From: Sordariomycetes sp. S80-01Y
Taxonomy: Eukaryota > Ascomycota > Sordariomycetes
Direction: 5' to 3'
DNA: 64,000 bases
NCBI GenBank assembly: GCA_037042185.1
Contig: JAXQJY010000025.1
Coordinates: 124,001-188,000, forward strand
The notes under the pieces are model-generated. The model searched no databases, was not told the origin of the DNA, and saw only the letters and a list, made by a program, of their open reading frames with translations. Position numbers and translations under genes: made by a program. Shown one piece after another: positions 1 to 64,000 of the stretch. Every line of letters starts with the position of its first letter. Position 1 is the first letter of the stretch.

Positions 1-202
1 GAAGTCGATGGGAGGCCAGCATGCGTCCAGCTCCGCGTATGTAGTTGTGGATGTACATGCGATCGTTGGCGAGCCATCTGCCGAGGGCGTTACGAGAGAC
101 CTGGCCTCGTGCAGCGGCGGCGAGGAAGGGGGACTGAGTGGCTCTCTCGTAGGCACGTCGGTCGTGGTCAAGGAGTTGTTGAGTGAGGGAGAAGCTGGCC
201 AT
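1..202 (-). CDS. TENA/THI-4-like (haem-oxygenase-fold) protein, 5' part only
   Basis: Only the first 67 codons lie in the window; the gene runs off the left edge. The frame opens with an ATG at 202 and begins MASFSLTQQLLD. It continues through S-P-F-L-A-A-A, R-W-L-A-N-D-R and Y-I-R-G-A-G-R, a pattern I recognise from fungal TENA/THI-4-like proteins, which adopt an all-helical haem-oxygenase-like fold. Some relatives salvage thiamine precursors, but many fungal members have no assigned substrate, so no reaction is claimed. The gene is divergent from the fumarylacetoacetase gene across a 756-bp spacer. The family call rests on the N-terminus alone. Confidence 0.6.
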   Translation of the reverse strand, partial: MASFSLTQQLLDHDRRAYERATQSPFLAAAARGQVSRNALGRWLANDRMYIHNYIRGAGRMLASHRL

Positions 203-958
203 GGCGAGAGATGGATCACGACTGCGGTTTTAGTGACAGTCCAGTGTAGATGGACAGTTGCAGAATTGCTGCCTCGCTGGATGTATCTCACCACATGGCC
301 GCATCCGGGTACGTCATGCTTGTTCCACTCACTGCGCTCTGCTCTACAGCACAGCACAGCGAACAGTCCACATGGCTGACTGGCTCCAAAGCTGAGATTG
401 ACAGCCGCCGCACAACTGGCATTCCAAGGCCAGCTTATTCAATATTACTGGTAATATTACGGTAGATGTAGTACGACTAGGTGCTACCTTAAGCAGTCCA
501 CCCCGACCCTGGCAGGTGCGCGGGTGGGACTTGCCCGTCCGTTGAATCCAAGTCAGGCGATTAGCGGGTCCGATGGATGGACTTTCCAGATCGAGCTGTC
601 CTCGAACCGTGTAAGTGGGCAGCACGAGTACCAGGCAATATGAAGACCCTTGAATCCCCGACAGCCGCTACGTGAATCAATACCGCCCCCGAGTCCTCTG
701 TCGGCGGGCACTGCAGGTGAGTTGACACTGGTGCAGGGTACGCCGAGAAGGGCGGTCCCGTTCCGCCGTGGAGGAGGGGCCTTTGCTACCCGCCCCGTCT
801 CTCGGCTTGCACCGGCACCCTTACACTCGAGCACAGCACACAACGGCCTCGTCCAGTGCCAACCCGCATTATTTTGCAGATTTGTACTCTTTCTCTCTCA
901 TCTCATCAACTCTCCGTACTCGCCCTCGACCTGCCATCGTCATCGTCTCGTCGCCGTC
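203..958. other. Divergent intergenic spacer
   Basis: This spacer separates the ATG of the TENA-like gene from that of the fumarylacetoacetase gene, so it should hold both promoters. The last 60 bp before 959 are rich in C and T, as is common for fungal 5' leaders. The frame of the fumarylacetoacetase gene stays open back to an ATG at 650, but that translation looks like leader sequence. No RNA gene or repeat is seen. Confidence 0.6.
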
Positions 959-2295
959 ATGTCTTGGTTGCAAATCGCCCCCGACTCGCCCTTCTCGACG
1001 GCCAACATCCCCTTTGGCATCATCTCCACCTCATCAGACTCCGCGCGCCGCGCCGCCGTTGCGATTGGCGACTATGCGCTGGACTTGAAAGCTTTCGCTG
1101 CTTCTGGTGGCTTCAAGCCCTCCAGTGAGATCAGCAAGCAGGAAGCCGTCTTCTCCCAGCCCGTCCTCAATGACTTCGCCGCTCTTGGTCGCCCGTTCCA
1201 TCGTGCCGTTCGTGAATACCTGCAGGACGTATTCAGCAAAGACACAAAGAACCCAAGCCTCCTCAAAGACAATGCTAAGCTCCGCGATGAAGCCCTCATT
1301 CCTCTCAGAGATGTTAGCAACCATCTGCCCATGAAGATTGGCGACTACACGGACTTCTACGCCTCTACGAACCACGCTTACAACGTGGGAGTGCTCTTCC
1401 GCGGCCCTGCCAACGCTCTCCAGCCCAACTACAAGCACTTACCTGTAGCTTACCATGGAAGAGCCAGCAGCGTCGTCGTCTCGGGCACGCCCATTCGAAG
1501 ACCATGGGGTCAGATCCTCAAGGACCCCAAGGCTGAGCCCAAGGTGCCGGTGCTCGCCCCCTGCGAGAAGCTGGATTTGGAGCTGGAGATGGGCATGCTC
1601 GTGTGCCGGCCTAACGAAATGGGTGCACCTGTTTCCGTCAATGAAGCCGAGCAGCACATCTTTGGCTACGTCTTGATGAACGATTGGAGTGCCAGAGATC
1701 TGCAAGCCTGGGAGTACGTTCCTCTCGGCCCCTTCACGTCGAAGAACCTGGGAACCAGCATCAGCCCGTGGGTTGTACTCGCAGATGCCGCCATTCCGAG
1801 AACCGAGGGTCTGCCTAACGAAAACACGCTCCTCCCGTACCTCAAGGAGAACGCAAAGGAGAACATGCTCGACATCACTCTCGAGGTCGATCTGAAAAGT
1901 AAGTTCCCGAGGTCGTCGACAATTGAGAAGAGCTCAAGCGCTTACATCTATCAGCCTCATCTGGGTCCACAAAGACCATCACAAAGACCAACTCCAAGAA
2001 CCTCCTGTGGTCATGGCCGCAGATGATCGCCCACCACACGATCAGCGGCTGCAACCTGCAACCAGGTGACCTCTTTGGATCTGGAACCATTTCGGGGACA
2101 GAGCCAGGAACCGAGGGTAGCCTGCTGGAGCAGACGCAAAGTGGCAAGGTTCCAGTCAAGGTCGGCGGTGATGAGCGAAAGTTTTTGCTTGATGGAGACA
2201 CCCTGACTATCCGGGGCTGGGCTGGAGCAGACGGAGCGCGCATTGGGTTTGGCGAGGTCTCGGGAACGATTCAGGCTCCTTTGTCACTTTTCTAA
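959..2295 (+). CDS. fahA: Fumarylacetoacetase, last enzyme of tyrosine/homogentisate breakdown
   Basis: Two exons, 959..1898 and 1955..2295, encode 426 residues; the intron has a GTAAGT donor and a TCAG acceptor and splits K-T in phase 1. The enzyme hydrolyses 4-fumarylacetoacetate to fumarate and acetoacetate in the cytosol. Family signatures are clear: Y-H-G-R-A-S-S, the acidic metal-binding run L-D-L-E-L-E-M-G, N-D-W-S-A-R-D-L-Q, and after the intron H-H-T-I-S-G-C-N-L. The length matches the usual 415-430. I chose the ATG at 959 because MSWLQIAPDSPFS is the normal family start, although the frame is open further upstream. The gene is convergent with the maleylacetoacetate isomerase gene 79 bp away, so the last two pathway steps are side by side. 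Confidence 0.95.
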
Positions 2296-2374
2296 GCGAT
2301 GGCTTCATGCCACAGAGCTAAATATGAAAAGTTGCTAAACTTCACGCAAATAATGACCCCTGCGTCCCACTGTT

Positions 2375-3052
2375 CTAGAAAGATGTTTTCCCGCGCCATT
2401 CCGCCGGCGTGTCAGGCTGATTAAAGTAGCTTGCCTTCTCGACGGCTGGCAATTTCTCCAAATTCTCAACCACCCGTTGCACCGTTGGAAACTGGCCCAG
2501 GTCCACCCCGAACCGTGCCGCGTTCCAAGCTCCCGGCAGCAGGCAAAGGTCTGCAATGGTAACGCTGTCACCGTACGAGTACTTCCCAGCATACGGCTTG
2601 GCCACAGACTCGTAAGCTTGCAGGCCGTCAAATGTCAACTCCTTGTTCCATTCCTCCGCGTTGCCGCCCAAGGCACGCACGCGGAGCATGATGCGGAGGT
2701 TCGTTACTGGCTGCACGTCGCAAGCGATGATGTTGGTGAGCTGTCGGACGACAGCTCTGCCCGCAGGGTCAGAAGTTGAAGGTAGCAGGGGCTGCTCTGG
2801 ATGGCGTTCTTCGAGATATTCGAGAGCAGCCACTGACTGGCCGATTTTGAGAGTGTCTTGGTTTCCGTTGCCTTTGAGAAGGAGGGGAACGGTGCCCGAG
2901 GGGTTGAGGTCCTTGTGGGTTGCCGAGATGTGCTCTTCCTTGAGGAGATTGACGGGAATCTGTTCATAGGAAATCCCCTTGAGGTTCAAAGCAAGAAGAA
3001 GCCTGGCTGAGCAGGAAGAGCGCCAGTAAGTGTAGATTTTGTAGTCTGACAT
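2375..3052 (-). CDS. maiA: Maleylacetoacetate isomerase (zeta-class glutathione transferase)
   Basis: A single exon of 225 residues. The enzyme turns 4-maleylacetoacetate into 4-fumarylacetoacetate using glutathione, the step just before fumarylacetoacetase. The N-terminal thioredoxin-like half carries the zeta signature S-S-C-S-A-R (about residues 11-16), followed by N-P-S-G-T-V-P and I-G-Q-S-V-A-A-L-E-Y-L-E. The all-helical C-terminal half contains D-V-Q-P-V-T-N-L and the late motif S-Y-G-D-S-V-T-I-A-D-L-C-L. I chose the ATG at 3052 because MSDYKIYTYWRSSCSAR is the family start; an upstream in-frame ATG at 3094 adds 14 unlikely residues. It shares a 79-bp 3' spacer with fahA. The homogentisate dioxygenase and HPPD genes that often join this cluster in Aspergillus are not in the window. 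Confidence 0.93.
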   Translation of the reverse strand: MSDYKIYTYWRSSCSARLLLALNLKGISYEQIPVNLLKEEHISATHKDLNPSGTVPLLLKGNGNQDTLKIGQSVAALEYLEERHPEQPLLPSTSDPAGRAVVRQLTNIIACDVQPVTNLRIMLRVRALGGNAEEWNKELTFDGLQAYESVAKPYAGKYSYGDSVTIADLCLLPGAWNAARFGVDLGQFPTVQRVVENLEKLPAVEKASYFNQPDTPAEWRGKTSF

Positions 3053-3906
3053 GATGTGTCTGGATTGTCCTTTAGAGCCTTGATATGATATCAAACGGGT
3101 TTAGCAATGATTGAAACAATCGACGAGCGCACCTTCCAGCGAGGAGCTTTTCAATCACTTGGTCTAACACAAGCCCTTTACTTGACAAGCTGACTGTACC
3201 CGCTGATAGCCGTCAAATTCCTGGCCGACGACCCGTGTGTCAAACGCGGGGTGCATGTTCCGGGGGCCGGGAGCATTCCGCTGGCCGCATACAGAAAGGC
3301 CACAGAGGGAAGAATCAATGAAGACGCAAGTTATAAGTCCAATACTACTATATGCTCCGACTGGCTTCGAGGTTGATAAAGAAGACCACAAGAGGATCGC
3401 AAGCCCAACCTTCTGTGGACAGCGCCACCAAGACGGTGTTATCGACGGCTTATGTCCCTCCCGTAAGCTCGGACGGAACGACCAGCATAAAAATTTTCGC
3501 AGTTAATTGATAACAACAATGTGTTCGAATGAGATGAGGCGGATGAAAACAGTGAAGATACGACGCAATGATGGTGAGCTATTACGGGCTCGTCTCCATC
3601 AGAGGCGGGGAGTTCGGGCTTTAAGAATTAGCCGAGGGCCGTCCAGAGGCAACTCGGCCATTCGCCGCACACTCGAATATCGTACGGTCCCATCACCCGC
3701 TGGTCTCTCAGACCGTAGCTCGTCAAACGTGGCCCCATTGAATGCAAACTGAAGCCAGCTCCATGCTCGTAACAGGTTGTGACTTCTGATTCACTTGTGT
3801 CTACTGTGTCTATATAAAAGCGGCAGGCTGCGTCAACGTCTCCAGTTCGTGGGCAGTCTCGATTTATCCTGTCGTCCCGTCAATCTGCGGACGCAATCTC
3901 GCAACC
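3053..3906. other. Divergent intergenic spacer
   Basis: The spacer holds the promoters of maiA (leftward) and of the ABM-repeat gene (rightward). A strong TATA box lies at 3811..3820. Short open frames here have no coding character. Nothing else is recognised. Confidence 0.6.
3811..3820 (+). promoter_or_regulatory. TATA box of the ABM-repeat gene
   Basis: The sequence TATATAAAAG lies 96 bp upstream of the ATG at 3907, the usual fungal position. A strong TATA suggests inducible rather than housekeeping expression; that is inference. Confidence 0.6.
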
Positions 3907-4683
3907 ATGGCTGGAAAGTTGCTCACGGTGGTCAAGATGCCTACGACGGACGCCAGGCTTCGAGGTGAGGTATGGCATTCACCCCTGATATCCGCAACGG
4001 ATATGCGCTGAAGCCTCTTTTCAGATGCTAGAGAGACTGGCGGACATTGCGGAAGATGTCTGGAAATCCGAGCCAGGTACGACCAAATACGGAATCTTCG
4101 TTCCTCGCGTGGATGACGGCAAGACTGCATGGGTTATTGAGGAGTATGTGTATCAATGGCAGCTGTTCTGTAGAGGCTCGTGCTGACTTGTTAAAGATAT
4201 GTCGATCAAGAAGCCATGGACAAGCACATGTCATCCGAGGGTGTAAAAGACATTAACGCATGGTCCCAGACCGTACCAATTTGGAACGCTGAAGACCCCC
4301 CGGTTCAGCAAGACATCCAATACCTCGGCAGTGACTTCGAGTTCGTCAGGCCCATCCCCAAGAGTTTGACAGATCCGCATGTCATCTTTGCGGAGCTAGA
4401 CTACGTGCCTGGAGGAGTTGAGAAGGCCACGCCCTACTGGAAGGCCGTAGTCGACACGGGAAGAGAGAAAGAGCCCGGGACTCTGGCCTACGGAGTTCTG
4501 GGCGACAAAGCAAAGCAAGATAGATTGTGTACTTTTGAGGTCTACGAGAGCCCCGAGTACCTCAAGGATGTCCACGTGCCGAGCGACGCTATCAGTGAGA
4601 GCATCAAGAATACAAAGCACCTAAGGACTGGTCTTCAGCATAATTTGCTGAAGAAGGTGGGAGGTTTCCTATCTCGAGAATAA
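3907..4683 (+). CDS. Tandem ABM-type dimeric alpha/beta-barrel protein
   Basis: Three exons (3907..3969, 4025..4143, 4197..4683) encode 222 residues; other donor choices in the first intron run into a stop. Two similar units are visible. Unit one has E-P-G-T-T-K-Y-G-I-F near residue 36, then W-V-I-E-E-Y-V-D-Q-E-A-M-D-K-H. Unit two has E-P-G-T-L-A-Y-G-V-L near 154, then F-E-V-Y-E-S-P-E-Y-L-K. This E-P-G...Y-E layout is that of antibiotic-biosynthesis-monooxygenase (ABM) domains, which fold as a ferredoxin-like half barrel, so two in one chain could form a complete barrel. Some relatives oxidise quinol-like aromatics and others only bind small molecules. No signal peptide is seen. The gene points the same way as the AtuA-family gene 591 bp downstream. 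Reaction unknown. Confidence 0.8.
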
Positions 4684-5274
4684 CGTGAGCTGCGTATGCT
4701 ACGGGCTTTGCGTAAAGTAGCTAGGAATCAAATCTTCCACAAGGCATTTCGACCTGGTGGCATCCAAGACTGTGCGTGCCCTGTTGGCTACAAGACGCTT
4801 GAGTGACAAGCAAAGGACGTCAGCTTACCTGGCTTGCCCACACATCAAGGAATTTCTCTCCAGTTCCCATGTACAAACAGGATTTGGGGTGCGAGCGCCC
4901 GATTTCCCCGCAGCGGGGTCCATTAAACGACAGCGCGGGGTTCAAATTCCGTAGTATGGGTTGAAGCAGCCCAGGGGCAACACACTGAATCATTAGCGCG
5001 GGTGGACACATCTGAAAGGTTCCATCTTGTACTACGGGGCATCATGCACTTTGGGACCTCTGCGAAAGGGGACTTGGAGAAATTCCGGGACTAGTGGTGA
5101 TAAAGTATTACTGAGGATCCCTGTGGATGATGGAATCCGAGCTTGAGGTTTGGTGCCAGTATAAGAGGCCAATGGGACTGTTACTACTGCACAGAATCAC
5201 CATTGTTTCACTAAGCCTGGTCTTGTTCGCGAGAACCTCAATACCGGCCTTCTAATTTCAGACTGTCGTTCAAT
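4684..5274. other. Intergenic spacer upstream of the AtuA-family gene
   Basis: The spacer contains a GC-rich patch (4880-4950) with imperfect self-complementarity that I could not fold into a tRNA. A TATA-like GTATAAGA at 5159..5166 lies about 110 bp before the next ATG. No gene is seen. Confidence 0.5.
5159..5166 (+). promoter_or_regulatory. TATA-like box of the AtuA-family gene
   Basis: GTATAAGA lies 109 bp upstream of the ATG at 5275, the expected distance for a fungal TATA element. Confidence 0.4.
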
Positions 5275-7301
5275 ATGTCTCCCGCTGCTATCAACGGAAC
5301 AAATGGGCACCTCGAGCTTGGGGTGCCCTCCAACCGCCCGATCCGCATCGCTGGGTGCTCAGGTGGTGAGTGGAGAGCAGACCTGCTAGCCATGTCGTTT
5401 CTAACCATTTCCAGGTGTCTACGATCGGAAACGGGCTATCGAGGACATGGCCAAGAACGAGAACGTCGATGTCATCACCGGCGACTGGATGTCAGAAGCC
5501 AACATGACGCTCCGAGGCTCCGACAAGCGCGACAAGCTCGCCAATCAAGCCATGTCAACAGGCTCTTCCCTGGTCGCCAAGGGCTACGAGCCGTATTTCC
5601 TCGAAGAAGTCGCACCGGCGATCCCCTGGTTGGCGAAGAAGGGAACCAAGCTCGCCGTCAACGCTGGTGCCTCGGATGTGCACGGCCTGGCCGTTGCGGT
5701 CAAGGAGCTCATCAAGAAGCACGGCGTCGACCTGAAAGTCGGAGTCGTAGACGGTGATGATGTAACAGAGCAAATGCTGGAGCTATACAAGAAAGGGGAG
5801 CCTTTTCTGAACCTCCCAGCCAACAAGCCCATTCAGGAATGGGGTTATGAGCCCGTATGCGCGCAGTGCTACCTTGGGGGCACCGGAATTGCCGAGTGTT
5901 TCCGCGGGGGTGCCGACATCGTTCTATGCGGTCGTGTAGCTGATGCATCGGTCACAGTCGGCGCGGCCATGTGGTGGTGGGGATGGGACCGCGAGACGCA
6001 TATCCAGGAGCTTGCAGGTTCACTAATGGTCGGACACATCATTGAATGCTCGACATATGCGACGGGTGGTTACTATTCCGGGTTCAAAGACCTCGGAGTC
6101 AAGGACCTGGACATGGGATACCCGATCGCCTCGATTGAGAGCAATGGCGAGTGTGTTCTGACGATGGAGCAGGGGAGAGATGGGCTGGTGAGCGTCGGAA
6201 CGATCGCGAGCCAGTTGCTGTACGAGATCCAGGGCCCTCTGTACTACAACTCGGACGTGACAGCGTCCATCGAAGATATCAAGCTTGAGCAGGTTGGTAA
6301 GAATGCGGTTCGCGTTTCCGGAGTCAAGGGATATCCACCACCACCTACCACCAAAAGTACGTCCACTGAACTGCCTCAATCAAATCCTCCATGTATGCTA
6401 ATAATTCCCAGTTGGTATCACTGCCAAGGGTGGCTGGCAAGCCGAGTTCCACTTCTACCTGACCGGCCTCGACATCCCAGAGAAGGCCGCCATGATCGAG
6501 CGTCAGACCAAGGCGCGCATGGGAGACAAGTATCTCTCCAAGTTCTCGTGTCTCAAGTTCATGATTGCGGGCGCGGTGCCAGAGAACCCGCAGTCGCAGG
6601 AGGAGGCTACCGTGGACCTCCGCATCTTCGCCCAGACACGCGATCCCGAACTTCTCGCCGGCAACAGCTTTGTCGACTCTGACAGGGGCTCCTTTGCCAG
6701 GTTCTGCATTGAGAACCTGCTCCAGTCGTATCCTGGCGGCACCATGGCGCCGGATATGCGCACGGCTGTCGGGCGGCCCTTCTTCGAGTACTGGGTTTCG
6801 TTGATGCCGCAGTCCTTCGTTGACGAGACGGCGCATCTTCCAGATGGCACGGTCAAGAAGATCCCCCCACCCGCAAAGACTCAGGAGTTCCCTCGAGAAC
6901 AGCCTTCACAGGCAGAAACATCTAACCCAATTGACTTGTCCTCCCTCGGCCCTACCACTCGCGGTCCTCTTGGCTGGATCGTCATGGGCCGCTCGGGCGA
7001 CAAGTCATCGAACGCAAACCTCGGGCTGTTCGTCCGCCACGAAGACGAGTGGGACTGGCTGCGAACCGTCCTCTCGACGGCCAATTTGCGTCAGATTCTC
7101 GGCAAGGACGACGTCGGACGTCAGATCGACCGCTGCGAGATGCCCAACATCCGTGCTGTGCACTTCCTGCTCAAGGATCACCTGGATCGTGGCTTCAACT
7201 CGACTTCTAGCTTCGACAGCTTGGGCAAGAACCTGTGTGAGTATATTAGGTGCAAATATGTCGACATCCCGAACAGGTTCTTGGAGCGAGGCAAGGTCTG
7301 A
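5275..7301 (+). CDS. AtuA-family (DUF1446) protein
   Basis: Three exons (5275..5365, 5415..6356, 6412..7301) encode 640 residues. The second intron has a textbook GCTAATA branch point just before CCCAG. The N-terminal two thirds is the AtuA/DUF1446 domain, with R-I-A-G-C-S-G-G-V-Y-D-R-K at about 24-36, the glycine-rich Y-L-G-G-T-G-I-A and C-G-R-V-A-D-A-S-V-T, followed by the metal-site-like Y-A-T-G-G-Y-Y-S-G-F-K. The C-terminal about 110 residues, from G-W-I-V-M-G-R-S-G-D-K-S-S-N-A-N to F-L-E-R-G-K-V, are the AtuA-like ferredoxin-fold unit. In Pseudomonas, AtuA belongs to the acyclic terpene (citronellol/geraniol) utilisation operon, but its exact role is unsettled, so the fungal function is open. 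No targeting signal is evident. Confidence 0.88.
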
Positions 7302-7669
7302 TATAGCCTATACTTAAACTACCAAATCCAAATGATGCATCTGATAACCAGAATGAATCTTGCGAACGAACGTCAACAGTGTTAAAGCCTTCTGTAAATA
7401 TAGTGTTTCGTTATGAAACCATGGCTCTATTAATATTTCTAGTCCTTCAAGTAGCACGTGAAAGCCTTCCGTACTGAATGTTTCCGCGACGCGTCTCCCG
7501 CGACAATCCGGCCTGGAAGATACATATGGCAGACAGTTGCCGTTCGATTCCATTGTCGACGCGAAGCCGCCCTTGATTTAGTCAAATGATTGACCGCAGT
7601 ATATTCCTCCTGGATCAAGCGTCCCTGGCTTGTAAGAAACGCCGAAAGCTGAGTATCAATCCTTTGCCC
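7302..7669. other. Convergent 3' spacer
   Basis: The stretch lies between the stops of the AtuA-family gene and the velvet-like gene and is AT-rich, as expected for 3' untranslated regions. Nothing else is seen. Confidence 0.5.
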
Positions 7670-8155
7670 TCAAGCCACCGTAAACTCCATGGACTCCACA
7701 TCCGCCACGTAAAGAAGGCCCGCAGGCCCGTCCGGCGTGGCCTCGTACACAGTGATGTGGAAAGAATAAATGCCGGCTTCAGTGATCCTGATGTCTTCCC
7801 ACTTGAAGTCAACAGAGCCGTACTCCCCATCCTGTCGGTTCATCTCCTCTCCGAGGGCGCGGTGCAGATGGCCACCGGGGGACAGCCTCCACTCCGCAAA
7901 GGCATTGAACCGGACGTCGTCTTTGATCTGCCCAGAGAGCTCGACGATCAAGTGTGGCTCAATCACTGCCCCCGAGTGCTGCGGGACGCAGTTTCCTGTG
8001 TGGTCTCTTCGATCCGTGGGCTCGCTGGTGACTTTGAGCGCGAAAGGGGCTGACATGATCCCGTCAACGTTATAGTTGTCACGGTTCATGCCAGGCTTGA
8101 TGAGACTAGCCGAAAGACGTCGGTCAGGATGGTTGATGGACTGCGTCAACAGCAT
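7670..8155 (-). CDS. Small velvet-like protein, start uncertain
   Basis: From the ATG at 8155 the frame gives 161 residues. I do not recognise a named gene, but the layout resembles a minimal velvet domain. It has an F-A-L-K-V-T-S-E-P-T-D-R-R strand (compare velvet Y-x-L-x-V-x-x-Q-P-x-x-x-R), then E-P-H-L-I-V-E-L where velvet proteins have P-P-P-I-V-Q-L. It ends F-K-W-E-D-I-R-I-T-E-A-G-I-Y-S-F, where velvet has F-x-F-x-D-L-x-V-x-x-x-G-x-Y-R-L, followed by S-M-E-F-T-V. Velvet proteins are fungal DNA-binding regulators of development and secondary metabolism. The similarity here is weak and the key P-P-P run is missing. The frame stays open to an ATG at 8380, and a CTAAC just upstream of an AG near 8170 hints at an intron, so the true first exon may lie upstream. 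Confidence 0.5.
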   Translation of the reverse strand: MLLTQSINHPDRRLSASLIKPGMNRDNYNVDGIMSAPFALKVTSEPTDRRDHTGNCVPQHSGAVIEPHLIVELSGQIKDDVRFNAFAEWRLSPGGHLHRALGEEMNRQDGEYGSVDFKWEDIRITEAGIYSFHITVYEATPDGPAGLLYVADVESMEFTVA

Positions 8156-11100
8156 TGTCTCCTCTCGGAGCTGCTCCAAGAAGCCCGTTAGTGAGAATTC
8201 GAATGGCGCTGTTCTGCAGTATGCAACTTGTTCCAATGGGTTGATCAACAAAATGGGGATCAAAGCAGTAGCCAAGGAAAGAAGTGATCGAGCCAATGTC
8301 GATGGGGGCTCTACTATGCAGTCGTCGTGATGATATGCGGGACAGGGTATGAAAGAGATGTTGCGGCGTCTTGAAAACACCTTTTGCAGACGATGTTTCT
8401 GTGAAGTAGCAAAGAGACTGGTCCAAGGGCCTAGTGTAGGCAGGAACCAACCTTCCTTAAAACATTCGCGCGGCTGACTAGAAGGGAGTCTTCAGCCAGA
8501 AGCTCCCATTAAAACCCCGGGTTTTCCATCCGCGAAAAATGCCTTCGACCGTGATGATCAGTAATCCCATGTAAGCTTTTTGGAAAAAACAACGCCTTTG
8601 GAGCTTCTACGGGGTGTCGGATCCAGATCTGTCTCAGCTATGGCAATCCCAACACTGAGGTCCGCCGCATTCCAAGGTTCATCCTCGGCAGCACCTCGAA
8701 AGCCGACAACGATCGGACTCTCGCTACAGCGCGGGAAGGCGCAAGAGAGAACAAAGGGCGATGGAAAAGCAGGCTGCTGGTCTCGGGTAGGTAGGTAACC
8801 CCAAGGGTGCCAGTGATCCGGTCCATCCAAGGCAGGCCCTCTCGCAATGCCCAATTGTCCCATATACAACTGTCCCATCTGCCCATTGCCTGTACTCGGA
8901 GGGGCCTGCAGCAGGACGAGCAGGGTGTATCGAGGAGAAAAAGCAAGCACCTGAAAGGAAGTGACAATTTTGCGAAACTGCATCTGCTTGCCAAGGCACT
9001 ACTTGAAATGGACAACCTCCGTGTCAGTCGCATCCGATTTTGCTGCCAGGCTTCCAAGCACGTTGGCAGCACGTATCAGTCACCAAGACCCAGGAATCCG
9101 GTAGAGACTGATGCGTCGGATGTGGCGTCTTGCGACTTGGCGACGCACCACCAGGAGCATCAGACGGCCACAGAGCCTACCAAGTCTGAAGCTTGGAGTG
9201 GCATCTTGGCGCGTGGGCTCCGTGCCCAACAAGGCCGTCTTGCATCTGCAATCCGAGGCAAGTGCCATGATTCATAAACGTGCGCGCCTTTACTTCTTTG
9301 CCAAAAGACAGGGGTCAAGGATCGACCATCCTGCATCAACCAGTGCGCAATCGAAGACGTGTGGCGCAGATCTGGGAAGCACGGACTATATGCGGCGAGA
9401 CCAGCTTCGCAGTTTCGCAGACGGCGTTGGTGAGACTTGGCGACTGGCCGACTGCTTGTCTCAAGGAGGGCGGAGATGCTCGAACCGGGCTACGAAACCC
9501 AGCGGCGATCACCATGAGGCAGAAAGGCTTCGAAGATGTCTCAGGCGGGGTTCCTGGGACGCCACGTATTCTTATTACCGACGGTTGTGTTCCCGGGATG
9601 TCGTCAGTGCGGAACGGAAGATGCAGAAGCCTCGTCTACATAGTACCTTGTTAGATGAGTGGCCGGGGTTCGAGCGTGGTCGTTTGATATCCCGTCGTGC
9701 TCGTCTAACCGCGACTGCTTAGCTCAGCCATCCTGGTTTGTACACTGGTTGACTTGCTCCAGAGGCTCTGCCATCGGCTGCAACGCGAAGTAGTCATATG
9801 CTTTCAGATTCCATCGTAGAGACCTCCATGTCCCGAGAGTGGGATGCGACAAGTCCAATCTCTGGCACGTATCGCGGCTCGGAAGCATCACAGCATCCCC
9901 GTCGACAAATGACAGTTCGTGCTCCTAAACTCGAAATGTGCATGGCCGGAGTAAACGAAGGGCGGGGGAAGGGGAAACAAAACTTCACAATCAAACCCGG
10001 GCAAGGGGAAGCAGACAGGCATCTGATCACCATACCTCAGGAAGGGATTTGAATCGAAACTGCTTCGAAGGGCACAAGGAATCCCGAAAATGGTCGGACT
10101 ATGGCAAAAACCATTCTCTGGGGATTCCAGAGGCACACAAGCTTGAAATCACCGCAAGAGGCCCTAAATCCGCCTGGTTCTCCGCCGTACATAAGAAATG
10201 AGATAAGCATTGCCGCCCAATGTTTGAGATGGCGCGCCCGAGTAGGAGAGCCGCTAGGAAGCCATTAAGCCCGGGTACTATGGATCCGAGAGCCAGAGAA
10301 CCCAGCAGCGCGGTACGGCCCATGATGAGATCAGGGCGATTAGCGACGGCGACAAGCCACAGCCAGGCGCAGATGGGTACCTGATCTTCTAGGCTTCCGG
10401 ATCCTTACATCCCGAGAGCCTGGGGGAGCACCAGCCTTGACTTGTCGCAGACGGTGATGTCGCGGGTATGCTAAGATCTGGTGTGGTGTGGGGAGGAAAA
10501 AGAAAAGCAGTCATTAGAATTTGTCACGAATTCTGGGCATGACATGGCATGGCATGCGCAAGGCAAGGCAACCTGCGGCCAGGTGGGAGATATTCATGCC
10601 TCGAGTCATGGTGTTGGTCACTATTCGGGATACGGATGCTGGTGCGCGGATACGGCGCAAGGCCAAGATCAGCTGGCACGTGACCTGATTCGACGTGACG
10701 AGTGACGGTAAAGACGTGGACGTGGGTTTGGAGGTCCATGACGATCCGCGTCCTTCAGAGGCCAAGGCGCGTTTGATGATTGTCATGATGTTTTGGACCT
10801 GAGACCCTGGGCCCAGGGCCGTGGAACAGCGCTGGCCGGCCGAGAGATAATCCGGGGCCCGGGCAGTGACCTCATCTACCTTACCTTACTGACCTGAGGT
10901 GACCTGAGGTGAGCCGCTTCCAGCCGAGCAACAAAAGTGCGATGCGTCTCCGCCTCTCCATCGCCTCGGACTCGGAGCTTCCTCTCTGGCTTCTGCCCCG
11001 CACCGCCATCCCACCCAAAAGCCAAACATCTCGACATTTCGACGCGGCTGATTGGCTGTACTGCGAATGGCCGTACCTGTCCTCCGTTCAAGCCGCTCCC

Positions 11101-11381
11101 ACGTCCCCGTTGGGACGGTGCCACGGTTGGCTCAGGCTGTGACAGTGGCGGGGTCCTTTAGTTGTACCACTGCTACTGGCAACCCTCGTGGAACGACCCC
11201 TTCACCTCTTCCGCTGCCGTATCTTCGAAGCTACACGACTTCCGTCCCCAAAAGCCATCGCACGGTCGAGCCCACAAGAAGAACCTCCACGTGTCGCACC
11301 TGCGCCAGACGATCGTTCACGAGCTCCTCTGCGCGCCCTCACGCACCTCAAAGTAAACAGACCCCGCCACGATCAGCAGCT
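8156..11381. other. 3.2-kb gene-poor spacer
   Basis: No convincing gene is seen. The longest open frames (8558..8983 minus, 9111..9722 plus) are Arg/Ser-rich, lack intron signals and match nothing I know. A B-box-like GGTTCGAGC at about 9666 has no matching stems. Small tandem runs occur: TGGCA repeats near 10540, GGCAA repeats near 10565 and a duplicated GACCTGAGGT near 10890. The last 300 bp are C-rich and should hold the aminopeptidase leader and promoter. A long noncoding RNA cannot be excluded. Confidence 0.5.
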
Positions 11382-12864
11382 ATGGTGGCCGAAAATTTCA
11401 ACGAAGTCCTCAAGGGCAAATATCCGGCCAAGAGCCATGCGAAGCGGGTGGTTCAGCTTCTTCGCGAGAAGGTGCCAGACGCCAATGGCTTGATCTACCT
11501 CGAGGGAACCCATGAGAAGCTTCAGGAGGACAACGACTCTCCCGTGCATTTCCGGTACGGCCTTCCACTCGCAAAGGATGAACGAATGCTGATGTGTGAG
11601 AAAGACAACGCCGTTACTTCTACTACTTGACCGGCTGCAACCTCGCCGACTGCTACTTCACCTACGATATCCAATCTTCCAAGTCGACGCTCTTCATCCC
11701 CCCCATCGACCCCGACGATGTGATTTGGTCCGGCCTGCCCGTCAGCATCGACGATGCGCTCGCCAAGTACGACGTGGACGAGGTCAAGTACTCGACAGAC
11801 GTCAACAAGGTCCTGTCTAGCTTCAGCAAGGACAACCCTAACTCGACCGTCTTCGCCATCGATGGGCAGGTCTCGGAGCACGTCAAACTTGACGCATTTG
11901 GAAAGAAAGACCTTTCTGCCGTCAAGGAGCGCATTGAGGTCGCGCGTGTGGTCAAGGACGAGTACGAGGTGGCCCTGATCCGCAAGGCCAACCAGATCTC
12001 AGGCTGGGCGCACAAGGCCGTTGTGCAGCGGGCCAAGACGGCCAAGAACGAGCAGGAGTTCGAGGCTGCTTTCCTCGAGAAGTGCGTTGCGAACGGCGCC
12101 AAGGAGATGGCCTACCACCCCATCATGGCTGCCGGGAGGCACGCCGCCACACTCCACTACGTTGGGAACAACGCATCCTTGCAGGGGAAGAGGAATCTCC
12201 TCATCGATGCTGGTGCCGAGTGGGAGAACTACGCCTCAGACATTACGAGGACTTTCCCATTGAGCGGAAAGTTTTGCCCCGATTCCCGCGCCCTCTACGA
12301 CATTGTCTTGAGAATGCAAAATGAAACCATTGCCATGATCAAGCCTGGCGTCCTCTGGGACGATATCCACCTGGAAGCCCACAGGATTGCCATTGACGGT
12401 CTGCTTTCGCTGGGAGTGCTAAAGGGCGACCCCAAGGAGATTCTAGAAGCTCGCACGAGCGCGGCATTCTTCCCCCACGGCCTGGGGCACTACCTCGGCA
12501 TGGACACGCACGACTGCGGAGGAAACCCGAACCCCAAGGACAAGGACGTCCTCTTCCGATACCTCAGGCTGCGCCAGCGCATCCCCGCTGGCAGCGTCGT
12601 GACCGTCGAGCCTGGTGTAAGATGCCCTCACCTGCTTTCGAGATGATGACTGACACCCTCCAGATCTACTTTTGCGAATTCATCATCAAGCCCTATCTGG
12701 AGGATCCTAAGCACAGCAAGTTCTTCGACACCAAGGTTCTGGATCGGTTCTGGGATGTTGGTGGAGTCCGCATCGAGGACAACGTGCTGGTTACAGAAAA
12801 GGGCGCCGAGAACCTGACCGATGCCATCAAGGAGGCCAGCGAGGTGGAGGCGCTCGCGAACTAG
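11382..12864 (+). CDS. Xaa-Pro aminopeptidase, M24B 'pita-bread' metallopeptidase
   Basis: Three exons (11382..11554, 11605..12616, 12664..12864) encode 461 residues, close to the 460-470 typical of fungal PEPP proteins. The enzyme removes an N-terminal residue when proline is second and uses two metal ions. An N-terminal AMP-N-like domain (F-Y-Y-L-T-G-C-N near 62-69) precedes the catalytic domain. The five ligands are in place: D259 (L-L-I-D-A-G), D270 (A-S-D-I-T-R-T-F), H353 (H-G-L-G-H-Y-L-G), E393 (T-V-E-P-G) and E433 (V-R-I-E-D-N). The spacing is nearly that of E. coli PepP. The introns are only 50 and 47 bp. The frame is open 110 codons upstream of this ATG to 11052 and contains a mitochondrial-presequence-like stretch, so a longer isoform is possible. 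Confidence 0.93.
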
Positions 12865-13342
12865 TTTCTCGCTTTGGAATGCAGGAAGCATGAGTCGCCT
12901 GATTGTAGCCAGATAGCTTCGGTCTGACGGCATCTGATAAGACACAGTCGAGATCCGGCAGATCGATGTCCCCTTCACTTCTCAGCGCGAAGCACCTGGT
13001 GCCTGTCGTGAACAATCTCCTGAAATTCGTATCAATTTGTGTGCCAACCATGGAGAGCACGCCGACTCACACGACCTCATACTAGTAGCGGATAAAGCTC
13101 TTTGTTGAGGCCGTATGCCAAGCGCCGTCGCCCCCTGAAACAGCACTGTGGCAATTTCGGTCGCAACGCCTCAGTAGGCTGGTGGCTCAACCTCTCATCT
13201 CGTCGCTCGCAAGTCTTCATACTGCACACCGAGACGACGCAACACCGCACACAAATCACAAACTACGCAGCCATCCTTCCTCGACGCAGCTTCAGAGCAT
13301 GACTCGGAATACAGCATAAGATTCCTCGGCCTCGGCTCCGTC
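12865..13342. other. Intergenic spacer
   Basis: This spacer follows the aminopeptidase stop and leads into the next rightward gene. The last 150 bp are C/A-rich, like a fungal 5' leader. No other feature is seen. Confidence 0.5.
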
Positions 13343-15235
13343 ATGGACCCACCAGTTCGGAGGCGTCCGCTCCCGGACCGTGCCGGTTCCTTCAACGGGC
13401 GTGACCCAACCAGGGCTCCGGATACTCAGCCTCCTCCTCCTCCTTATACTCCTACTGCTTCTACTAGTAGCAGCGCTGCTCTGCTCGGCCCAGATGTTAC
13501 TCCGCTGGGGCTCCCACCTCCACCCCTACGGTATGCACGTTCAGCAACCAACCTACGGGCAGCGCATGATAGACCGACTACGGCCGTAGCAGACCCTAAA
13601 GGCCAGTTGCCCGTCGACTTTGTCGTGGACAGCCTTCCCACAGGTCGCACCCTGTCACCCTCCTCAACACATGAGATCCGCAGAGTGAAGAGCTCCTCTG
13701 CTCTGTCTGCTCCAGAGTCCTCACACGCGACTCCATCGCAGGAAGTTGGTCCGGATAAGACGCAAGCAAACAAGTGGAAGCAGGCCCTGGGTGAGGCGCA
13801 GTACTTTGCCGGCGGTCTCGTCAGTCATCCTGCTGAGTCTACGCGGCACTACAGCATCATCCGTCACTCGCACGCCCTACTATGGTATCGTGGGCCCTCC
13901 ACCTCGGTGTCCGTCACGATCCTGTCAGACACCGAGTTGCCATCCACCCGCACAGTATGGCTGCAGCAGAAGGGCTACTCGGGAAACGTGGGCATGAGTC
14001 TCAAGGCTCTGGTCGGCACCACGGGCGACTGGCTAAACGTCACACCCGCGACCAAGGCCGCCTCCGAAAACCTACCCGAGAATGATGAAAGGGCCATCCA
14101 GAGGGACCTGCGACGCTTTGCAAAGAAAGCTTCGGGTCGGCAGAAGAAACACATCCCGCGGGAGACGCACGTCATTCGCATCCCAGCCGCCGCGACAGAT
14201 GGCTACTTCCGCCTCGTCCTCTGCGCCGGCGAGGACAACAAGAAAGTCCTCTGCGGGTGTCCGGTCTTCCGCATCGCGAGCACGAGCACAGACGTTAGTG
14301 TGGTGCGAGGAGCCAGCATCAAGACCATGCCGCTGGAGGTGGGCGCCAAGGTGGGAAGCACGGTCGCCCAAACCTTCGCCAAGAGATATACCGGACCGGC
14401 GCAGATGGTTGTGCAGAACCGCGCAACGAAGGCAATGGGGAACCAGGTGGTGAAGAAGGCTGTTACGGGAGGCAAGACTGCTTTCCAAACGGGGAGGACT
14501 GTAGCGCAGAAGACAGGCATGGACCAAACCATCACGGAGAGCTGGCAGCGCGGCAAGGCTGGGAGGTATGAGCCTGTGCTGCACACCGAGGCAGTCCACA
14601 TCATTGGGTCAGAGGACGGGCCGGAAGCGCCTTTCCCGGTCAGCTTCGAGGGCAGAGTTGCAAGAGGCAGTGGTAAGTCTACCGAGCAGCTGGGCATTCC
14701 AACCGCAAACCTGAGTGGTGTGCGGGACGAGATCAAGATGCGCTGGAAGGGAGTCTACGCGGCTTGGGCCAGCATCGTCCCCATGAAGGGATGCGAGGAG
14801 ATATCCAGCGACTGGCACGAGGCTCTGGTCACGGTTGGGCCTCTGCGATATGCGCCCCCCGAGGTTGTCGTCAAGAACCGCGTGGCAGTCCACCTCATGC
14901 ACGACTTCGACGATGCCACCTTCTTCGACATGAAGGTACGAGTCATATTGATGGGCTACATCCATCCGCCGCTGCCGCCAGATGCAGACCCGAGCGATGT
15001 CATGTGCGCGTACATGAACGATACTATGACGGTCCTCGAGAGTCTCGGAAGAGAGAACTGGTCCGTCGAGAACGCCTGTAGATCACGCAGCTTCTCGGAG
15101 AGAATTGACGGGGCGACTGGCGCCGTGCAGGGCAGGGTCGACAGGATACCGCTTCACTGGGTTGGGGTGAGGAGTGAAAGCGGCACAATGAGGGACAAGG
15201 TGTACGGCAATGGTGGTCTTTGGATTCCGAGGTGA
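13343..15235 (+). CDS. Fungal protein with C-terminal riboflavin-kinase-like fold, probably not catalytic
   Basis: An intronless gene of 630 residues. Residues 1-150 are Pro/Ser/Thr-rich and look disordered. Residues 150-430 form a fungal-specific region with W-K-Q-A-L-G-E-A-Q-Y-F-A-G-G and L-L-W-Y-R-G-P. Residues about 433-590 fit riboflavin kinase: F-E-G-R-V-A-R-G-S-G-K-S, then L-G-I-P-T-A-N-L (P453-N456), then W-K-G-V-Y-A-A-W-A, and a late V-I-L-M-G-Y-I-H. In active enzymes the strand after the kinase loop reads (M/V)E(T/V)H with a catalytic Glu; here it reads V-A-V-H-L-M-H, with A515 in the Glu position. I infer that the fold binds a ligand or partner rather than phosphorylating riboflavin. 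Databases often carry such proteins under the uninformative name 'LipA and NB-ARC domain protein'. Confidence 0.8.
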   Translation: MDPPVRRRPLPDRAGSFNGRDPTRAPDTQPPPPPYTPTASTSSSAALLGPDVTPLGLPPPPLRYARSATNLRAAHDRPTTAVADPKGQLPVDFVVDSLPTGRTLSPSSTHEIRRVKSSSALSAPESSHATPSQEVGPDKTQANKWKQALGEAQYFAGGLVSHPAESTRHYSIIRHSHALLWYRGPSTSVSVTILSDTELPSTRTVWLQQKGYSGNVGMSLKALVGTTGDWLNVTPATKAASENLPENDERAIQRDLRRFAKKASGRQKKHIPRETHVIRIPAAATDGYFRLVLCAGEDNKKVLCGCPVFRIASTSTDVSVVRGASIKTMPLEVGAKVGSTVAQTFAKRYTGPAQMVVQNRATKAMGNQVVKKAVTGGKTAFQTGRTVAQKTGMDQTITESWQRGKAGRYEPVLHTEAVHIIGSEDGPEAPFPVSFEGRVARGSGKSTEQLGIPTANLSGVRDEIKMRWKGVYAAWASIVPMKGCEEISSDWHEALVTVGPLRYAPPEVVVKNRVAVHLMHDFDDATFFDMKVRVILMGYIHPPLPPDADPSDVMCAYMNDTMTVLESLGRENWSVENACRSRSFSERIDGATGAVQGRVDRIPLHWVGVRSESGTMRDKVYGNGGLWIPR

Positions 15236-15874
15236 CAAAATCTCAAGGCACTTGACCGTGCAGACGCCATATTCAGCCAAGCCTTGTCTGTAATCTTGAC
15301 GACGAAGCGGTCAGCGAGCCGCCCCAAGCAGCAGAGCTTGAAGGAATGTCAGCAAAAGCCCTTCTGGCCTTCATCATTGCACCGCCATATTTAGAACATC
15401 GATACCCAAGCAATCCTCAAGCCTTAACATGATATCGACTGCAATAGAGTATCCTATATCCGGATAAGCATATTCCTCTTGCAGTTCGTTGACGTGGTGA
15501 GCTGAGGAGACCTTGTGAAACCAAATCCGTCTTGGGTTCTGCACTGTTCATTTTTGGCAATGGTGGTCAGACGGGGGCCCAGCACCAACCCGCACAATCA
15601 TTTATAGGTCTGAGGCGTAGAAAAACACCAATGGAAACGTATCTCCGCGGCCCATCAGCCGCTGGGGTTCTCCGTCCACCAGTCAGCAGCAAAGCCAGTG
15701 CATGCATGTCTCCTCAGCCGCCAGCCCTACGACAGGGGTTTAGGACAGGGCGGACGCCAAGGGCATCGGAGGCTGGTGAGGTCTGCCATGGGCTTCGCTT
15801 ACGGTATGATAATAAGCGCGGTATCCCGTGCATTCTGGCGCCATTTTTCCACTCACGCGCTCTCGCAGCTCGAC
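15236..15874. other. Intergenic spacer
   Basis: This is the 3' end of the riboflavin-kinase-like gene and the presumed promoter of the membrane-protein gene. The downstream frame is open back to 15698, but that upstream translation is Arg/Gly-rich and looks untranslated. Nothing else is seen. Confidence 0.45.
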
Positions 15875-18250
15875 ATGATGGTAGAGTCCTCTGCTGTCTA
15901 TCAAGCCTCCCGACAACTTGATCCCGATGTTCGGGTGTCAACAGTCTCGAGTTTGTCATCAGACTCCATCCAGCTGCAGCCTTGTTCGCAACGATCAGGG
16001 TCAAACAGAGTGGCGTATGGTGGCCCACAGTCACCGTTGCAACAGCATCATCCGCCTCAGGTGATGGATCCAGCGGCAGAGCCAATGCTCGACTCAGGTA
16101 GTGACCAAACCCCTCCTGGCATATCGAAGCAAGAAACACAGCACCATGTCGAGCCCATACAGCGATCTCCCACCAAGGTATCGGTGGCTCAGGGCGTGAA
16201 GAAGAATCTCGGTCTCACACTCCTCAACACCGTCCTCCGCAAGGGTCCACCCAAGCCCGAAGAGCCCAAGGTCGCCATCCAGCGGGGCCACTTGCTTGCT
16301 CTCTCGGGACTGCTGGTGCACATCGTTCCTGTCTTCGCATGCATAGCGCTTCTGTACCTCAACATAAACGGCTTCTACATTGGCAGCGAGCTCGCGGGGT
16401 TTCGAGATCAAGATGCGGCCAAGGTCAATGCGCTGCAGTTCGTTGCGAAGCTTCACGAGGTGACGATGATGAGCTCCCTGACGGTCATCATCTTCACCAT
16501 GTTGAGGAGGAAGTTGGTGTCTAACACTGAGGTTCCTTTTGGCGCCTTGGTCTCGGGCTTCGAGTTTGCTCAAGTGCAGTATCTCTGGTCCAAAGAGTTA
16601 TGGGGGTCGTTTGTTCCCATGGCGAAAGCATGTGGTTGGCTATACGTCTTCTCCCTGATCCTCGCCACCTTCATCGTGCCACTCATCGGTCCGGCGTCCG
16701 CATTGCTTATGATCCCACGCCTGGACGATTGGCCCGCCGGTGGAACGATGTTCTACCTCAACGCTACCAAAGACCAAATCTGGCCGTCCTTGGTCGACGC
16801 TTCGGACGTTCCGGAGCATTGCAGCGCCCTCTCACAGTCCGGTACGTATGAGGAACGCTCGTGCCCGGCCGGCGGCTGGGAGGCCATCAAGAGCGGCTAC
16901 GCGGGCCTTGCAATCAGCGACGAGGAGAACATCATTGGGGATGATAGCACGCGGTTCTTCAGTGGAGGTGGCCCTTTCCCGCTACCAGGTAAGATCGGCC
17001 TGACTACCATGCTCGTCAGTCGCCGCACAACCGTCACGCAGTTCTGCATCTCGGACGTCCTGCTTCGGGTGGCTCAGATCTGGAGCACGGCCTCTGAAGT
17101 CCAGCTGAGAGGCCTAGGGAGGAGTTTCAAATACCGCAAGCGTGCTAGGTTCTTCATCGAGGAAGATGTCCTCCAGCCGTGGACCGGTGCGCTCTGCCAA
17201 CCTACGACGGTGGCTCACAACGCCACCAGCGCCGAAGTGCTCATAACTTCGCCAGTCGAGGGCGTCCTCACTTCCTTCTTGTCGTTCGACCTCGACCCTG
17301 AGATCATGAACTCGCAATACCCAACCGTCGCCTTCCGAGACAACCCTGACGGTCTGCATGCATCCACAGCCGCTATTGTTGTTCTACCACGGGCAGCATT
17401 TAGTGAAGTCGACTCCGAATCGTCTAATAACGATACAACAATCATGGGTTGCTCCATCTCCTCGCACTGGGTTGAGTCGAAACCTGACCTTACGAACGAG
17501 CGAGTGTACCAGCGGTCCTGGACGAGCGACAATAAATACGACTTCCCCGAATATTACACATACGAAGACGAAAACAACGCCACCCCAATCAAGATAGACA
17601 CGGACTGGGCAAATTATCTGAACCCTACTGTCGACTCTGACAACGGCACAGTCTTCAAAGAGCTCCTGCAGGGGAGTAGGGCCACTGGGACAGAAGCCGA
17701 CAGCCCTCTGGTCGAGCGTCTCCTCTCGGCTATGGTCACGAACGGACTCGCTCGGGTTGGATTCTCAACCTTTGCTCAGGGAGCACTTCCGGATCTTGGG
17801 TCGTCAGACTGGGGAAATCCCATCTTCCCCAGGCGCACATTCGGCTCCGGCGGCGAGATCTGGAACACCGATGACGTGGACACCACAGACATGTTTAAGG
17901 CGGAAGTCAAGGTGACCGTCAACGGATACGGCTTTTGGATCGAGAGCAGGACGGTGTTGGCGGCTGCTGTTCTTCTGATCATCTACTGCTGCTTCACACT
18001 CCCGCATGCCGTCTTCGTGGCGATGTCGGGCGTGTCGTACATGAGCTGGGACAGCATCACTGAGCTGACCACGCTGGCTATCCAGTCGCCCAAGACGACG
18101 GCTTTGCGGAATACGACAGCTGGCGTCTCGGGTCGCGGGGTATACAAGACACCTGTCAAGCTGCGAGCAGTGGGAGATCAGGTCGAGATATTGTTCGAGG
18201 ACACTGACAGCGGCCATGAGCTCGTGAGGCCTGGTGTTGCTTATAGCTGA
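15875..18250 (+). CDS. Four-pass fungal membrane protein of unknown function
   Basis: A single exon of 791 residues from the ATG at 15875; in-frame ATGs at 15698 and 15788 are alternatives. I do not recognise a named family. Residues 1-135 are Ser/Gln/Pro-rich and probably cytosolic. Three membrane segments follow at roughly 140-164 (H-L-L-A-L-S-G-L-L-V-H-I-V), 192-212 (M-M-S-S-L-T-V-I-I-F-T-M) and 245-275 (G-W-L-Y-V-F-S-L-I-L-A-T-F). A large loop of about 430 residues contains several N-x-S/T sites and paired cysteines and is probably extracellular or lumenal. A last segment near 715-740 (A-A-A-V-L-L-I-I-Y-C-C-F) leads to a short tail. This layout recurs in many uncharacterised filamentous-fungal proteins. 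Confidence 0.8.
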   Translation: MMVESSAVYQASRQLDPDVRVSTVSSLSSDSIQLQPCSQRSGSNRVAYGGPQSPLQQHHPPQVMDPAAEPMLDSGSDQTPPGISKQETQHHVEPIQRSPTKVSVAQGVKKNLGLTLLNTVLRKGPPKPEEPKVAIQRGHLLALSGLLVHIVPVFACIALLYLNINGFYIGSELAGFRDQDAAKVNALQFVAKLHEVTMMSSLTVIIFTMLRRKLVSNTEVPFGALVSGFEFAQVQYLWSKELWGSFVPMAKACGWLYVFSLILATFIVPLIGPASALLMIPRLDDWPAGGTMFYLNATKDQIWPSLVDASDVPEHCSALSQSGTYEERSCPAGGWEAIKSGYAGLAISDEENIIGDDSTRFFSGGGPFPLPGKIGLTTMLVSRRTTVTQFCISDVLLRVAQIWSTASEVQLRGLGRSFKYRKRARFFIEEDVLQPWTGALCQPTTVAHNATSAEVLITSPVEGVLTSFLSFDLDPEIMNSQYPTVAFRDNPDGLHASTAAIVVLPRAAFSEVDSESSNNDTTIMGCSISSHWVESKPDLTNERVYQRSWTSDNKYDFPEYYTYEDENNATPIKIDTDWANYLNPTVDSDNGTVFKELLQGSRATGTEADSPLVERLLSAMVTNGLARVGFSTFAQGALPDLGSSDWGNPIFPRRTFGSGGEIWNTDDVDTTDMFKAEVKVTVNGYGFWIESRTVLAAAVLLIIYCCFTLPHAVFVAMSGVSYMSWDSITELTTLAIQSPKTTALRNTTAGVSGRGVYKTPVKLRAVGDQVEILFEDTDSGHELVRPGVAYS

Positions 18251-18889
18251 TATAATGGCCTGAGGCTGGCCTTTGTTGGATATGTGCATCGCCACTATGG
18301 ACGAACGCTTTTCCACTTAATATATGAATGTCAAGAAGAATACCTAGTTGGAATTGGTTCTTATCTACACATTGATGATGCCGAACAAGATAAATTCCAG
18401 GTTGCAGTACCAAGGGTCGACCACAGCCTGTAGGCCCTCTCTTGCGTGATCTTTATACCGCCTAGAGAATGTCGTATACCTCACGGGTCTCTCTATGGGT
18501 AGTAACGTACTTTCTCGTTGCATCAAGATGGCAACGAAGAGCATCTTTCTACGCAGCTTTCTCATGACCAACCGCTGAAAGACTCAAATGCTTCCACGGA
18601 TTGAACAGATCAAAGCACATTGTGTAGTGATTGGCGACTGAGGAGACAATGATGTTGTCCTCGCTACTGACTCAGGCTCGGTAGGACAGCCGATGCCCGG
18701 AGTGAGGCTTGTCACGATGGAAAGCGCCAGCAAACGAGAGTGGACCCGCCGATTCGCCGTGTCTCCTCAAAAAATGCACGTTACATCACGTGCTCCCCTC
18801 ACCAGCGTCAAATCCGTCACACTCCTCATCAGCCTGCCAACCCGCTACAGCTTCACGTGAAGAGCTCTAGCCCCTAGAAAGAACTGAAA
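18251..18889. other. Intergenic spacer
   Basis: 3' region of the membrane-protein gene and promoter of the CCDC25-like gene. Two CACGTG-related CACGTGC/TCACGTGA elements occur near 18790 and 18855; their role is unknown. Confidence 0.45.
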
Positions 18890-19683
18890 ATGGTTCTATA
18901 TTACACGTCCAATGTGGTTGAGCCATCGGGCTTCATCTACGTCGGCAAGGACAAGTACGAAAGTAAATCTCACTCACGCCGCTCTTCTCCGCTGCGATCA
19001 ATGACATTCGCTAACAACCTTCTAGATGAAGACCTCATCAAGTACGGCTGGGACGAAGATGTCTGGTTCCACGCCGACAAGCTCTCATCCGCGCACATCT
19101 ACCTCCGCATGACTCCCTCCCAAACCTGGGACGACCTGCCTCCCGAGCTCCTTACCGACCTCGCGCAGCTCACCAAGGCCAACTCCATCGAGGGAAACAA
19201 GAAGGACAACGTCACAATCATCTACACACCCTGGTCCAACCTCAAGAAGGACGGCTCCATGGATGTCGGCCAAGTAACCTTCCACAACCCACGACTGGTC
19301 AAGAGAGTCTTGGTGTCCCAGAGGGAGAATGCGATTGTGAATCGGCTGAACAAGACAAAGGTGGAGAGAAAGCCAGATTTGAAGGAAGAGAAGGAGGATC
19401 GGCAAAAGGAGTTGCGGAAGAAGGATCAGGCTGCCATGCAGCAAAGGGTAAGTTCCGCGGCTATTGCTCCAGCCTCCTGTAGCCTGGAGACTGCTTGAGG
19501 CAGCGGGGTAAAGGCGGATGGCTAACTCGTTCGCAGAAGAAAGAAGAAGCCCGACAAGCAAAGGAGTGGAAGGAGAAGAAGTACCAAAAGGATCATGCTT
19601 ACGACGAGCTGTTCACCGAAGACAATATGGCAGCGAGCAGTAACCAAGATCGAGGTGAAGACTGGGAAGATGACTTCATGTGA
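18890..19683 (+). CDS. CCDC25-like NFACT-R (DUF814) protein
   Basis: Three exons (18890..18962, 19026..19447, 19537..19683) encode 213 residues, matching the about 208-residue CCDC25 family. The NFACT-R core is clear: M-V-L-Y-Y-T-S-N-V at the start, F-I-Y-V-G-K-D-K-Y-E-N-E-D-L-I-K-Y-G-W near 16-34, V-W-F-H-A-D-K-L-S-S-A-H-I-Y near 38-51, then N-V-T-I-I-Y-T-P-W-S-N-L-K-K. The C-terminus is a Lys/Glu-rich coiled coil ending in an acidic D-W-E-D-D-F-M tail. NFACT-R domains bind nucleic acid or ribosome-linked RNA. Human CCDC25 is reported to sense extracellular DNA at the membrane, but the fungal role is unknown. The second intron interrupts the coiled-coil region. Confidence 0.92.
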
Positions 19684-19899
19684 TGAGCTTCCTGCCGTCC
19701 CCATTATTTGCGATGGGAAAGCATCAATATCGTAAGAGATAAAGGTTTCATTGCGCTTTGCTAAATGGGTATTGAACAACGTATAACGCCAGCGAGCTAT
19801 TCCTGATCGGACAGGCACGGAACGGATCCCGAGAGAGCACTCAGAAACAAAAATGACTACAAAATGCCACCACCCAGATATCAGATCAATGACTCCACA

Positions 19900-22800
19900 T
19901 TATACGCTGACGCCGATTCCCCTGTCAACACGTAGATCGTTCATGGTGCGAGCCAATATTCCCACGTCGCCGGAACTCGTCATACGCGCGGGCCCAGGCG
20001 AGGCTTGTCCGCTCTGTCCTAGGCTGTATAAACTTGTATCTGATGCGCTCTTGAAGGTGTTGAGTGCCTCGACAAGTTGGGGTGCTGCCTGCAACTTGCT
20101 TGCGTGGGCAGCGCCTGGCGTCGACCTTGACCTTTCCAGGGCAGCCTCGGTCCCCTCAGGCAAAGCAACAGAGGCCTTGTCGCCTTGTGACACCACCACT
20201 TCACCCCCAGGCAGCCTAATCTCGCTAGCCTCTAAGGTTTGCGCAATGTCCGCAAGCAGGACATCCATTGGACAGATGTACGCAACTTGCTTCCGCTGGC
20301 TCCAGGCAAGAACGTGGCCGCACAGCTGGCCGTTATGGCGATCCACGATCCAAGCACCACTGTCTCCGGGAATTCCTATGGGAACTGTATCACCCGGCTC
20401 AGATGCCGACGGTGGGTTGGTGCTAGCGATTTGATATGTGTGGCTCGGCGAAGCGCGGCCATAAATCTTGACACTCGTCAGAGCTGGGAGAATGCGCCCA
20501 GTCTGCAAGCCACTGGTACGAGCCATGCACTGGACCTCGAGACCAGGAAGGCTCGTGAATGGCGTGACCTTCGTCGGCAGCAGAGGTGGCTTGTCTCCCT
20601 TGCTCTGACTCTTTGGTCGACGCTTTGATCCTGCGCCTGATGCCTTCGGCATATAGTTGTCGCGGGGGCAGCGCTCAGAGGCGAATTCGAAGAGGGCCCA
20701 GTCGACTTCGTGCACCATACCACCGCTGGCTTTGCGGCGAATGCCACTCGAAGCATACACTTCACCTAGACTGAAAGTGTCGAGGTGGTCTTCGTCCTCT
20801 GTCTCAGCAGACGGGTAGAAACCTTCTTCGACATCGTCCAGCGCGGGCTGCGTCACTACGTAGCCATCTCCACAGCCAGGCTCGATGCCTGGAATGTCGC
20901 CAGGCTCAAATTCGTCTTCGTCATCGTCATCGTCACCCCAGTCGCTGGTGATGTCGGATTCGGAGTAGGGTTCTGACTCGGTGTCCGAGAGCTCATAGGC
21001 GAAGTCGTCATCATCATCCTCGCTACTTGGGGTGGTTGACTGGGAGAACCAGTCCCGGCCTGGAATGGCGCTGCTACGAGCTGTCTCCTCGTTGCCAAAG
21101 TCGCGCTCCGGATCGTCCAGCATGTGATGAACTGTCATTCCATACATTCTGTCGTCGACCATGAGCAACCCGCCAAAGCTTACTGGAGGCAAGTGACGGT
21201 CGCCAATCCAAGCTCCGATGCTGGCACCACTATCTGGTCGTTCCTGGAACTCTGGGTTGATCGCTTCGACCTCGGAGTCGTCCGCGGCTTTTCCGACGGG
21301 CGCGCCGACCTGGCTTCGATTCGCCATAGACCTGAAGACGTCCCATGACCACCTCCTAGACCGAAGAACATGGCCTCTGCAAACTTTGATGGAGAATCCG
21401 GTCGAGTTGTCGAAGAGATCGCCCACGCGCTTCTTCAGGATGGCTCGGACCTTGCCCACTGATGAGCACACCACGAGAACTGTTGGCTTCGTGTGGGCTG
21501 GAGACGGTCCAACAGACTCTAGAGAGATCTCGACAGACTCAGGGTGCTTCTTGTAAAATTGTCGCAGGGCATGATTGATCTGCGGCATCAAAATGGTGTT
21601 CCATTTCTCTACCGCATCTGGCGGGAGGGGCACATTGGGGTACAGTTTGATCCTGTCTGGCTTGTTCTCGGATTGCTCAAGGGTGTCTAGTTGCAGGTCA
21701 GTGATTTGCAGAAGCCTCTGCGCAGCGCGGCTCATCTTACCTTCGGCCTCTGCCTCGGCCACTTCTGGTCGTTCTGGCTCAACCCGAGGAATAAGCTCTT
21801 CCGGAAGGTCGTTGACGGCGGACTGCGGTGGTGGGCTAGCGATGGCTACGGGAGACTTAACGTCTTTGAACTCCTTGGACGACGTGACTGGGGTCTGCGG
21901 TAATGCGACTTGCTCCGGCATGGCGCGTTGGGGTTGCTGCAGTTCCTGGTTGAGCTGATCCTCGAGGCCGCTGACTCCGTCCAAGATACAGCACGTTTCG
22001 AGGAACCGAGTGACTCTCATCTGTACTGCAGACAGAAGAGCCTCACCGGTACACTCGCCACGACGCTCGTTGTCGACAGCCGACCAGCAAGCATGCACCG
22101 CCTTCATGAACAGAGAACCGCATTTTTGGGATAGCGCCTCAAGCAAGGAGTCGGGTACAGAGTTAGTAGCAGCGTCTTTAATAAAGTTCTCCAGGGGAGC
22201 CCACATGCCGATCGACAGGAGGATCATGGCCAAAGAGTACAGCTCCAAAACGCGCTCATCCGTGTTCTTTGGTAAGGGCGAGTTCTTCGAATTCCGCGGG
22301 TCCATTGGATGTCGTGACAGCGAAGTCTCCGTCGCCGCATCTTCGGGAAAGACGTCGAAAGAAGACAACAAAGGCCGACGTACATCCGCGTCACCGCTCG
22401 TTACGGTCGGCCCAGACTGGACAGTGTCGGAGAAAGATACGTTGTCAGGTACAAGGTTGCCGTGGGTAATGCCTCGAGTGTGCATGTCAAAAACCGTGTT
22501 GGTCAGGTTATGGGCCAGACGGAACTTGGCTTCCAATTTGGGCTCCAACTCTGGCTTTCGAAGCATGTCGCCCAGAGTGGGTAGGTTGTAGTGTGGATTT
22601 TGTGTCAAGCGTTCGAAGGAGACGGCATTGAAAGACGGCGGGAACCTGTACACAAGGCCGAACCTAGAGTTCTCCATATCCTCAAAGTAACCCAACAGGC
22701 GAGGAAGGCCTGTCCAAACCCCGGGTGAGCGTTGGGGCTCCTGCTGCAGACCCGCGGAGAGTTTCTCGAAGCGTGACATCGGCGGCATGATGCCCGTCAC

Positions 22801-23553
22801 TGAGTAGATGGAGTCAAAGGTGACGTACTCGAGCAGCAGCGGTGCCCATGGTTCCTTAGTTGTTGATCCTTGGTTGAGCTCGGAATAGGCGGTCTTGCTC
22901 ATGAAAACAACCTCGCGCAACGGAGTGCCAGCACTTCCTTGTTTGGCGCGGAGATGGGCCAGGTCCTGGGGTCGAATGACATGAGGGGTCTGAAATCTAG
23001 TCGGTCCTCCAAACTGCCTGGAATCGCCTATAGACGACGCCATCTTTTGAGGTGTCTTGGATGGTCGACGAGGCACCGCACCCATTGTCCGAGTCCGCGA
23101 AAGATCGAACAGGGTATCGATGGACGAGGTCAGATCCCGGACCAGGTCCTCGAAGCGTGCCTTGTCCCAGGGGACCATAGCTCTCTTGCTGTCCGGTGAT
23201 GGGCGACTGCCTCCTTCTGCAAGATGCTTGGAGCTGAGCCATAACGGCTCGGCCTCGGCCAGGATGTCTTTGATGGTCGACATGATGCTTCCCACAACTT
23301 CACTCAACCCTGCCTTTGATAGAGATTCGTCGATTTCCGCCGACTGGGTGGGGTCTGACCACTCGAGGCCCCAGCTAACAAGACGGTCCTTCTGGATTCG
23401 CAGCTTGCGATGCAGCGCCTTAATTTCGGGGTCCTCCTCATTCTGGACCGGTTCCTTGACGAAGTCGCTCGATTTCTTGGTGTCATTGTACAAGCGACTC
23501 AATCGCTGCTGGAAGGGCAGCTGGAAGCCGCTGAGGGGCAGAAACGACTCCAT
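19900..23553 (-). CDS. HeLo-like / pseudokinase / trypsin-like protease fusion protein
   Basis: A single exon of 1217 residues. (1) Residues 1-150 look like a HeLo or HeLo-like helical domain, with the family hallmark [16 protein letters not shown] at about 47-62. (2) Residues 215-525 resemble a protein kinase but are degenerate: the catalytic loop reads H-G-N-L-V-P-D-N (364-371) instead of HRDxxxxN, and S-F-D (398-400) replaces DFG. (3) Residues 685-745 include a fungal module with [13 protein letters not shown]. (4) Residues 780-1110 look like a trypsin-type protease, with candidate H809/H810 (T-V-H-H-M-L), D951 (E-V-D-W-A-L-F) and S1065 (I-P-G-D-S-G-A-W), interrupted by a very acidic insert (845-890). 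No signal peptide is seen, so it should be intracellular. The layout is that of a fungal signal-transducing or death-pathway protein; this role is inferred. Confidence 0.85.
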
Positions 23554-26500
23554 TGCGATGCGAGGCTAGGCTAGAGGTTGACCAGCTGAGTGAAAGGAGT
23601 GAAGGCTCGAAGGCAAGCTGCGGGCCAATTGAGGCGCGCGATGAGACGCAGGATCAATGGGAAGCGCGCAGCCAGTCTTTCATCGCCTATGGGCTCCGGA
23701 ATGTTGCAGCACCAGCAGCGACAACGACGAAGATGGTACAGAGACGTTACAGTTGGGGTTGAAGGAGGCGACGGGGCTGATTGAAGGCTGCTGGTACAAG
23801 TCGATGGATGAGCTGCTTGGTTGATTTGGGGGCGATGCGAGGTCGACCCGTGCTTATGGGTGGATGAAGGCTAATCCAGCACCCGATGCGACGCTAATGG
23901 CCAGGAGGGGTGCGGCCGCAGTGCGTGTGTCCTGGAGGCTGTCGCTGGCGATTGAGATGGTGGTTGAAGGATGAGAATGATGAGGGAGAAAAGAGGCAGT
24001 TGGTGATGTTGAAAAGGCGCGCCTCCCTATCTCGGTGCCTGTAGCGGATCTCCAATCTTGTCTCTTTCCCTCGGCGGCGCCATCACGGCGTTTCCATCCC
24101 GTTTGCCTGCGGTTGCGACTGCCTGGTCTGGGGCTCGCCCAGGGCGCTCTTGCCCAGAATGCTGCTGCCTGTTTGATCAGCGTAGAGCATCGCCACACTT
24201 CATTGGCTCGTTTCGTCGTTACGGAGGCCTAGCCCCGCTTGCCTTTTGGCCAGGCTCCATTCAAGCTAAGTCACGTGACTGTAGATGTCTCAGCGGTGCT
24301 GTGGCTCACGTGATTCCTTACTCAAATCTGCCTACCCTGTGGTCATGGAGCGCAGGGCCATGTTACTTCATCGAGCAATTGACCTTGAGCTTAACCACTC
24401 TTCTGCTTAGCTGCATCTTCTCGAAGCCTTTTTAATATAAGAAGATCTGGAATAGGAGACGTAGCTCTTTCTTGTGTGTCATCTCATCCACCCAGATAAG
24501 ACGTGACCGCAATCTCGTGACAGGCAGCCAAATATCATAATCATTATTGGCACGAGGTACCAAATTTAGCTCAGCCGCTCATGTTACCCCTATGCTGTTT
24601 AGGCAATGGTTTCATTAGACTACACCTATCATTGAATTTTGGTGAAACGTCTGAAGCCTGCCTCGGCGTTGAGGTAACCAAGCAAGTCGGACTTCTGCCA
24701 CCTGGACCGACGCGTCTTGCTACGTATCGTCAAAAGGGGTATACGGAAGAAGTGCAGTGTCCGTTACCTGTTCCATCCATGTTAACGATGTGGTTAAGTA
24801 TGCCGAATTAATGCCCGGTGGTGGCCATTGCCTCAAGTAATGTGTGAGCAGTGCAGAAGCTGCACTGGAAACCAGCAATCGGGGAAGAAGGGTCCGTGGC
24901 CTACTCAGGAGGAGCTATCGCGAAGGAACCTATCGCACTTCTCCTTCTGGGACTTGGAACCGGAAACCAGGCACCGGAAAAGCCCAACACCACAGTTATC
25001 CTTGCATTGGGGCCCTGAAATGTCCTCTTTGAGATGAAGATTTGACAAGAACGTGGCAGTGCCCATAGTTCTGCCTTGAGTATCTTGAAGTCAGAAAAGC
25101 TTGGGATCATAGACTCGACTTCGATGACGACTGTGACCCCGTGTTAGATTGACAAGGCTAGGCTAACTCAACCGATCGAAGCCTACACAAGCTCTGGTAA
25201 GCTTCTTTTAGAGAAGAACTTGAGTCCCCGTAGCGAGCGACAAGTCAACACCTGCACGAACAAGCCGGCTCGGTTCCGCATCGCCTACTTTCATGGCGAG
25301 CACGCTCAACGGGTTACCGCCGTGAGAAACCGCAAGGCCGCCCATGGCTCTGGGGGCAGTGACATCGCATCATATGGGACTGGCTGGGTGAGAACCAAGA
25401 TGCCTCTTATTGACGTGACACTGGATTAGTTAGAGCTGAAAGAAAAGGGGTTAGTGAGACTCATATTTTCATGATACTCTGAACGGCGACTGTATCGACC
25501 CGGCCCTGAGGATGTCGTGCTGGGAGACGGCTTCCACGTCGCCAAGATGGAATTCGGCAAGGAAGCTCTGCAAGGCTTTTGGTTCTCGAGGCCACTCCGA
25601 TTTTCTCTATGACCTCCAATTCGAACCAGCTGGCGAAAGCTTTCCGCTGAACTGCGGCAGAAACAAGAAATCTCATATTGGACATGTTTCCGTTGGCGAT
25701 ACTGACCATTACTTCGTGTTCAGAAAACAAGTCGTGAGCAGGTGGCTACCACATCCCTTAAATAAGCTTACTGAGGGTGATAAATAGCGTTCAAATTCTT
25801 CAAGAACTGGACTCCTTTGAATGGCGACATACTCACGGAGTTTTCCACCGGCGGCAAGATCGAGAAGTAGGATGCCGATGGCCCGATGCCCTCAATTTAG
25901 GCCCCTCGCATCCTAGCTATATCCCCGTACGGCGGCTCGGGAATCACGGCGTTAGCCCAGAGACTGCCAGAGACATTTTGGCTAGAGACATCTTCAGCGA
26001 GTGGCGCGCAGTCGTTGTTGCCAAAGGAGCCAGTGATCAAGTGCTCGTATCAGCCTTCAGAGACATGCTGGCACATGCTGTGACACAGGCTTGTGTACCT
26101 CAGTCTGTGACTCTCAAGATATACTTCGAGACTAAATAGAAGGGCGAATCATTCGAGAAGCCATGAAGACGCCGCCTCGGCCGAGACTCAGTTACGTGAG
26201 GGCGTACGCTGATGTTGACAGCCATCGCTGTTGGTGTGGCTTGGCGGGGATTATTCCACCTCAGCGCGTCGCCTGTAGCACAATACCATGGAATTAACTG
26301 CAGACTGCCATCATTTCTCTTTTTTTTTTTTGGCCTACGTGCAGGCATTGCTGGTCTCACCATGCCAGATTTCAGCCTTCTATGGCGATTTCTGTCGCGG
26401 GGTTGCATCGATGGTGTGAAGTCTAGGTTTCACGTGGCAGCAATTTGCCCCTCCTGTCAGGGCGATCAACGCTCGAATCTCCCGGGACTCGCACTCAGGT

Positions 26501-27319
26501 AAATTGGGTGCAACACTACCGGTCTGATAAGGGTTCAGTCCGACGCTTGCAGCTGTGCCTTGTCCCAATTGAAGATATCTCGAGCTCTTTTGACGCTCGC
26601 AGGTTCTTGGGTCGAAGGATCACCGTTAGCTTAGTCGTGGGGTTTAGGGTCATTTGGGAGTCAGGCGAAGAGGACGTAGCTTAATTCAACAAACCATTCG
26701 GCCGTGAACAGCGCTTCTTCAATCCTTAAAGTATTACACCCACAGTGATATATCAGCTTTCTCACCGCCTTCGGCTCCTTGTGGAAGCTGGTGGTAGAGC
26801 TTCCCCTCTTTTGGCGTCGTATCTTCCTCAAGGCGGTGCCAACCCATGACCAACGTTACATCCCGGCTAGTGTTCTTTCGTCTCCATCCTCTCCAGCGAT
26901 AGCTCTCTGTTTCCGGGCCCACCCCGCCAAGGTCTGGAAGCCACTGCCAGCCAGCCAGCTTGCCAGGCCCATGCTGCCCACTGTCCGTCCCGTCCAGCTG
27001 ACTCTGTCGACTCTGTGCCGGCGTTTGCTCCGCCCGTCCAACTCTCAGCCTCAAATCCCATTGCAATCTCAACACCATCGCGAAGACAGATACCAGCTTT
27101 CTCTCCCTCTCCCCATCAACAACGCGACCCGACACCGGCGGATCTGCCAAGCAGAGCGACGCATGTGCATGTACATGTAGCTTCCTTGCCCCAAAGGACT
27201 TCGGTCCCGTTCGTCCTGTCACTGCCTCCGAACGACCCACTGTCGTCAATTGTGCTGCCTGGAGAAGCTGGGCTGATCCGCAACGGTGGCAGCGCTGCGA
27301 TGCGGATGCGATGCCCATC
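23554..27319. other. 3.8-kb spacer
   Basis: It holds the promoter of the HeLo-fusion gene on the left and that of the sugar-transporter gene on the right. No intact gene is convincing. A minus-strand open frame at 23854..24198 contains R-A-F-S-T-S, like a mitochondrial presequence, but lacks other support. A patch at 25440-26140 shows scraps of coding character (listed separately). A short poly-T run lies near 26322. Confidence 0.5.
25460..26139 (+). pseudogene. Possible decayed coding stretch, family unknown
   Basis: Pieces of plausible protein occur in different plus-strand frames without joining into one gene. Near 25508 the reading is D-V-V-L-G-D-G-F-H-V-A-K-M, and near 25790 it is A-F-K-F-F-K-N-W-T-P-L-N-G-D. 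Near 25960-26130 another frame reads F-S-E-W-R-A-V-V-V-A-K-G-A-S. They are separated by stops and lack good splice signals. This may be a relic gene, a gene with introns I cannot place, or chance. Confidence 0.2.
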
Positions 27320-29493
27320 ATGGCGCCCCGCGATTCGGACATGGCCGAGGAGGACATTACTAGGTACGGATCTTGCTCCTTTCGATTGCGTCTGTTGAAA
27401 GACAGGGTCGGGACGGGACTGTCTCACGGTTGATTGAGATGGTGAGACAATGAATGAGCTGACTGTGTCTCCCTCTGCAGCGTCATCAATGACTGCCACT
27501 CCTCTTCAACCACAAACTTCCAGTCATCCTCGGGCTTAGAAACAGGCCCTGATCCAGATGGCCGGGGAGTCAATCTCAATGACAACTTCGAGGCGAAGTA
27601 AGACACCCATCCACGGACGATGGCTCTGAGCATCTCTCACATCGCAGGATCAAAAACCCGCTCGTCGGCATCCCTCGACGGACGCTCCTCTCCGACATCG
27701 ACGCCTTTTGCAAAGACAAAGGCCTGCAAGCTTACCGCGACACCATTCGCAAGGGCGCTCTTGTCGCGCAGGACCCTTCTGGGTACGAAGACATCGTCGG
27801 CGACGACGCCTTGAGCCAAGATGAGATTGACGCTCTGCGCGATGAAGTCCTTCATAAATGGCGTGCGCCCCGACCGCTGTATCTGACCATCTTGGTTTGC
27901 TCACTTGGCGCTGCGGTCCAGGGCTGGGACCAAACCGGTTCCAATGGAGCGAACCTTGAGTTTCCACAAGCCTTGGGCATTGGCACAGATAGCATGGAGG
28001 ACAAGATCCTTGTCGGCCTCATCAACGCTGCCCCCTACATCGGCACAGCTCTAGTCGGCTGCTGGCTCAGTGATCCCATCAACAACCTCTTCGGACGTCG
28101 CGGCACGGTTTTCATCTCTGCCCAGTTCTGTCTCTGGCCGGTCATCGCCAGCGCTTACTGCGACACTTGGGTCAAGCTGCTCGGTTGTCGACTACTCCTC
28201 GGGGTAGGCATGGGCACCAAGGCTGCATCCGTCCCCATCTATGCCGCAGAGGTCACCCCGGCCCCTATCCGCGGCGCTCTAGTCATGAGTTGGCAGCTGT
28301 GGGTATCCTTTGGCATATTCTTGGGGACGTGCGCCAACCTTATCTGCGTCAAGACCTTCGACTCTGCGTGGCAGTATCAGCTAGGGTCAGCTTTCATACC
28401 TGCCGTCCCGCTGGCGCTGTTGATCTTCTTCTGTCCCGAGTCGCCGCGTTGGTATATCAAGAAGGGGCGATACAGCGACGCCATGCAATCGTTGTTACGA
28501 CTACGAAACAACCCGGTCCAAGCTGGCCGAGATCTATACTACATCCATGTCCAACTCCAGGTTGAAAGGGAGTTCATTGGACATGGCAACTACATTAACC
28601 GCTTCATCGAGCTCTTCACTATCCCGCGCAATCGGAGAGCGACGCTGGCCTCGTGGACCGTCATGATAGCACAGCAGATGTGCGGCATCAACATCATCGC
28701 TTTTTACTCAACAAGCGTCTTCGCCCAGGCTGGCGCCAGCAAATTCGAAGCCTACCTTTCAACGATGGGATTCGGTCTCATCAACTTCGTCTTCGCCTTC
28801 CCAGCTATCTGGACAATCGACACTTTTGGCAGACGCTCCCTTTTACTATTCACCTTCCCGCAGATGGCGTGGACTTTGCTAGCTGCCGGCCTCTGCTCGC
28901 TGATACCCTCACACACAGGCCTGCATACCATCTTCGTCGCTCTGTTCGTCTACCTTTTCGCAGCCTTCTACTCCCCCGGCGAAGGGCCTGTCCCATACCC
29001 CTACTCCGCAGAGGTCTTCCCCCTTTCCCATCGCGAAGTGGGCATGGCTTGGGCCGTAGCGACGTGTCTCTTCTGGGCCTCGGTGCTCTCCATTACGTTC
29101 CCTCTGATGCTGGCGCGGCTTGGCGTTCTCGGGTCCTTCGCCCTCTACGCCTCATTCAATATCGTTGCTCTGGTCATGATCTTCCTCTGGCTGCCAGAGA
29201 CCAAACAACGCACGTTGGAGGAGCTCGACTACATCTTTGCCGTGCCAACGCGCGTCTTTATGAAGTACCAAATCACGAAAACGCTACCCTGGTGGATCAA
29301 GCGCTGGATATTGTTCCAGAAGAACGCGAGCCTAGAACCCCTATACAAGCTGGATTTCGCAAATCACACAGAGGACGAAGACGAAGAAGGCATCCTGCAC
29401 GGGAACTTGTACGAGAACGACAAGTCTAGAGTTGAGATCAAGGATAGCATGGGATTTACGACCGCAACGACTGCGAGGGCTCATGGATTTTGA
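27320..29493 (+). CDS. MFS sugar/myo-inositol-type transporter
   Basis: Three exons (27320..27363, 27481..27597, 27648..29493) encode 668 residues. The first two coding exons are tiny and carry the long N-terminal tail; both junctions keep frame (ACT AG|C and GCG AA|G). The ATG at 27320 has A at -3; an in-frame ATG at 27311 would add three residues. Twelve membrane segments follow. Sugar-porter hallmarks are G-W-D-Q-T-G-S-N-G-A in helix 1, L-F-G-R-R-G-T after helix 2, the helix 4/5 run I-Y-A-A-E-V-T-P-A-P-I-R-G, P-E-S-P-R-W-Y at the end of helix 6, D-T-F-G-R-R between helices 8 and 9, and L-P-E-T-K-Q-R-T-L-E-E-L after helix 12. The substrate is probably a hexose, polyol or inositol. The tail after helix 12 is acidic. 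The gene is convergent with the SLATT gene. Confidence 0.9.
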
Positions 29494-30107
29494 GCAATGA
29501 CCTTATGACATGTAGTTACTATGGAAATTTAGTGAAATATACCCCCAACATCTCTATTTCAGAATCACAGAATTTTCTCCCGATGTACAGCCTTGAACCT
29601 TGGATGTGTTGCCATAGAATCCAGAAGCATCAAAAGGAAGTGGTGGGAAAGGGCATGGCATTATCGAAAGCAACGTATTCTTGAAGGGTGAAAGTGCCTA
29701 TTATCCCACCGGCTACGGCACGGCGCTTGGGATGTTATGGGTGAGCACCGTCGCGGCCACCGCTATGTTTTTGCTGATGCGGAGGGAAAACAAAAAGCGA
29801 GATGCAGGCGAGAGGGACGAGCGTATAAGTCTTGCTGGAGAGCAAAATGGTAACATGGGGGACTGGCACCCGAGCTTCCGCTTCACCTTGTAACATTGGA
29901 AGTGAGCTCGATAGATATTGAGAAGAAGATGATTTAGTAGGCAGTCTCTGTTCCTCAATCAAAGAGCCGGTACATCCTGCGGGAAACCGGCGGTGTGCAA
30001 ATCTATATCAATAGCAGGTTTCATGAATCATTTTCTACTCTGAAATATCATAGTGTTCTGTGTCCCAAATTGGTTGCAACATATCGGCTCAGAAGCCTTG
30101 CCAGGGC
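29494..30107. other. Convergent 3' spacer
   Basis: AT-rich stretch between the stops of the transporter and the SLATT gene. Short frames at 29681..29893 look like chance. No gene is supported. Confidence 0.5.
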
Positions 30108-30989
30108 TTACGAAGGCACTTCCTCGCCATGCTGCTTCGACGTGGTTCCGCCAGTGCCCTCTTCAGGCTCAATGACCTGGGCAACAATCTCTTCGGCCGT
30201 GGGTAAAGACTGACCACCTTCGTCCGCACTAGCCGTCTGGCACTGACAGCGACAGAACTTCCCGCCTGGTTCTTGATCACCACGGTCTTCCCCTTCGACC
30301 TCGTCCTTCACTTGGCTGAACATCTCCTCAATCTTCCTCACCTCTTCGCGCGCATCCAACCCACTGTCCGCTAAGCATAACTCCCTTTCCCGCTGCTCCA
30401 TGTATTCACGTACCCACTTCCACCTCGATTCTTCGTGACGCAGCTTCTCAGGCTGTCCACTGCCGCGGACGTAGGCGACGATGCTGGCAGTGATCGTCGC
30501 AACGGCACCCAAGCCAGTGATGTTGCTGTAAGATGCTCGCGAAGCTGCCGCGGCCGTCACCGCTGCTCCCATGACAATCTGCAAACCGAGGCAAATGTTT
30601 GACAAAGCAGAAACAACGCGAGCCGTCTTCTTCGTCCATCGTTCGTTGCGTACGACGCGGGTGTATATCCCGATATTGTTGGCTGTGCGGACAGAGTGGC
30701 CGGAGCGCGTGACGACAGGGGCAGTGTCAATGCCTGTGAGGGTCTGGAAGATGAGGAGCTTGTCTTCTGCAGGCACTAGGGTGTCTGGCTCGTTTGTGAA
30801 GAGCCTGAGAGGCGGGGCCGGACGTCGTGGCGGTGTTGAATCCTGTGTTCCCCCGTGAGAAGCGGCGGGCCCGTCGCCTCGTTCTTCATCTGGCTGTGGA
30901 GTTTCCGGAGAGTTTATCGCTCTCGAGAAGATCACCCGAGCACCTTTTAGAGCCTTCCCTACGAAGCCAACCATGATTATGGATTTCAA
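30108..30989 (-). CDS. Fungal SLATT-domain two-helix membrane protein
   Basis: A single exon of 293 residues from the ATG at 30989 (a second in-frame ATG at 30974 is possible). After a Pro-rich lead, residues about 105-205 form a SLATT domain. A basic pre-helix R-V-V-R-N-E-R-W-T-K-K leads to a first membrane helix at about 127-150 (C-L-G-L-Q-I-V-M-G-A-A-V) and a short hairpin with Y-S-N-I-T-G-L-G-A. The second helix is at about 158-175, followed by the amphipathic R-W-K-W-V-R-E-Y-M-E-Q-R-E stretch. The tail is acidic with a C-R-C-Q-C cluster. SLATT proteins are thought to be pore-forming effectors in nucleotide-linked or NLR-type conflict systems; fungi carry their own branch. No nucleotide cyclase or NLR is adjacent, so its partner is unknown. 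Confidence 0.85.
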   Translation of the reverse strand: MKSIIMVGFVGKALKGARVIFSRAINSPETPQPDEERGDGPAASHGGTQDSTPPRRPAPPLRLFTNEPDTLVPAEDKLLIFQTLTGIDTAPVVTRSGHSVRTANNIGIYTRVVRNERWTKKTARVVSALSNICLGLQIVMGAAVTAAAASRASYSNITGLGAVATITASIVAYVRGSGQPEKLRHEESRWKWVREYMEQRERELCLADSGLDAREEVRKIEEMFSQVKDEVEGEDRGDQEPGGKFCRCQCQTASADEGGQSLPTAEEIVAQVIEPEEGTGGTTSKQHGEEVPS

Positions 30990-32906
30990 AGATCAAAGAA
31001 GCGTGTGGCGGAAGTCGAACGATGAGGCTGCAGATTTCTCCTGGCAGAGGGGAAGTGAGCATCACCACAACCATCCTTCGCATTGGTTGAAATATACACT
31101 CTGGACATTGAAATATAAGAGGTTGGAATTCTATAGCACCACGGTTGAACAGAGAGACACGGCATGCTGTAGTGACTTACACGTTGGTGACGGCGAGTGA
31201 TTACTGAAGCCACTGAGACCTCCCAGGTCTCGTGTCAAGCCACTGCGTAGCATTTCCTCCGAGGCTGGTTCCCGGTTAAGCTTTTATCTCCCAAGATAGA
31301 TATTCTTTTTCCGGACGTCACCCTTGGGTTGGTCGACAAGGACCGTAACTCGGCAGCCCATGCCATGTCTCGGATGGTCGCGCTACTCGGCCCCCCTTAC
31401 CTTGTCGGGCCGTCCCACCCCCCCGAGACACGTACAACTGGCACCTCATGAACACTTCTTCAATGCTGAAGAAGCAATTCTGACTCATGCACTGATCCGA
31501 TGATGAGCAATTGACCTGTTGCTTCTGTAGCCGGACCTCAGAGACAGCCAAGACGGCTTAGCACTGGGACACCCCAGGCTGTGGCAAAGTCAGACGCGGC
31601 GGTGAGCTTTCCGCTGATTTGATGAGTGCTGGTTGTAACATATCTGAAATGAAAGAATTTCTGCGGATGAACACTAGAGTCTCGAAATGCCTTTTCTATC
31701 AAATGTCTTTTGCCTCATGCTTCCCGTCGCAACATGACCGCATTAGATACCACATCTCTTCTAATCATGCTCTAAAACTTCGTTCATCCTCTTTGTGTCC
31801 ATTACTTTTTATATAAAATAACCAATCACACTGTGACAACAAGCGCAAGGCCCAGGGCTCCCAGTCCCGACCCCCGCGATACCCTCTCCGGAAAGGCCCT
31901 CGCCATTACCATGTGGTTGACTTAGTTCAAACTTTTCATCTTGTACTTGTGTGACTGACCCGTTTTAGTACTCTTTGTAATTCGCAACACGTTGAAACAC
32001 GGGATATAAAGGATGCACGCCCGGTTTCCGACCAGCCGAACATTGCCGCACACGTTGAATGTTTCATCCACGGGCGCGCGTGCCCTCATGATGGTTGTCA
32101 GAATACGCGCAAAGTACTTAGACGTGTAAAGCATCTGGTGGGTTATTTTCTGACTGGCTGAGACAGAGTATGAGAGGTTGGGCACGTCGGCACAGTTGTG
32201 GCTGATTTGAAGGCTGGGTCGCGGGACTCGACGACGACAACGTCACAATCGGTGCCGCGAGATGTCTCTCCGTATGTTGTCATCACGCTACATAGAATGC
32301 ATTAGCTTGGAAAAGATTTCCAATGCTTAATTCGATTCAGGCTGCGGCTGTCAACAGCATTTCGCTGAGGGCCATTCCCGATCCCCGAACTACGCAAGGC
32401 CCCAAGATCCCACGTCCACAGACATTGGGTCCGAGTGAGCAAGACCGAGGATGTCTCCCGAAGGCTATTGAACTGATTAGAATTATGCACAGCCTAATTA
32501 GTATGGGGAAACGAATGAATGTGTCAGGTCTCATGAAATAAAACTAACAGCATCTTGGATAGGTATCGGATGCCCACTTGATTATGGTCCTATCCTGCTA
32601 GAGCGCAACCGCGCACGTAGTCCTGCCGAGTAGTTAGGCTAAAGGTGCGCCACAAACCGCTGTTAATTAATTAAGTATCCCCTTGCTGAATTCATTCAAT
32701 CAAGGTAAACCAGCAAAGCTCGGGCGATTTGAGCACAGTTTTAGGAGTGTGCCTATATTGACCGTCCTGAGTCTAGAGACCAAGAGTCGTTCATTTGCTG
32801 TCGCCATTGTAGAAGTGAAATCGTGGGAAGAAAGACGTGGGGCTCTTGTAAATCAATGTATTTTGTACATTCATTTCTCGTCTTTGAAATTTGCCGCTAG
32901 TTCCTT
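30990..32906. other. 1.9-kb gene-poor spacer
   Basis: AT-rich for much of 31600-32900, with many short frames and no coding signal. The left 300 bp should include the SLATT promoter. The right part is downstream of the cupin gene and marks the left border of the catabolic cluster. No copy of the cluster's CGGCGCYAAYGGCG element is seen here. Confidence 0.5.
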
Positions 32907-33497
32907 CTACCGAACAAACTGCTGAACAAAATCCGGAGGGAATCCAACCGACTCGTAGTGCTCTTTTGCCTTGCTCAATTTGCTGAAAACATCCTCCACG
33001 CCAATTGGGTTGCCATCGGGGTCCACGTAGATGTAAGCTCCAGTGACGTGGAACATGGTCACCATCTCTGTGACCTCGCTCGGTACCTCGAGCGTGTGAA
33101 TATCACCAGGGGGCTCGAACGCGTAGCTGCCTTCTTCAGCCCACCACGGGTGCTCCAGGTAATGCCAGCGGCCCCTCAGGACGGTAGCATGCACGCAGCC
33201 TGCGTGTCTGTGACGAGAAAGGATGCCCGACCGGCGGACTCGGAGAAGGTTGACGAAGAAGCCGCCGGACACGGATAGCAGGAGAGGGCGGAACCACACG
33301 CCGGGGGCCTGGGGTACCCATAGGCGTTCGTCGCAGTCGTCTATGTTGAGAGTGTTGGGAACCACGAGGTCATCAGGAACAGATGGGAGAATCGGTCCTC
33401 TGTAGGCGACGGCGGCTTGGTCTGGTCTCAACTCCTGCTGCTTCTGGTTGCCTGTGGCCTCCGAAGAGGCGGGTTGTGCAGATGTGTCGATAGCCAT
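32907..33497 (-). CDS. Cupin dioxygenase, 2,4'-dihydroxyacetophenone-dioxygenase-like
   Basis: A single exon of 196 residues. The region R-L-W-V-P-Q-A-P-G-V-W-F-R-P-L-L (59-73) followed by G-G-F-F-V-N-L-L-R-V-R-R-S-G is typical of the ChrR/2,4'-dihydroxyacetophenone dioxygenase branch of cupins. Metal ligands are visible as H96 and H98 (S-R-H-R-H-A-G) and H134 (P-P-G-D-I-H-T-L). Relatives split a C-C bond next to a keto group on an aromatic ring using non-haem iron and oxygen; whether this protein does so is inference. It lies at the left edge of the cluster and its promoter carries two copies of the shared element plus a TATA box. Confidence 0.8.
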   Translation of the reverse strand: MAIDTSAQPASSEATGNQKQQELRPDQAAVAYRGPILPSVPDDLVVPNTLNIDDCDERLWVPQAPGVWFRPLLLSVSGGFFVNLLRVRRSGILSRHRHAGCVHATVLRGRWHYLEHPWWAEEGSYAFEPPGDIHTLEVPSEVTEMVTMFHVTGAYIYVDPDGNPIGVEDVFSKLSKAKEHYESVGFPPDFVQQFVR

Positions 33498-33594
33498 GAT
33501 TGTAGTGTGGAATTAAGAACAGCGTTGGAGCTATATGGATCTTGGGTATTGTGTAAGAACACTTCGGTTTCCACTGACCGATGTTACAAGAGAG

Positions 33595-33603
33595 CTTATA
33601 TAC
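33595..33603 (-). promoter_or_regulatory. TATA box of the cupin gene
   Basis: Read leftward it is GTATATAAG, 98 bp from the ATG at 33497. Confidence 0.55.
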
Positions 33604-33720
33604 TTCCAACAAGGGCGAGTTCTATCCTTCATCTGACCAAAGAGTAACACCTTTTGATGTGAACACCAGATCGGACTATCAAGGGTTCCCCATCAAGAGT
33701 TGGAGTAGTAACATCCACTG

Positions 33721-33736
33721 CGGCGCCAAGGGCGGT
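33721..33736 (+). promoter_or_regulatory. Cluster element copy 1
   Basis: CGGCGCCAAGGGCGGT, 224 bp upstream of the cupin ATG. It differs from the consensus CGGCGCYAAYGGCGGC at two positions. Confidence 0.5.
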
Positions 33737-33756
33737 GTAGCGGCAAATGTCGGCGC

Positions 33757-33772
33757 CAGCGCTAACGGCGTT
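33757..33772 (+). promoter_or_regulatory. Cluster element copy 2
   Basis: CAGCGCTAACGGCGTT, 36 bp from copy 1, giving the cupin promoter a close pair. It has the central GCGCTAACGGCG intact. Confidence 0.5.
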
Positions 33773-33871
33773 TGATGGATCCTGCCACGGGGACAGAAGC
33801 ACCCCCCGCCTCTAAGATATTGGGTTACCAGTACTTTGGGTTCTGTTGAGTCTCGGCTGGGTCTCTTTATA

Positions 33872-35824
33872 TCATGTTAACGCAATCTTCCAGCCTCGGA
33901 GCTGGGCGATGTCTAGCCAGTCCACCTTGGCGAGATCGGTCCTCCTTGTCCCCGCAGATCGCAACCTCCACACTTCATCCAGAACCCTCAAGCACGCCTC
34001 CACATTGCGGAATTTGCGCCACTGGTTCATTGACAGCAGCCGTTGTCGGATGATTTGAATGTCAGCATCGTCCTCAGCCTCCCCACCAGCCATGAACAGC
34101 GGGAAGAGCATAGTGCACTCGGCAAGACTACCAAGGGGCATTGATCTGGCCGCATTGCAGATGGCCCGCACCGAGGTTAGCATTTTTGGTTGAATCGCTT
34201 CGGCGGAATAGACTGCGTAGTGCCTCCTGAGAACCCAGTACAGATAGATCAAAGCAGCATGTCTATACGCCTCACCAAGCATGGCCAGCGCAGACTCGCT
34301 CTCGGGTGAGGGGTTCGTCCACTCCTGCAGATACAATTCGATCGTCTGTGCTCGTTGGGCGAAGTGAGAATGCGCGCCGGAGCTTGGCCATTCCTGGCCC
34401 CCCAAGATATCTTCCATCAAAGGGTACCCTGAGTCTGTGTACGTATGTAATCTGCTCGCAATAGTCTCAGACGCATCATCGTTTGCGAAGTGATTCTGTC
34501 GCTGAGCTTTTGTGGCAGTGGAGGCTTTGAGATCGGCCCCGAGATGGCTAATCTCTCCAACGAGGTATAAGACTCTTCCCGCAAACCCGAAATATGTATC
34601 CGCCGTGTCGTCAACATCGTCATCAGTAGAAAGCCAGTAGAAACCGCTGATGGATGGGCGACAGTCCATCGACACGCTCATAAGGATGTCATGGTATGCG
34701 AAATTGCGCAGAAGCCATTTCCCCTCGAATGAACTTCTGAGCGATAGGACTGTGTTTGCGTTGGCGAGGTTCGTTGTATCATCAATACCGGCATGACTAT
34801 CCCGCGATGACCGGAGCATCGAAGACGCTGCTGACAGGTGGTGAATCCAACTGTCAGTGGCTTCAGAAATAGAGTCCATAGAGCACATGATCATGGTAAC
34901 AGCCAGAAATGCCTCCTTCGAGAGCATTTTGCTGTCCACTGATCTCTTGAGTTCCTGCAGGGCTAACCCTCGATGCCGCAGAGATACCACCTGGAACTGC
35001 TCGTCTCTGAGTGCTAGATGGGCCGAAGAGAACGCAGCCAGCGTATAGATGATTACCGGACACTCGAAAGCCATCGGTAGGAGGACTAGTAGGTTGTCAG
35101 CGCAAGATCTAGGACAAGGGTCCAGCTTGGTAGGCAGGGGTCAGATGCCAAAAGAACAAATCAGATCAAGTGACGTACCGGATAGGAAACAGTTGTTCTC
35201 CACATTGGTGGTTAGCATGAAGGCAAAGCTTGCAGTATAGTAGCGCAGCATGGCCCGCCGGCTAGACGATAGCCCTGACGCACTCGGTGGACCGTTAAGC
35301 TCAGATTGAGGGGGCAGGAAAGACTTGGCAAGTCTCGAAAGATCAAAAAGCTCTGTTCCTTCGCGCATTACCCCTTTACGACTTTGCTCTTGTTGTTGCC
35401 GCTCTCGGTCAGGGTCGAAACCAGCCAAAGGCGCTGTCCGATCGTGGACCGGCGCCGACTCGGCAACGTCCTCCGAGTCGACAGAGTTCTTCAGCAGTCG
35501 TGGGCCCTCCCATTTGCAAACAAGATTTAGGCGAGAACAGTGGCCACAGACGGGGTACGTCTGAGAACATTTCTTCTTCCTATTTCGACGGTCAGCACCG
35601 GCTGCATGAGTGACGAGCCCACAGACGGTACGCACACATCCCAGGGGCTAGGGCCAGGGTCAGACTTACCTTCGCCGGCATGTAAGACAACCTGTGCGTT
35701 GCCTAGTGTAACCCCTTCGCCCCGGGGCGCAGTCGACTTCCTGATGGTACCCTGCTTCAACAATGCAGTCCATAACAGAAGTGCTCTGGGAAGATGAGTG
35801 ATGAATCATAGACAGGTCCTGCAT
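33872..35824 (-). CDS. Zn2Cys6 transcription factor with fungal-specific regulatory domain
   Basis: Three exons, read leftward: 35824..35670, 35579..35179 and 35085..33872, encoding 589 residues. The binuclear zinc cluster spans the first intron: C-L-T-C-R-R-R before and after the splice, then K-K-K-C, six residues, C-G-H-C, six residues, C, which is the full six-cysteine pattern. The second intron joins N-C-F-L-S to V-L-L-P-M-A-F in frame. The long C-terminal part, with F-S-S-A-H-L-A-L-R and S-D-S-W/A-T-D-S-W-I-H-H-L-S-like helices, resembles the Fungal_trans_2 regulatory domain. Alternative starts are ATGs at 35809 and 35773. The gene lies inside the catabolic cluster and has one shared element just upstream of its own TATA box, so it is the natural candidate for the cluster activator and may regulate itself (inference). 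Confidence 0.9.
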
Positions 35825-35864
35825 AATGGAGATTGTCAGGCCCCATGGATAGACGGCTTTCTGG

Positions 35865-35873
35865 TTATATAAA
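35865..35873 (-). promoter_or_regulatory. TATA box of the Zn2Cys6 regulator gene
   Basis: TTATATAAA on the plus strand, TTTATATAA read leftward, 41 bp from the first ATG at 35824 and 92 bp from the ATG at 35773. The short gap to 35824 is a reason to consider the downstream ATGs as true starts. Confidence 0.5.
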
Positions 35874-35889
35874 GAGCGCTATCGGCGGC
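35874..35889 (+). promoter_or_regulatory. Cluster element copy 3, next to the regulator TATA
   Basis: GAGCGCTATCGGCGGC abuts the TATA box on its upstream side. It matches the consensus at 13 of 16 positions. The position suggests autoregulation. Confidence 0.45.
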
Positions 35890-36382
35890 GTGGGTCCAGA
35901 CGCGCGCTGAGAAGCTCCACACCTACATTTATGGAGAAGCGTTTGTTTTAGTGCGGGCGACTTGCGAGCTGCGATAAGCCCCGACCTGGACTTCGCAGGC
36001 TCCTGTTACTCACAAGCGTTTGGTGGCGGCCTACGAAGGGCATCGCTGGCAGGGGTTCCCCAGCCGATATCCCGTGGCTTGCAGACGTACTGAACTCTCG
36101 ATGGACCCTGACGGGTTCATAGCAATTGAGCTAACAAGCTGGACGCAGATGTCGATATGACATGTACAGAATCTCTATGAAGTCTACCTAATCCTGTTCA
36201 ACATGATGCGGGGGGCAGAGTCTGTGTCGCGAGTAAGGGATGTCCGCTTTTGGTCTCACAGAGATGGTGTGCTCGTACGTACTTGTGCCCGCCCGTTTTC
36301 TAGTGTTCCATTTTGGAGTCGGACCCCGACGGCACGCTATTAACGGAGCGGGTTATAACCAAATTCAAAATGCTCCAACTAA

Positions 36383-37961
36383 TTACAATCTCGACGTTGA
36401 CAGCGTCTGGCTTTCGCTGACGGTAGTGGCCGACTCCGGATGGGCCGCCGAAAACTGCGCAGCAACCGTCTCAATCGCAGCACGAAGTATACACACCATA
36501 CGTCTCAACTGTGCCTCGTTGACGATGTACGGCGGTGAGATGATGACGTGCTCAATGTGTACTGAGCCTGTATCGCCCAGGTTGCCCAGCAGATTCAGTC
36601 CCGTATCAAGACACGTATCGACAACCCTGTTGCAGAACTTGAAGTCTCTGGGCGCGAAGGGCACGCGGTTTTGGGGATCTTGCATGAACTCGACGGCCCA
36701 GAATAGACCACGACCGCGAATATCGCCAACGAAGGGGAGATGGCCTAACTCGGAGTTCAGGAGGTTGCCGAGAAATGAACCCATCATCTTGACGTTATCC
36801 AGTAGCCCTTCACGGTGGATAATCTTTTGGACCTCAAGGGCTCCAGCACAGGCCGCGGGGTGAGCCTGTAAAGTGATCAGGTGTCAGCTGGATTCAGTCT
36901 TGTCTGGACCGCAGGACACGGCTTGTGCCCAAGTGCCTAGAAGGGAGTAACTGACCTGGAATGTGTGTCCGTGAGCAAGACCTCCAGTCCCTGCCCTCAA
37001 TGCCTCAAAGATCTTTTCGTGCAATAGTACTCCCGATAGAGGCACAAAGCCTCCACCGAGGGCTTTGCCAATTGTCTGAAGGTCGGGGCCCGAGATACCC
37101 TCCTGCTCCCATGCATGCATTGTGCCAGTCTTTCCCATGCCGCACATGATCTGACACGAAATGTCAGTACTGTGGCATCGCTTGTGACAGAAAAGATGCC
37201 AGACTCACCTCATCTAGGATGAGCAGAATATCGTATCGATCACATAGCTGCCTCACCGCTGTGAAATAGCCTGGCACAGCCGTGGCACATCCCAAAGTAG
37301 TCCCACTGACAGTCTCTGCAATGAAGGACGACACATTCTCAGGGCCTAGCTCGAGGATTTGCGCCTCAAGCTGATCGATCAGTCGCGAGACGTAGCCCGA
37401 GTCCGTCTCTCCGGGCTCCTTCAATCGATAGGCTATGCAGGGATCTACGAACCGCACGTTGTCTGATAGCCAGTCCCGGTACATGGCTCTGCGAGAGTCG
37501 TGACCGGAGACGCACAACGCCCCAATGGTGTTTCCATGGTAGCTTTGTCGCCTTGCAATAACGTAGCGCTTCTGTGGCAGTCCTCTCTCGTGCCAGTACT
37601 GCGTGGCCAACTTTATGGCGGCGTCGGTGGCCTCGCTACCCGAATTGACGAAAATTGCCTTGGACAAACCGCCGGGTCTATCTTTGAGCAGCATGGTGGC
37701 GAGCTCCTCAGTCACATCGCAGGTGAACCGTGCTCCCGAGTACAAGTAGGCGAGCTGGCTAAGCTGCTTGGCGACCGCTTGTCCAACCTCTTCACGCCCA
37801 TGGCCGAGGCAGGACACAGCCGGTCCTGCAGAGGCGTCGAGCACTTCGCGACCATCGCGGAGGAACAGAGATACCCCGGACGCTGTCTCAACCTCCAAAG
37901 GTCGAGCCGCGAAGCTGCGGTGAAGAAGGTTGGACTTGACAACAAAAGGGTCGGCAGTCAT
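36383..37961 (-). CDS. Class III (omega-type) PLP aminotransferase
   Basis: Three exons, read leftward: 37961..37209, 37150..36956 and 36865..36383, all joined in phase 0, encode 476 residues. Class III marks are G-P-A-V-S-C-L-G-H near the start, F-V-N-S-G-S-E-A-T-D-A-A (PLP phosphate site), S-Y-H-G-N-T-I-G-A (ring stacking), L-L-I-L-D-E (D250) followed after the splice by I-M-C-G-M-G-K-T-G. The PLP-binding lysine is K280 in T-I-G-K-A-L-G-G-G, followed by H-G-H-T-F-Q/A-H-P across the second intron. Such enzymes move an amino group between amines or amino acids and keto acids. In this cluster it could handle an amine released by the amidase or nitrilase. It carries one upstream element and a TATA box. 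Confidence 0.92.
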
Positions 37962-38128
37962 GGCTGCAGTTGGCCTCTGGGCTCTTGTGGCGTCTCAGAA
38001 CGTTGGCTGGGACAGGGCTCGGGTGCAGGGAAACGGCGGCTAACAGAGCTTGGGCGAGTTGAAATATGGAACCAAGTCAGGCTACGGTGTCGAGTAAGAA
38101 AACTTCTTGAATTACGCACCTATAGGAT

Positions 38129-38137
38129 CTATATATG
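38129..38137 (-). promoter_or_regulatory. TATA-like box of the aminotransferase gene
   Basis: CTATATATG, 168 bp from the ATG at 37961, between the gene and its cluster element. Confidence 0.45.
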
Positions 38138-38236
38138 TATCTGCGGTAGCCAATTTACAATGCAATCCCGTGCGGAGCAGACCAATGTGAGCCGCCAGCG
38201 CCTTGGTGGAGGTGGTTCCACATGAGCCTAGCCGCT

Positions 38237-38252
38237 CGGCGCTAATGGCGGG
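38237..38252 (+). promoter_or_regulatory. Cluster element copy 4
   Basis: CGGCGCTAATGGCGGG, 15 of 16 matches to the consensus, 276 bp upstream of the aminotransferase ATG. Confidence 0.6.
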
Positions 38253-38612
38253 CAGTATAAGTTACATGTACGAATCGATGACGGCCAATTTCGTGCCGAA
38301 TGCAATATTAACGTGGTGGGCGCTGCTCCGTGTGTGTCTCAACTAGACGTGGACTTGAGTGCCGTAGACCGGCCCCGTGTCGTGTTCCATATCTCCATTG
38401 CTCTGCGTTTCTGGTGGAGATGCTATTTATCATCGGCAAATGTTACAGTAGACTGAGCGTGCCACACAGTCAAGTCAGCAAGTCGTCTTTGAATGCCGCG
38501 AACAGATTTGAGTCAATTTGACTCAATAACATTATGTTGGACTCTATCACTGTTCTTGAGATTACTGTGTTGATATAGTAACTTTCTTTTGGCATCGCTA
38601 TATTAGATGTCC

Positions 38613-40789
38613 TCATTCGATACCGTGCGCTTCGTTAGCTCTCAGAGCTTCGTGGCAAGCTTTCGTTACGCCCAGTAGATACTCTTCGCCCAGTCGCCGC
38701 CCTACAAGCTGAACACCAACTGGACAACCCAAAAGAGACTCGGAGCCACCTGATCTTATCAGCCGCTTATCCTCAAACGCAGAATTTACACTCTTACCAT
38801 TCTTTTCGTAGTCAGAACCATGCTTCTCCACAATCCCTTGGTGTTGCACGTCGTCATCGGATACGCGTGTGACTGGCATGGTTGTTGCACAGTAGTCGAG
38901 CATGTTCCATAGACTGGTGTAGTTGTCGTATCCGAAGTTATACCTACTCAAGCTGTTAGCTCTAGAATTTTGGGGTCGTATCAGTGGAAAAGTACTTGGA
39001 GCATGCGGGCGATACTGTGCATGGCATGAGTAGGGCATCCATTTCTCGACCTGTTGTAGACCTCGACTTGGTGGCGCCCCAAGCATGAAGTAATCTTCTG
39101 GAATATGCCGTCCGCTTCGCTTGCGCTTGCCACAGGTCCAAGACTGTAGCATCACTCAAGAGTCCCGACGGCCCATCAGAGGAACTGCTGAGGTATTTTT
39201 CCAGCAATTCGTAGCCCCGTGGCCAGGGCTCATTTGTCTTGGAAAGCTGGTCCTTCACCATGGCTGCTGCTGCAGAGCGGTACATTGTCGTCTTGAATGG
39301 CTCAAGATACTGCGGATCGTCTCTGTCGCTCGTCAATTTTATTGCTTCAAGAGTCGCATGTACGGCCGAAAGCGCTTGAGGTTGCCGCAAGGAGGTGCTT
39401 ACATGGCGAATTCAATGATGCAATGACCGGCAGCTTCTAACGCTGCCTTCGTCTCCAACAAAGCGCGTGTAACCGAAGGATGTGGTTTCACGTGGCCATC
39501 GTCCAGCAGAAGCCCTAAGCCGGTCAATGCCATTAGCAGAAGGACCTGGGGTTGAAAAAGGGCGCGTGATGCCTACCAATACATAGCCGATCCGGAATAT
39601 CAGGCTGCTTCCAGGGCAAAGGGAGACAGTCTGGATCAGACCCTAGCCAGGGACTTGCGGTCGCTACTGCGCGGCACCAGAGCTCGAGCCCGGAAAGGGA
39701 CGCGGACATAGGGCCGACGACGTTGCGTACTGTCTCTTGACCTGGAAGCCCGTCCTGAATACCAAAGGTTGGAAAGCGCCCAAAAGACGGCTTGAGAGAA
39801 TATAAGCCGCAGAAAGAGGCCGGAATACCTGTTGATTGTGTATCAATAAATCTGCAGTCCTGATCAGCGTGACGGTAGTCTAACTCACGGACTGAACCAC
39901 CAAGGTCTGTGCCTACACCTAAAGGCGATCCCCTCAAGGCTAACAAAGCCCCCTCGCCACCGGAAGAACCCCCACTTGAGAGGTTGAGGTTGTAGGGATT
40001 TGATGTGTAGCCATATATGGCATTGTAGGTCTATTTGGCACGTTAGCGGCCGGAGAACGGATTCAATTGATGTCAACTTCACCTCGCCAGACATCATAGC
40101 AACAGGAGCATTTGTCTTGCAGAACAAAATTGCACCACTTGCTCTCATAATCTTGGTGATTTCAGACTCCTCTTCTTGTGAGGCCGGCTGCCCAGAGAAT
40201 GCAGTGTAACCGATCGTTGCATCAACCCCTTCTATTTGGAAACAGTCCTTGAGAGAAACAGGCAAACCATGAAGTGGCCCAGCTGGTATGCCTGAAGCGG
40301 CGTACTCAGAGTCCAGCGCTTCTGCAGTTGAAAGAGCTCTGTCGAAGAATATTTCGCTAAGGCAATTGACCTGTTCTTTCTGTTAAGCCATGTCCATTGT
40401 TGCGTATTGCTAGTGATGGGGAGGAGTACCAATTGTTGCGCGATAGCTGCTCGTTTGCAAAACGCGAGAGTAACCTAAAGAGTCATATTCAATATTCTGG
40501 CAGACATTAAAAGTCTGGGTAGCCATTAACTAACCTCGTAAGAGCTGTATTTTCGGCTGAGCATATGTCTAACGAGAACCCTGGCTGAGGTCTCCGTGAT
40601 AGTCAGCTCCCTGCTTGACAAAACACCACACTCTGTAGGCACATCCATAACGTTCATTCTCCCACCATGTGAATGACTTGGTAGCAAGCGCCAGTCCTTC
40701 GGCATAGCTGCCTCGCGAGCGGCGCGCTTCGTCTTGCAAATTTCCTCCCAAGAAGGAGTTGCCACCTCTACATAAGCACTGGGAGACAT
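38613..40789 (-). CDS. Amidase-signature hydrolase (acetamidase/FAAH-like)
   Basis: Eight exons, read leftward: 40789..40535, 40474..40430, 40370..40083, 40030..39889, 39828..39577, 39514..39403, 39322..38996 and 38943..38613. They encode 583 residues; every junction keeps frame. Exon 2 is only 45 bp. The Ser-cisSer-Lys triad is complete: K141 (V-S-L-K-D-C), S218 (G-G-S-S-G-G-E) and S242 (T-D-L-G-G-S-V-R), almost the same spacing as in fatty acid amide hydrolase. The N-terminal helix region begins MSPSAYVEVATPSWEE. The enzyme should cleave an amide to an acid plus ammonia or amine. Fungal relatives include acetamidases. It lies between the aminotransferase and the MFS carrier, all reading leftward, and has a diverged element copy 210 bp upstream. 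Confidence 0.9.
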
Positions 40790-41493
40790 GGTTACGGACA
40801 GTAGAGCGAATTCGAAAATGGGAGTATTGAGAAAGTATTTCAGTAGGTACTCTTTTGTGGTATGGGAGAAGGATACTCTCCGTCTATGAAGCGGTTCTTG
40901 TACGCGCCTGAGGGTATTTGGCGGTTGTCTCGTGCGGGTCTCGCGCGTCCTGGCATCAGCTTGGCTCAAGCGCTTGCTTATCGACCACCCCTGGTGGCTG
41001 GCGCAAAGGGCGGCAGGCTATCTCCACGAGTGACAAGGGTCTGTGGCAGGACGTTCGGTCTAATGAGCCCTTGGTCTGGACTTTCCCTCACATCAATCCC
41101 AAAATATGCTTGGACCAGAGACTTTCTGGGCTGCTAGTTCTGCATGGTACTAGGAGAGGCGTTCGGTTGGCTTTACTCTGTTGATTAGATATTTAATTGA
41201 AGATGAAAAAGACATATTCTCCGGCTGTGCTCTTCGACTATGACAATGCTCGAAGATCTAGAGTCCCTACGGATTCCCAACTTGCGTGAAATACCCGGTA
41301 TGAAACGTATCACATCTACAATTGCCTGTAAATTGTGCACACAAGAGGACCAGACGCATTGATACTAGATGCAAATTACAATCATTCGTCGCTTCCTACT
41401 TCATCCAGTACATCTGCCATACGGCGTCGCACATAGGGACACAGCGCTGCCGCCATAACGCAAACGCGAGCTCAAATCCCCAGTCTCGTCTGC
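40790..41493. other. Amidase promoter and MFS-carrier 3' end
   Basis: Contains one weaker cluster element at 40999. No TATA box is obvious. Nothing else is recognised. Confidence 0.5.
40999..41014 (+). promoter_or_regulatory. Cluster element copy 5 (diverged)
   Basis: TGGCGCAAAGGGCGGC, 13 of 16 matches, 210 bp upstream of the amidase ATG. It most resembles copy 1 of the cupin promoter. Confidence 0.4.
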
Positions 41494-43498
41494 TCAGAAC
41501 ATTTGCTTGTTCCTCATATCGATAGGGAGGAAGCATAGAGCAACGCATGAGAGCCAAATTCCACCAGCACCTAGCCACAAGACGCCCACTGTACCATTGT
41601 CGATAAAGCGTTGTCCAGCGAAAGGCGCAACAATGCCTGCAATACGTCCGAGACACGACAGCATGCCACTTGCACTAGCTCGGTACGTGGTGTCGAACAT
41701 CTCCGGTGCAGACGCATAAAGAATGGCATTGAAATACTGGGAAATGTTAGTTCTCAAATTCACAGCATAGAAGCGTATGGCGCTTAACGTACTGTTTGCA
41801 TGATGTATTCGAGCGCGTTGAGGCCCACGTAACCGGCCGTGTTCTTGACTTGGGTGTACATGGCCATAGAAAGACCCTGAAGAGCAGCTGAAATGACCAA
41901 TGACCATTTTCGGCCGATCAGTGGTAGCTGTACGGAGAAGAGAGCCAAGACAGCTCCCAGGACGCCAGGTAGGTATATGTAAATGTACTGGCGATAGGTT
42001 TCGCTGACGCTGTTTGCACCGCTGTCCACATTGTTGTTGAGAAGAACAATAGGTAGGAAATAGCCTGCGAGGGTGAAAGACCAGTAGTTGCCCTGGCTGT
42101 GGTCAGTCAAGTATTTCATGCAAATTCGGGGATCCTTATGATTGCTCACCATATAGCCCAAGGCTAGGAGCACAAATATGAAGGTTTGTCGTTTCTCGAT
42201 GAAGAGTCCGCGGAGGAAGCTGATACTTTGGATCGCATTGACGAACACGCCCTTAGCACCCGGACTTTTAGGTTCGTCCACATCAGAGCCAGAGCCTGTG
42301 CCATGATCATGCTCCACTGCCTTGAAGTCTTCCAAAGTAAGTGTAGGTGGCGACGCTCCGTTGAATTTAGCAATCTTTTGGAGCACATTGATGGCATCTT
42401 GGTCTCGACCTTTGCTGACAAGGAATTTGGGCGACTCGTGGAACCGAAAGAAGAAGTAACGAGAGAAGAATACCGTCAGCGTCATGGCTCCGATGACGAT
42501 GACCATGTATCTCCAGCCCATGTTGGATGGGGTTGTGCAGCATGCCTCGTCGCCACTGACAGTCTTGCAAGACGGCAGGTGTACATCGCATCGATACCTA
42601 GCGGCGGTGCCGTAAGCGATTGCTGAAGCTACAACAACACCGATCGGCTGCCACATGCCCATCAGAGAGACAAGGTGACGTTTGCTCTGTGGAAGGAATT
42701 CGAGCGCAATAGTCGCATCGATGGGAATGTTCCCGCCTAGACCGATGCACGCGAGGAAGTAGATTCCGCAAAGTGCCTCGTAATTCTTGCCGCTGGCTGC
42801 CTTGACCGGGATTAGCAAGGTTCTAAAGTGCCCTTAGGACGCTCCAGGGCTTACCAAAAGCATTCCAAAGGTCGAGGTGATAAGGCATGAAATATTGAAT
42901 GCCCATTTTCTCCCAATGATGTCGGTAATGATGCCGAAAGAGAAGGCTCCAGTACTATGGCTTGATTAGCACGCAGGGCAGTCTGAAAACACGGGAGTGA
43001 CGAACGCGAGGCCGGCACTGGCACAAGTCGAGAGTAAGCCCTGCCTGCCAGGGGGCACGTCCATTTCTTGGCTTCACGACAGTCAGCTCAAACTTCTTGA
43101 GGTATTCAACCGCTGGAGGGAAAGTGCCCATGTACTCACTAGACGGCTGTGGCCATGAGACTGACACCCTGTGCCCAGTTCAAGTCCAGGAAATATCCAA
43201 AGCCACATAGCACCCAGATGCACCATTGATATTTTCCCATACCGATTCGATCTATCTCCCTGCACGGGCACGGCAGCCGTCAATATACATCGACAGGTGG
43301 TATGGCTCAGTAGGGCAGATCTTACGCATTGACCAACGCCGCCTTGCGTTCAAAAAGATTCAACTCCCCTTCTGAAGAATGACTTTGCAAAACCTCTGGC
43401 TTGACCTCACCATCTTGGTTCTCAGTGCTGGACTTTTTGATGTCATGAGGATAGACCGGTGCAGCTGCACCAATATCTTGGGCGGAAGGCGTCGCCAT
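41494..43498 (-). CDS. MFS transporter (SV2/organic-acid-type symporter)
   Basis: Seven exons, read leftward: 43498..43326, 43259..43140, 43071..43006, 42954..42855, 42800..42150, 42092..41793 and 41736..41494, giving 550 residues. Joining them restores a continuous MFS start: G-F-G-Y-F-L-D-L-N-W-A-Q in helix 1, then V-Y-Q-E-M, G-L-L-S-T-C-A-S-A-G-L-A and the loop D-I-I-G-R-K-W. Later marks are L-G-G-N-I-P-I-D in helix 4, R-F-H-E-S-P-K-F-L after helix 6 and A-P-F-A-G-Q in helix 11. I read it as a 12-helix proton symporter of the SV2/aromatic-acid or phosphate-like group; the substrate is unknown. The third intron has an unusual GTTCGT donor, the only choice I found that keeps frame. Two strong cluster elements lie upstream, so it is probably the cluster's uptake carrier. 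Confidence 0.88.
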
Positions 43499-43578
43499 GG
43501 CGAATGTTGATTAATGAGATACCTTAATACTGTATCAATAATGCTAGAGACATTTCATAAACAGTCGACGGGGAACGC

Positions 43579-43588
43579 TTATTTAAAG
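43579..43588 (-). promoter_or_regulatory. TATA-like box of the MFS-carrier gene
   Basis: TTATTTAAAG on the plus strand (CTTTAAATAA read leftward), 81 bp from the ATG at 43498. Confidence 0.4.
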
Positions 43589-43804
43589 AGTGTCTTCAAC
43601 ACATGGCTGGTGACTTCACCGATGTTCATGATACGTTGGGCGTTATCTGTGGTATAGCACAGTGGATACCCAAGACTGTTTCCCCATGCTCCCCGCGACT
43701 CTAGATGTAAAATAAGGAGACGGCAGGTCGGCGGGCTTGACAGCCTGGGATGTTCGATCTCACTGCCCTCATTGAGGTAGCCACAGACTTCGGTTTGGCT
43801 CCAC

Positions 43805-43820
43805 GCCGCCATTGGCGCCG
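43805..43820 (-). promoter_or_regulatory. Cluster element copy 6
   Basis: Read leftward it is CGGCGCCAATGGCGGC, a full 16-of-16 match to the consensus, 307 bp upstream of the MFS-carrier ATG. Confidence 0.6.
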
Positions 43821-43884
43821 CCTACCTCCCTGTAGCATCCCATGCACCTTGTCCAACCCCCCTGTCTCTGTAGTGCAGCTCCAC

Positions 43885-43900
43885 GCCGCTATTAGCGCCG
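43885..43900 (-). promoter_or_regulatory. Cluster element copy 7
   Basis: Read leftward it is CGGCGCTAATAGCGGC, 15 of 16 matches. It shares the flank CTCCACGCC with copy 6, 80 bp away, as if the pair arose by local duplication. Confidence 0.6.
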
Positions 43901-44316
43901 TCCGCATGTTCGTAGGGTCCTCGAAGAGGGGACTTACAGGCTGAGGCCCCTGTCCCTTCCTATCATCCTTTGCTCATGGAGCGTGCTTGACCGGAAAGCA
44001 GGGCCACCCATCCTCGACGTGCATGAGTGAAGCGCGGCTTTGTCCTCCTTTCCACCTCCGTCTAAGCCGCTGGGGTCGGATCATGGGGGCTCCAAAGGCC
44101 GATACTGCTCAGAATAAAAACTCAAAGCTTCTCATGCAGAACATTATCAGGATGCAGTGGGTTCAATGGCATGGGGGATGTGGGAACTGGTTACCGGCAG
44201 CGGTGAGCATCAGCGCGGACCTTCGAGTTACAACGGACTTGGGCGTTTTCATATCTCAAAAATGTAATTAGTTCGAGGACTGATTGAGAGTCTTCTATCT
44301 TGGCTGCTTCTTGATA

Positions 44317-45531
44317 CTACTTGGATTCCTCAACCATTTGTCCCAACTTGATCTGGGTCAACAAGGACAGCTCATCGTACACAGTCCACTCATCCACGAC
44401 CTTGCCCTTCTTATAGTGGTAATGAGACATCCCCATAACCTGGAGACGTTGCCCAGTGGGCTTGCCGAGCTCCGTCAATCCTCCGTAGCCCAGGTGGTGT
44501 CCCTCGAGGATCCAACGAACGGCAACCTTCACACCTCCTTCTTCGCAGGGATTGGAACAGATGTGCTGAGCCATGTAGGCGGCATCAGGAACTGAGCCAA
44601 GCAGCGCCAGATGCTGGTGCAGAACGGCAGCTGGTCCATACAGCTCCGCCATCTTCGGACCATGATACTGCGCATTAGACGCGTACCTCTTCTCAATTTG
44701 ACCGAACATGCGACGGTTCCACATCTCGTGGAGCCACGAGAGGGTTTCCGCCTCAAGCTCGTTGTTGGCGATCGAGGTATCAACTTCTTCCGTAGGCAAA
44801 GCCTGACCCACGATGCGTCGATTCTCGCCAATGTCTATAGCCTCCAGGCCTTTGTCGAACAGTGCCTTGGCAGCGTCCCGAGCGAAGACGTGAGGATCAA
44901 GACCGAGCTGCTTGACTATGGCCATGTTGTCGGCGACCACCCACTCGCGGTATATCTTATTCTTGTAGATCATACAGTCGGCGATGGTGCGGGAAACAAA
45001 CGTCTTGCCGGTAGGTGGGCCGAAGTGGCCGTGCTGGGTATGTCTGCCCGCGCCAGTGACAAGGTGAGAAGTGTAGAATCCCTTGCGGTCGTCTCCATTC
45101 CACAACACATGCGTGGCCATGCCACGGCGCTCGGGAAGAGAGACAAGACGTTGAATAGTGTCTCGCACGATCGTTTCGCGATCGTAGATGGTTCCCATTG
45201 TGCCATACAAGACACAGTTGTGCGTATAATGAGTGTAGATCAGACCAATGTCGCGCTCATCCCAGATCCTATGGGTGCAACGAACGATGTAGTCTACAAT
45301 GTCGGTGTAGATGTCATCGAATCCGTCCATGGAATGTGCGCGGCTTCTGCCCGTTGGAGCTAAATCTCCATAGTCGTGTCTTTCAACCTGCAATACATTG
45401 CTGGCGGTGTCGCTGTGGTCGTTGCTTGCATTTTGCGAATTTGCTGAGTTTCCGTTGATCTGAGGGACAGCCTTGAGGGGCTGGTCTCTGCTTTCAGCTG
45501 GGAAGCTATCTTCGTGTGCCATTGGAGCCAT
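44317..45531 (-). CDS. Tandem SnoaL-like (NTF2-fold, ester-cyclase-type) protein
   Basis: A single exon of 404 residues from the ATG at 45531 (MAPMAHEDSF); an in-frame ATG at 45585 adds 18 residues. After a Ser/Asn-rich lead there are two NTF2-fold units. The first, about residues 70-215, contains Y-I-V-R-C-T-H-R-I-W-D-E-R, V-L-Y-G-T-M-G-T-I-Y-D-R-E-T and T-S-H-L-V-T-G-A-G. The second, about 260-400, contains W-L-H-E-M-W-N-R-R-M-F, Y-H-G-P-K-M-A-E-L-Y-G and V-R-W-I-L-E-G-H-H-L-G-Y-G-G. SnoaL relatives catalyse aldol-type ring closure in polyketide pathways or act as hydrolases and isomerases. Bacterial 'ester cyclase' proteins of this layout sit in catabolic operons. The function here is unknown. 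It has its own TATA box and two elements 0.96-1.16 kb upstream. Confidence 0.8.
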   Translation of the reverse strand: MAPMAHEDSFPAESRDQPLKAVPQINGNSANSQNASNDHSDTASNVLQVERHDYGDLAPTGRSRAHSMDGFDDIYTDIVDYIVRCTHRIWDERDIGLIYTHYTHNCVLYGTMGTIYDRETIVRDTIQRLVSLPERRGMATHVLWNGDDRKGFYTSHLVTGAGRHTQHGHFGPPTGKTFVSRTIADCMIYKNKIYREWVVADNMAIVKQLGLDPHVFARDAAKALFDKGLEAIDIGENRRIVGQALPTEEVDTSIANNELEAETLSWLHEMWNRRMFGQIEKRYASNAQYHGPKMAELYGPAAVLHQHLALLGSVPDAAYMAQHICSNPCEEGGVKVAVRWILEGHHLGYGGLTELGKPTGQRLQVMGMSHYHYKKGKVVDEWTVYDELSLLTQIKLGQMVEESK

Positions 45532-45659
45532 GATGTCTAGATTGAAAACCGAGTAGGACAAGGGGGGATTACTCAAACGCAGCAATCACTGTTGGACTGT
45601 TGGATAATTTGAATGAGTTGAAACTGTTCACACCTGGATTTCGGAGTTCGGAGTCTGTG

Positions 45660-45668
45660 TTATATAAG
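45660..45668 (-). promoter_or_regulatory. TATA box of the SnoaL-like gene
   Basis: TTATATAAG on the plus strand, CTTATATAA read leftward, 129 bp from the ATG at 45531. Confidence 0.55.
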
Positions 45669-46489
45669 TATTATCTCGAAGACCCTGGCAAGGGGTAGCC
45701 CATCCCCGGCGCGTTCCCCATCGACAATCCCCAGACGAGAAACTTCTAGCATTGTAAGCTATGACACGAAACTTATGTGCCACACCCGGACAGGCACCGC
45801 TAGTTTCGATTCTAACTGTCAAAGGAAAGGTAGGACCAGGTTGGGAAGACAATGGTGGGGCCTCGTCGGCGGTGTGGCGCCCCTGGGTCGATATCGGAGG
45901 ACTTGAGATACGTCGCGTTAAGACATGCAAGGCGCGAACCGCGGCCTGACGACTTGTTGGCAATCTAAAGCTGAGCCTGGAAACCACGAACAGAAAGGGT
46001 GTTCATCCTCCGGAGATCAGTCGCAACTATCCCCGCCTAAATAAATAGGGGCTGAGAAAGGCTGATCTGACTTGGGATTCAGGAAGGTAAGCTGGGTCTT
46101 TAGAATCCCAGAACGTGGATCTGGTCTAGTATTCATCATGCGTAGTCAATAGGACCTGCGATATATTCCACGAAGTAGGCGGAAAGGAGCGTTAACAATT
46201 CTGATTAGAGCGCGGCCTTGATATCAGCTGAAGTATTCTAAATACATGTTCACATCAAAAGCTGGAACCTTCCGAGCCGCGTGGTCTTGCTACTTATCAG
46301 TCTAGAAGTATTTGTGTATCGACAAAGTCTCTCTTTATCAGGCAGACATTGGTGGAAGCCCGGTGGTCTCAAGGATGTCCTATCTTCGGAGAACCTTAGC
46401 GTGGAGCTCAGTTGGGCCGTCCAAGATACCAGAACAAGCAACGCAAACCCGATCGGGCCATACCGCAAGGCAGGTTGTACATTTCAGCT

Positions 46490-46505
46490 CGGCGCTATTG
46501 GCGGC
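46490..46505 (+). promoter_or_regulatory. Cluster element copy 8
   Basis: CGGCGCTATTGGCGGC, 15 of 16 matches, 959 bp upstream of the SnoaL-like ATG. Confidence 0.55.
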
Positions 46506-46686
46506 GAGAACCTTGGCTGTATCCTATCTACCGTCTTCCAGAAGGGGTATATTGGAAGAGCTCCGCGTTCGCTTTATGCGAGAGGGAACAGGGGTCAATC
46601 TACCGATACCCAAGCGGACTTATCAGGGTGTGCCAAGGCCCTAGCCCGTCGTTATCTGTCAGGGACACACCAGGGAGGTGAGAACG

Positions 46687-46702
46687 CGCGCCATTAGCGC
46701 CG
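46687..46702 (-). promoter_or_regulatory. Cluster element copy 9
   Basis: Read leftward it is CGGCGCTAATGGCGCG, 15 of 16 matches, with the 14-base core identical to that of copy 4. Confidence 0.55.
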
Positions 46703-47044
46703 CCCCACTCCGAAGGCATCATGAACCATGCAACTCTGGGGGAGGTGGAGTCTCGTCAAGCTTCCCCAGGTTCGATGGTTCCAGAACCAAACCTCAGCCG
46801 ATGGAACTAGAAATCGTGTCTGGGGCTTGTGTCCGGGGTCTCGCTACAGAGGGCTGGGGAACCGCGACTTGTTCCGCTTGCCTGGAAAGAAGGTAACGGG
46901 CTTGGACATCTCTGGAGCCAGTGGCAACAGGGCTGGTTTGTCGAAAGTGAACGAATTATACGTGCTATTCATAGAGACTCGCAAACAGAACGAAGCAAGA
47001 CTTTGTGAGAAATGGTTTGAGAATCGTTGCCATGCGAGACTACC

Positions 47045-48613
47045 CTAGTTACTTGGCTTAACTGTACATCCGTCCTCAAAGGTATCCCTCTCGATGCCTT
47101 CGATTCCTGTAGCGCTCGGCAGTGGAGGCACCTCAAAGTGTTTTCGGCCATCGAAGACCCAATGCACCAAAGCTATGAAGAAAAGGATGCTTAGAGCTAC
47201 TATGGCATAGTTCATGTTAGTTGGCGTAACATGAGCTTCCGGTGGGAATAGGAAGAGCACTGTGGTGATCATCGTCCACAATATTCCAACAATGTTTACA
47301 ACCCAGCCCAGGGCATTGGGCAATTTGAAGGGACGGGATTCCGGCAGCATACGCCTCCCACGGAGGCAGTTGATGAAGGGGGGGATGGCGTAGGTGATCC
47401 CGATGGCCACCACGCTGGCAGACACAATGGCGTTGAACGCGCTAGAAGACCCAAGGAAGATCAATCCGAAGATTATAATCCATGATGAGGTCCAAATCAG
47501 TGCGTTTAGAGGAACCTGGAGCGTAGGATGCACCTTGGCGAAGAAGGTGCTAAAGGGAAGGCCGCCGTCACGAGCAAAGGCGTAGCTCATGCGACTACTC
47601 GTTGTCATCAGAGCTGTCGAGGTAAATACCATACACATGACGGGAAACATGAGCAGGCAAACGGCGCCAACCTTGTTGTTCGTGGCTTGGTGTAAGATCG
47701 TGAGCAGCGGGCCGGCAGCGCTGCTGTTCACCTCCGAGATGTTGGTGACAGTAAATAGAAGGCAAGAGACCAAAACAAATCCAGTAAAAACTCCGATTCC
47801 GATTGCCGTAACCATGACTTTCGGTCCCTCCACCTTCGGATTGGGTATTTCCTCAATCATATGGATTGTGGCATCGAACCCGGTCAGAGCAAAAGCGCCT
47901 TGCAGGAGCCCGATAAGCCAAGCCAAACCGTCGGGCCATCCAACGTCGTTGATGAGGCTGCCATAGACGAATTCGCCGCTCTGGAAGTTCGGCGACGCCG
48001 CAGCCAGGACGGTGATGCAGATGACAACGAAGCCGGTGACCGACCACAAGAAGGCGACCTTTCCAAAGATTGGGAGGAGTTTGACTGTGAAGGCATTGAT
48101 GAGGAATGCGACAAGTGTAAAAGCGATGTATATCAAGAACTGGTGCCATGGCTGCGCTTCAAAGGACGGCATCTCGAGGGCGATGATGTTGAGCAGAAGG
48201 GTGCTACCGAGAAGTCCTCCTGTCGCGGCCATGGTGCACCATCCTCCCACGTTCAGCCACCCAGTAGCGAAGCTCAACCCGCGACTGACCGACGGCCAGC
48301 TCACGGTAGCAGCCCAACGGTACTGGCCACCAGCTGTTGGATATGCTGACAGAAACTCGCCGAGGGAAGCGGCCAGACACAGATTGCAGACTCCTCCGGT
48401 CAACAAGCCCCAGACCACGGCACTGGGGCCGCCAGAGGGCAGAGCAAGGTTGAGCGACGTAGACAGGGCTGTCCAACTGTTCAGGCCGGCGAAAGCGAGT
48501 CCGATCATGGCGGGTGTGGAAAAGTTGCGTTGGAGCTCTTGCTTGACGCCGAGCTCTTCAAGACCATGAGCATCTCTGGCAGCGCGCGACTCTGCATCGT
48601 CGGTTTTGTGCAT
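47045..48613 (-). CDS. Amino-acid/GABA/choline permease (APC superfamily)
   Basis: An intronless gene of 522 residues with about 12 hydrophobic segments. The fungal GABA/choline-permease branch is recognised from F-S-T-P-A-M-I-G-L-A-F near residue 31, S-G-G-P-S-A-V-V-W-G-L near 60, Y-P-T-A-G-G-Q-Y-R-W-A near 91-101, and the cytoplasmic run F-A-L-T-G-F-D-A-T-I-H-M-I-E-E-I. Then comes S-R-M-S-Y-A-F-A-R-D-G-G-L-P-F-S in the second half. These carriers import amino acids, GABA or quaternary amines across the plasma membrane with protons. In this cluster it would bring in a nitrogen-bearing substrate, complementing the MFS carrier. A TATA-like AATAAATAG and one cluster element lie upstream, the latter shared with the divergent nitrilase gene. 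Confidence 0.92.
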   Translation of the reverse strand: MHKTDDAESRAARDAHGLEELGVKQELQRNFSTPAMIGLAFAGLNSWTALSTSLNLALPSGGPSAVVWGLLTGGVCNLCLAASLGEFLSAYPTAGGQYRWAATVSWPSVSRGLSFATGWLNVGGWCTMAATGGLLGSTLLLNIIALEMPSFEAQPWHQFLIYIAFTLVAFLINAFTVKLLPIFGKVAFLWSVTGFVVICITVLAAASPNFQSGEFVYGSLINDVGWPDGLAWLIGLLQGAFALTGFDATIHMIEEIPNPKVEGPKVMVTAIGIGVFTGFVLVSCLLFTVTNISEVNSSAAGPLLTILHQATNNKVGAVCLLMFPVMCMVFTSTALMTTSSRMSYAFARDGGLPFSTFFAKVHPTLQVPLNALIWTSSWIIIFGLIFLGSSSAFNAIVSASVVAIGITYAIPPFINCLRGRRMLPESRPFKLPNALGWVVNIVGILWTMITTVLFLFPPEAHVTPTNMNYAIVALSILFFIALVHWVFDGRKHFEVPPLPSATGIEGIERDTFEDGCTVKPSN

Positions 48614-48683
48614 GGTTGAGGTCGTGGCCAGTGCCTCGAAGGATATCCAGAAGCGATGCGATACCCGAGCCTTTTCGAGAAGG

Positions 48684-48692
48684 AATAAATAG
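48684..48692 (-). promoter_or_regulatory. TATA-like box of the permease gene
   Basis: AATAAATAG on the plus strand (CTATTTATT read leftward), 71 bp from the ATG at 48613. Confidence 0.35.
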
Positions 48693-49015
48693 AAAGGAAG
48701 GGGAGAGGCGACAAGAGCTGGGACGATCCTGCAGAGCTAGACCAACAGATGAAAGAGACACTTGCAGGTTATAGTGTTCGAAGATATAAGTTGCAGCAAA
48801 GAAGGTTCAGTATTGTCTGGAAAAGAAACGAAGTCTACTCCGTACTCCGTACTCCGCAAGAACCATTTGTCTCCAAGTCATGCCACCTGGGAATCACCGA
48901 TAGTGTGACGAAGCGTTGGAGTTCCGACTCCCGGGCACCACCCTCGATATCGTCTTAGTCGAGTTCCCCCCGACGATCTTCTTACGTATCTCCAATTCCC
49001 TGATCCAGTTAGCGT

Positions 49016-49031
49016 CGGCGCCAACGGCGTG
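49016..49031 (+). promoter_or_regulatory. Cluster element copy 10
   Basis: CGGCGCCAACGGCGTG, matching the 14-base core fully. It is 403 bp from the permease ATG and 356 bp from the nitrilase ATG, so it could serve both. Confidence 0.55.
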
Positions 49032-49386
49032 GTGCCCTTCACGCGGAGAGGGGGGAGGCCTGCGCCGAATTCCGTCTTATCTCGCCTCCATATGTGTGCG
49101 CCCTCCATACTTCCGAAAGTCGGAGATTATGAATATTGTTAGATTCTTATCAGGGGTCAATGCGTCCCTCCTCATCATTCCCACTTGATTCAAAGTCTCC
49201 GCTCAATGGAGCGTGGGGTTGTGAAATTTTGCGGAGATCCATCGCGATGTGACGCATTTGGAGACGTGTGACACTAGAAGTCTGTGAGACTCAAAACCAA
49301 AAGCCATCATCCTTTTGCTTATCCATCAATCCTTACGGAAGATACCCCAATATCTACTCTTGCCAGCGGCGTCGCCATTGGCTATC

Positions 49387-50346
49387 ATGGCCCCGATCAT
49401 CAAAGTCGCGTTGATACAACTGCGTCCAGATGTGCGTCCACCTCCTCACACTCACTCAATCTGCTTGATGATGTAGCTTAGCCGACTTTCCCGCTGACAA
49501 AGAGCGATCAAGGTTGTTGATGTGGCCGGCAATTTCAACAGAGCTGAGAGCTTCATCCGCTCAGCAGCTTCTCAAGGCTGTCACCTCGCCGTGCTGCCCG
49601 AGTATCATTTGACCTCGTGGGCGCCTGAACATGCCGATTTCCAATCTGCGATCCGCGATTCTGTTCCCTACCTGCAACGATACCAATCGTTGGCGAAGGA
49701 ATTGGGTATCAGCATAGTTCCGGGAACTATCTGCGAGCCCTTTGAAAGCCAAGGCGAAGATGCTGAAGCCAGCTTTGGCGTGCGCAACATGGCTTACTTC
49801 ATCGCCGCTGGGACAGGGGTCATCTGCGGATCATACCAGAAGAAGAATCTCTGGCACACTGAGAGGCCTCATTTGACGTCTTCCGGACACTCGGCCCATG
49901 TAGCCTTCGACACGCCCCTGCCCAGCCAGAGCACAAAGCCTTTGCGCGCAGGCATGCTCGTCTGCTGGGATCTGGCCTTTCCTGAGGCGTTTCGGGAGCT
50001 CGTTCGGGACGGCGCCGAGATGATCATCGTTCCTTCGTTCTGGCACATGGCGGATCTCGATGAAGCAGGGCTTCGCGTGAATCCCAGATCCGAAGAGGTA
50101 TTCTTGACCACAACCCCGGTCGCAAGGGCTTATGAGAATACCGCTGCGATAGTCTTTGTCAACGCCGGTGGTTTGAGTCAGGTGGCTATGCCCATTCAGG
50201 GCGGGCTCGGGGTCATGCCCATCGAAAAGGAGGAAATGTCGGTGGTGGACATAGACTTGGATGTGCTCCGCATCGCGGAGGAGAACTACAAGGTCAGGGA
50301 GGACCTGTCGCGGGATGGGTTTCATTACTCTAAGCAATCAAGGTAA
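49387..50346 (+). CDS. Nitrilase-family carbon-nitrogen hydrolase
   Basis: Two exons (49387..49431, 49513..50346) encode 292 residues. The intron (GTGCGT donor, CAAG acceptor) joins I-Q-L-R-P-D to V-V-D-V-A-G-N-F-N; other acceptors meet stops. The Glu-Lys-Cys triad is present: E45 (L-P-E-Y-H), K125 (Y-Q-K-K-N-L-W) and C166 (V-C-W-D-L-A-F-P-E). The family acts on non-peptide C-N bonds, either nitriles or amides. This short branch with R-A-Y-E-N-T-A-A near the end is more often amidase-like, so the substrate is open. It is the only rightward gene of the cluster and closes it on the right. It shares a promoter region with the permease. Confidence 0.88.
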
Positions 50347-51184
50347 TTCATCAATTTTGGAATGATGGAGAAAGTAACCAATTTTCGTCCGAGAAGGAAT
50401 AGTCACGGGAAGCGGACCTTAGAATATCCCAACGCAAATGACTGTACATTCTGGAATCATCCGCCCCGTTCCTACATATGGTGTGATGAATCGACTGTCT
50501 GAATAAGAGGACCAAGATCTAATTAGGAAGCCCAGCTCAAATCTTCAAGTCACTACGATCCAGGCATGTCGAATTCCACAACAAGCGTGCCTTCAATGCC
50601 GAGCCAGGTAGAGTGAGTATAGCATTATTCAAGTGTTATCTGATCCTGTGGCGCGCTTCGTTGGATCTCCAAGATCGAGGTAGAAAGCGGAACTTAAGTC
50701 CCAAGAGTTGATAAAGCTTGAAATGCTGTCAATCAATGTATCGAGTGTACCCATATACTTCAAGTCAAAGAGTTATAGGTCGAAGTGCTTCATCGAAGAC
50801 CAAGCTTTGCGAATAAGATTATGGCGCTGTAGATATGGCAAAGGCATTTCCAAGTGAATTCTAGAGAAAGCATCCAAAGCTCTCTTGAGCCATTCATACC
50901 ACGCCAGAAGCAATATGAATACGCTCGCAGCTCGTACTCGTCGCTCCAGTGGGTATATCAGCACGCGGCCCCTCCCCTCCCTCGCGCTCAGAAGTGCTGC
51001 CGTGCTAAATCAGGCTGTAGTTTCAGAAGCCTCTACACATTTGCCCAATTTCTTTCAAAGATACATGATATGAGGCAGGTGTCTTTTTCCGGAGGTGTAG
51101 GTAGATTCACGTGACCGGTTGGTTGGTTGTTACAGGGCGACGAACGGTCAACTTTCAACTTCCACCTTCCCGTAATGCTTCACG
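50347..51184. other. Intergenic spacer, right border of the cluster
   Basis: AT-rich, with short chance frames. No copy of the cluster element is seen here or further right. The last 100 bp should be the promoter of the next gene. Confidence 0.5.
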
Positions 51185-52534
51185 ATGTCTCTTCTGTCCG
51201 TACTGTTGTACATCAAACGAGGTATTTTCTCAGTATAATGCGCCGAAGTTAGCAAGCTGACGGAATATCTCAGGGAGCCGTCTTCGGAAGGCCTACTCAC
51301 TAAAATCGCCCGGTGATGCGGCCCACCTCGAGCTATTCTCCCGCATCCTCATGGGTCAACAGAAGAGTCTCAGTATGCTCAGAAATTGATCGCTTTTAAT
51401 TCCTTTCTTTGAGTCGCTAATTCATACATAGGCGGACTTTTGGCAGCATTGGAAAAAGGCATACTATTAGAGTGGGAGGATGTTTACGACCTTGTCAATC
51501 CTTTTGGCGACCGTCGGGGTAACGCCTTCGACAGCATGTGGACCTTTGACCTCGATGAAGATGCACTCTTCCTCACAAAGAAGGATTGCCGCTATTCGGT
51601 AGCCCTCAGACTCGCTCGTGAACGAACGCTCACTCTCAACGACTTTGAGCTTGTCAGCTCGTCACCCAAGGAACCACGCCTGGAAGACGAGCCTCTGCCG
51701 GGACCATATTGGGAGCCCAAGCTGCATCCAGACCCAAGGGAAAGGTCCTTCCTCGGCAAGGTCCTCGAAGACTTTTCATACACGTGGCGCCACGTTATTC
51801 GACGACCCATGAACACCAAGACTTTCATGAAGCTAGGATACGCCATCGTCTGGATCTCGCAAACCAAGTTCACTCTACTAGAGCGCACGGGCTTCGAGCA
51901 TATCTCTGACGGAGGGCCATATATTCGTGTGGTGGATCTGCCGGGCTGGGAGACCCCTGACGGAGCGCTCGTCCTGGCAGGATCGTCCTGGTTCGTCCTA
52001 TCGCAGGATATCCAGGAGGGGCTTGAGATGGTGCGAAACCATATGAAGAGTCAATCAGAATTCTCTTGCGCTGCAACTAGTAGCGTCATATATGCGATCC
52101 TGACTCTTCGACGAGTGATTCTCTGCAAAGCTTCAGGAGATGAGCTACTATGGACGCAATCGGAGAGACTATTCGACGGCACTCTTACTTCTTCATCTGA
52201 CACTGCCATTAACATGATTCTCTGGGCAACCAGTGTCTCCAGGACTGGGGAACCTCAAACCAGAATCGACACTTTGCCTGTTGAGGTTCAAGACAGGATT
52301 CTGCAACACGCATATGGGAGCCTCGTCGCGTCAGCCAAATTAGGCTGCGAACTCGGGATAGGATCAACTTTCTCTTGGCTTGACCAAGGTGTCAAGATCG
52401 ACATCATGGAGTCCAAGAGACACCGGGCTGAAAGCTCTCCCGTAGAGTCTCACATACTTCTAAACGGGGTGAAAAGTGGCTTGTCGTACAAGCGGGAGCG
52501 CGGCTACCCGGCTTTCCCTTCTGCGCCCAGATAG
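51185..52534 (+). CDS. Uncharacterised fungal protein, 412 residues
   Basis: Three exons (51185..51221, 51274..51372, 51432..52534) restore a continuous frame; both introns are short (52 and 59 bp) with GTATNN donors. I do not recognise the family. It begins MSLLSVLLYIKRGSR, possibly a weak signal anchor. It then has L-F-S-R-I-L-M-G-Q-Q-K-S-L and an acidic/aromatic stretch W-E-D-V-Y-D-L-V-N-P-F-G-D. A central R-H-V-I-R-R-P-M-N-T-K-T-F segment is followed by L-P-V-E-V-Q-D-R-I-L, which resembles the opening of an F-box-like helix (L-P-x-E-[IV]-x-x-x-[IV]) but is placed unusually late, near residue 320. No catalytic motif is visible. Confidence 0.75.
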
Positions 52535-53117
52535 GTCTAGGTTCAGAAAGTTTGCTATGGATAATATCGAATGATGGTTTACTACTCCAATAATGATCGG
52601 TGATGGAGGAATACCATCTTGGAAAGGGGCGCAAAGACGCTGAGCAGCCACAGGTAGGAAGTTACTGGGAGGGCACCGAGACAAGCGCAGATCAGCCAAT
52701 GACATCCTCTCAAGCATCGACTTCCGGGGCTCCAGCACGGCGCCGGTCGGCCGGCGACACAGGTGCTGACGGAAGGCAGGAACGTTTCAAGATGCCCACC
52801 TGCTCCTTCCTGCCTGAGGAACACTAAAACTCCCAAATTGAGCCCATGAGGGATCTAGGCTTCACTTAACATTTAATGCACCGAAAATGTCAGATTATAC
52901 ATTTACTGTAGAAGTAACAACCTGGAAGGCCAGCCACAGACCAACGGCACATCCTCGGCCACCCGGCGGTTGCCGACATGCGGACGTGGCTGACCAATCC
53001 AAGCTGCTGAATTTAATTTCCAACATCTTCAACCCGCCGTCACCCCAACCCCAGGCTCAGGCTTCCCAACAAGCATCCCACCCCATCCTCCCCCCAGACA
53101 CAGAAACAACCACCGCA
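52535..53117. other. Intergenic spacer
   Basis: 3' region of the 412-residue gene and promoter of the BolA-like gene. The frame of the BolA gene is open back to an ATG at 52887, but the sequence there looks untranslated. Confidence 0.5.
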
Positions 53118-53468
53118 ATGAGGCTCTCGTCAATAGCACGTCTCGCCCCCCGGGCAAATCTCGCCCTGCCGCGCGTCACGCCCCTGCGCCGCCTCTACAG
53201 CTCCGACGCCGACTCCTCCATGACGCCCACCGAGGCCGAGATCGCCTCGTCCCTTTCGTCAAACGACACGCTCAAGCCCACGCACTCGGTCCTCGTGCGC
53301 GACGTCTCGGGCGGCTGCGGGAGCATGTACGCCATCGACATTGCCTCGCAGGCCTTCAAGGGCAAGGGCTTGCTGCAGCAGCAGAGGCTGGTCACCAAGG
53401 CGCTGGGAGAGAGGGTCAAGGAGTGGCATGGGGTGCAGATTCGCACAAGTCTGCCGCCGACGGAATGA
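53118..53468 (+). CDS. Mitochondrial BolA-like protein (BOL3 type)
   Basis: A single exon of 116 residues. The first about 30 residues (MRLSSIARLAPRANLALP) are rich in Arg, Leu and Ala without acids, a good mitochondrial presequence. The BolA domain follows: S-V-L-V-R-D-V-S-G-G-C-G-S-M-Y (59-73), including the conserved C-G-x-M-Y, then F-K-G-K-G-L-L-Q-Q-Q-R-L-V and the ending W-H-G-V-Q-I-R-T. Family members of this type help insert 4Fe-4S clusters into mitochondrial enzymes, working with Nfu1 and monothiol glutaredoxin. The ATG at 53118 is chosen because the longer frame upstream adds unrelated sequence. Confidence 0.92.
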   Translation: MRLSSIARLAPRANLALPRVTPLRRLYSSDADSSMTPTEAEIASSLSSNDTLKPTHSVLVRDVSGGCGSMYAIDIASQAFKGKGLLQQQRLVTKALGERVKEWHGVQIRTSLPPTE

Positions 53469-53918
53469 AGGGTATAGACGGATCAAATGGGACATGTTCG
53501 CGCCATGTCAAGTTCTGCGGGCACGCGCTCGCGCTCGCGCCTGGGCGCATTGTACGATAATGGAGAGTCGCTGCGAACACAGCTGGCGGCGGGGACAACG
53601 CCAGCGTATGGTTACAATACTTGCACGCACGTGTACATTAGGCGTTGGCGCATCTGCTCATCTCGCACAAATCGAGACAGATAAGGCACGTGTACGCTCG
53701 ACCTGAGGTCCATTGGGGGGGGCGAATCGCTGGAGGACTCACTCACGGGCAAATGTACGAACAGTCTAAGATAATTGTATTCATCTAGTACACCAACGCC
53801 ATATATGTTTTCTCAAGAACATGAAACATGGCCAGCTCATATGAAACCAAATAACAATGACACTCAAGAAGGACACCAACTCAATATCGCTCTAACCTCC
53901 CTTCACACATCTCGGTGC
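53469..53918. other. Convergent 3' spacer
   Basis: Lies between the stops of the BolA-like gene and the acetyl-CoA carboxylase gene. It contains a GCGCTCGCGCTCGCGC-type run near 53523, and otherwise nothing. Confidence 0.5.
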
Positions 53919-56900
53919 TTACTCTTGGAGGTACTCAAGGAGGCTCTCCCGCTCCTCCACGGGCATCATCCTGAGCACCTCACGAACACCCCTCCAGCCG
54001 GCCTTGGCGTTGCCACGCACAAGACCAGCCACCTCGCTCGAGAGCTTCTCCGCCCTGAGCGCATCCACCTTCTCGCCTATGCTCTTCCTCTCCTTTTCGT
54101 ACCACTCAGTCACGGCGCGGTCGTCCTTCTCCCAGTCCACGATGCCCGACCAGCTGTGCAGGATGTGCTGGTTGTGCGCCCGGATCTCGCTCGTCTTGGC
54201 AGTGCTCTGGTTGGGGTTGGCGGCGATGGAAGACGTGGCCATGCGCTTGAGGATGTGCTCTTCGTTGAGTCTGCGGCGCAGACGCCAGTAGAAGAAGCGG
54301 CGGGCGTTGGTCCACTCAAGTTGGTCGCGGATGACGCCCTTGGCCTTCATGCGACCGGCGCGGTCGTGAAGGTCAGCGTACTGCACAGCAATCTGCGCGT
54401 AGACGGGCAGAAGCTGCTTCTCGCGGGCGACCATCTTGCTCTTGACCTCCTCGACGGCGTCCTTGGAAAGCGTCTTGTCTGCCAGCTGCTCCTTGAGGGC
54501 AGCGTAGGTGGGGTCCATGCGAGCCATGGTCTGTAGCTGCTTGTCCTTCTTGTACTTGATGCCAATGATACCTTCGGGCTCAAGCACACCTCCGCGAGCT
54601 TCCACGTCAGCGTACATCTCCATGGTGTCGGGAGCAATGGTAGGATCAACAACGACCCAAGAACCACCACGCAGCTCGCCGAAGGGAGGGATGTAGATGA
54701 AGATCGGCTGCTCGAACTTGGTCAGGGCGTCAACAATGAAGGAGCCGTACTTGAGAACCTCGTTGAACATGTCGCGCTGTCCACCAGAGAAACCACGCCA
54801 GTTGGCGAGAATCATGAGCGGCAGCTGCTCTCCATGGTTGAAGTCATTGATGGCCTGCGCCGTCTTGAACGCCGAGTTGGGGTACCACACGCCACCGGCC
54901 TCGTTGCCAACTTGCTCAATGGAGTCGGGGTTAGCAGGGTCGGCAGGGGTGATGTTTTCGACGGAGCGGGTCTCGACGGCGATGACACCCATAGGGATGC
55001 CTCCGAGACGAGCCCGACCAACGACAACGGTCTGGGCCCATCCACCGAGAGTCTCAACGAACGAGTTCTTGTCGAACAGACCACTCAAGTACGAGCCGTC
55101 CTCCTCGCGCTTGCCGTCGATCATCCAGCGCACATCGTAAGGCTGACGATGGGGCGGGAAGTAGGTGATATCGCGATCCCAGTCCTCGGCACCCATGCTG
55201 AGAGCAACAGGGCTGTTGCGCTTCTCAGGCACGAACGACAACCATTCGACGATGCGCGACACACCAGCAAAGTCGTCATTGGCGGTCATGTGGGACACAC
55301 CATTGCGGTACATGATCTGGGTGCCACCAAGCTGCAGATTGGAGGTGTACACTTCACGGCCGAGCAGGTTGTTGAGAGCGGGAGCACCAGTCAGGATGAT
55401 GGGCTGACCCTCGATCTGAACGACACGCTGACCGAGACGGACGAGGTAGGCACCAATACCAACGGAACGGCAGGTGACCAAAGTGATGGTGAAGATGTCG
55501 TTGTAGGCACGGCTGGTGGCACCAGCGATCAGACCAGAGCCCCTCAGACACTCCACACCGAGGCCGTCCTCCTTTCCGATGATTGTGACAATCTTGTGCC
55601 TCTTCTCGCCGGCCTCGGACACTGTCTCGGTGATGACGGTGTCCTTGAAGCGCTCATGGGCCTCATCGTCCAAGTAGAGGTAGCTGAAGCCAGCGTCGGG
55701 CTTGTCGGCCACGTTCCAAGCGACCTTGAAGTAAGGCATCAGCTCCTCTGCTATGCCAAGACGGGCACCAGAGTTGGCAGAGAGGTAAATTCGAGGGATG
55801 CCGAGCTTGCGAGCGAGCTCCGTGCACTTGTGGAAGAAGTTATCCTCCTTAGGACCGAAAGAACCAATCTTGTAGGTGATGTCGTTGGCTACGACGATGA
55901 AGCGACGGCCGTTGGGGTACTCGGGGGTGCGAGCCCTGAAAATCCAACCGACCATACCGCAAGTGTTAGTGCCAGGGTCACGGTTAACCTCCTCCAAGTT
56001 GTCTTTGTCGTCGAGAACGAGCTCAGTGAAGGCGAGGCAGTCGCCGGTCTTAGGCTGCTGTGGTTGAAGGCTTGGCTGCTTTTTGACAATTGTAGTCCAA
56101 GTGTTCTGGATAGCTTGGCGGAACAGCTCCGGGAAATCATACACGTATTGAGTTCCCATCAAGTGAGCCTTGTAGCGTTTGGGCTGCAGCCAGTTCTTGG
56201 TAGGGTAGGGGGTACCGACGGGAAGCAAGTGCATTGGGCCCTTCTCCTTGGTTCCGCCGACGCTGTGGAGCAGCCAGCCTTCCTTCGCCGGGCCCTTCTC
56301 TGGCCTGCGCTCAGCGTAAAGGTCGACATCCACAATGAAGCCAGAAGTGTTGGTGATGATGACTCGCAAGGGGTAGGGCTGGCCAGTGCTAGGGTCAGTG
56401 CAGATGATGCGGATCTCGACTTGAGAAACACGCAGTCTCCACGCGCGCGCCCCAAAGCGGTCCAGGAAGCCTTGCAAGCTCTGCTCAACCTCCCGCGGGT
56501 GCAGCTGGAAGACAGGCGTGAAGTTCATGAAGATGTGGTTCAAGTCGGAGTTGTTGCTGCCGAGAATCTCGAGAGCATCGAAAATGTCGTTGATAACGCG
56601 ATCGGCTTCCGAGATCAGGTACTCAGCGGTAGGGATCTCATCCCTGAGGCGGCCAGGACGGATGACGGCGCGGGTGAAGTAGCGCTTGTCGGTATCTACG
56701 TTCTTGCCGATACCCTCGTACACGTGAATGTTCTTGTTCTCCGTGAAGACCGGCTTGATGTTGAACTTGGATAGGCGGTTGAGCTCAAGCTGGAAAGCCG
56801 TAGCAGGTTCGCTGTGACGGATGGGTGCATCTTCCTCGTAGCCGGGCCCACGGAAGGTGTAGTAACGGGGGTACGAGCCATCGCGGTGACCACAGATGAA

Positions 56901-59900
56901 AGTCACACGGCGAACATTGCGAGCGAGAAGTTCATCCTTGAACTGCTCAATGATTGGCTCGAGGCGCTCCAAAGTCTCCGCGTCATTGATGCTCTCAGCA
57001 TCACGGACAGCAATGTTGATCACGCCAGAGAGCTCACCCAGAGTCACCTTCTTCGGGCGAGCAGCCTGTGTGGGGTTGCGCTGGCGGCTGAGGTCGCTCT
57101 TCAGAGTCGGACCTTCGTCGCTGTCACCGCTTTCATTGACGAGAGCGTCGAGGGCCTTCTGAAGAGCCTCGTCGGTCTCGTCAATGTACTTGCAGGGCAC
57201 AATGACACCGCGGCGGTTAGGCTCCGGCGCCATCTGAGAGTTGATATAGGACATGTCGCTCACAGACCGAATGCGAGCACCGAGGCCGCCGTCTGCCTCG
57301 CCGAACTCTCCGGGTGTAGGAGGGGTCGAAGGAACAGGGGACTCCAAGGGAAGACCAAACTCAGAATGGCCAACATTGCGGAGGTTGAAGTTCCAGCACA
57401 GCAGGTGAGGAGAGTCGGTGTCCTCGGCGTGGTACTCGAGCTTCTTCAGATTGTAGGCACGGTAGGCACGGCGCACGTAAACCTCGAGAGCGGCAAGACC
57501 AACCCAAGGGTCTTCGTATGCGAAGAAGAGAGTCAAGACGTCGAAGACAGTGTACTTCGAGTCGACAACCTCTTTGATAATGTCGAGGCTGGGCTCCCGA
57601 TGATCCCATCCAGACTCGCCGTAGCGGGACTCGATGACCGATGAGCGAAGGATGTGCTCCATCTGAGAAGCGCGCTCCTCAATAGACGGAAGAGAGCACT
57701 GGATCATGATCTCACGAGCCTTGAGTGACACCTTGGAGGTAGCACGGGACGCCTGAAGTTCGGTGAGATGGCGGAGGGTATCGCGGAGATGCTTGGCCAC
57801 GTTGCCGACATTGGGCTTGTTAGGCCTGTACTCGTCGAGGATTGCGAGGACGAGGTTGCTCTTTGCGCTGACGCGGCTGTGCGACAAGACAATCTGGACA
57901 ACCTTGGGGATGTCCTCCTTGTTCTGATCACGGAGCTTAAGAACAACTGTCTCCTGCTGAGGCTCGTTCATGAAGAGCTTCTCAACCTCCCAGAAGGCGT
58001 CCAAAAGACTCTTGATGGCATTCAGCTCGCGAACCTTCTGTCCCTCAGCGTATTGGTTGAGGACGTCGGTGAGGGGAGCCAGCGTGGCCTTGAGCGCCTC
58101 GGCGTCGCCGGGTGCAACACTCTCCTCGAGGAACTTGCTGAATGTCTTGAGCAAGGTCTTAGAGGGAAATTCGGACTGACGACTTCTTGCACGCTCCACC
58201 ACCTGGGTGAAGAGAGAATCAAGCTTTTGGGGCATGCGAGCGTGCAGGGCAGAGAACTGAGCATTCCACTCGCTGTAAGGTAGCTCAGGGTCACGCATGA
58301 CAGCAACCAGCTCCTTGAGGGTAGCAGCCATGATGACCGAGTTGTCGTAACCCTGAAGAATGTTGAACAAGGTGCTGTAGAGGAGGTTGAAACGCTGGGC
58401 AGCCTTGTTACCGACCACAACAGGCTCGCCATATGCGGGTAGCTTGCCAACGAAAGGCTGGGCTTGTTTCACGCGGGTAGGATCGTCAAGCGCCAAAATA
58501 CCAAGGATATCACCAGCCTCGAGACCAGCACCAGGCTGCTTGATCAGCTGAACGACACCGTCTTCCTGGGCGATCAAGGGCATATGCATCTTCATGACTT
58601 CAACTTCAGCGAAGGTCTGGCCAGCACGGACGTGCGCGCCGTTCTCGACCGAGTACTTGACCAGCTTTCCAGGAGAAGGCGTGCGAAGCTGAGTAGGGTC
58701 GTTCTCCTGTTCTAGCAAACACGTCTTGGAGTCAACAGACAACCGAGTAGCACCGACTTCTTCCTTCCAATAAACGTTGTGGGAGTGACCATCCAACAGA
58801 ATTAGAAGACCACCGTCACGGAGAGCGCGGACGCCGACGGCGCACTTGGATCCGTTGATGAACAAGTGGTAGCTGTCCGCGCTGGAACGAGTCACGGTGA
58901 ACTTGTATCGGTAGCCATCGTAGATGAAGTCGATGGTGAAGACAGTCTTGAGGATATGACTGGGAGGGACTTGTCCCTTCTCGAGGCCAGCGCGGTAGGT
59001 GGCCAGGCACTCTTCACTAGCGATATGGGCTTTGGTGATAGCACCACAGACCACGGCAAGCATAGTGTCAGGGCGCTCAGCCGTCAAGCGCTTCGAGATG
59101 AGCTCATCAAGCCATCCAGTGGAGATGGTGTTCTCCTCGAAATCTTCTGTCTCGAGAAGCTTGATGAGGTACTCGACGGTGGTCTTGAAGTCACCGCGAA
59201 TGCTCAACTCCTTGAGCGCAATAACCATGTGTTTCCGCGATGCCTGTCGGTTCTCGCCGTAGGCGAAAATGTGACCGAATTGAGAATCCGAGTAACTGTG
59301 AATACCACCCTGAGTACCGACCGAGAAGTAACCCCACACATTGGAGCTACTCCGGAAGTTCAGCTCGTGCATGACACCGTTGGAAGGCTTGAAACCCTCA
59401 CCAGGGTCCTCGGACGTAATACGACAAGCAGTGGTGTGGCCCTTGGGAGTCGGACGGCGCTGTGTCTGCGCGGTACCCTCGTTCTTGAACTCGAAGTCAA
59501 TGTCGCTCGAGGTCTTGGGGTCAACGCCGTACAGCAGGCGAATATCGCGGATGCGGTGCAGAGGAAGACCCATGGCAATCTGGAGCTGAGCAGCAGGCAG
59601 GTTGACGCCGGAGACCATCTCGGTAGTGGGATGCTCGACCTGAAGACGAGGGTTGAGCTCGAGGAAGTAGAACTTGTCGTCGGCGTGCGAGTACAGGTAC
59701 TCGACGGTACCAGCAGAGACATAGCCGACCAGCCTTCCGAGACGGACAGCAGCCTGTTCCATCTGCTTGAATGTGTCAGGCTTGGCAATCGTGACTGGGG
59801 CCTCCTCGATAATCTTTTGGTGACGACGCTGGACCGAGCAGTCGCGGCCGAACAACGAAATGTTGTTGCCGTACTGATCAGCCAGCAGCTGCACCTCCAA

Positions 59901-60895
59901 ATGCCTGGCGTTACCTGCCAACTTCATGATAAAGATGGGAGATCCGGGGATCTCGCTGGCGGCAGCCCTGTACAGAGCCTCGAAGTCCTCCTCGCCGAGG
60001 GCCTTGCGAATACCCTTGCCGCCGCCACCCTCGGATGCCTTGATCATGACGGGGAAGCCGATCTCCTTGGCCTTCTCGAGACCTTCCTGCCACGAATGCA
60101 CGCAACCCTTGTCATATACATCGTCAGGGACTGTCACGATGTCCTTGTCGTCGATCTCCACCTCGTCAACTCCGGTTCCCGACCAGGGAATACATGGTAC
60201 ATCGGCGTGCTGGGCGACAATTGTGGAGGAGATCTTGTCACCGAGCGAACGCATTGCTGAACCGGGAGGACCGATGAAGACAATCTTTTTCGGCGAGGCA
60301 GCGAGCGATTCTGGCAGTTTCGGGTTTTCTGAGGCGTGTCCCCTGTAGCCGCGTTAGTCCGTTTCCTCGGAAGGTTCGATTGTGACCTACCATCCAGCCC
60401 AGACGGCGTGTACGTCCATGCGCTCCGCAATATCCACAATGAGCTCGACGTTGGCGTAGTTGTGATTGTTGGTGCCGCCGGGGACCTCGACGTAGTGATC
60501 CGCCATGCGGATGTAGTCTGCGTTGGCCTGCAGATCCTCGGGGGTGGCCATGACGGTGAAGTGGACGGCGCGCTCGTCGCCAAACATTTCGTAGGCCCAT
60601 TTCCGGACCGAGCGAATCTCCTTGACGGCGGCGATACCGTTGTTTGCGATCAGAACCTGCTCGAGTCAGCCCGGTTACCCCTCCCGCTGCCAGCTGAGCT
60701 GGGGGCAGCTCTAGATTTACTCACGTTTGTGATGACGGTGTGGCCGTCGTTCTGGCTCACAAAGTCCTTGACCTTGCTGGGAGGAGCATTCTCCAGGCGG
60801 TTGCCTCCAATGAAGTGGTCCGCGATGTTGTGCTGCTCCGCGTAGGAGACCTTGCCGTTGGCGTGCGGCGTGGAGCCATTGGTTGTTTCGGCCAT
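53919..60895 (-). CDS. ACC1: Acetyl-CoA carboxylase, multidomain cytosolic
   Basis: Three exons, read leftward: 60895..60725, 60656..60391 and 60342..53919, encoding 2286 residues, the normal fungal length. The enzyme makes malonyl-CoA from acetyl-CoA, bicarbonate and ATP, the committed step of fatty-acid synthesis. Order: a biotin carboxylase domain (N-terminal 550 residues, with [10 protein letters not shown] and the ATP loop E-G-G-G-G-K-G-I-R), then the biotin carrier with K730 in V-M-K-M. Next comes the long ACC central region (with S-D-M-S-Y and Y-P-R-Y-Y-T-F-R), and finally the carboxyltransferase halves with S-G-A-R-L-G and [12 protein letters not shown]. Two short introns near the 5' end interrupt otherwise continuous coding. 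Strong codon bias creates long open frames on the opposite strand, which are shadows. Essential housekeeping gene. Confidence 0.98.
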
Positions 60896-63308
60896 GGCTG
60901 CGGTTTGTATTTGTTGCTGTTCAGGCTCAGATGACCATGAACCTTGCGGCGAAAAGGGAGGAGGAAGAATTAGGAGTAGTCGCCGAGTCTACACGATGCG
61001 CCAACGCTGTCCTGTCCGTACCCGCTGGAACAAAGCAAGCGAAGCACACAGTGGATTAGAAGGTCGTAAGGATAAAGGGGGGGTGTCCGTCTCTAGTCAT
61101 GCGACGGATGGTAGTAGTGAAGAATGTCGAGTATGGGACTCGTAGAGATAATGAGAAGGAAGAGGAGGAGGAGGAGTCGGGAGGTAGGGAGCAGGAGTGA
61201 AAAGAAGAAGCAGTTTTCGGTGACCGAGCCGGACGTGACGGCAGAAAAGTTTGGGATGGACGGAGGCCGAAGATCTGTTGGGAGATACAGCCATTAGCGT
61301 GTCTGGCTCAGTGATCAGGGGTCCGATTGCTGCAGCGCCAGTGGGTGGGTGCGCCAGCGGCCAGGGGGAGGGAGGGGCCAGTGCTGCTGGAGCCCACGGC
61401 TGCGGGTGGTGGTGGGCGGCCCTGGCTGGTCGAATGCACGTCCAAGTTCTGTTGAAGCGACTGAGGGTGTTGGCGGTAGAAGAAGAAGCAGAAGAAGATG
61501 CCGTGCGACTTGAAGCAGCTGCGTCTGATTTCAGAAAGGCCACGTGATGCGTTGCAGGATGACAATGACTATGGAAAGAGCGCTGCTACCTGTATTGTGG
61601 TGGCGGAAGGTGCAACTACCTTGCCCCAAATCTGGAGAAAGCAACTGACCTGCCACTTACACGGCTCTTGGCTGCTCGTCCCTCAACGACTGAACGACGA
61701 CGACCTCATCGGAAGCTCTCAGAACCGGGGAGATACTGTGGGTCAAGGATTACGGGAAGAGAAGGATTCTGCAGCTGTTCTTTCGGACACGACAATATTA
61801 CGGAGTAAAGAATATTGGACTGGACTGGATTGGCTTTGGGCGGGTTTGGAGCCAAGGTGCAGTTGAGCTCTTAGTGAACTCAATTCCGCTCTCGTCAGGG
61901 TGGCCGTAGCATCTGGGCGGACCGCACCGGTGCTCTAAGGCCTCAAGATAGGGGTGTGCCCCCCATCAACAAAAAGCAAGCGCATCACAAGGGCATCGAA
62001 AGCGGTGTTGTTATTGTTGCGCAGCCTGTAACACAACATACCTTGTACACCCTGGCCGATGCCTCTCGGTATCTTGCAGAAGCGCTGCAGCCCCGAACTG
62101 CAACCTCTCAAGTGATATTGGCCAATCACATATCATATTGGGGCTTCTGACGTATCCAGTTGAGGGGACCAGAGCTCTATCGATAAAAATCACCGACCTC
62201 GATTTCTTTCGGCGATTTCTGGCCTGCAGTCGAGTCCCGGGCGAGAGGGCTTCGACGAGACACGAAAACGGCATCTCTTAAAACTGATGAGCTTCGCGTC
62301 CTCTTTCCGTAATGTTCCAAAGTCGACTGTTGCTGGAAATGAGCAGCAAATTTTCATAAGGGGCCTTCCCAAGCCCAAGCTTTTTCGACCCCGGGCGACA
62401 ATCCACCCCAAGCCCCCAACGTGGCGGCTTCCATTGCACCCCCCGGTTGATTCCTTCGACGAGGCTTGACGATAGACAGCCCTGGAAGAACACAATTTCG
62501 TGGCATCGCTGGTCAATAGACCAGCACAGGACTTCTCGTACTCCTCCAGAAAAGTAGACAGGTTCAGTTGAGACGTTTTACTATCAGAATACTTCCAAGT
62601 CCACCCTTCTGGAGAGAGGGCTACCATAGTAGGGGCCTTCCAATCCACACTCCCCAATTGTTGAGTCCTGAATTTCAGCCACTCACATCAAGCGGCTAGG
62701 GGGTGTCCCCATTCTATTTCCCCTCACCCCACAGACCCATTTTGGGCTGTGCCTTTCATTGCCGAGCCTACCCTGCGCTCGGGCACAGATCGCGAGGAGC
62801 TTCATTGGTAATTTCAAGCTTCTCCGAATCGCGTCACGTCAGACAGTACAGTAGGAGCCTCCGGTGAGGCATGCTCGCAGGTCTACGCAAAGTACGTCGC
62901 AATGTCGTTTTATGCTCTTCATTTAGTGTATGTAGGTAGCTTTCCTATCTCCGGCGTCTTATCCATCATCTTCGGCCACAAAAGAAAATCATTCTGTAAA
63001 GTATCGAGGCGTCTGCTATGCCTGCCTTCTTCATGCTCGCTTGCTCACATGGATTATTACCACCTCTTCCAAGTTAAAGAGCAGCCCAACCCGGGTGACC
63101 CTTCCCATCCGCGGATAAAGACATTCCTTGCGCTGCTTGTAGGGAGTATCTCAAGATAAAAAGAATCCGTAATCGTCGTAAATGCAGCAACGCCGTTGTC
63201 CGCGCCCACCGTGCTCATGCCCTGTCCTCTCGCGTTCGCCAAGAAAACAAAACTGTACCCAAAGTTATGAACCGAAGCAAAGATAGAAGCCTGTGTCGGT
63301 CAAGGTCA
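60896..63308. other. 2.4-kb spacer upstream of ACC1
   Basis: The first 600 bp should be the ACC1 leader and promoter. A purine-rich tract at about 61148-61215 (pyrimidine-rich on the ACC1 strand) fits a fungal housekeeping promoter. The 61250-61560 part is GC-rich. The rest, to the stop of the last gene, is without coding signal on either strand. No RNA gene is recognised. Confidence 0.5.
61148..61215 (-). promoter_or_regulatory. Pyrimidine-rich tract in the ACC1 promoter
   Basis: On the ACC1 strand this stretch is nearly all C and T (CTCCTCCTCCTCTTCC-like), 250-320 bp from the ATG. CT-rich blocks near transcription starts are common in highly expressed fungal genes. The role here is inferred from position alone. 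Confidence 0.4.
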
Positions 63309-64000
63309 TCAATAAGTCTCGCCCAGATCCTCAAGCTTTTGGCCGGTCCGGCTTGCTGGTCGGGCGAACCCGCCTTCTTTGCTCGTCCTTCGGCCTCCAC
63401 TCTGTCTCCTGGCGCCAGGAACGGGTATGGCGCTCCCCGGGCCGGGAATACTGCTCGTACTTCCTCTGGGGTCGAACTTTGAGTAGGTACCGCGGCGACT
63501 CGGCGTTCTGAATTCGCCGCTGTCTTCCTCGTCCTCCTCGTCCATGCGGCTGATGCTGGCCGAGTGGCCATGGACCGAGCCTGACATCGATGACCGGGGT
63601 CGTCCAAGGGGTGTGCGAGCGCCCCCTAGTGAAGATCGCGATACTGGTCGCGGAGGCGCCATCTCGGTGCGTGATGAGGGCCGAGCAGACGAGAGACTAG
63701 CCCGTGAACTAGGCCGGCTGATTTCCGAATCAGGACCGCGGTTGGGAAGAGGGCCGAACGACAGTCTGCTGACCCGGGACTCGCTAAGGCGGGGGACGTG
63801 GCTCTTATGTTGAGGGTAGTGGTTGGTGGGTGTGGTTTCGTCACCCGCCACAGACGAAGCCGTTGAGCCGATAGTCCGCTTTCGGGAGCGGACGGTAACT
63901 GTTGAAGGAACGTTGACACCATTGAAAGACGATCTTGGCGATGCGCGCGGTGGAGTGTTGGTCGGCGCGGGCAGTCTCGAACGAGCATTGTGAACGCGAG
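63309..64000 (-). CDS. Ser/Arg/Pro-rich C-terminus of a gene continuing past the right edge
   Basis: The frame is open from the window end to the stop at 63309, about 230 codons, so only the tail of a longer protein is seen. It is low in hydrophobic residues and very rich in Ser, Arg and Pro. It has repeated S-R-P-S-S-R-A/T-type motifs, an acidic M-D-E-E-D-E-E-D-S-G-E-F island and a basic end G-G-R-R-T-S-K-E-G-G-F. The sequence ends K-L-E-D-L-G-E-T-Y. Such basic Ser/Pro tails occur in microtubule- or cortex-associated fungal proteins (for example the ends of GAS2-domain or spectrin-like proteins), but I cannot assign this one. No start or intron is visible in the window. Confidence 0.65.
   Translation of the reverse strand, partial: RVHNARSRLPAPTNTPPRASPRSSFNGVNVPSTVTVRSRKRTIGSTASSVAGDETTPTNHYPQHKSHVPRLSESRVSRLSFGPLPNRGPDSEISRPSSRASLSSARPSSRTEMAPPRPVSRSSLGGARTPLGRPRSSMSGSVHGHSASISRMDEEDEEDSGEFRTPSRRGTYSKFDPRGSTSSIPGPGSAIPVPGARRQSGGRRTSKEGGFARPASRTGQKLEDLGETY

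Follow-up and report, generated by a model that had tools for sequence, protein, structure and literature searches.

A 16-bp element in all seven promoter regions of a fungal eight-gene cluster as a probable operator of the cluster's own Zn2Cys6 regulator

The window analysed here was a 64,000-nt stretch of DNA from Sordariomycetes sp. S80-01Y (assembly GCA_037042185.1, contig JAXQJY010000025.1, positions 124,001-188,000 of the forward strand). It contained an eight-gene cluster, from a cupin gene to a nitrilase-like gene (32907-50346), with seven promoter regions. The genes were as follows.

32907..33497, minus strand, Cupin_7 gene (start codon 33497; Pfam Cupin_7, E 1.6e-16)
33872..35824, minus strand, Zn2Cys6 regulator gene (Pfam Zn_clus and Fungal_trans_2)
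36383..37961, minus strand, class III aminotransferase gene (Pfam Aminotran_3, E 3.8e-39 and 5.8e-14)
38613..40789, minus strand, amidase-signature gene with several exons (Pfam Amidase, E 3.7e-30 and 1.9e-23)
41494..43498, minus strand, MFS transporter gene (Pfam Sugar_tr, E 6.6e-10, on frame 41784-42833)
44317..45531, minus strand, two-domain SnoaL-like gene (Pfam SnoaL, E 1.9e-23, in the C-terminal half)
47045..48613, minus strand, amino acid permease gene (Pfam AA_permease_2, E 8.1e-55)
49387..50346, plus strand, carbon-nitrogen hydrolase (nitrilase superfamily) gene (Pfam CN_hydrolase, E 2e-23, on 49498-50346)

The frames 37961-37164 and 36883-36383 represented the minimum extent of the aminotransferase gene, for which the nearest NCBIfam model was PRK07483, with a score under the cut-off of that model. 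The last piece of the amidase gene (38613-39155) scored 20.8 bits, below the Pfam cut-off of 27, and the Pfam search gave no match for the transporter frame 41494-42102. The ATG of the nitrilase-like gene was set by eye, ahead of a short intron. The SnoaL-like gene was a single intronless open frame of 404 codons, the N-terminal half of which matched the ester cyclase 8ysb (E 1.5e-4). The SnoaL-like protein showed 60-72% identity to alphaproteobacterial proteins. The gene set of the cluster suggests that a nitrogen compound of the amide or nitrile type is taken up and degraded.

The first exon of the regulator gene extended from the ATG at 35824 to 35670 and the second started at 35579, the later exon borders being provisional. 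The first intron interrupts the zinc cluster, and the second-exon frame alone matched Zn_clus with an E value of 2.4e-4 (21.6 vs the Pfam cut-off of 21). Zinc clusters of this class follow the spacing C-X2-C-X6-C-X5-12-C-X2-C-X6-8-C, and the spliced sequence CLTCRRRKKKCSQTYPVCGHCSRLNLVC was canonical with C-X2-C-X6-C-X6-C-X2-C-X6-C. Fungal_trans_2 was found behind the zinc cluster, within 33872-35140 (E 1.3e-55, 189 bits). Only one gene carried these regulator domains by Pfam among the scanned frames of 32907-50346. The N-terminal 185 residues of the regulator had no close paralogue among the listed matches in the genome; at least 44 other matches, with 30-57% identity, covered the zinc cluster and its surroundings.

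A preliminary description of the window had placed ten copies of a 16-bp element, CGGCGCYAAYGGCGGC, between the genes of the cluster. Each copy was recovered at its position, and all ten were located in the spacers, which account for 5391 of the 15889 bp of the cluster span.

33721..33736, plus strand, site 1: CGGCGCCAAGGGCGGT, 21.6 bits, 224 bp upstream of the Cupin_7 start codon
33757..33772, plus strand, site 2: CAGCGCTAACGGCGTT, 20.2 bits, 260 bp upstream of the Cupin_7 start codon
35874..35889, plus strand, site 3: GAGCGCTATCGGCGGC, 18.1 bits, with the first candidate ATG of the regulator 50 bp downstream
38237..38252, plus strand, site 4: CGGCGCTAATGGCGGG, 24.5 bits, 276 bp upstream of the aminotransferase gene
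40999..41014, plus strand, site 5: TGGCGCAAAGGGCGGC, 18.9 bits, 210 bp upstream of the amidase gene, weakest on leave-one-out
43805..43820, minus strand, site 6: CGGCGCCAATGGCGGC, 24.0 bits, 307 bp upstream of the transporter gene
43885..43900, minus strand, site 7: CGGCGCTAATAGCGGC, 22.6 bits, 387 bp upstream of the transporter gene
46490..46505, plus strand, site 8: CGGCGCTATTGGCGGC, 23.3 bits, 959 bp upstream of the SnoaL-like gene
46687..46702, minus strand, site 9: CGGCGCTAATGGCGCG, 22.0 bits, 1156 bp upstream of the SnoaL-like gene
49016..49031, plus strand, site 10: CGGCGCCAACGGCGTG, 21.0 bits, 403 bp from the permease gene and 356 bp from the nitrilase-like gene

All seven promoter regions thus carried one or two copies, with site 10 lying in a divergent promoter common to the permease and nitrilase-like genes. 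The copy at 43805 matched the consensus without mismatch, those at 38237, 43885 and 46490 had one mismatch, those at 33721, 46687 and 49016 had two, and those at 33757, 35874 and 40999 had three. Both orientations occurred, and eight of the ten sites were located 50-403 bp from a start codon. Two features of this layout count against the main reading given below: sites 8 and 9 are farther from their gene than the others, and the weakest sites are those in the promoters of the regulator itself and of the amidase gene. The seven spacers also contained 21 HGATAR words, the sites of nitrogen GATA factors; every spacer had one or more, 19 were in minus-strand and 2 in plus-strand orientation, and the whole window had 110 (1.7 per kb).

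A search of the window with CGGCGCYAAYGGCGGC allowing up to three mismatches gave 14 matches vs 2.0 expected, with a maximum of 6 in 100 shuffles. These were the ten copies, two opposite-strand readings of the same sites (43804 and 46491), and two stray matches with three mismatches at 27017 and 45930, the latter in the spacer that precedes the SnoaL-like gene. In a 16-position matrix built from the ten copies, these copies occupied ranks 1-10 of the window with 18.06-24.52 bits. The best independent site, at 25337, reached 13.81 bits, in agreement with the earlier remark that no comparable copy was found in the spacers of the other 46 kb, and the sites therefore end at the cluster edges. When each copy was left out of the matrix in turn, the scores were 13.18-23.52, and nine of the ten exceeded the best non-site position of the window in the same matrix. 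The copy at 40999 failed (13.18 vs 13.47), which counts against the main reading, and that at 35874 passed narrowly (13.67 vs 12.93). An unguided count of the 12-mers in the cluster spacers ranked this same word first, and GCGCCAATGGCG with up to two mismatches gave 13 strand hits in the spacers (approximately 5.4 kb) vs 4 in the 46.3 kb of the window outside.

The 30.87 Mb assembly was scanned with IUPAC patterns in place of the full matrix. The pattern GCGCHAWBRGCG, which fits all ten sites, gave 242 strand hits, 11 of which were in the 15.3 kb of the cluster (approximately 96-fold the density in the rest of the genome). GCGCYAWYRGCG gave 103 with 9 in the cluster (193-fold), and the strict pattern CRGCGCYAWYRGCGB, fitting seven sites, gave 26 with 7 in the cluster (approximately 743-fold). 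For the ten-site pattern this leaves 231 strand hits in the 30.86 Mb outside the cluster, and for the strict pattern 19. The counts are complete, and positions were obtained for the first 100 hits, with those in the cluster all included. From the 94 outside hits of GCGCYAWYRGCG and the 231 of the ten-site pattern, 0.05 and 0.11 hits were expected in the cluster span and 9 and 11 were seen; the patterns behind the Poisson values for these counts had themselves been derived from the ten sites, which counts against the main reading. Neither of the two results proposed earlier as refutations, a similar density genome-wide or occurrence in coding sequence as often as in spacers, was obtained, as the cluster span was 96- to 743-fold denser depending on the pattern and all ten cluster sites lay in spacers. 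Outside the cluster, coding or spacer location was called from stop-free length in any of the six frames, viewed alongside codon scores, rather than from gene models; 13 of the 19 strict-pattern hits lay in stop-free frames of at least 200 residues, about the share of random window places (247 of 400), indicating no spacer preference there.

A few strong copies did occur in apparent spacers elsewhere, and these count against the main reading. The copy at C9:476745 (22.6 bits) precedes a frame with a secreted-protein-like start, that at C4:626022 (20.6 bits) lies about 1.6 kb from a transcription-factor-like frame, both judged by eye, and that at C13:137132 (21.6 bits) lies in 3 kb of inspected sequence without a clear gene. 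Two others were close to a kinase-like frame, again by eye (C11:383197, 18.5 bits), and some 1.2 kb from the end of a contig (C10:3251659, 18.2 bits). Inspection by eye of 3-8 kb around each of these five strongest listed outside copies revealed no cluster-like genes. The matrix was also applied to 187,220 further positions (59 of 91 loci, some overlapping), a set consisting of sequence around pattern hits and not a random sample, and 18 bits or more were reached at three places, C4:626022, C11:383197 and C10:3251659, each chosen as a pattern-hit locus. The element is local and not a general promoter word.

Alignment of the ten copies identified G3, C4, G5, C6, A8, G12, C13 and G14 as invariant, so that the constant part of the element is GCGC-N-A-N3-GCG. 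The inverted arms CGC-N5-GCG and a GCG direct repeat at 9 bp were both present in all ten copies, the two using overlapping bases, so that the constant part can be read in either way. The preliminary description had noted two CGG triplets nine bases apart within the core. Each triplet was intact in seven copies and both were intact in five; they are not the invariant part, and CGG-N9-CGG was set aside as the sole core. Canonical paired-CGG sites have two intact triplets, the usual Zn2Cys6 half-sites, at fixed spacing, and that only five of the ten copies do counts against the main reading. It is plausible that the Zn2Cys6 protein reads the element as a CGG-N9-CGG dimer site. CCAAT, found within two copies, was also set aside as the core.

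As this word precedes every gene of the cluster and is rare elsewhere in the genome, it is probably a landing site for the joint control of the cluster genes by their own regulator. In the reading that we favor, with a probability of roughly 0.75, the element serves a local regulon as its operator and is bound by the Zn2Cys6/Fungal_trans_2 protein encoded at 33872-35824; the preliminary description had likewise proposed a local-regulon operator. This reading is supported by the occurrence of a site in all seven promoter regions, the local density, the confinement of the ten copies to spacers, the leave-one-out result, the lack of further sites above 13.81 bits in the window, and a single gene with regulator domains among the scanned frames, whose zinc cluster is canonical and which had no close paralogue among the listed matches. 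The regulator would bind the element in each of these regions, probably as a dimer, and would turn on, rather than repress, the cupin, aminotransferase, amidase, MFS transporter, SnoaL-like, permease and nitrilase-like genes when a pathway inducer is present. It may also act on its own gene. A more specific version, which we regard as doubtful, is that the regulator reads a non-CGG operator, the inverted CGC-N5-GCG arms around the invariant A, in a catabolic cluster to which a SnoaL-like gene captured from alphaproteobacteria has been wired through operators about 1 kb upstream.

The element might instead be a genuine local operator read by a protein encoded elsewhere, such as another of the many Zn2Cys6 proteins or a partner protein, with the cluster's regulator binding something else. 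The 44 or more further zinc cluster matches would offer candidates, the invariant GCGC-N-A-N3-GCG differs from two CGG triplets, and the full matrix gave its lowest score to the site in the regulator promoter. However, a regulator embedded in the cluster would be expected to show just such a concentration of the element there, sites in other parts of the genome would be expected for a protein with further duties, and Pfam detected no second regulator among the scanned cluster frames. We consider this alternative unlikely.

The other explanations found far less room in the data. It is very improbable that the element is a general promoter element or the site of a global regulator, dense here by accident: the core patterns did occur about twice as often as reversed controls genome-wide (103 vs 44 and 242 vs 109 strand hits), but the excess over expectation in the cluster span, the lack of spacer preference of the outside hits, and the presence in only two copies of CCAAT, the sole global-regulator word noticed inside them, argue against it. 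Descent of the copies from one dispersed repeat or from local duplications, instead of separately kept binding sites, deserves just as little credence; the copies at 43805 and 43885 also have GTGGAG in common in their 3' flanks, but the ten 14-bp flanks did not align beyond about 19 positions, by eye and by column information, and the copies occur in both orientations. Chance combined with the choices of a reader in search of repeats would account for a consensus picked from the same sequence, for three copies with three mismatches and for the failure of 40999. Since 14 matches were reached by none of the 100 shuffles, the unguided 12-mer count put the same word first, and nine left-out copies scored above every non-site position in the window, chance is refuted for the set and its probability is negligible, although single weak copies may have arisen in this way.

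Mal63 of Saccharomyces is a Zn2Cys6 protein, and the genes of the AmdR/IntA regulon, unlike those of the present cluster, are scattered in the Aspergillus nidulans genome. According to the part of the source available to us, the Mal63 sites are 5'-MGSN9MGS-3' (cited in PMC6097016); positions 1-3 and 13-15 of our element share this triplet spacing of 9 bp, and in both systems the regulator gene is part of the loci it controls or, here, would control. Mal63 controls maltose genes, in contrast, and the triplets at positions 1-3 and 13-15 were intact in seven of the ten copies each, while the inner GCG arms were intact in all ten. KojR of Aspergillus section Flavi, as far as the accessible text describes it, is likewise a Zn2Cys6 pathway regulator inside its cluster with a short palindromic site on both strands, within approximately 0.3 kb of start codons; its 11-bp site CGRCTWAGYCG and its pathway, kojic acid biosynthesis, are different (PMC9961346). 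In gene content the cluster resembles the AmdR/IntA regulon (amdS, gatA, gabA, lamA and lamB), in which, in the portion of the report at hand, one positive regulator controls a comparable kit of acetamide, omega-amino acid and lactam genes, including the transaminase GatA and the permease GabA for omega-amino acids; no AmdR site appears in that portion (PMC8016842). The fission yeast Zn2Cys6 protein Pho7 recognizes TCG(G/C)(A/T)xxTTxAA at phosphate-responsive genes, and since this site, as given in the text available, lacks a CGG triplet pair, sites departing from such pairs exist within the family, as may be the case here (PMC5559640). An exact-letter search of an open-access library found no published match to the element, yielding two unrelated papers for the core and, for the spacing formulas, the Mal63 citation and one bacterial paper, and no paper describing the cluster was recognized by gene content among titles and abstract openings. 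The kind of arrangement is known and common, and the sequence of the site may be new.

These results turn an uncharacterised fungal cluster into a regulon that can be tested directly, since a regulator is proposed, its putative site is defined, seven promoters are named as targets and the background has been counted across the genome, and the sites mark the cluster edges without the need for expression data. The arrangement is otherwise ordinary; if bound as we infer, the element would add a further sequence to the known sites of pathway-specific zinc cluster proteins, with GCG arms rather than CGG triplets as its fixed part.

The preliminary description of a 16-bp element with ten copies (at 33721, 33757, 35874, 38237, 40999, 43805, 43885, 46490, 46687 and 49016) was confirmed, as all ten were present with 0-3 mismatches to the 16-letter consensus, seven of them in plus-strand and three in minus-strand orientation. 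The window contained 14 matches at three or fewer mismatches against 2.0 expected, a number reached in none of 100 shuffled sequences. With a matrix built from the ten copies, they ranked first to tenth (18.1-24.5 bits), and any independent site in the remainder of the window reached at most 13.8 bits, at 25337. When the copies were left out in turn, nine outscored every non-site position scored with the matrix in question; copy 35874 passed narrowly (13.67 vs 12.93), and the single weak copy, 40999, had no support by itself (13.18 vs 13.47). An unguided count of 12-letter words in the cluster spacers also ranked the same word first, with 13 strand matches in the spacers against 4 outside, in almost nine times more sequence.

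All ten copies were located in spacers, although these accounted for 5391 bp in a span of 15889 bp. The cluster has seven promoter regions, and every one carried one or two sites.

Genes of the cluster (32907-50346; Pfam families) and distances of the sites from the putative start codons, taken as the first in-frame ATG
Cupin_7 gene, minus strand: 224 and 260 bp
Zn_clus and Fungal_trans_2 regulator gene (33872-35824), minus strand: 50 bp
Class III aminotransferase gene, minus strand: 276 bp
Amidase gene, minus strand: 210 bp
Sugar_tr transporter gene, minus strand: 307 and 387 bp
Two-domain SnoaL-like gene (44317-45531, a single intron-free open frame), minus strand: 959 and 1156 bp
AA_permease_2 gene, minus strand: 403 bp
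CN_hydrolase (nitrilase-like) gene, plus strand: 356 bp, site common to the permease gene

Of the seven spacers, that preceding the SnoaL-like gene (45532-47044) was the longest, at 1513 bp against 818 bp for the next. It held two open frames (45628-46002, minus strand; 46242-46697, plus strand), neither with a Pfam match, and may mark the place of a gene that was lost or overlooked. The seven spacers (33498-49386) also contained at least one HGATAR word each, by raw count 21 in total and 19 on the minus strand, which might be expected if a nitrogen GATA factor also acts here. A SLATT_fungal protein (SMODS and SLOG-associating 2TM effector domain; 30108-30992, E 5.2e-32) adjoins the cluster.

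The genome assembly (30.87 Mb, 16 contigs), in which the window is C8:124001-188000, was scanned with patterns drawn from the sites. The window is probably fungal, judging by its split genes, zinc cluster proteins and fungal-specific regulatory domain. GCGCHAWBRGCG, fitting all ten, gave 242 strand matches, 11 of them in the cluster (the ten sites, one matched on both strands), against 109 for the reversed control; GCGCYAWYRGCG, fitting eight, gave 103 with 9 in the cluster, against 44; and CRGCGCYAWYRGCGB, fitting seven, gave 26 with 7 in the cluster, against 4. These three patterns were 96, 193 and 743 times denser, respectively, in the cluster than in the rest of the genome; the accompanying Poisson values (near 1e-18) are post hoc, since the sites themselves supplied the patterns. 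The full consensus at two or fewer mismatches gave 293 matches, 7 in the cluster, against 179 for the control. Genome-wide, the first two patterns were about twice as common as their controls, perhaps owing to codon use in genes. Outside the cluster, the strict pattern CRGCGCYAWYRGCGB had 19 matches, of which 13 fell in reading frames free of stops over 200 residues or more and 6 did not, a share similar to that of random places in the window (247/400), so that these matches showed no spacer preference. Three strong outside copies on other contigs (C4:626022, C9:476745 and C13:137132) lay in apparent spacers, and the 3-5 kb inspected around each showed no genes resembling those of the cluster.

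The letters G3 C4 G5 C6, A8 and G12 C13 G14 were invariant in all ten copies. The pair of CGG triplets nine bases apart described earlier held in part, as each triplet was intact in seven copies but both in just five. The invariant letters fit equally an inverted CGC-N5-GCG about position 9 and a GCG repeated at 9 bp. Triplets separated by N9 have a precedent in the sites of Mal63 (PMC6097016), and Pho7 is an example of a Zn2Cys6 protein reading a site other than paired CGG (PMC5559640). An exact-letter search of open-access papers, covering few subscription papers and not motif databases, found no match to the site.

The zinc cluster of the regulator was canonical after exon 1 (35824-35670) was joined to exon 2 (from 35579). 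When its N-terminal 185 residues were searched against the genome, 46 matches were found: two were the exons of the regulator itself, and the other 44 had 30-57% identity, for the most part in the zinc cluster. The regulator gene lies within the cluster, every promoter has a site, that of the regulator too, and the sites are much sparser in the rest of the genome; this fits an autoregulated pathway-specific activator, where we infer the direction of control. The proposal that the element is the operator of a local regulon is favoured by sites in 7/7 promoters at 96-743 times the density elsewhere; it is the best explanation, with a probability of roughly three in four, and the cluster regulator is the putative binding protein.

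The SnoaL-like protein shared 60-72% identity over about 360-400 residues with alphaproteobacterial proteins (Devosia, Rhodobacteraceae and others) at 12/12 confirmed loci, in a search that reaches close relatives only; no second copy was found in its own genome. Searches of six of these genomes gave, as the top match in each, 30-50% identity for the first part of the aminotransferase and 23-39% for the nitrilase-like protein, and the remaining cluster proteins gave only weak amidase matches at the 12 loci. Because the identity of the SnoaL-like protein is high against these weaker matches, lateral transfer of its gene between bacteria and the fungus, in either direction, would be a fair guess from a comparison made with bacterial homologues. 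Both bacterial loci scanned for neighbours encoded histidinol dehydrogenase-like proteins and FGGY kinases, along with ABC transport parts and a LacI regulator (L082) or an amidase and a cupin (L087); the two proteins scanned at a third, L080, were a LacI regulator and a cupin.

The best solved structures matching the aminotransferase carry generic class III names, and omega-transaminases were among its best 60 matches. By gene family, the presence of an amidase, a nitrilase-superfamily hydrolase, a class III aminotransferase and an amino acid permease suggests a role for the cluster in degrading an amide- or nitrile-type nitrogen compound, and the AmdR regulon of A. nidulans has a similar set of enzymes (PMC8016842). 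Pathway-specific regulons are already known from catabolic clusters of fungi, and this arrangement would be another.
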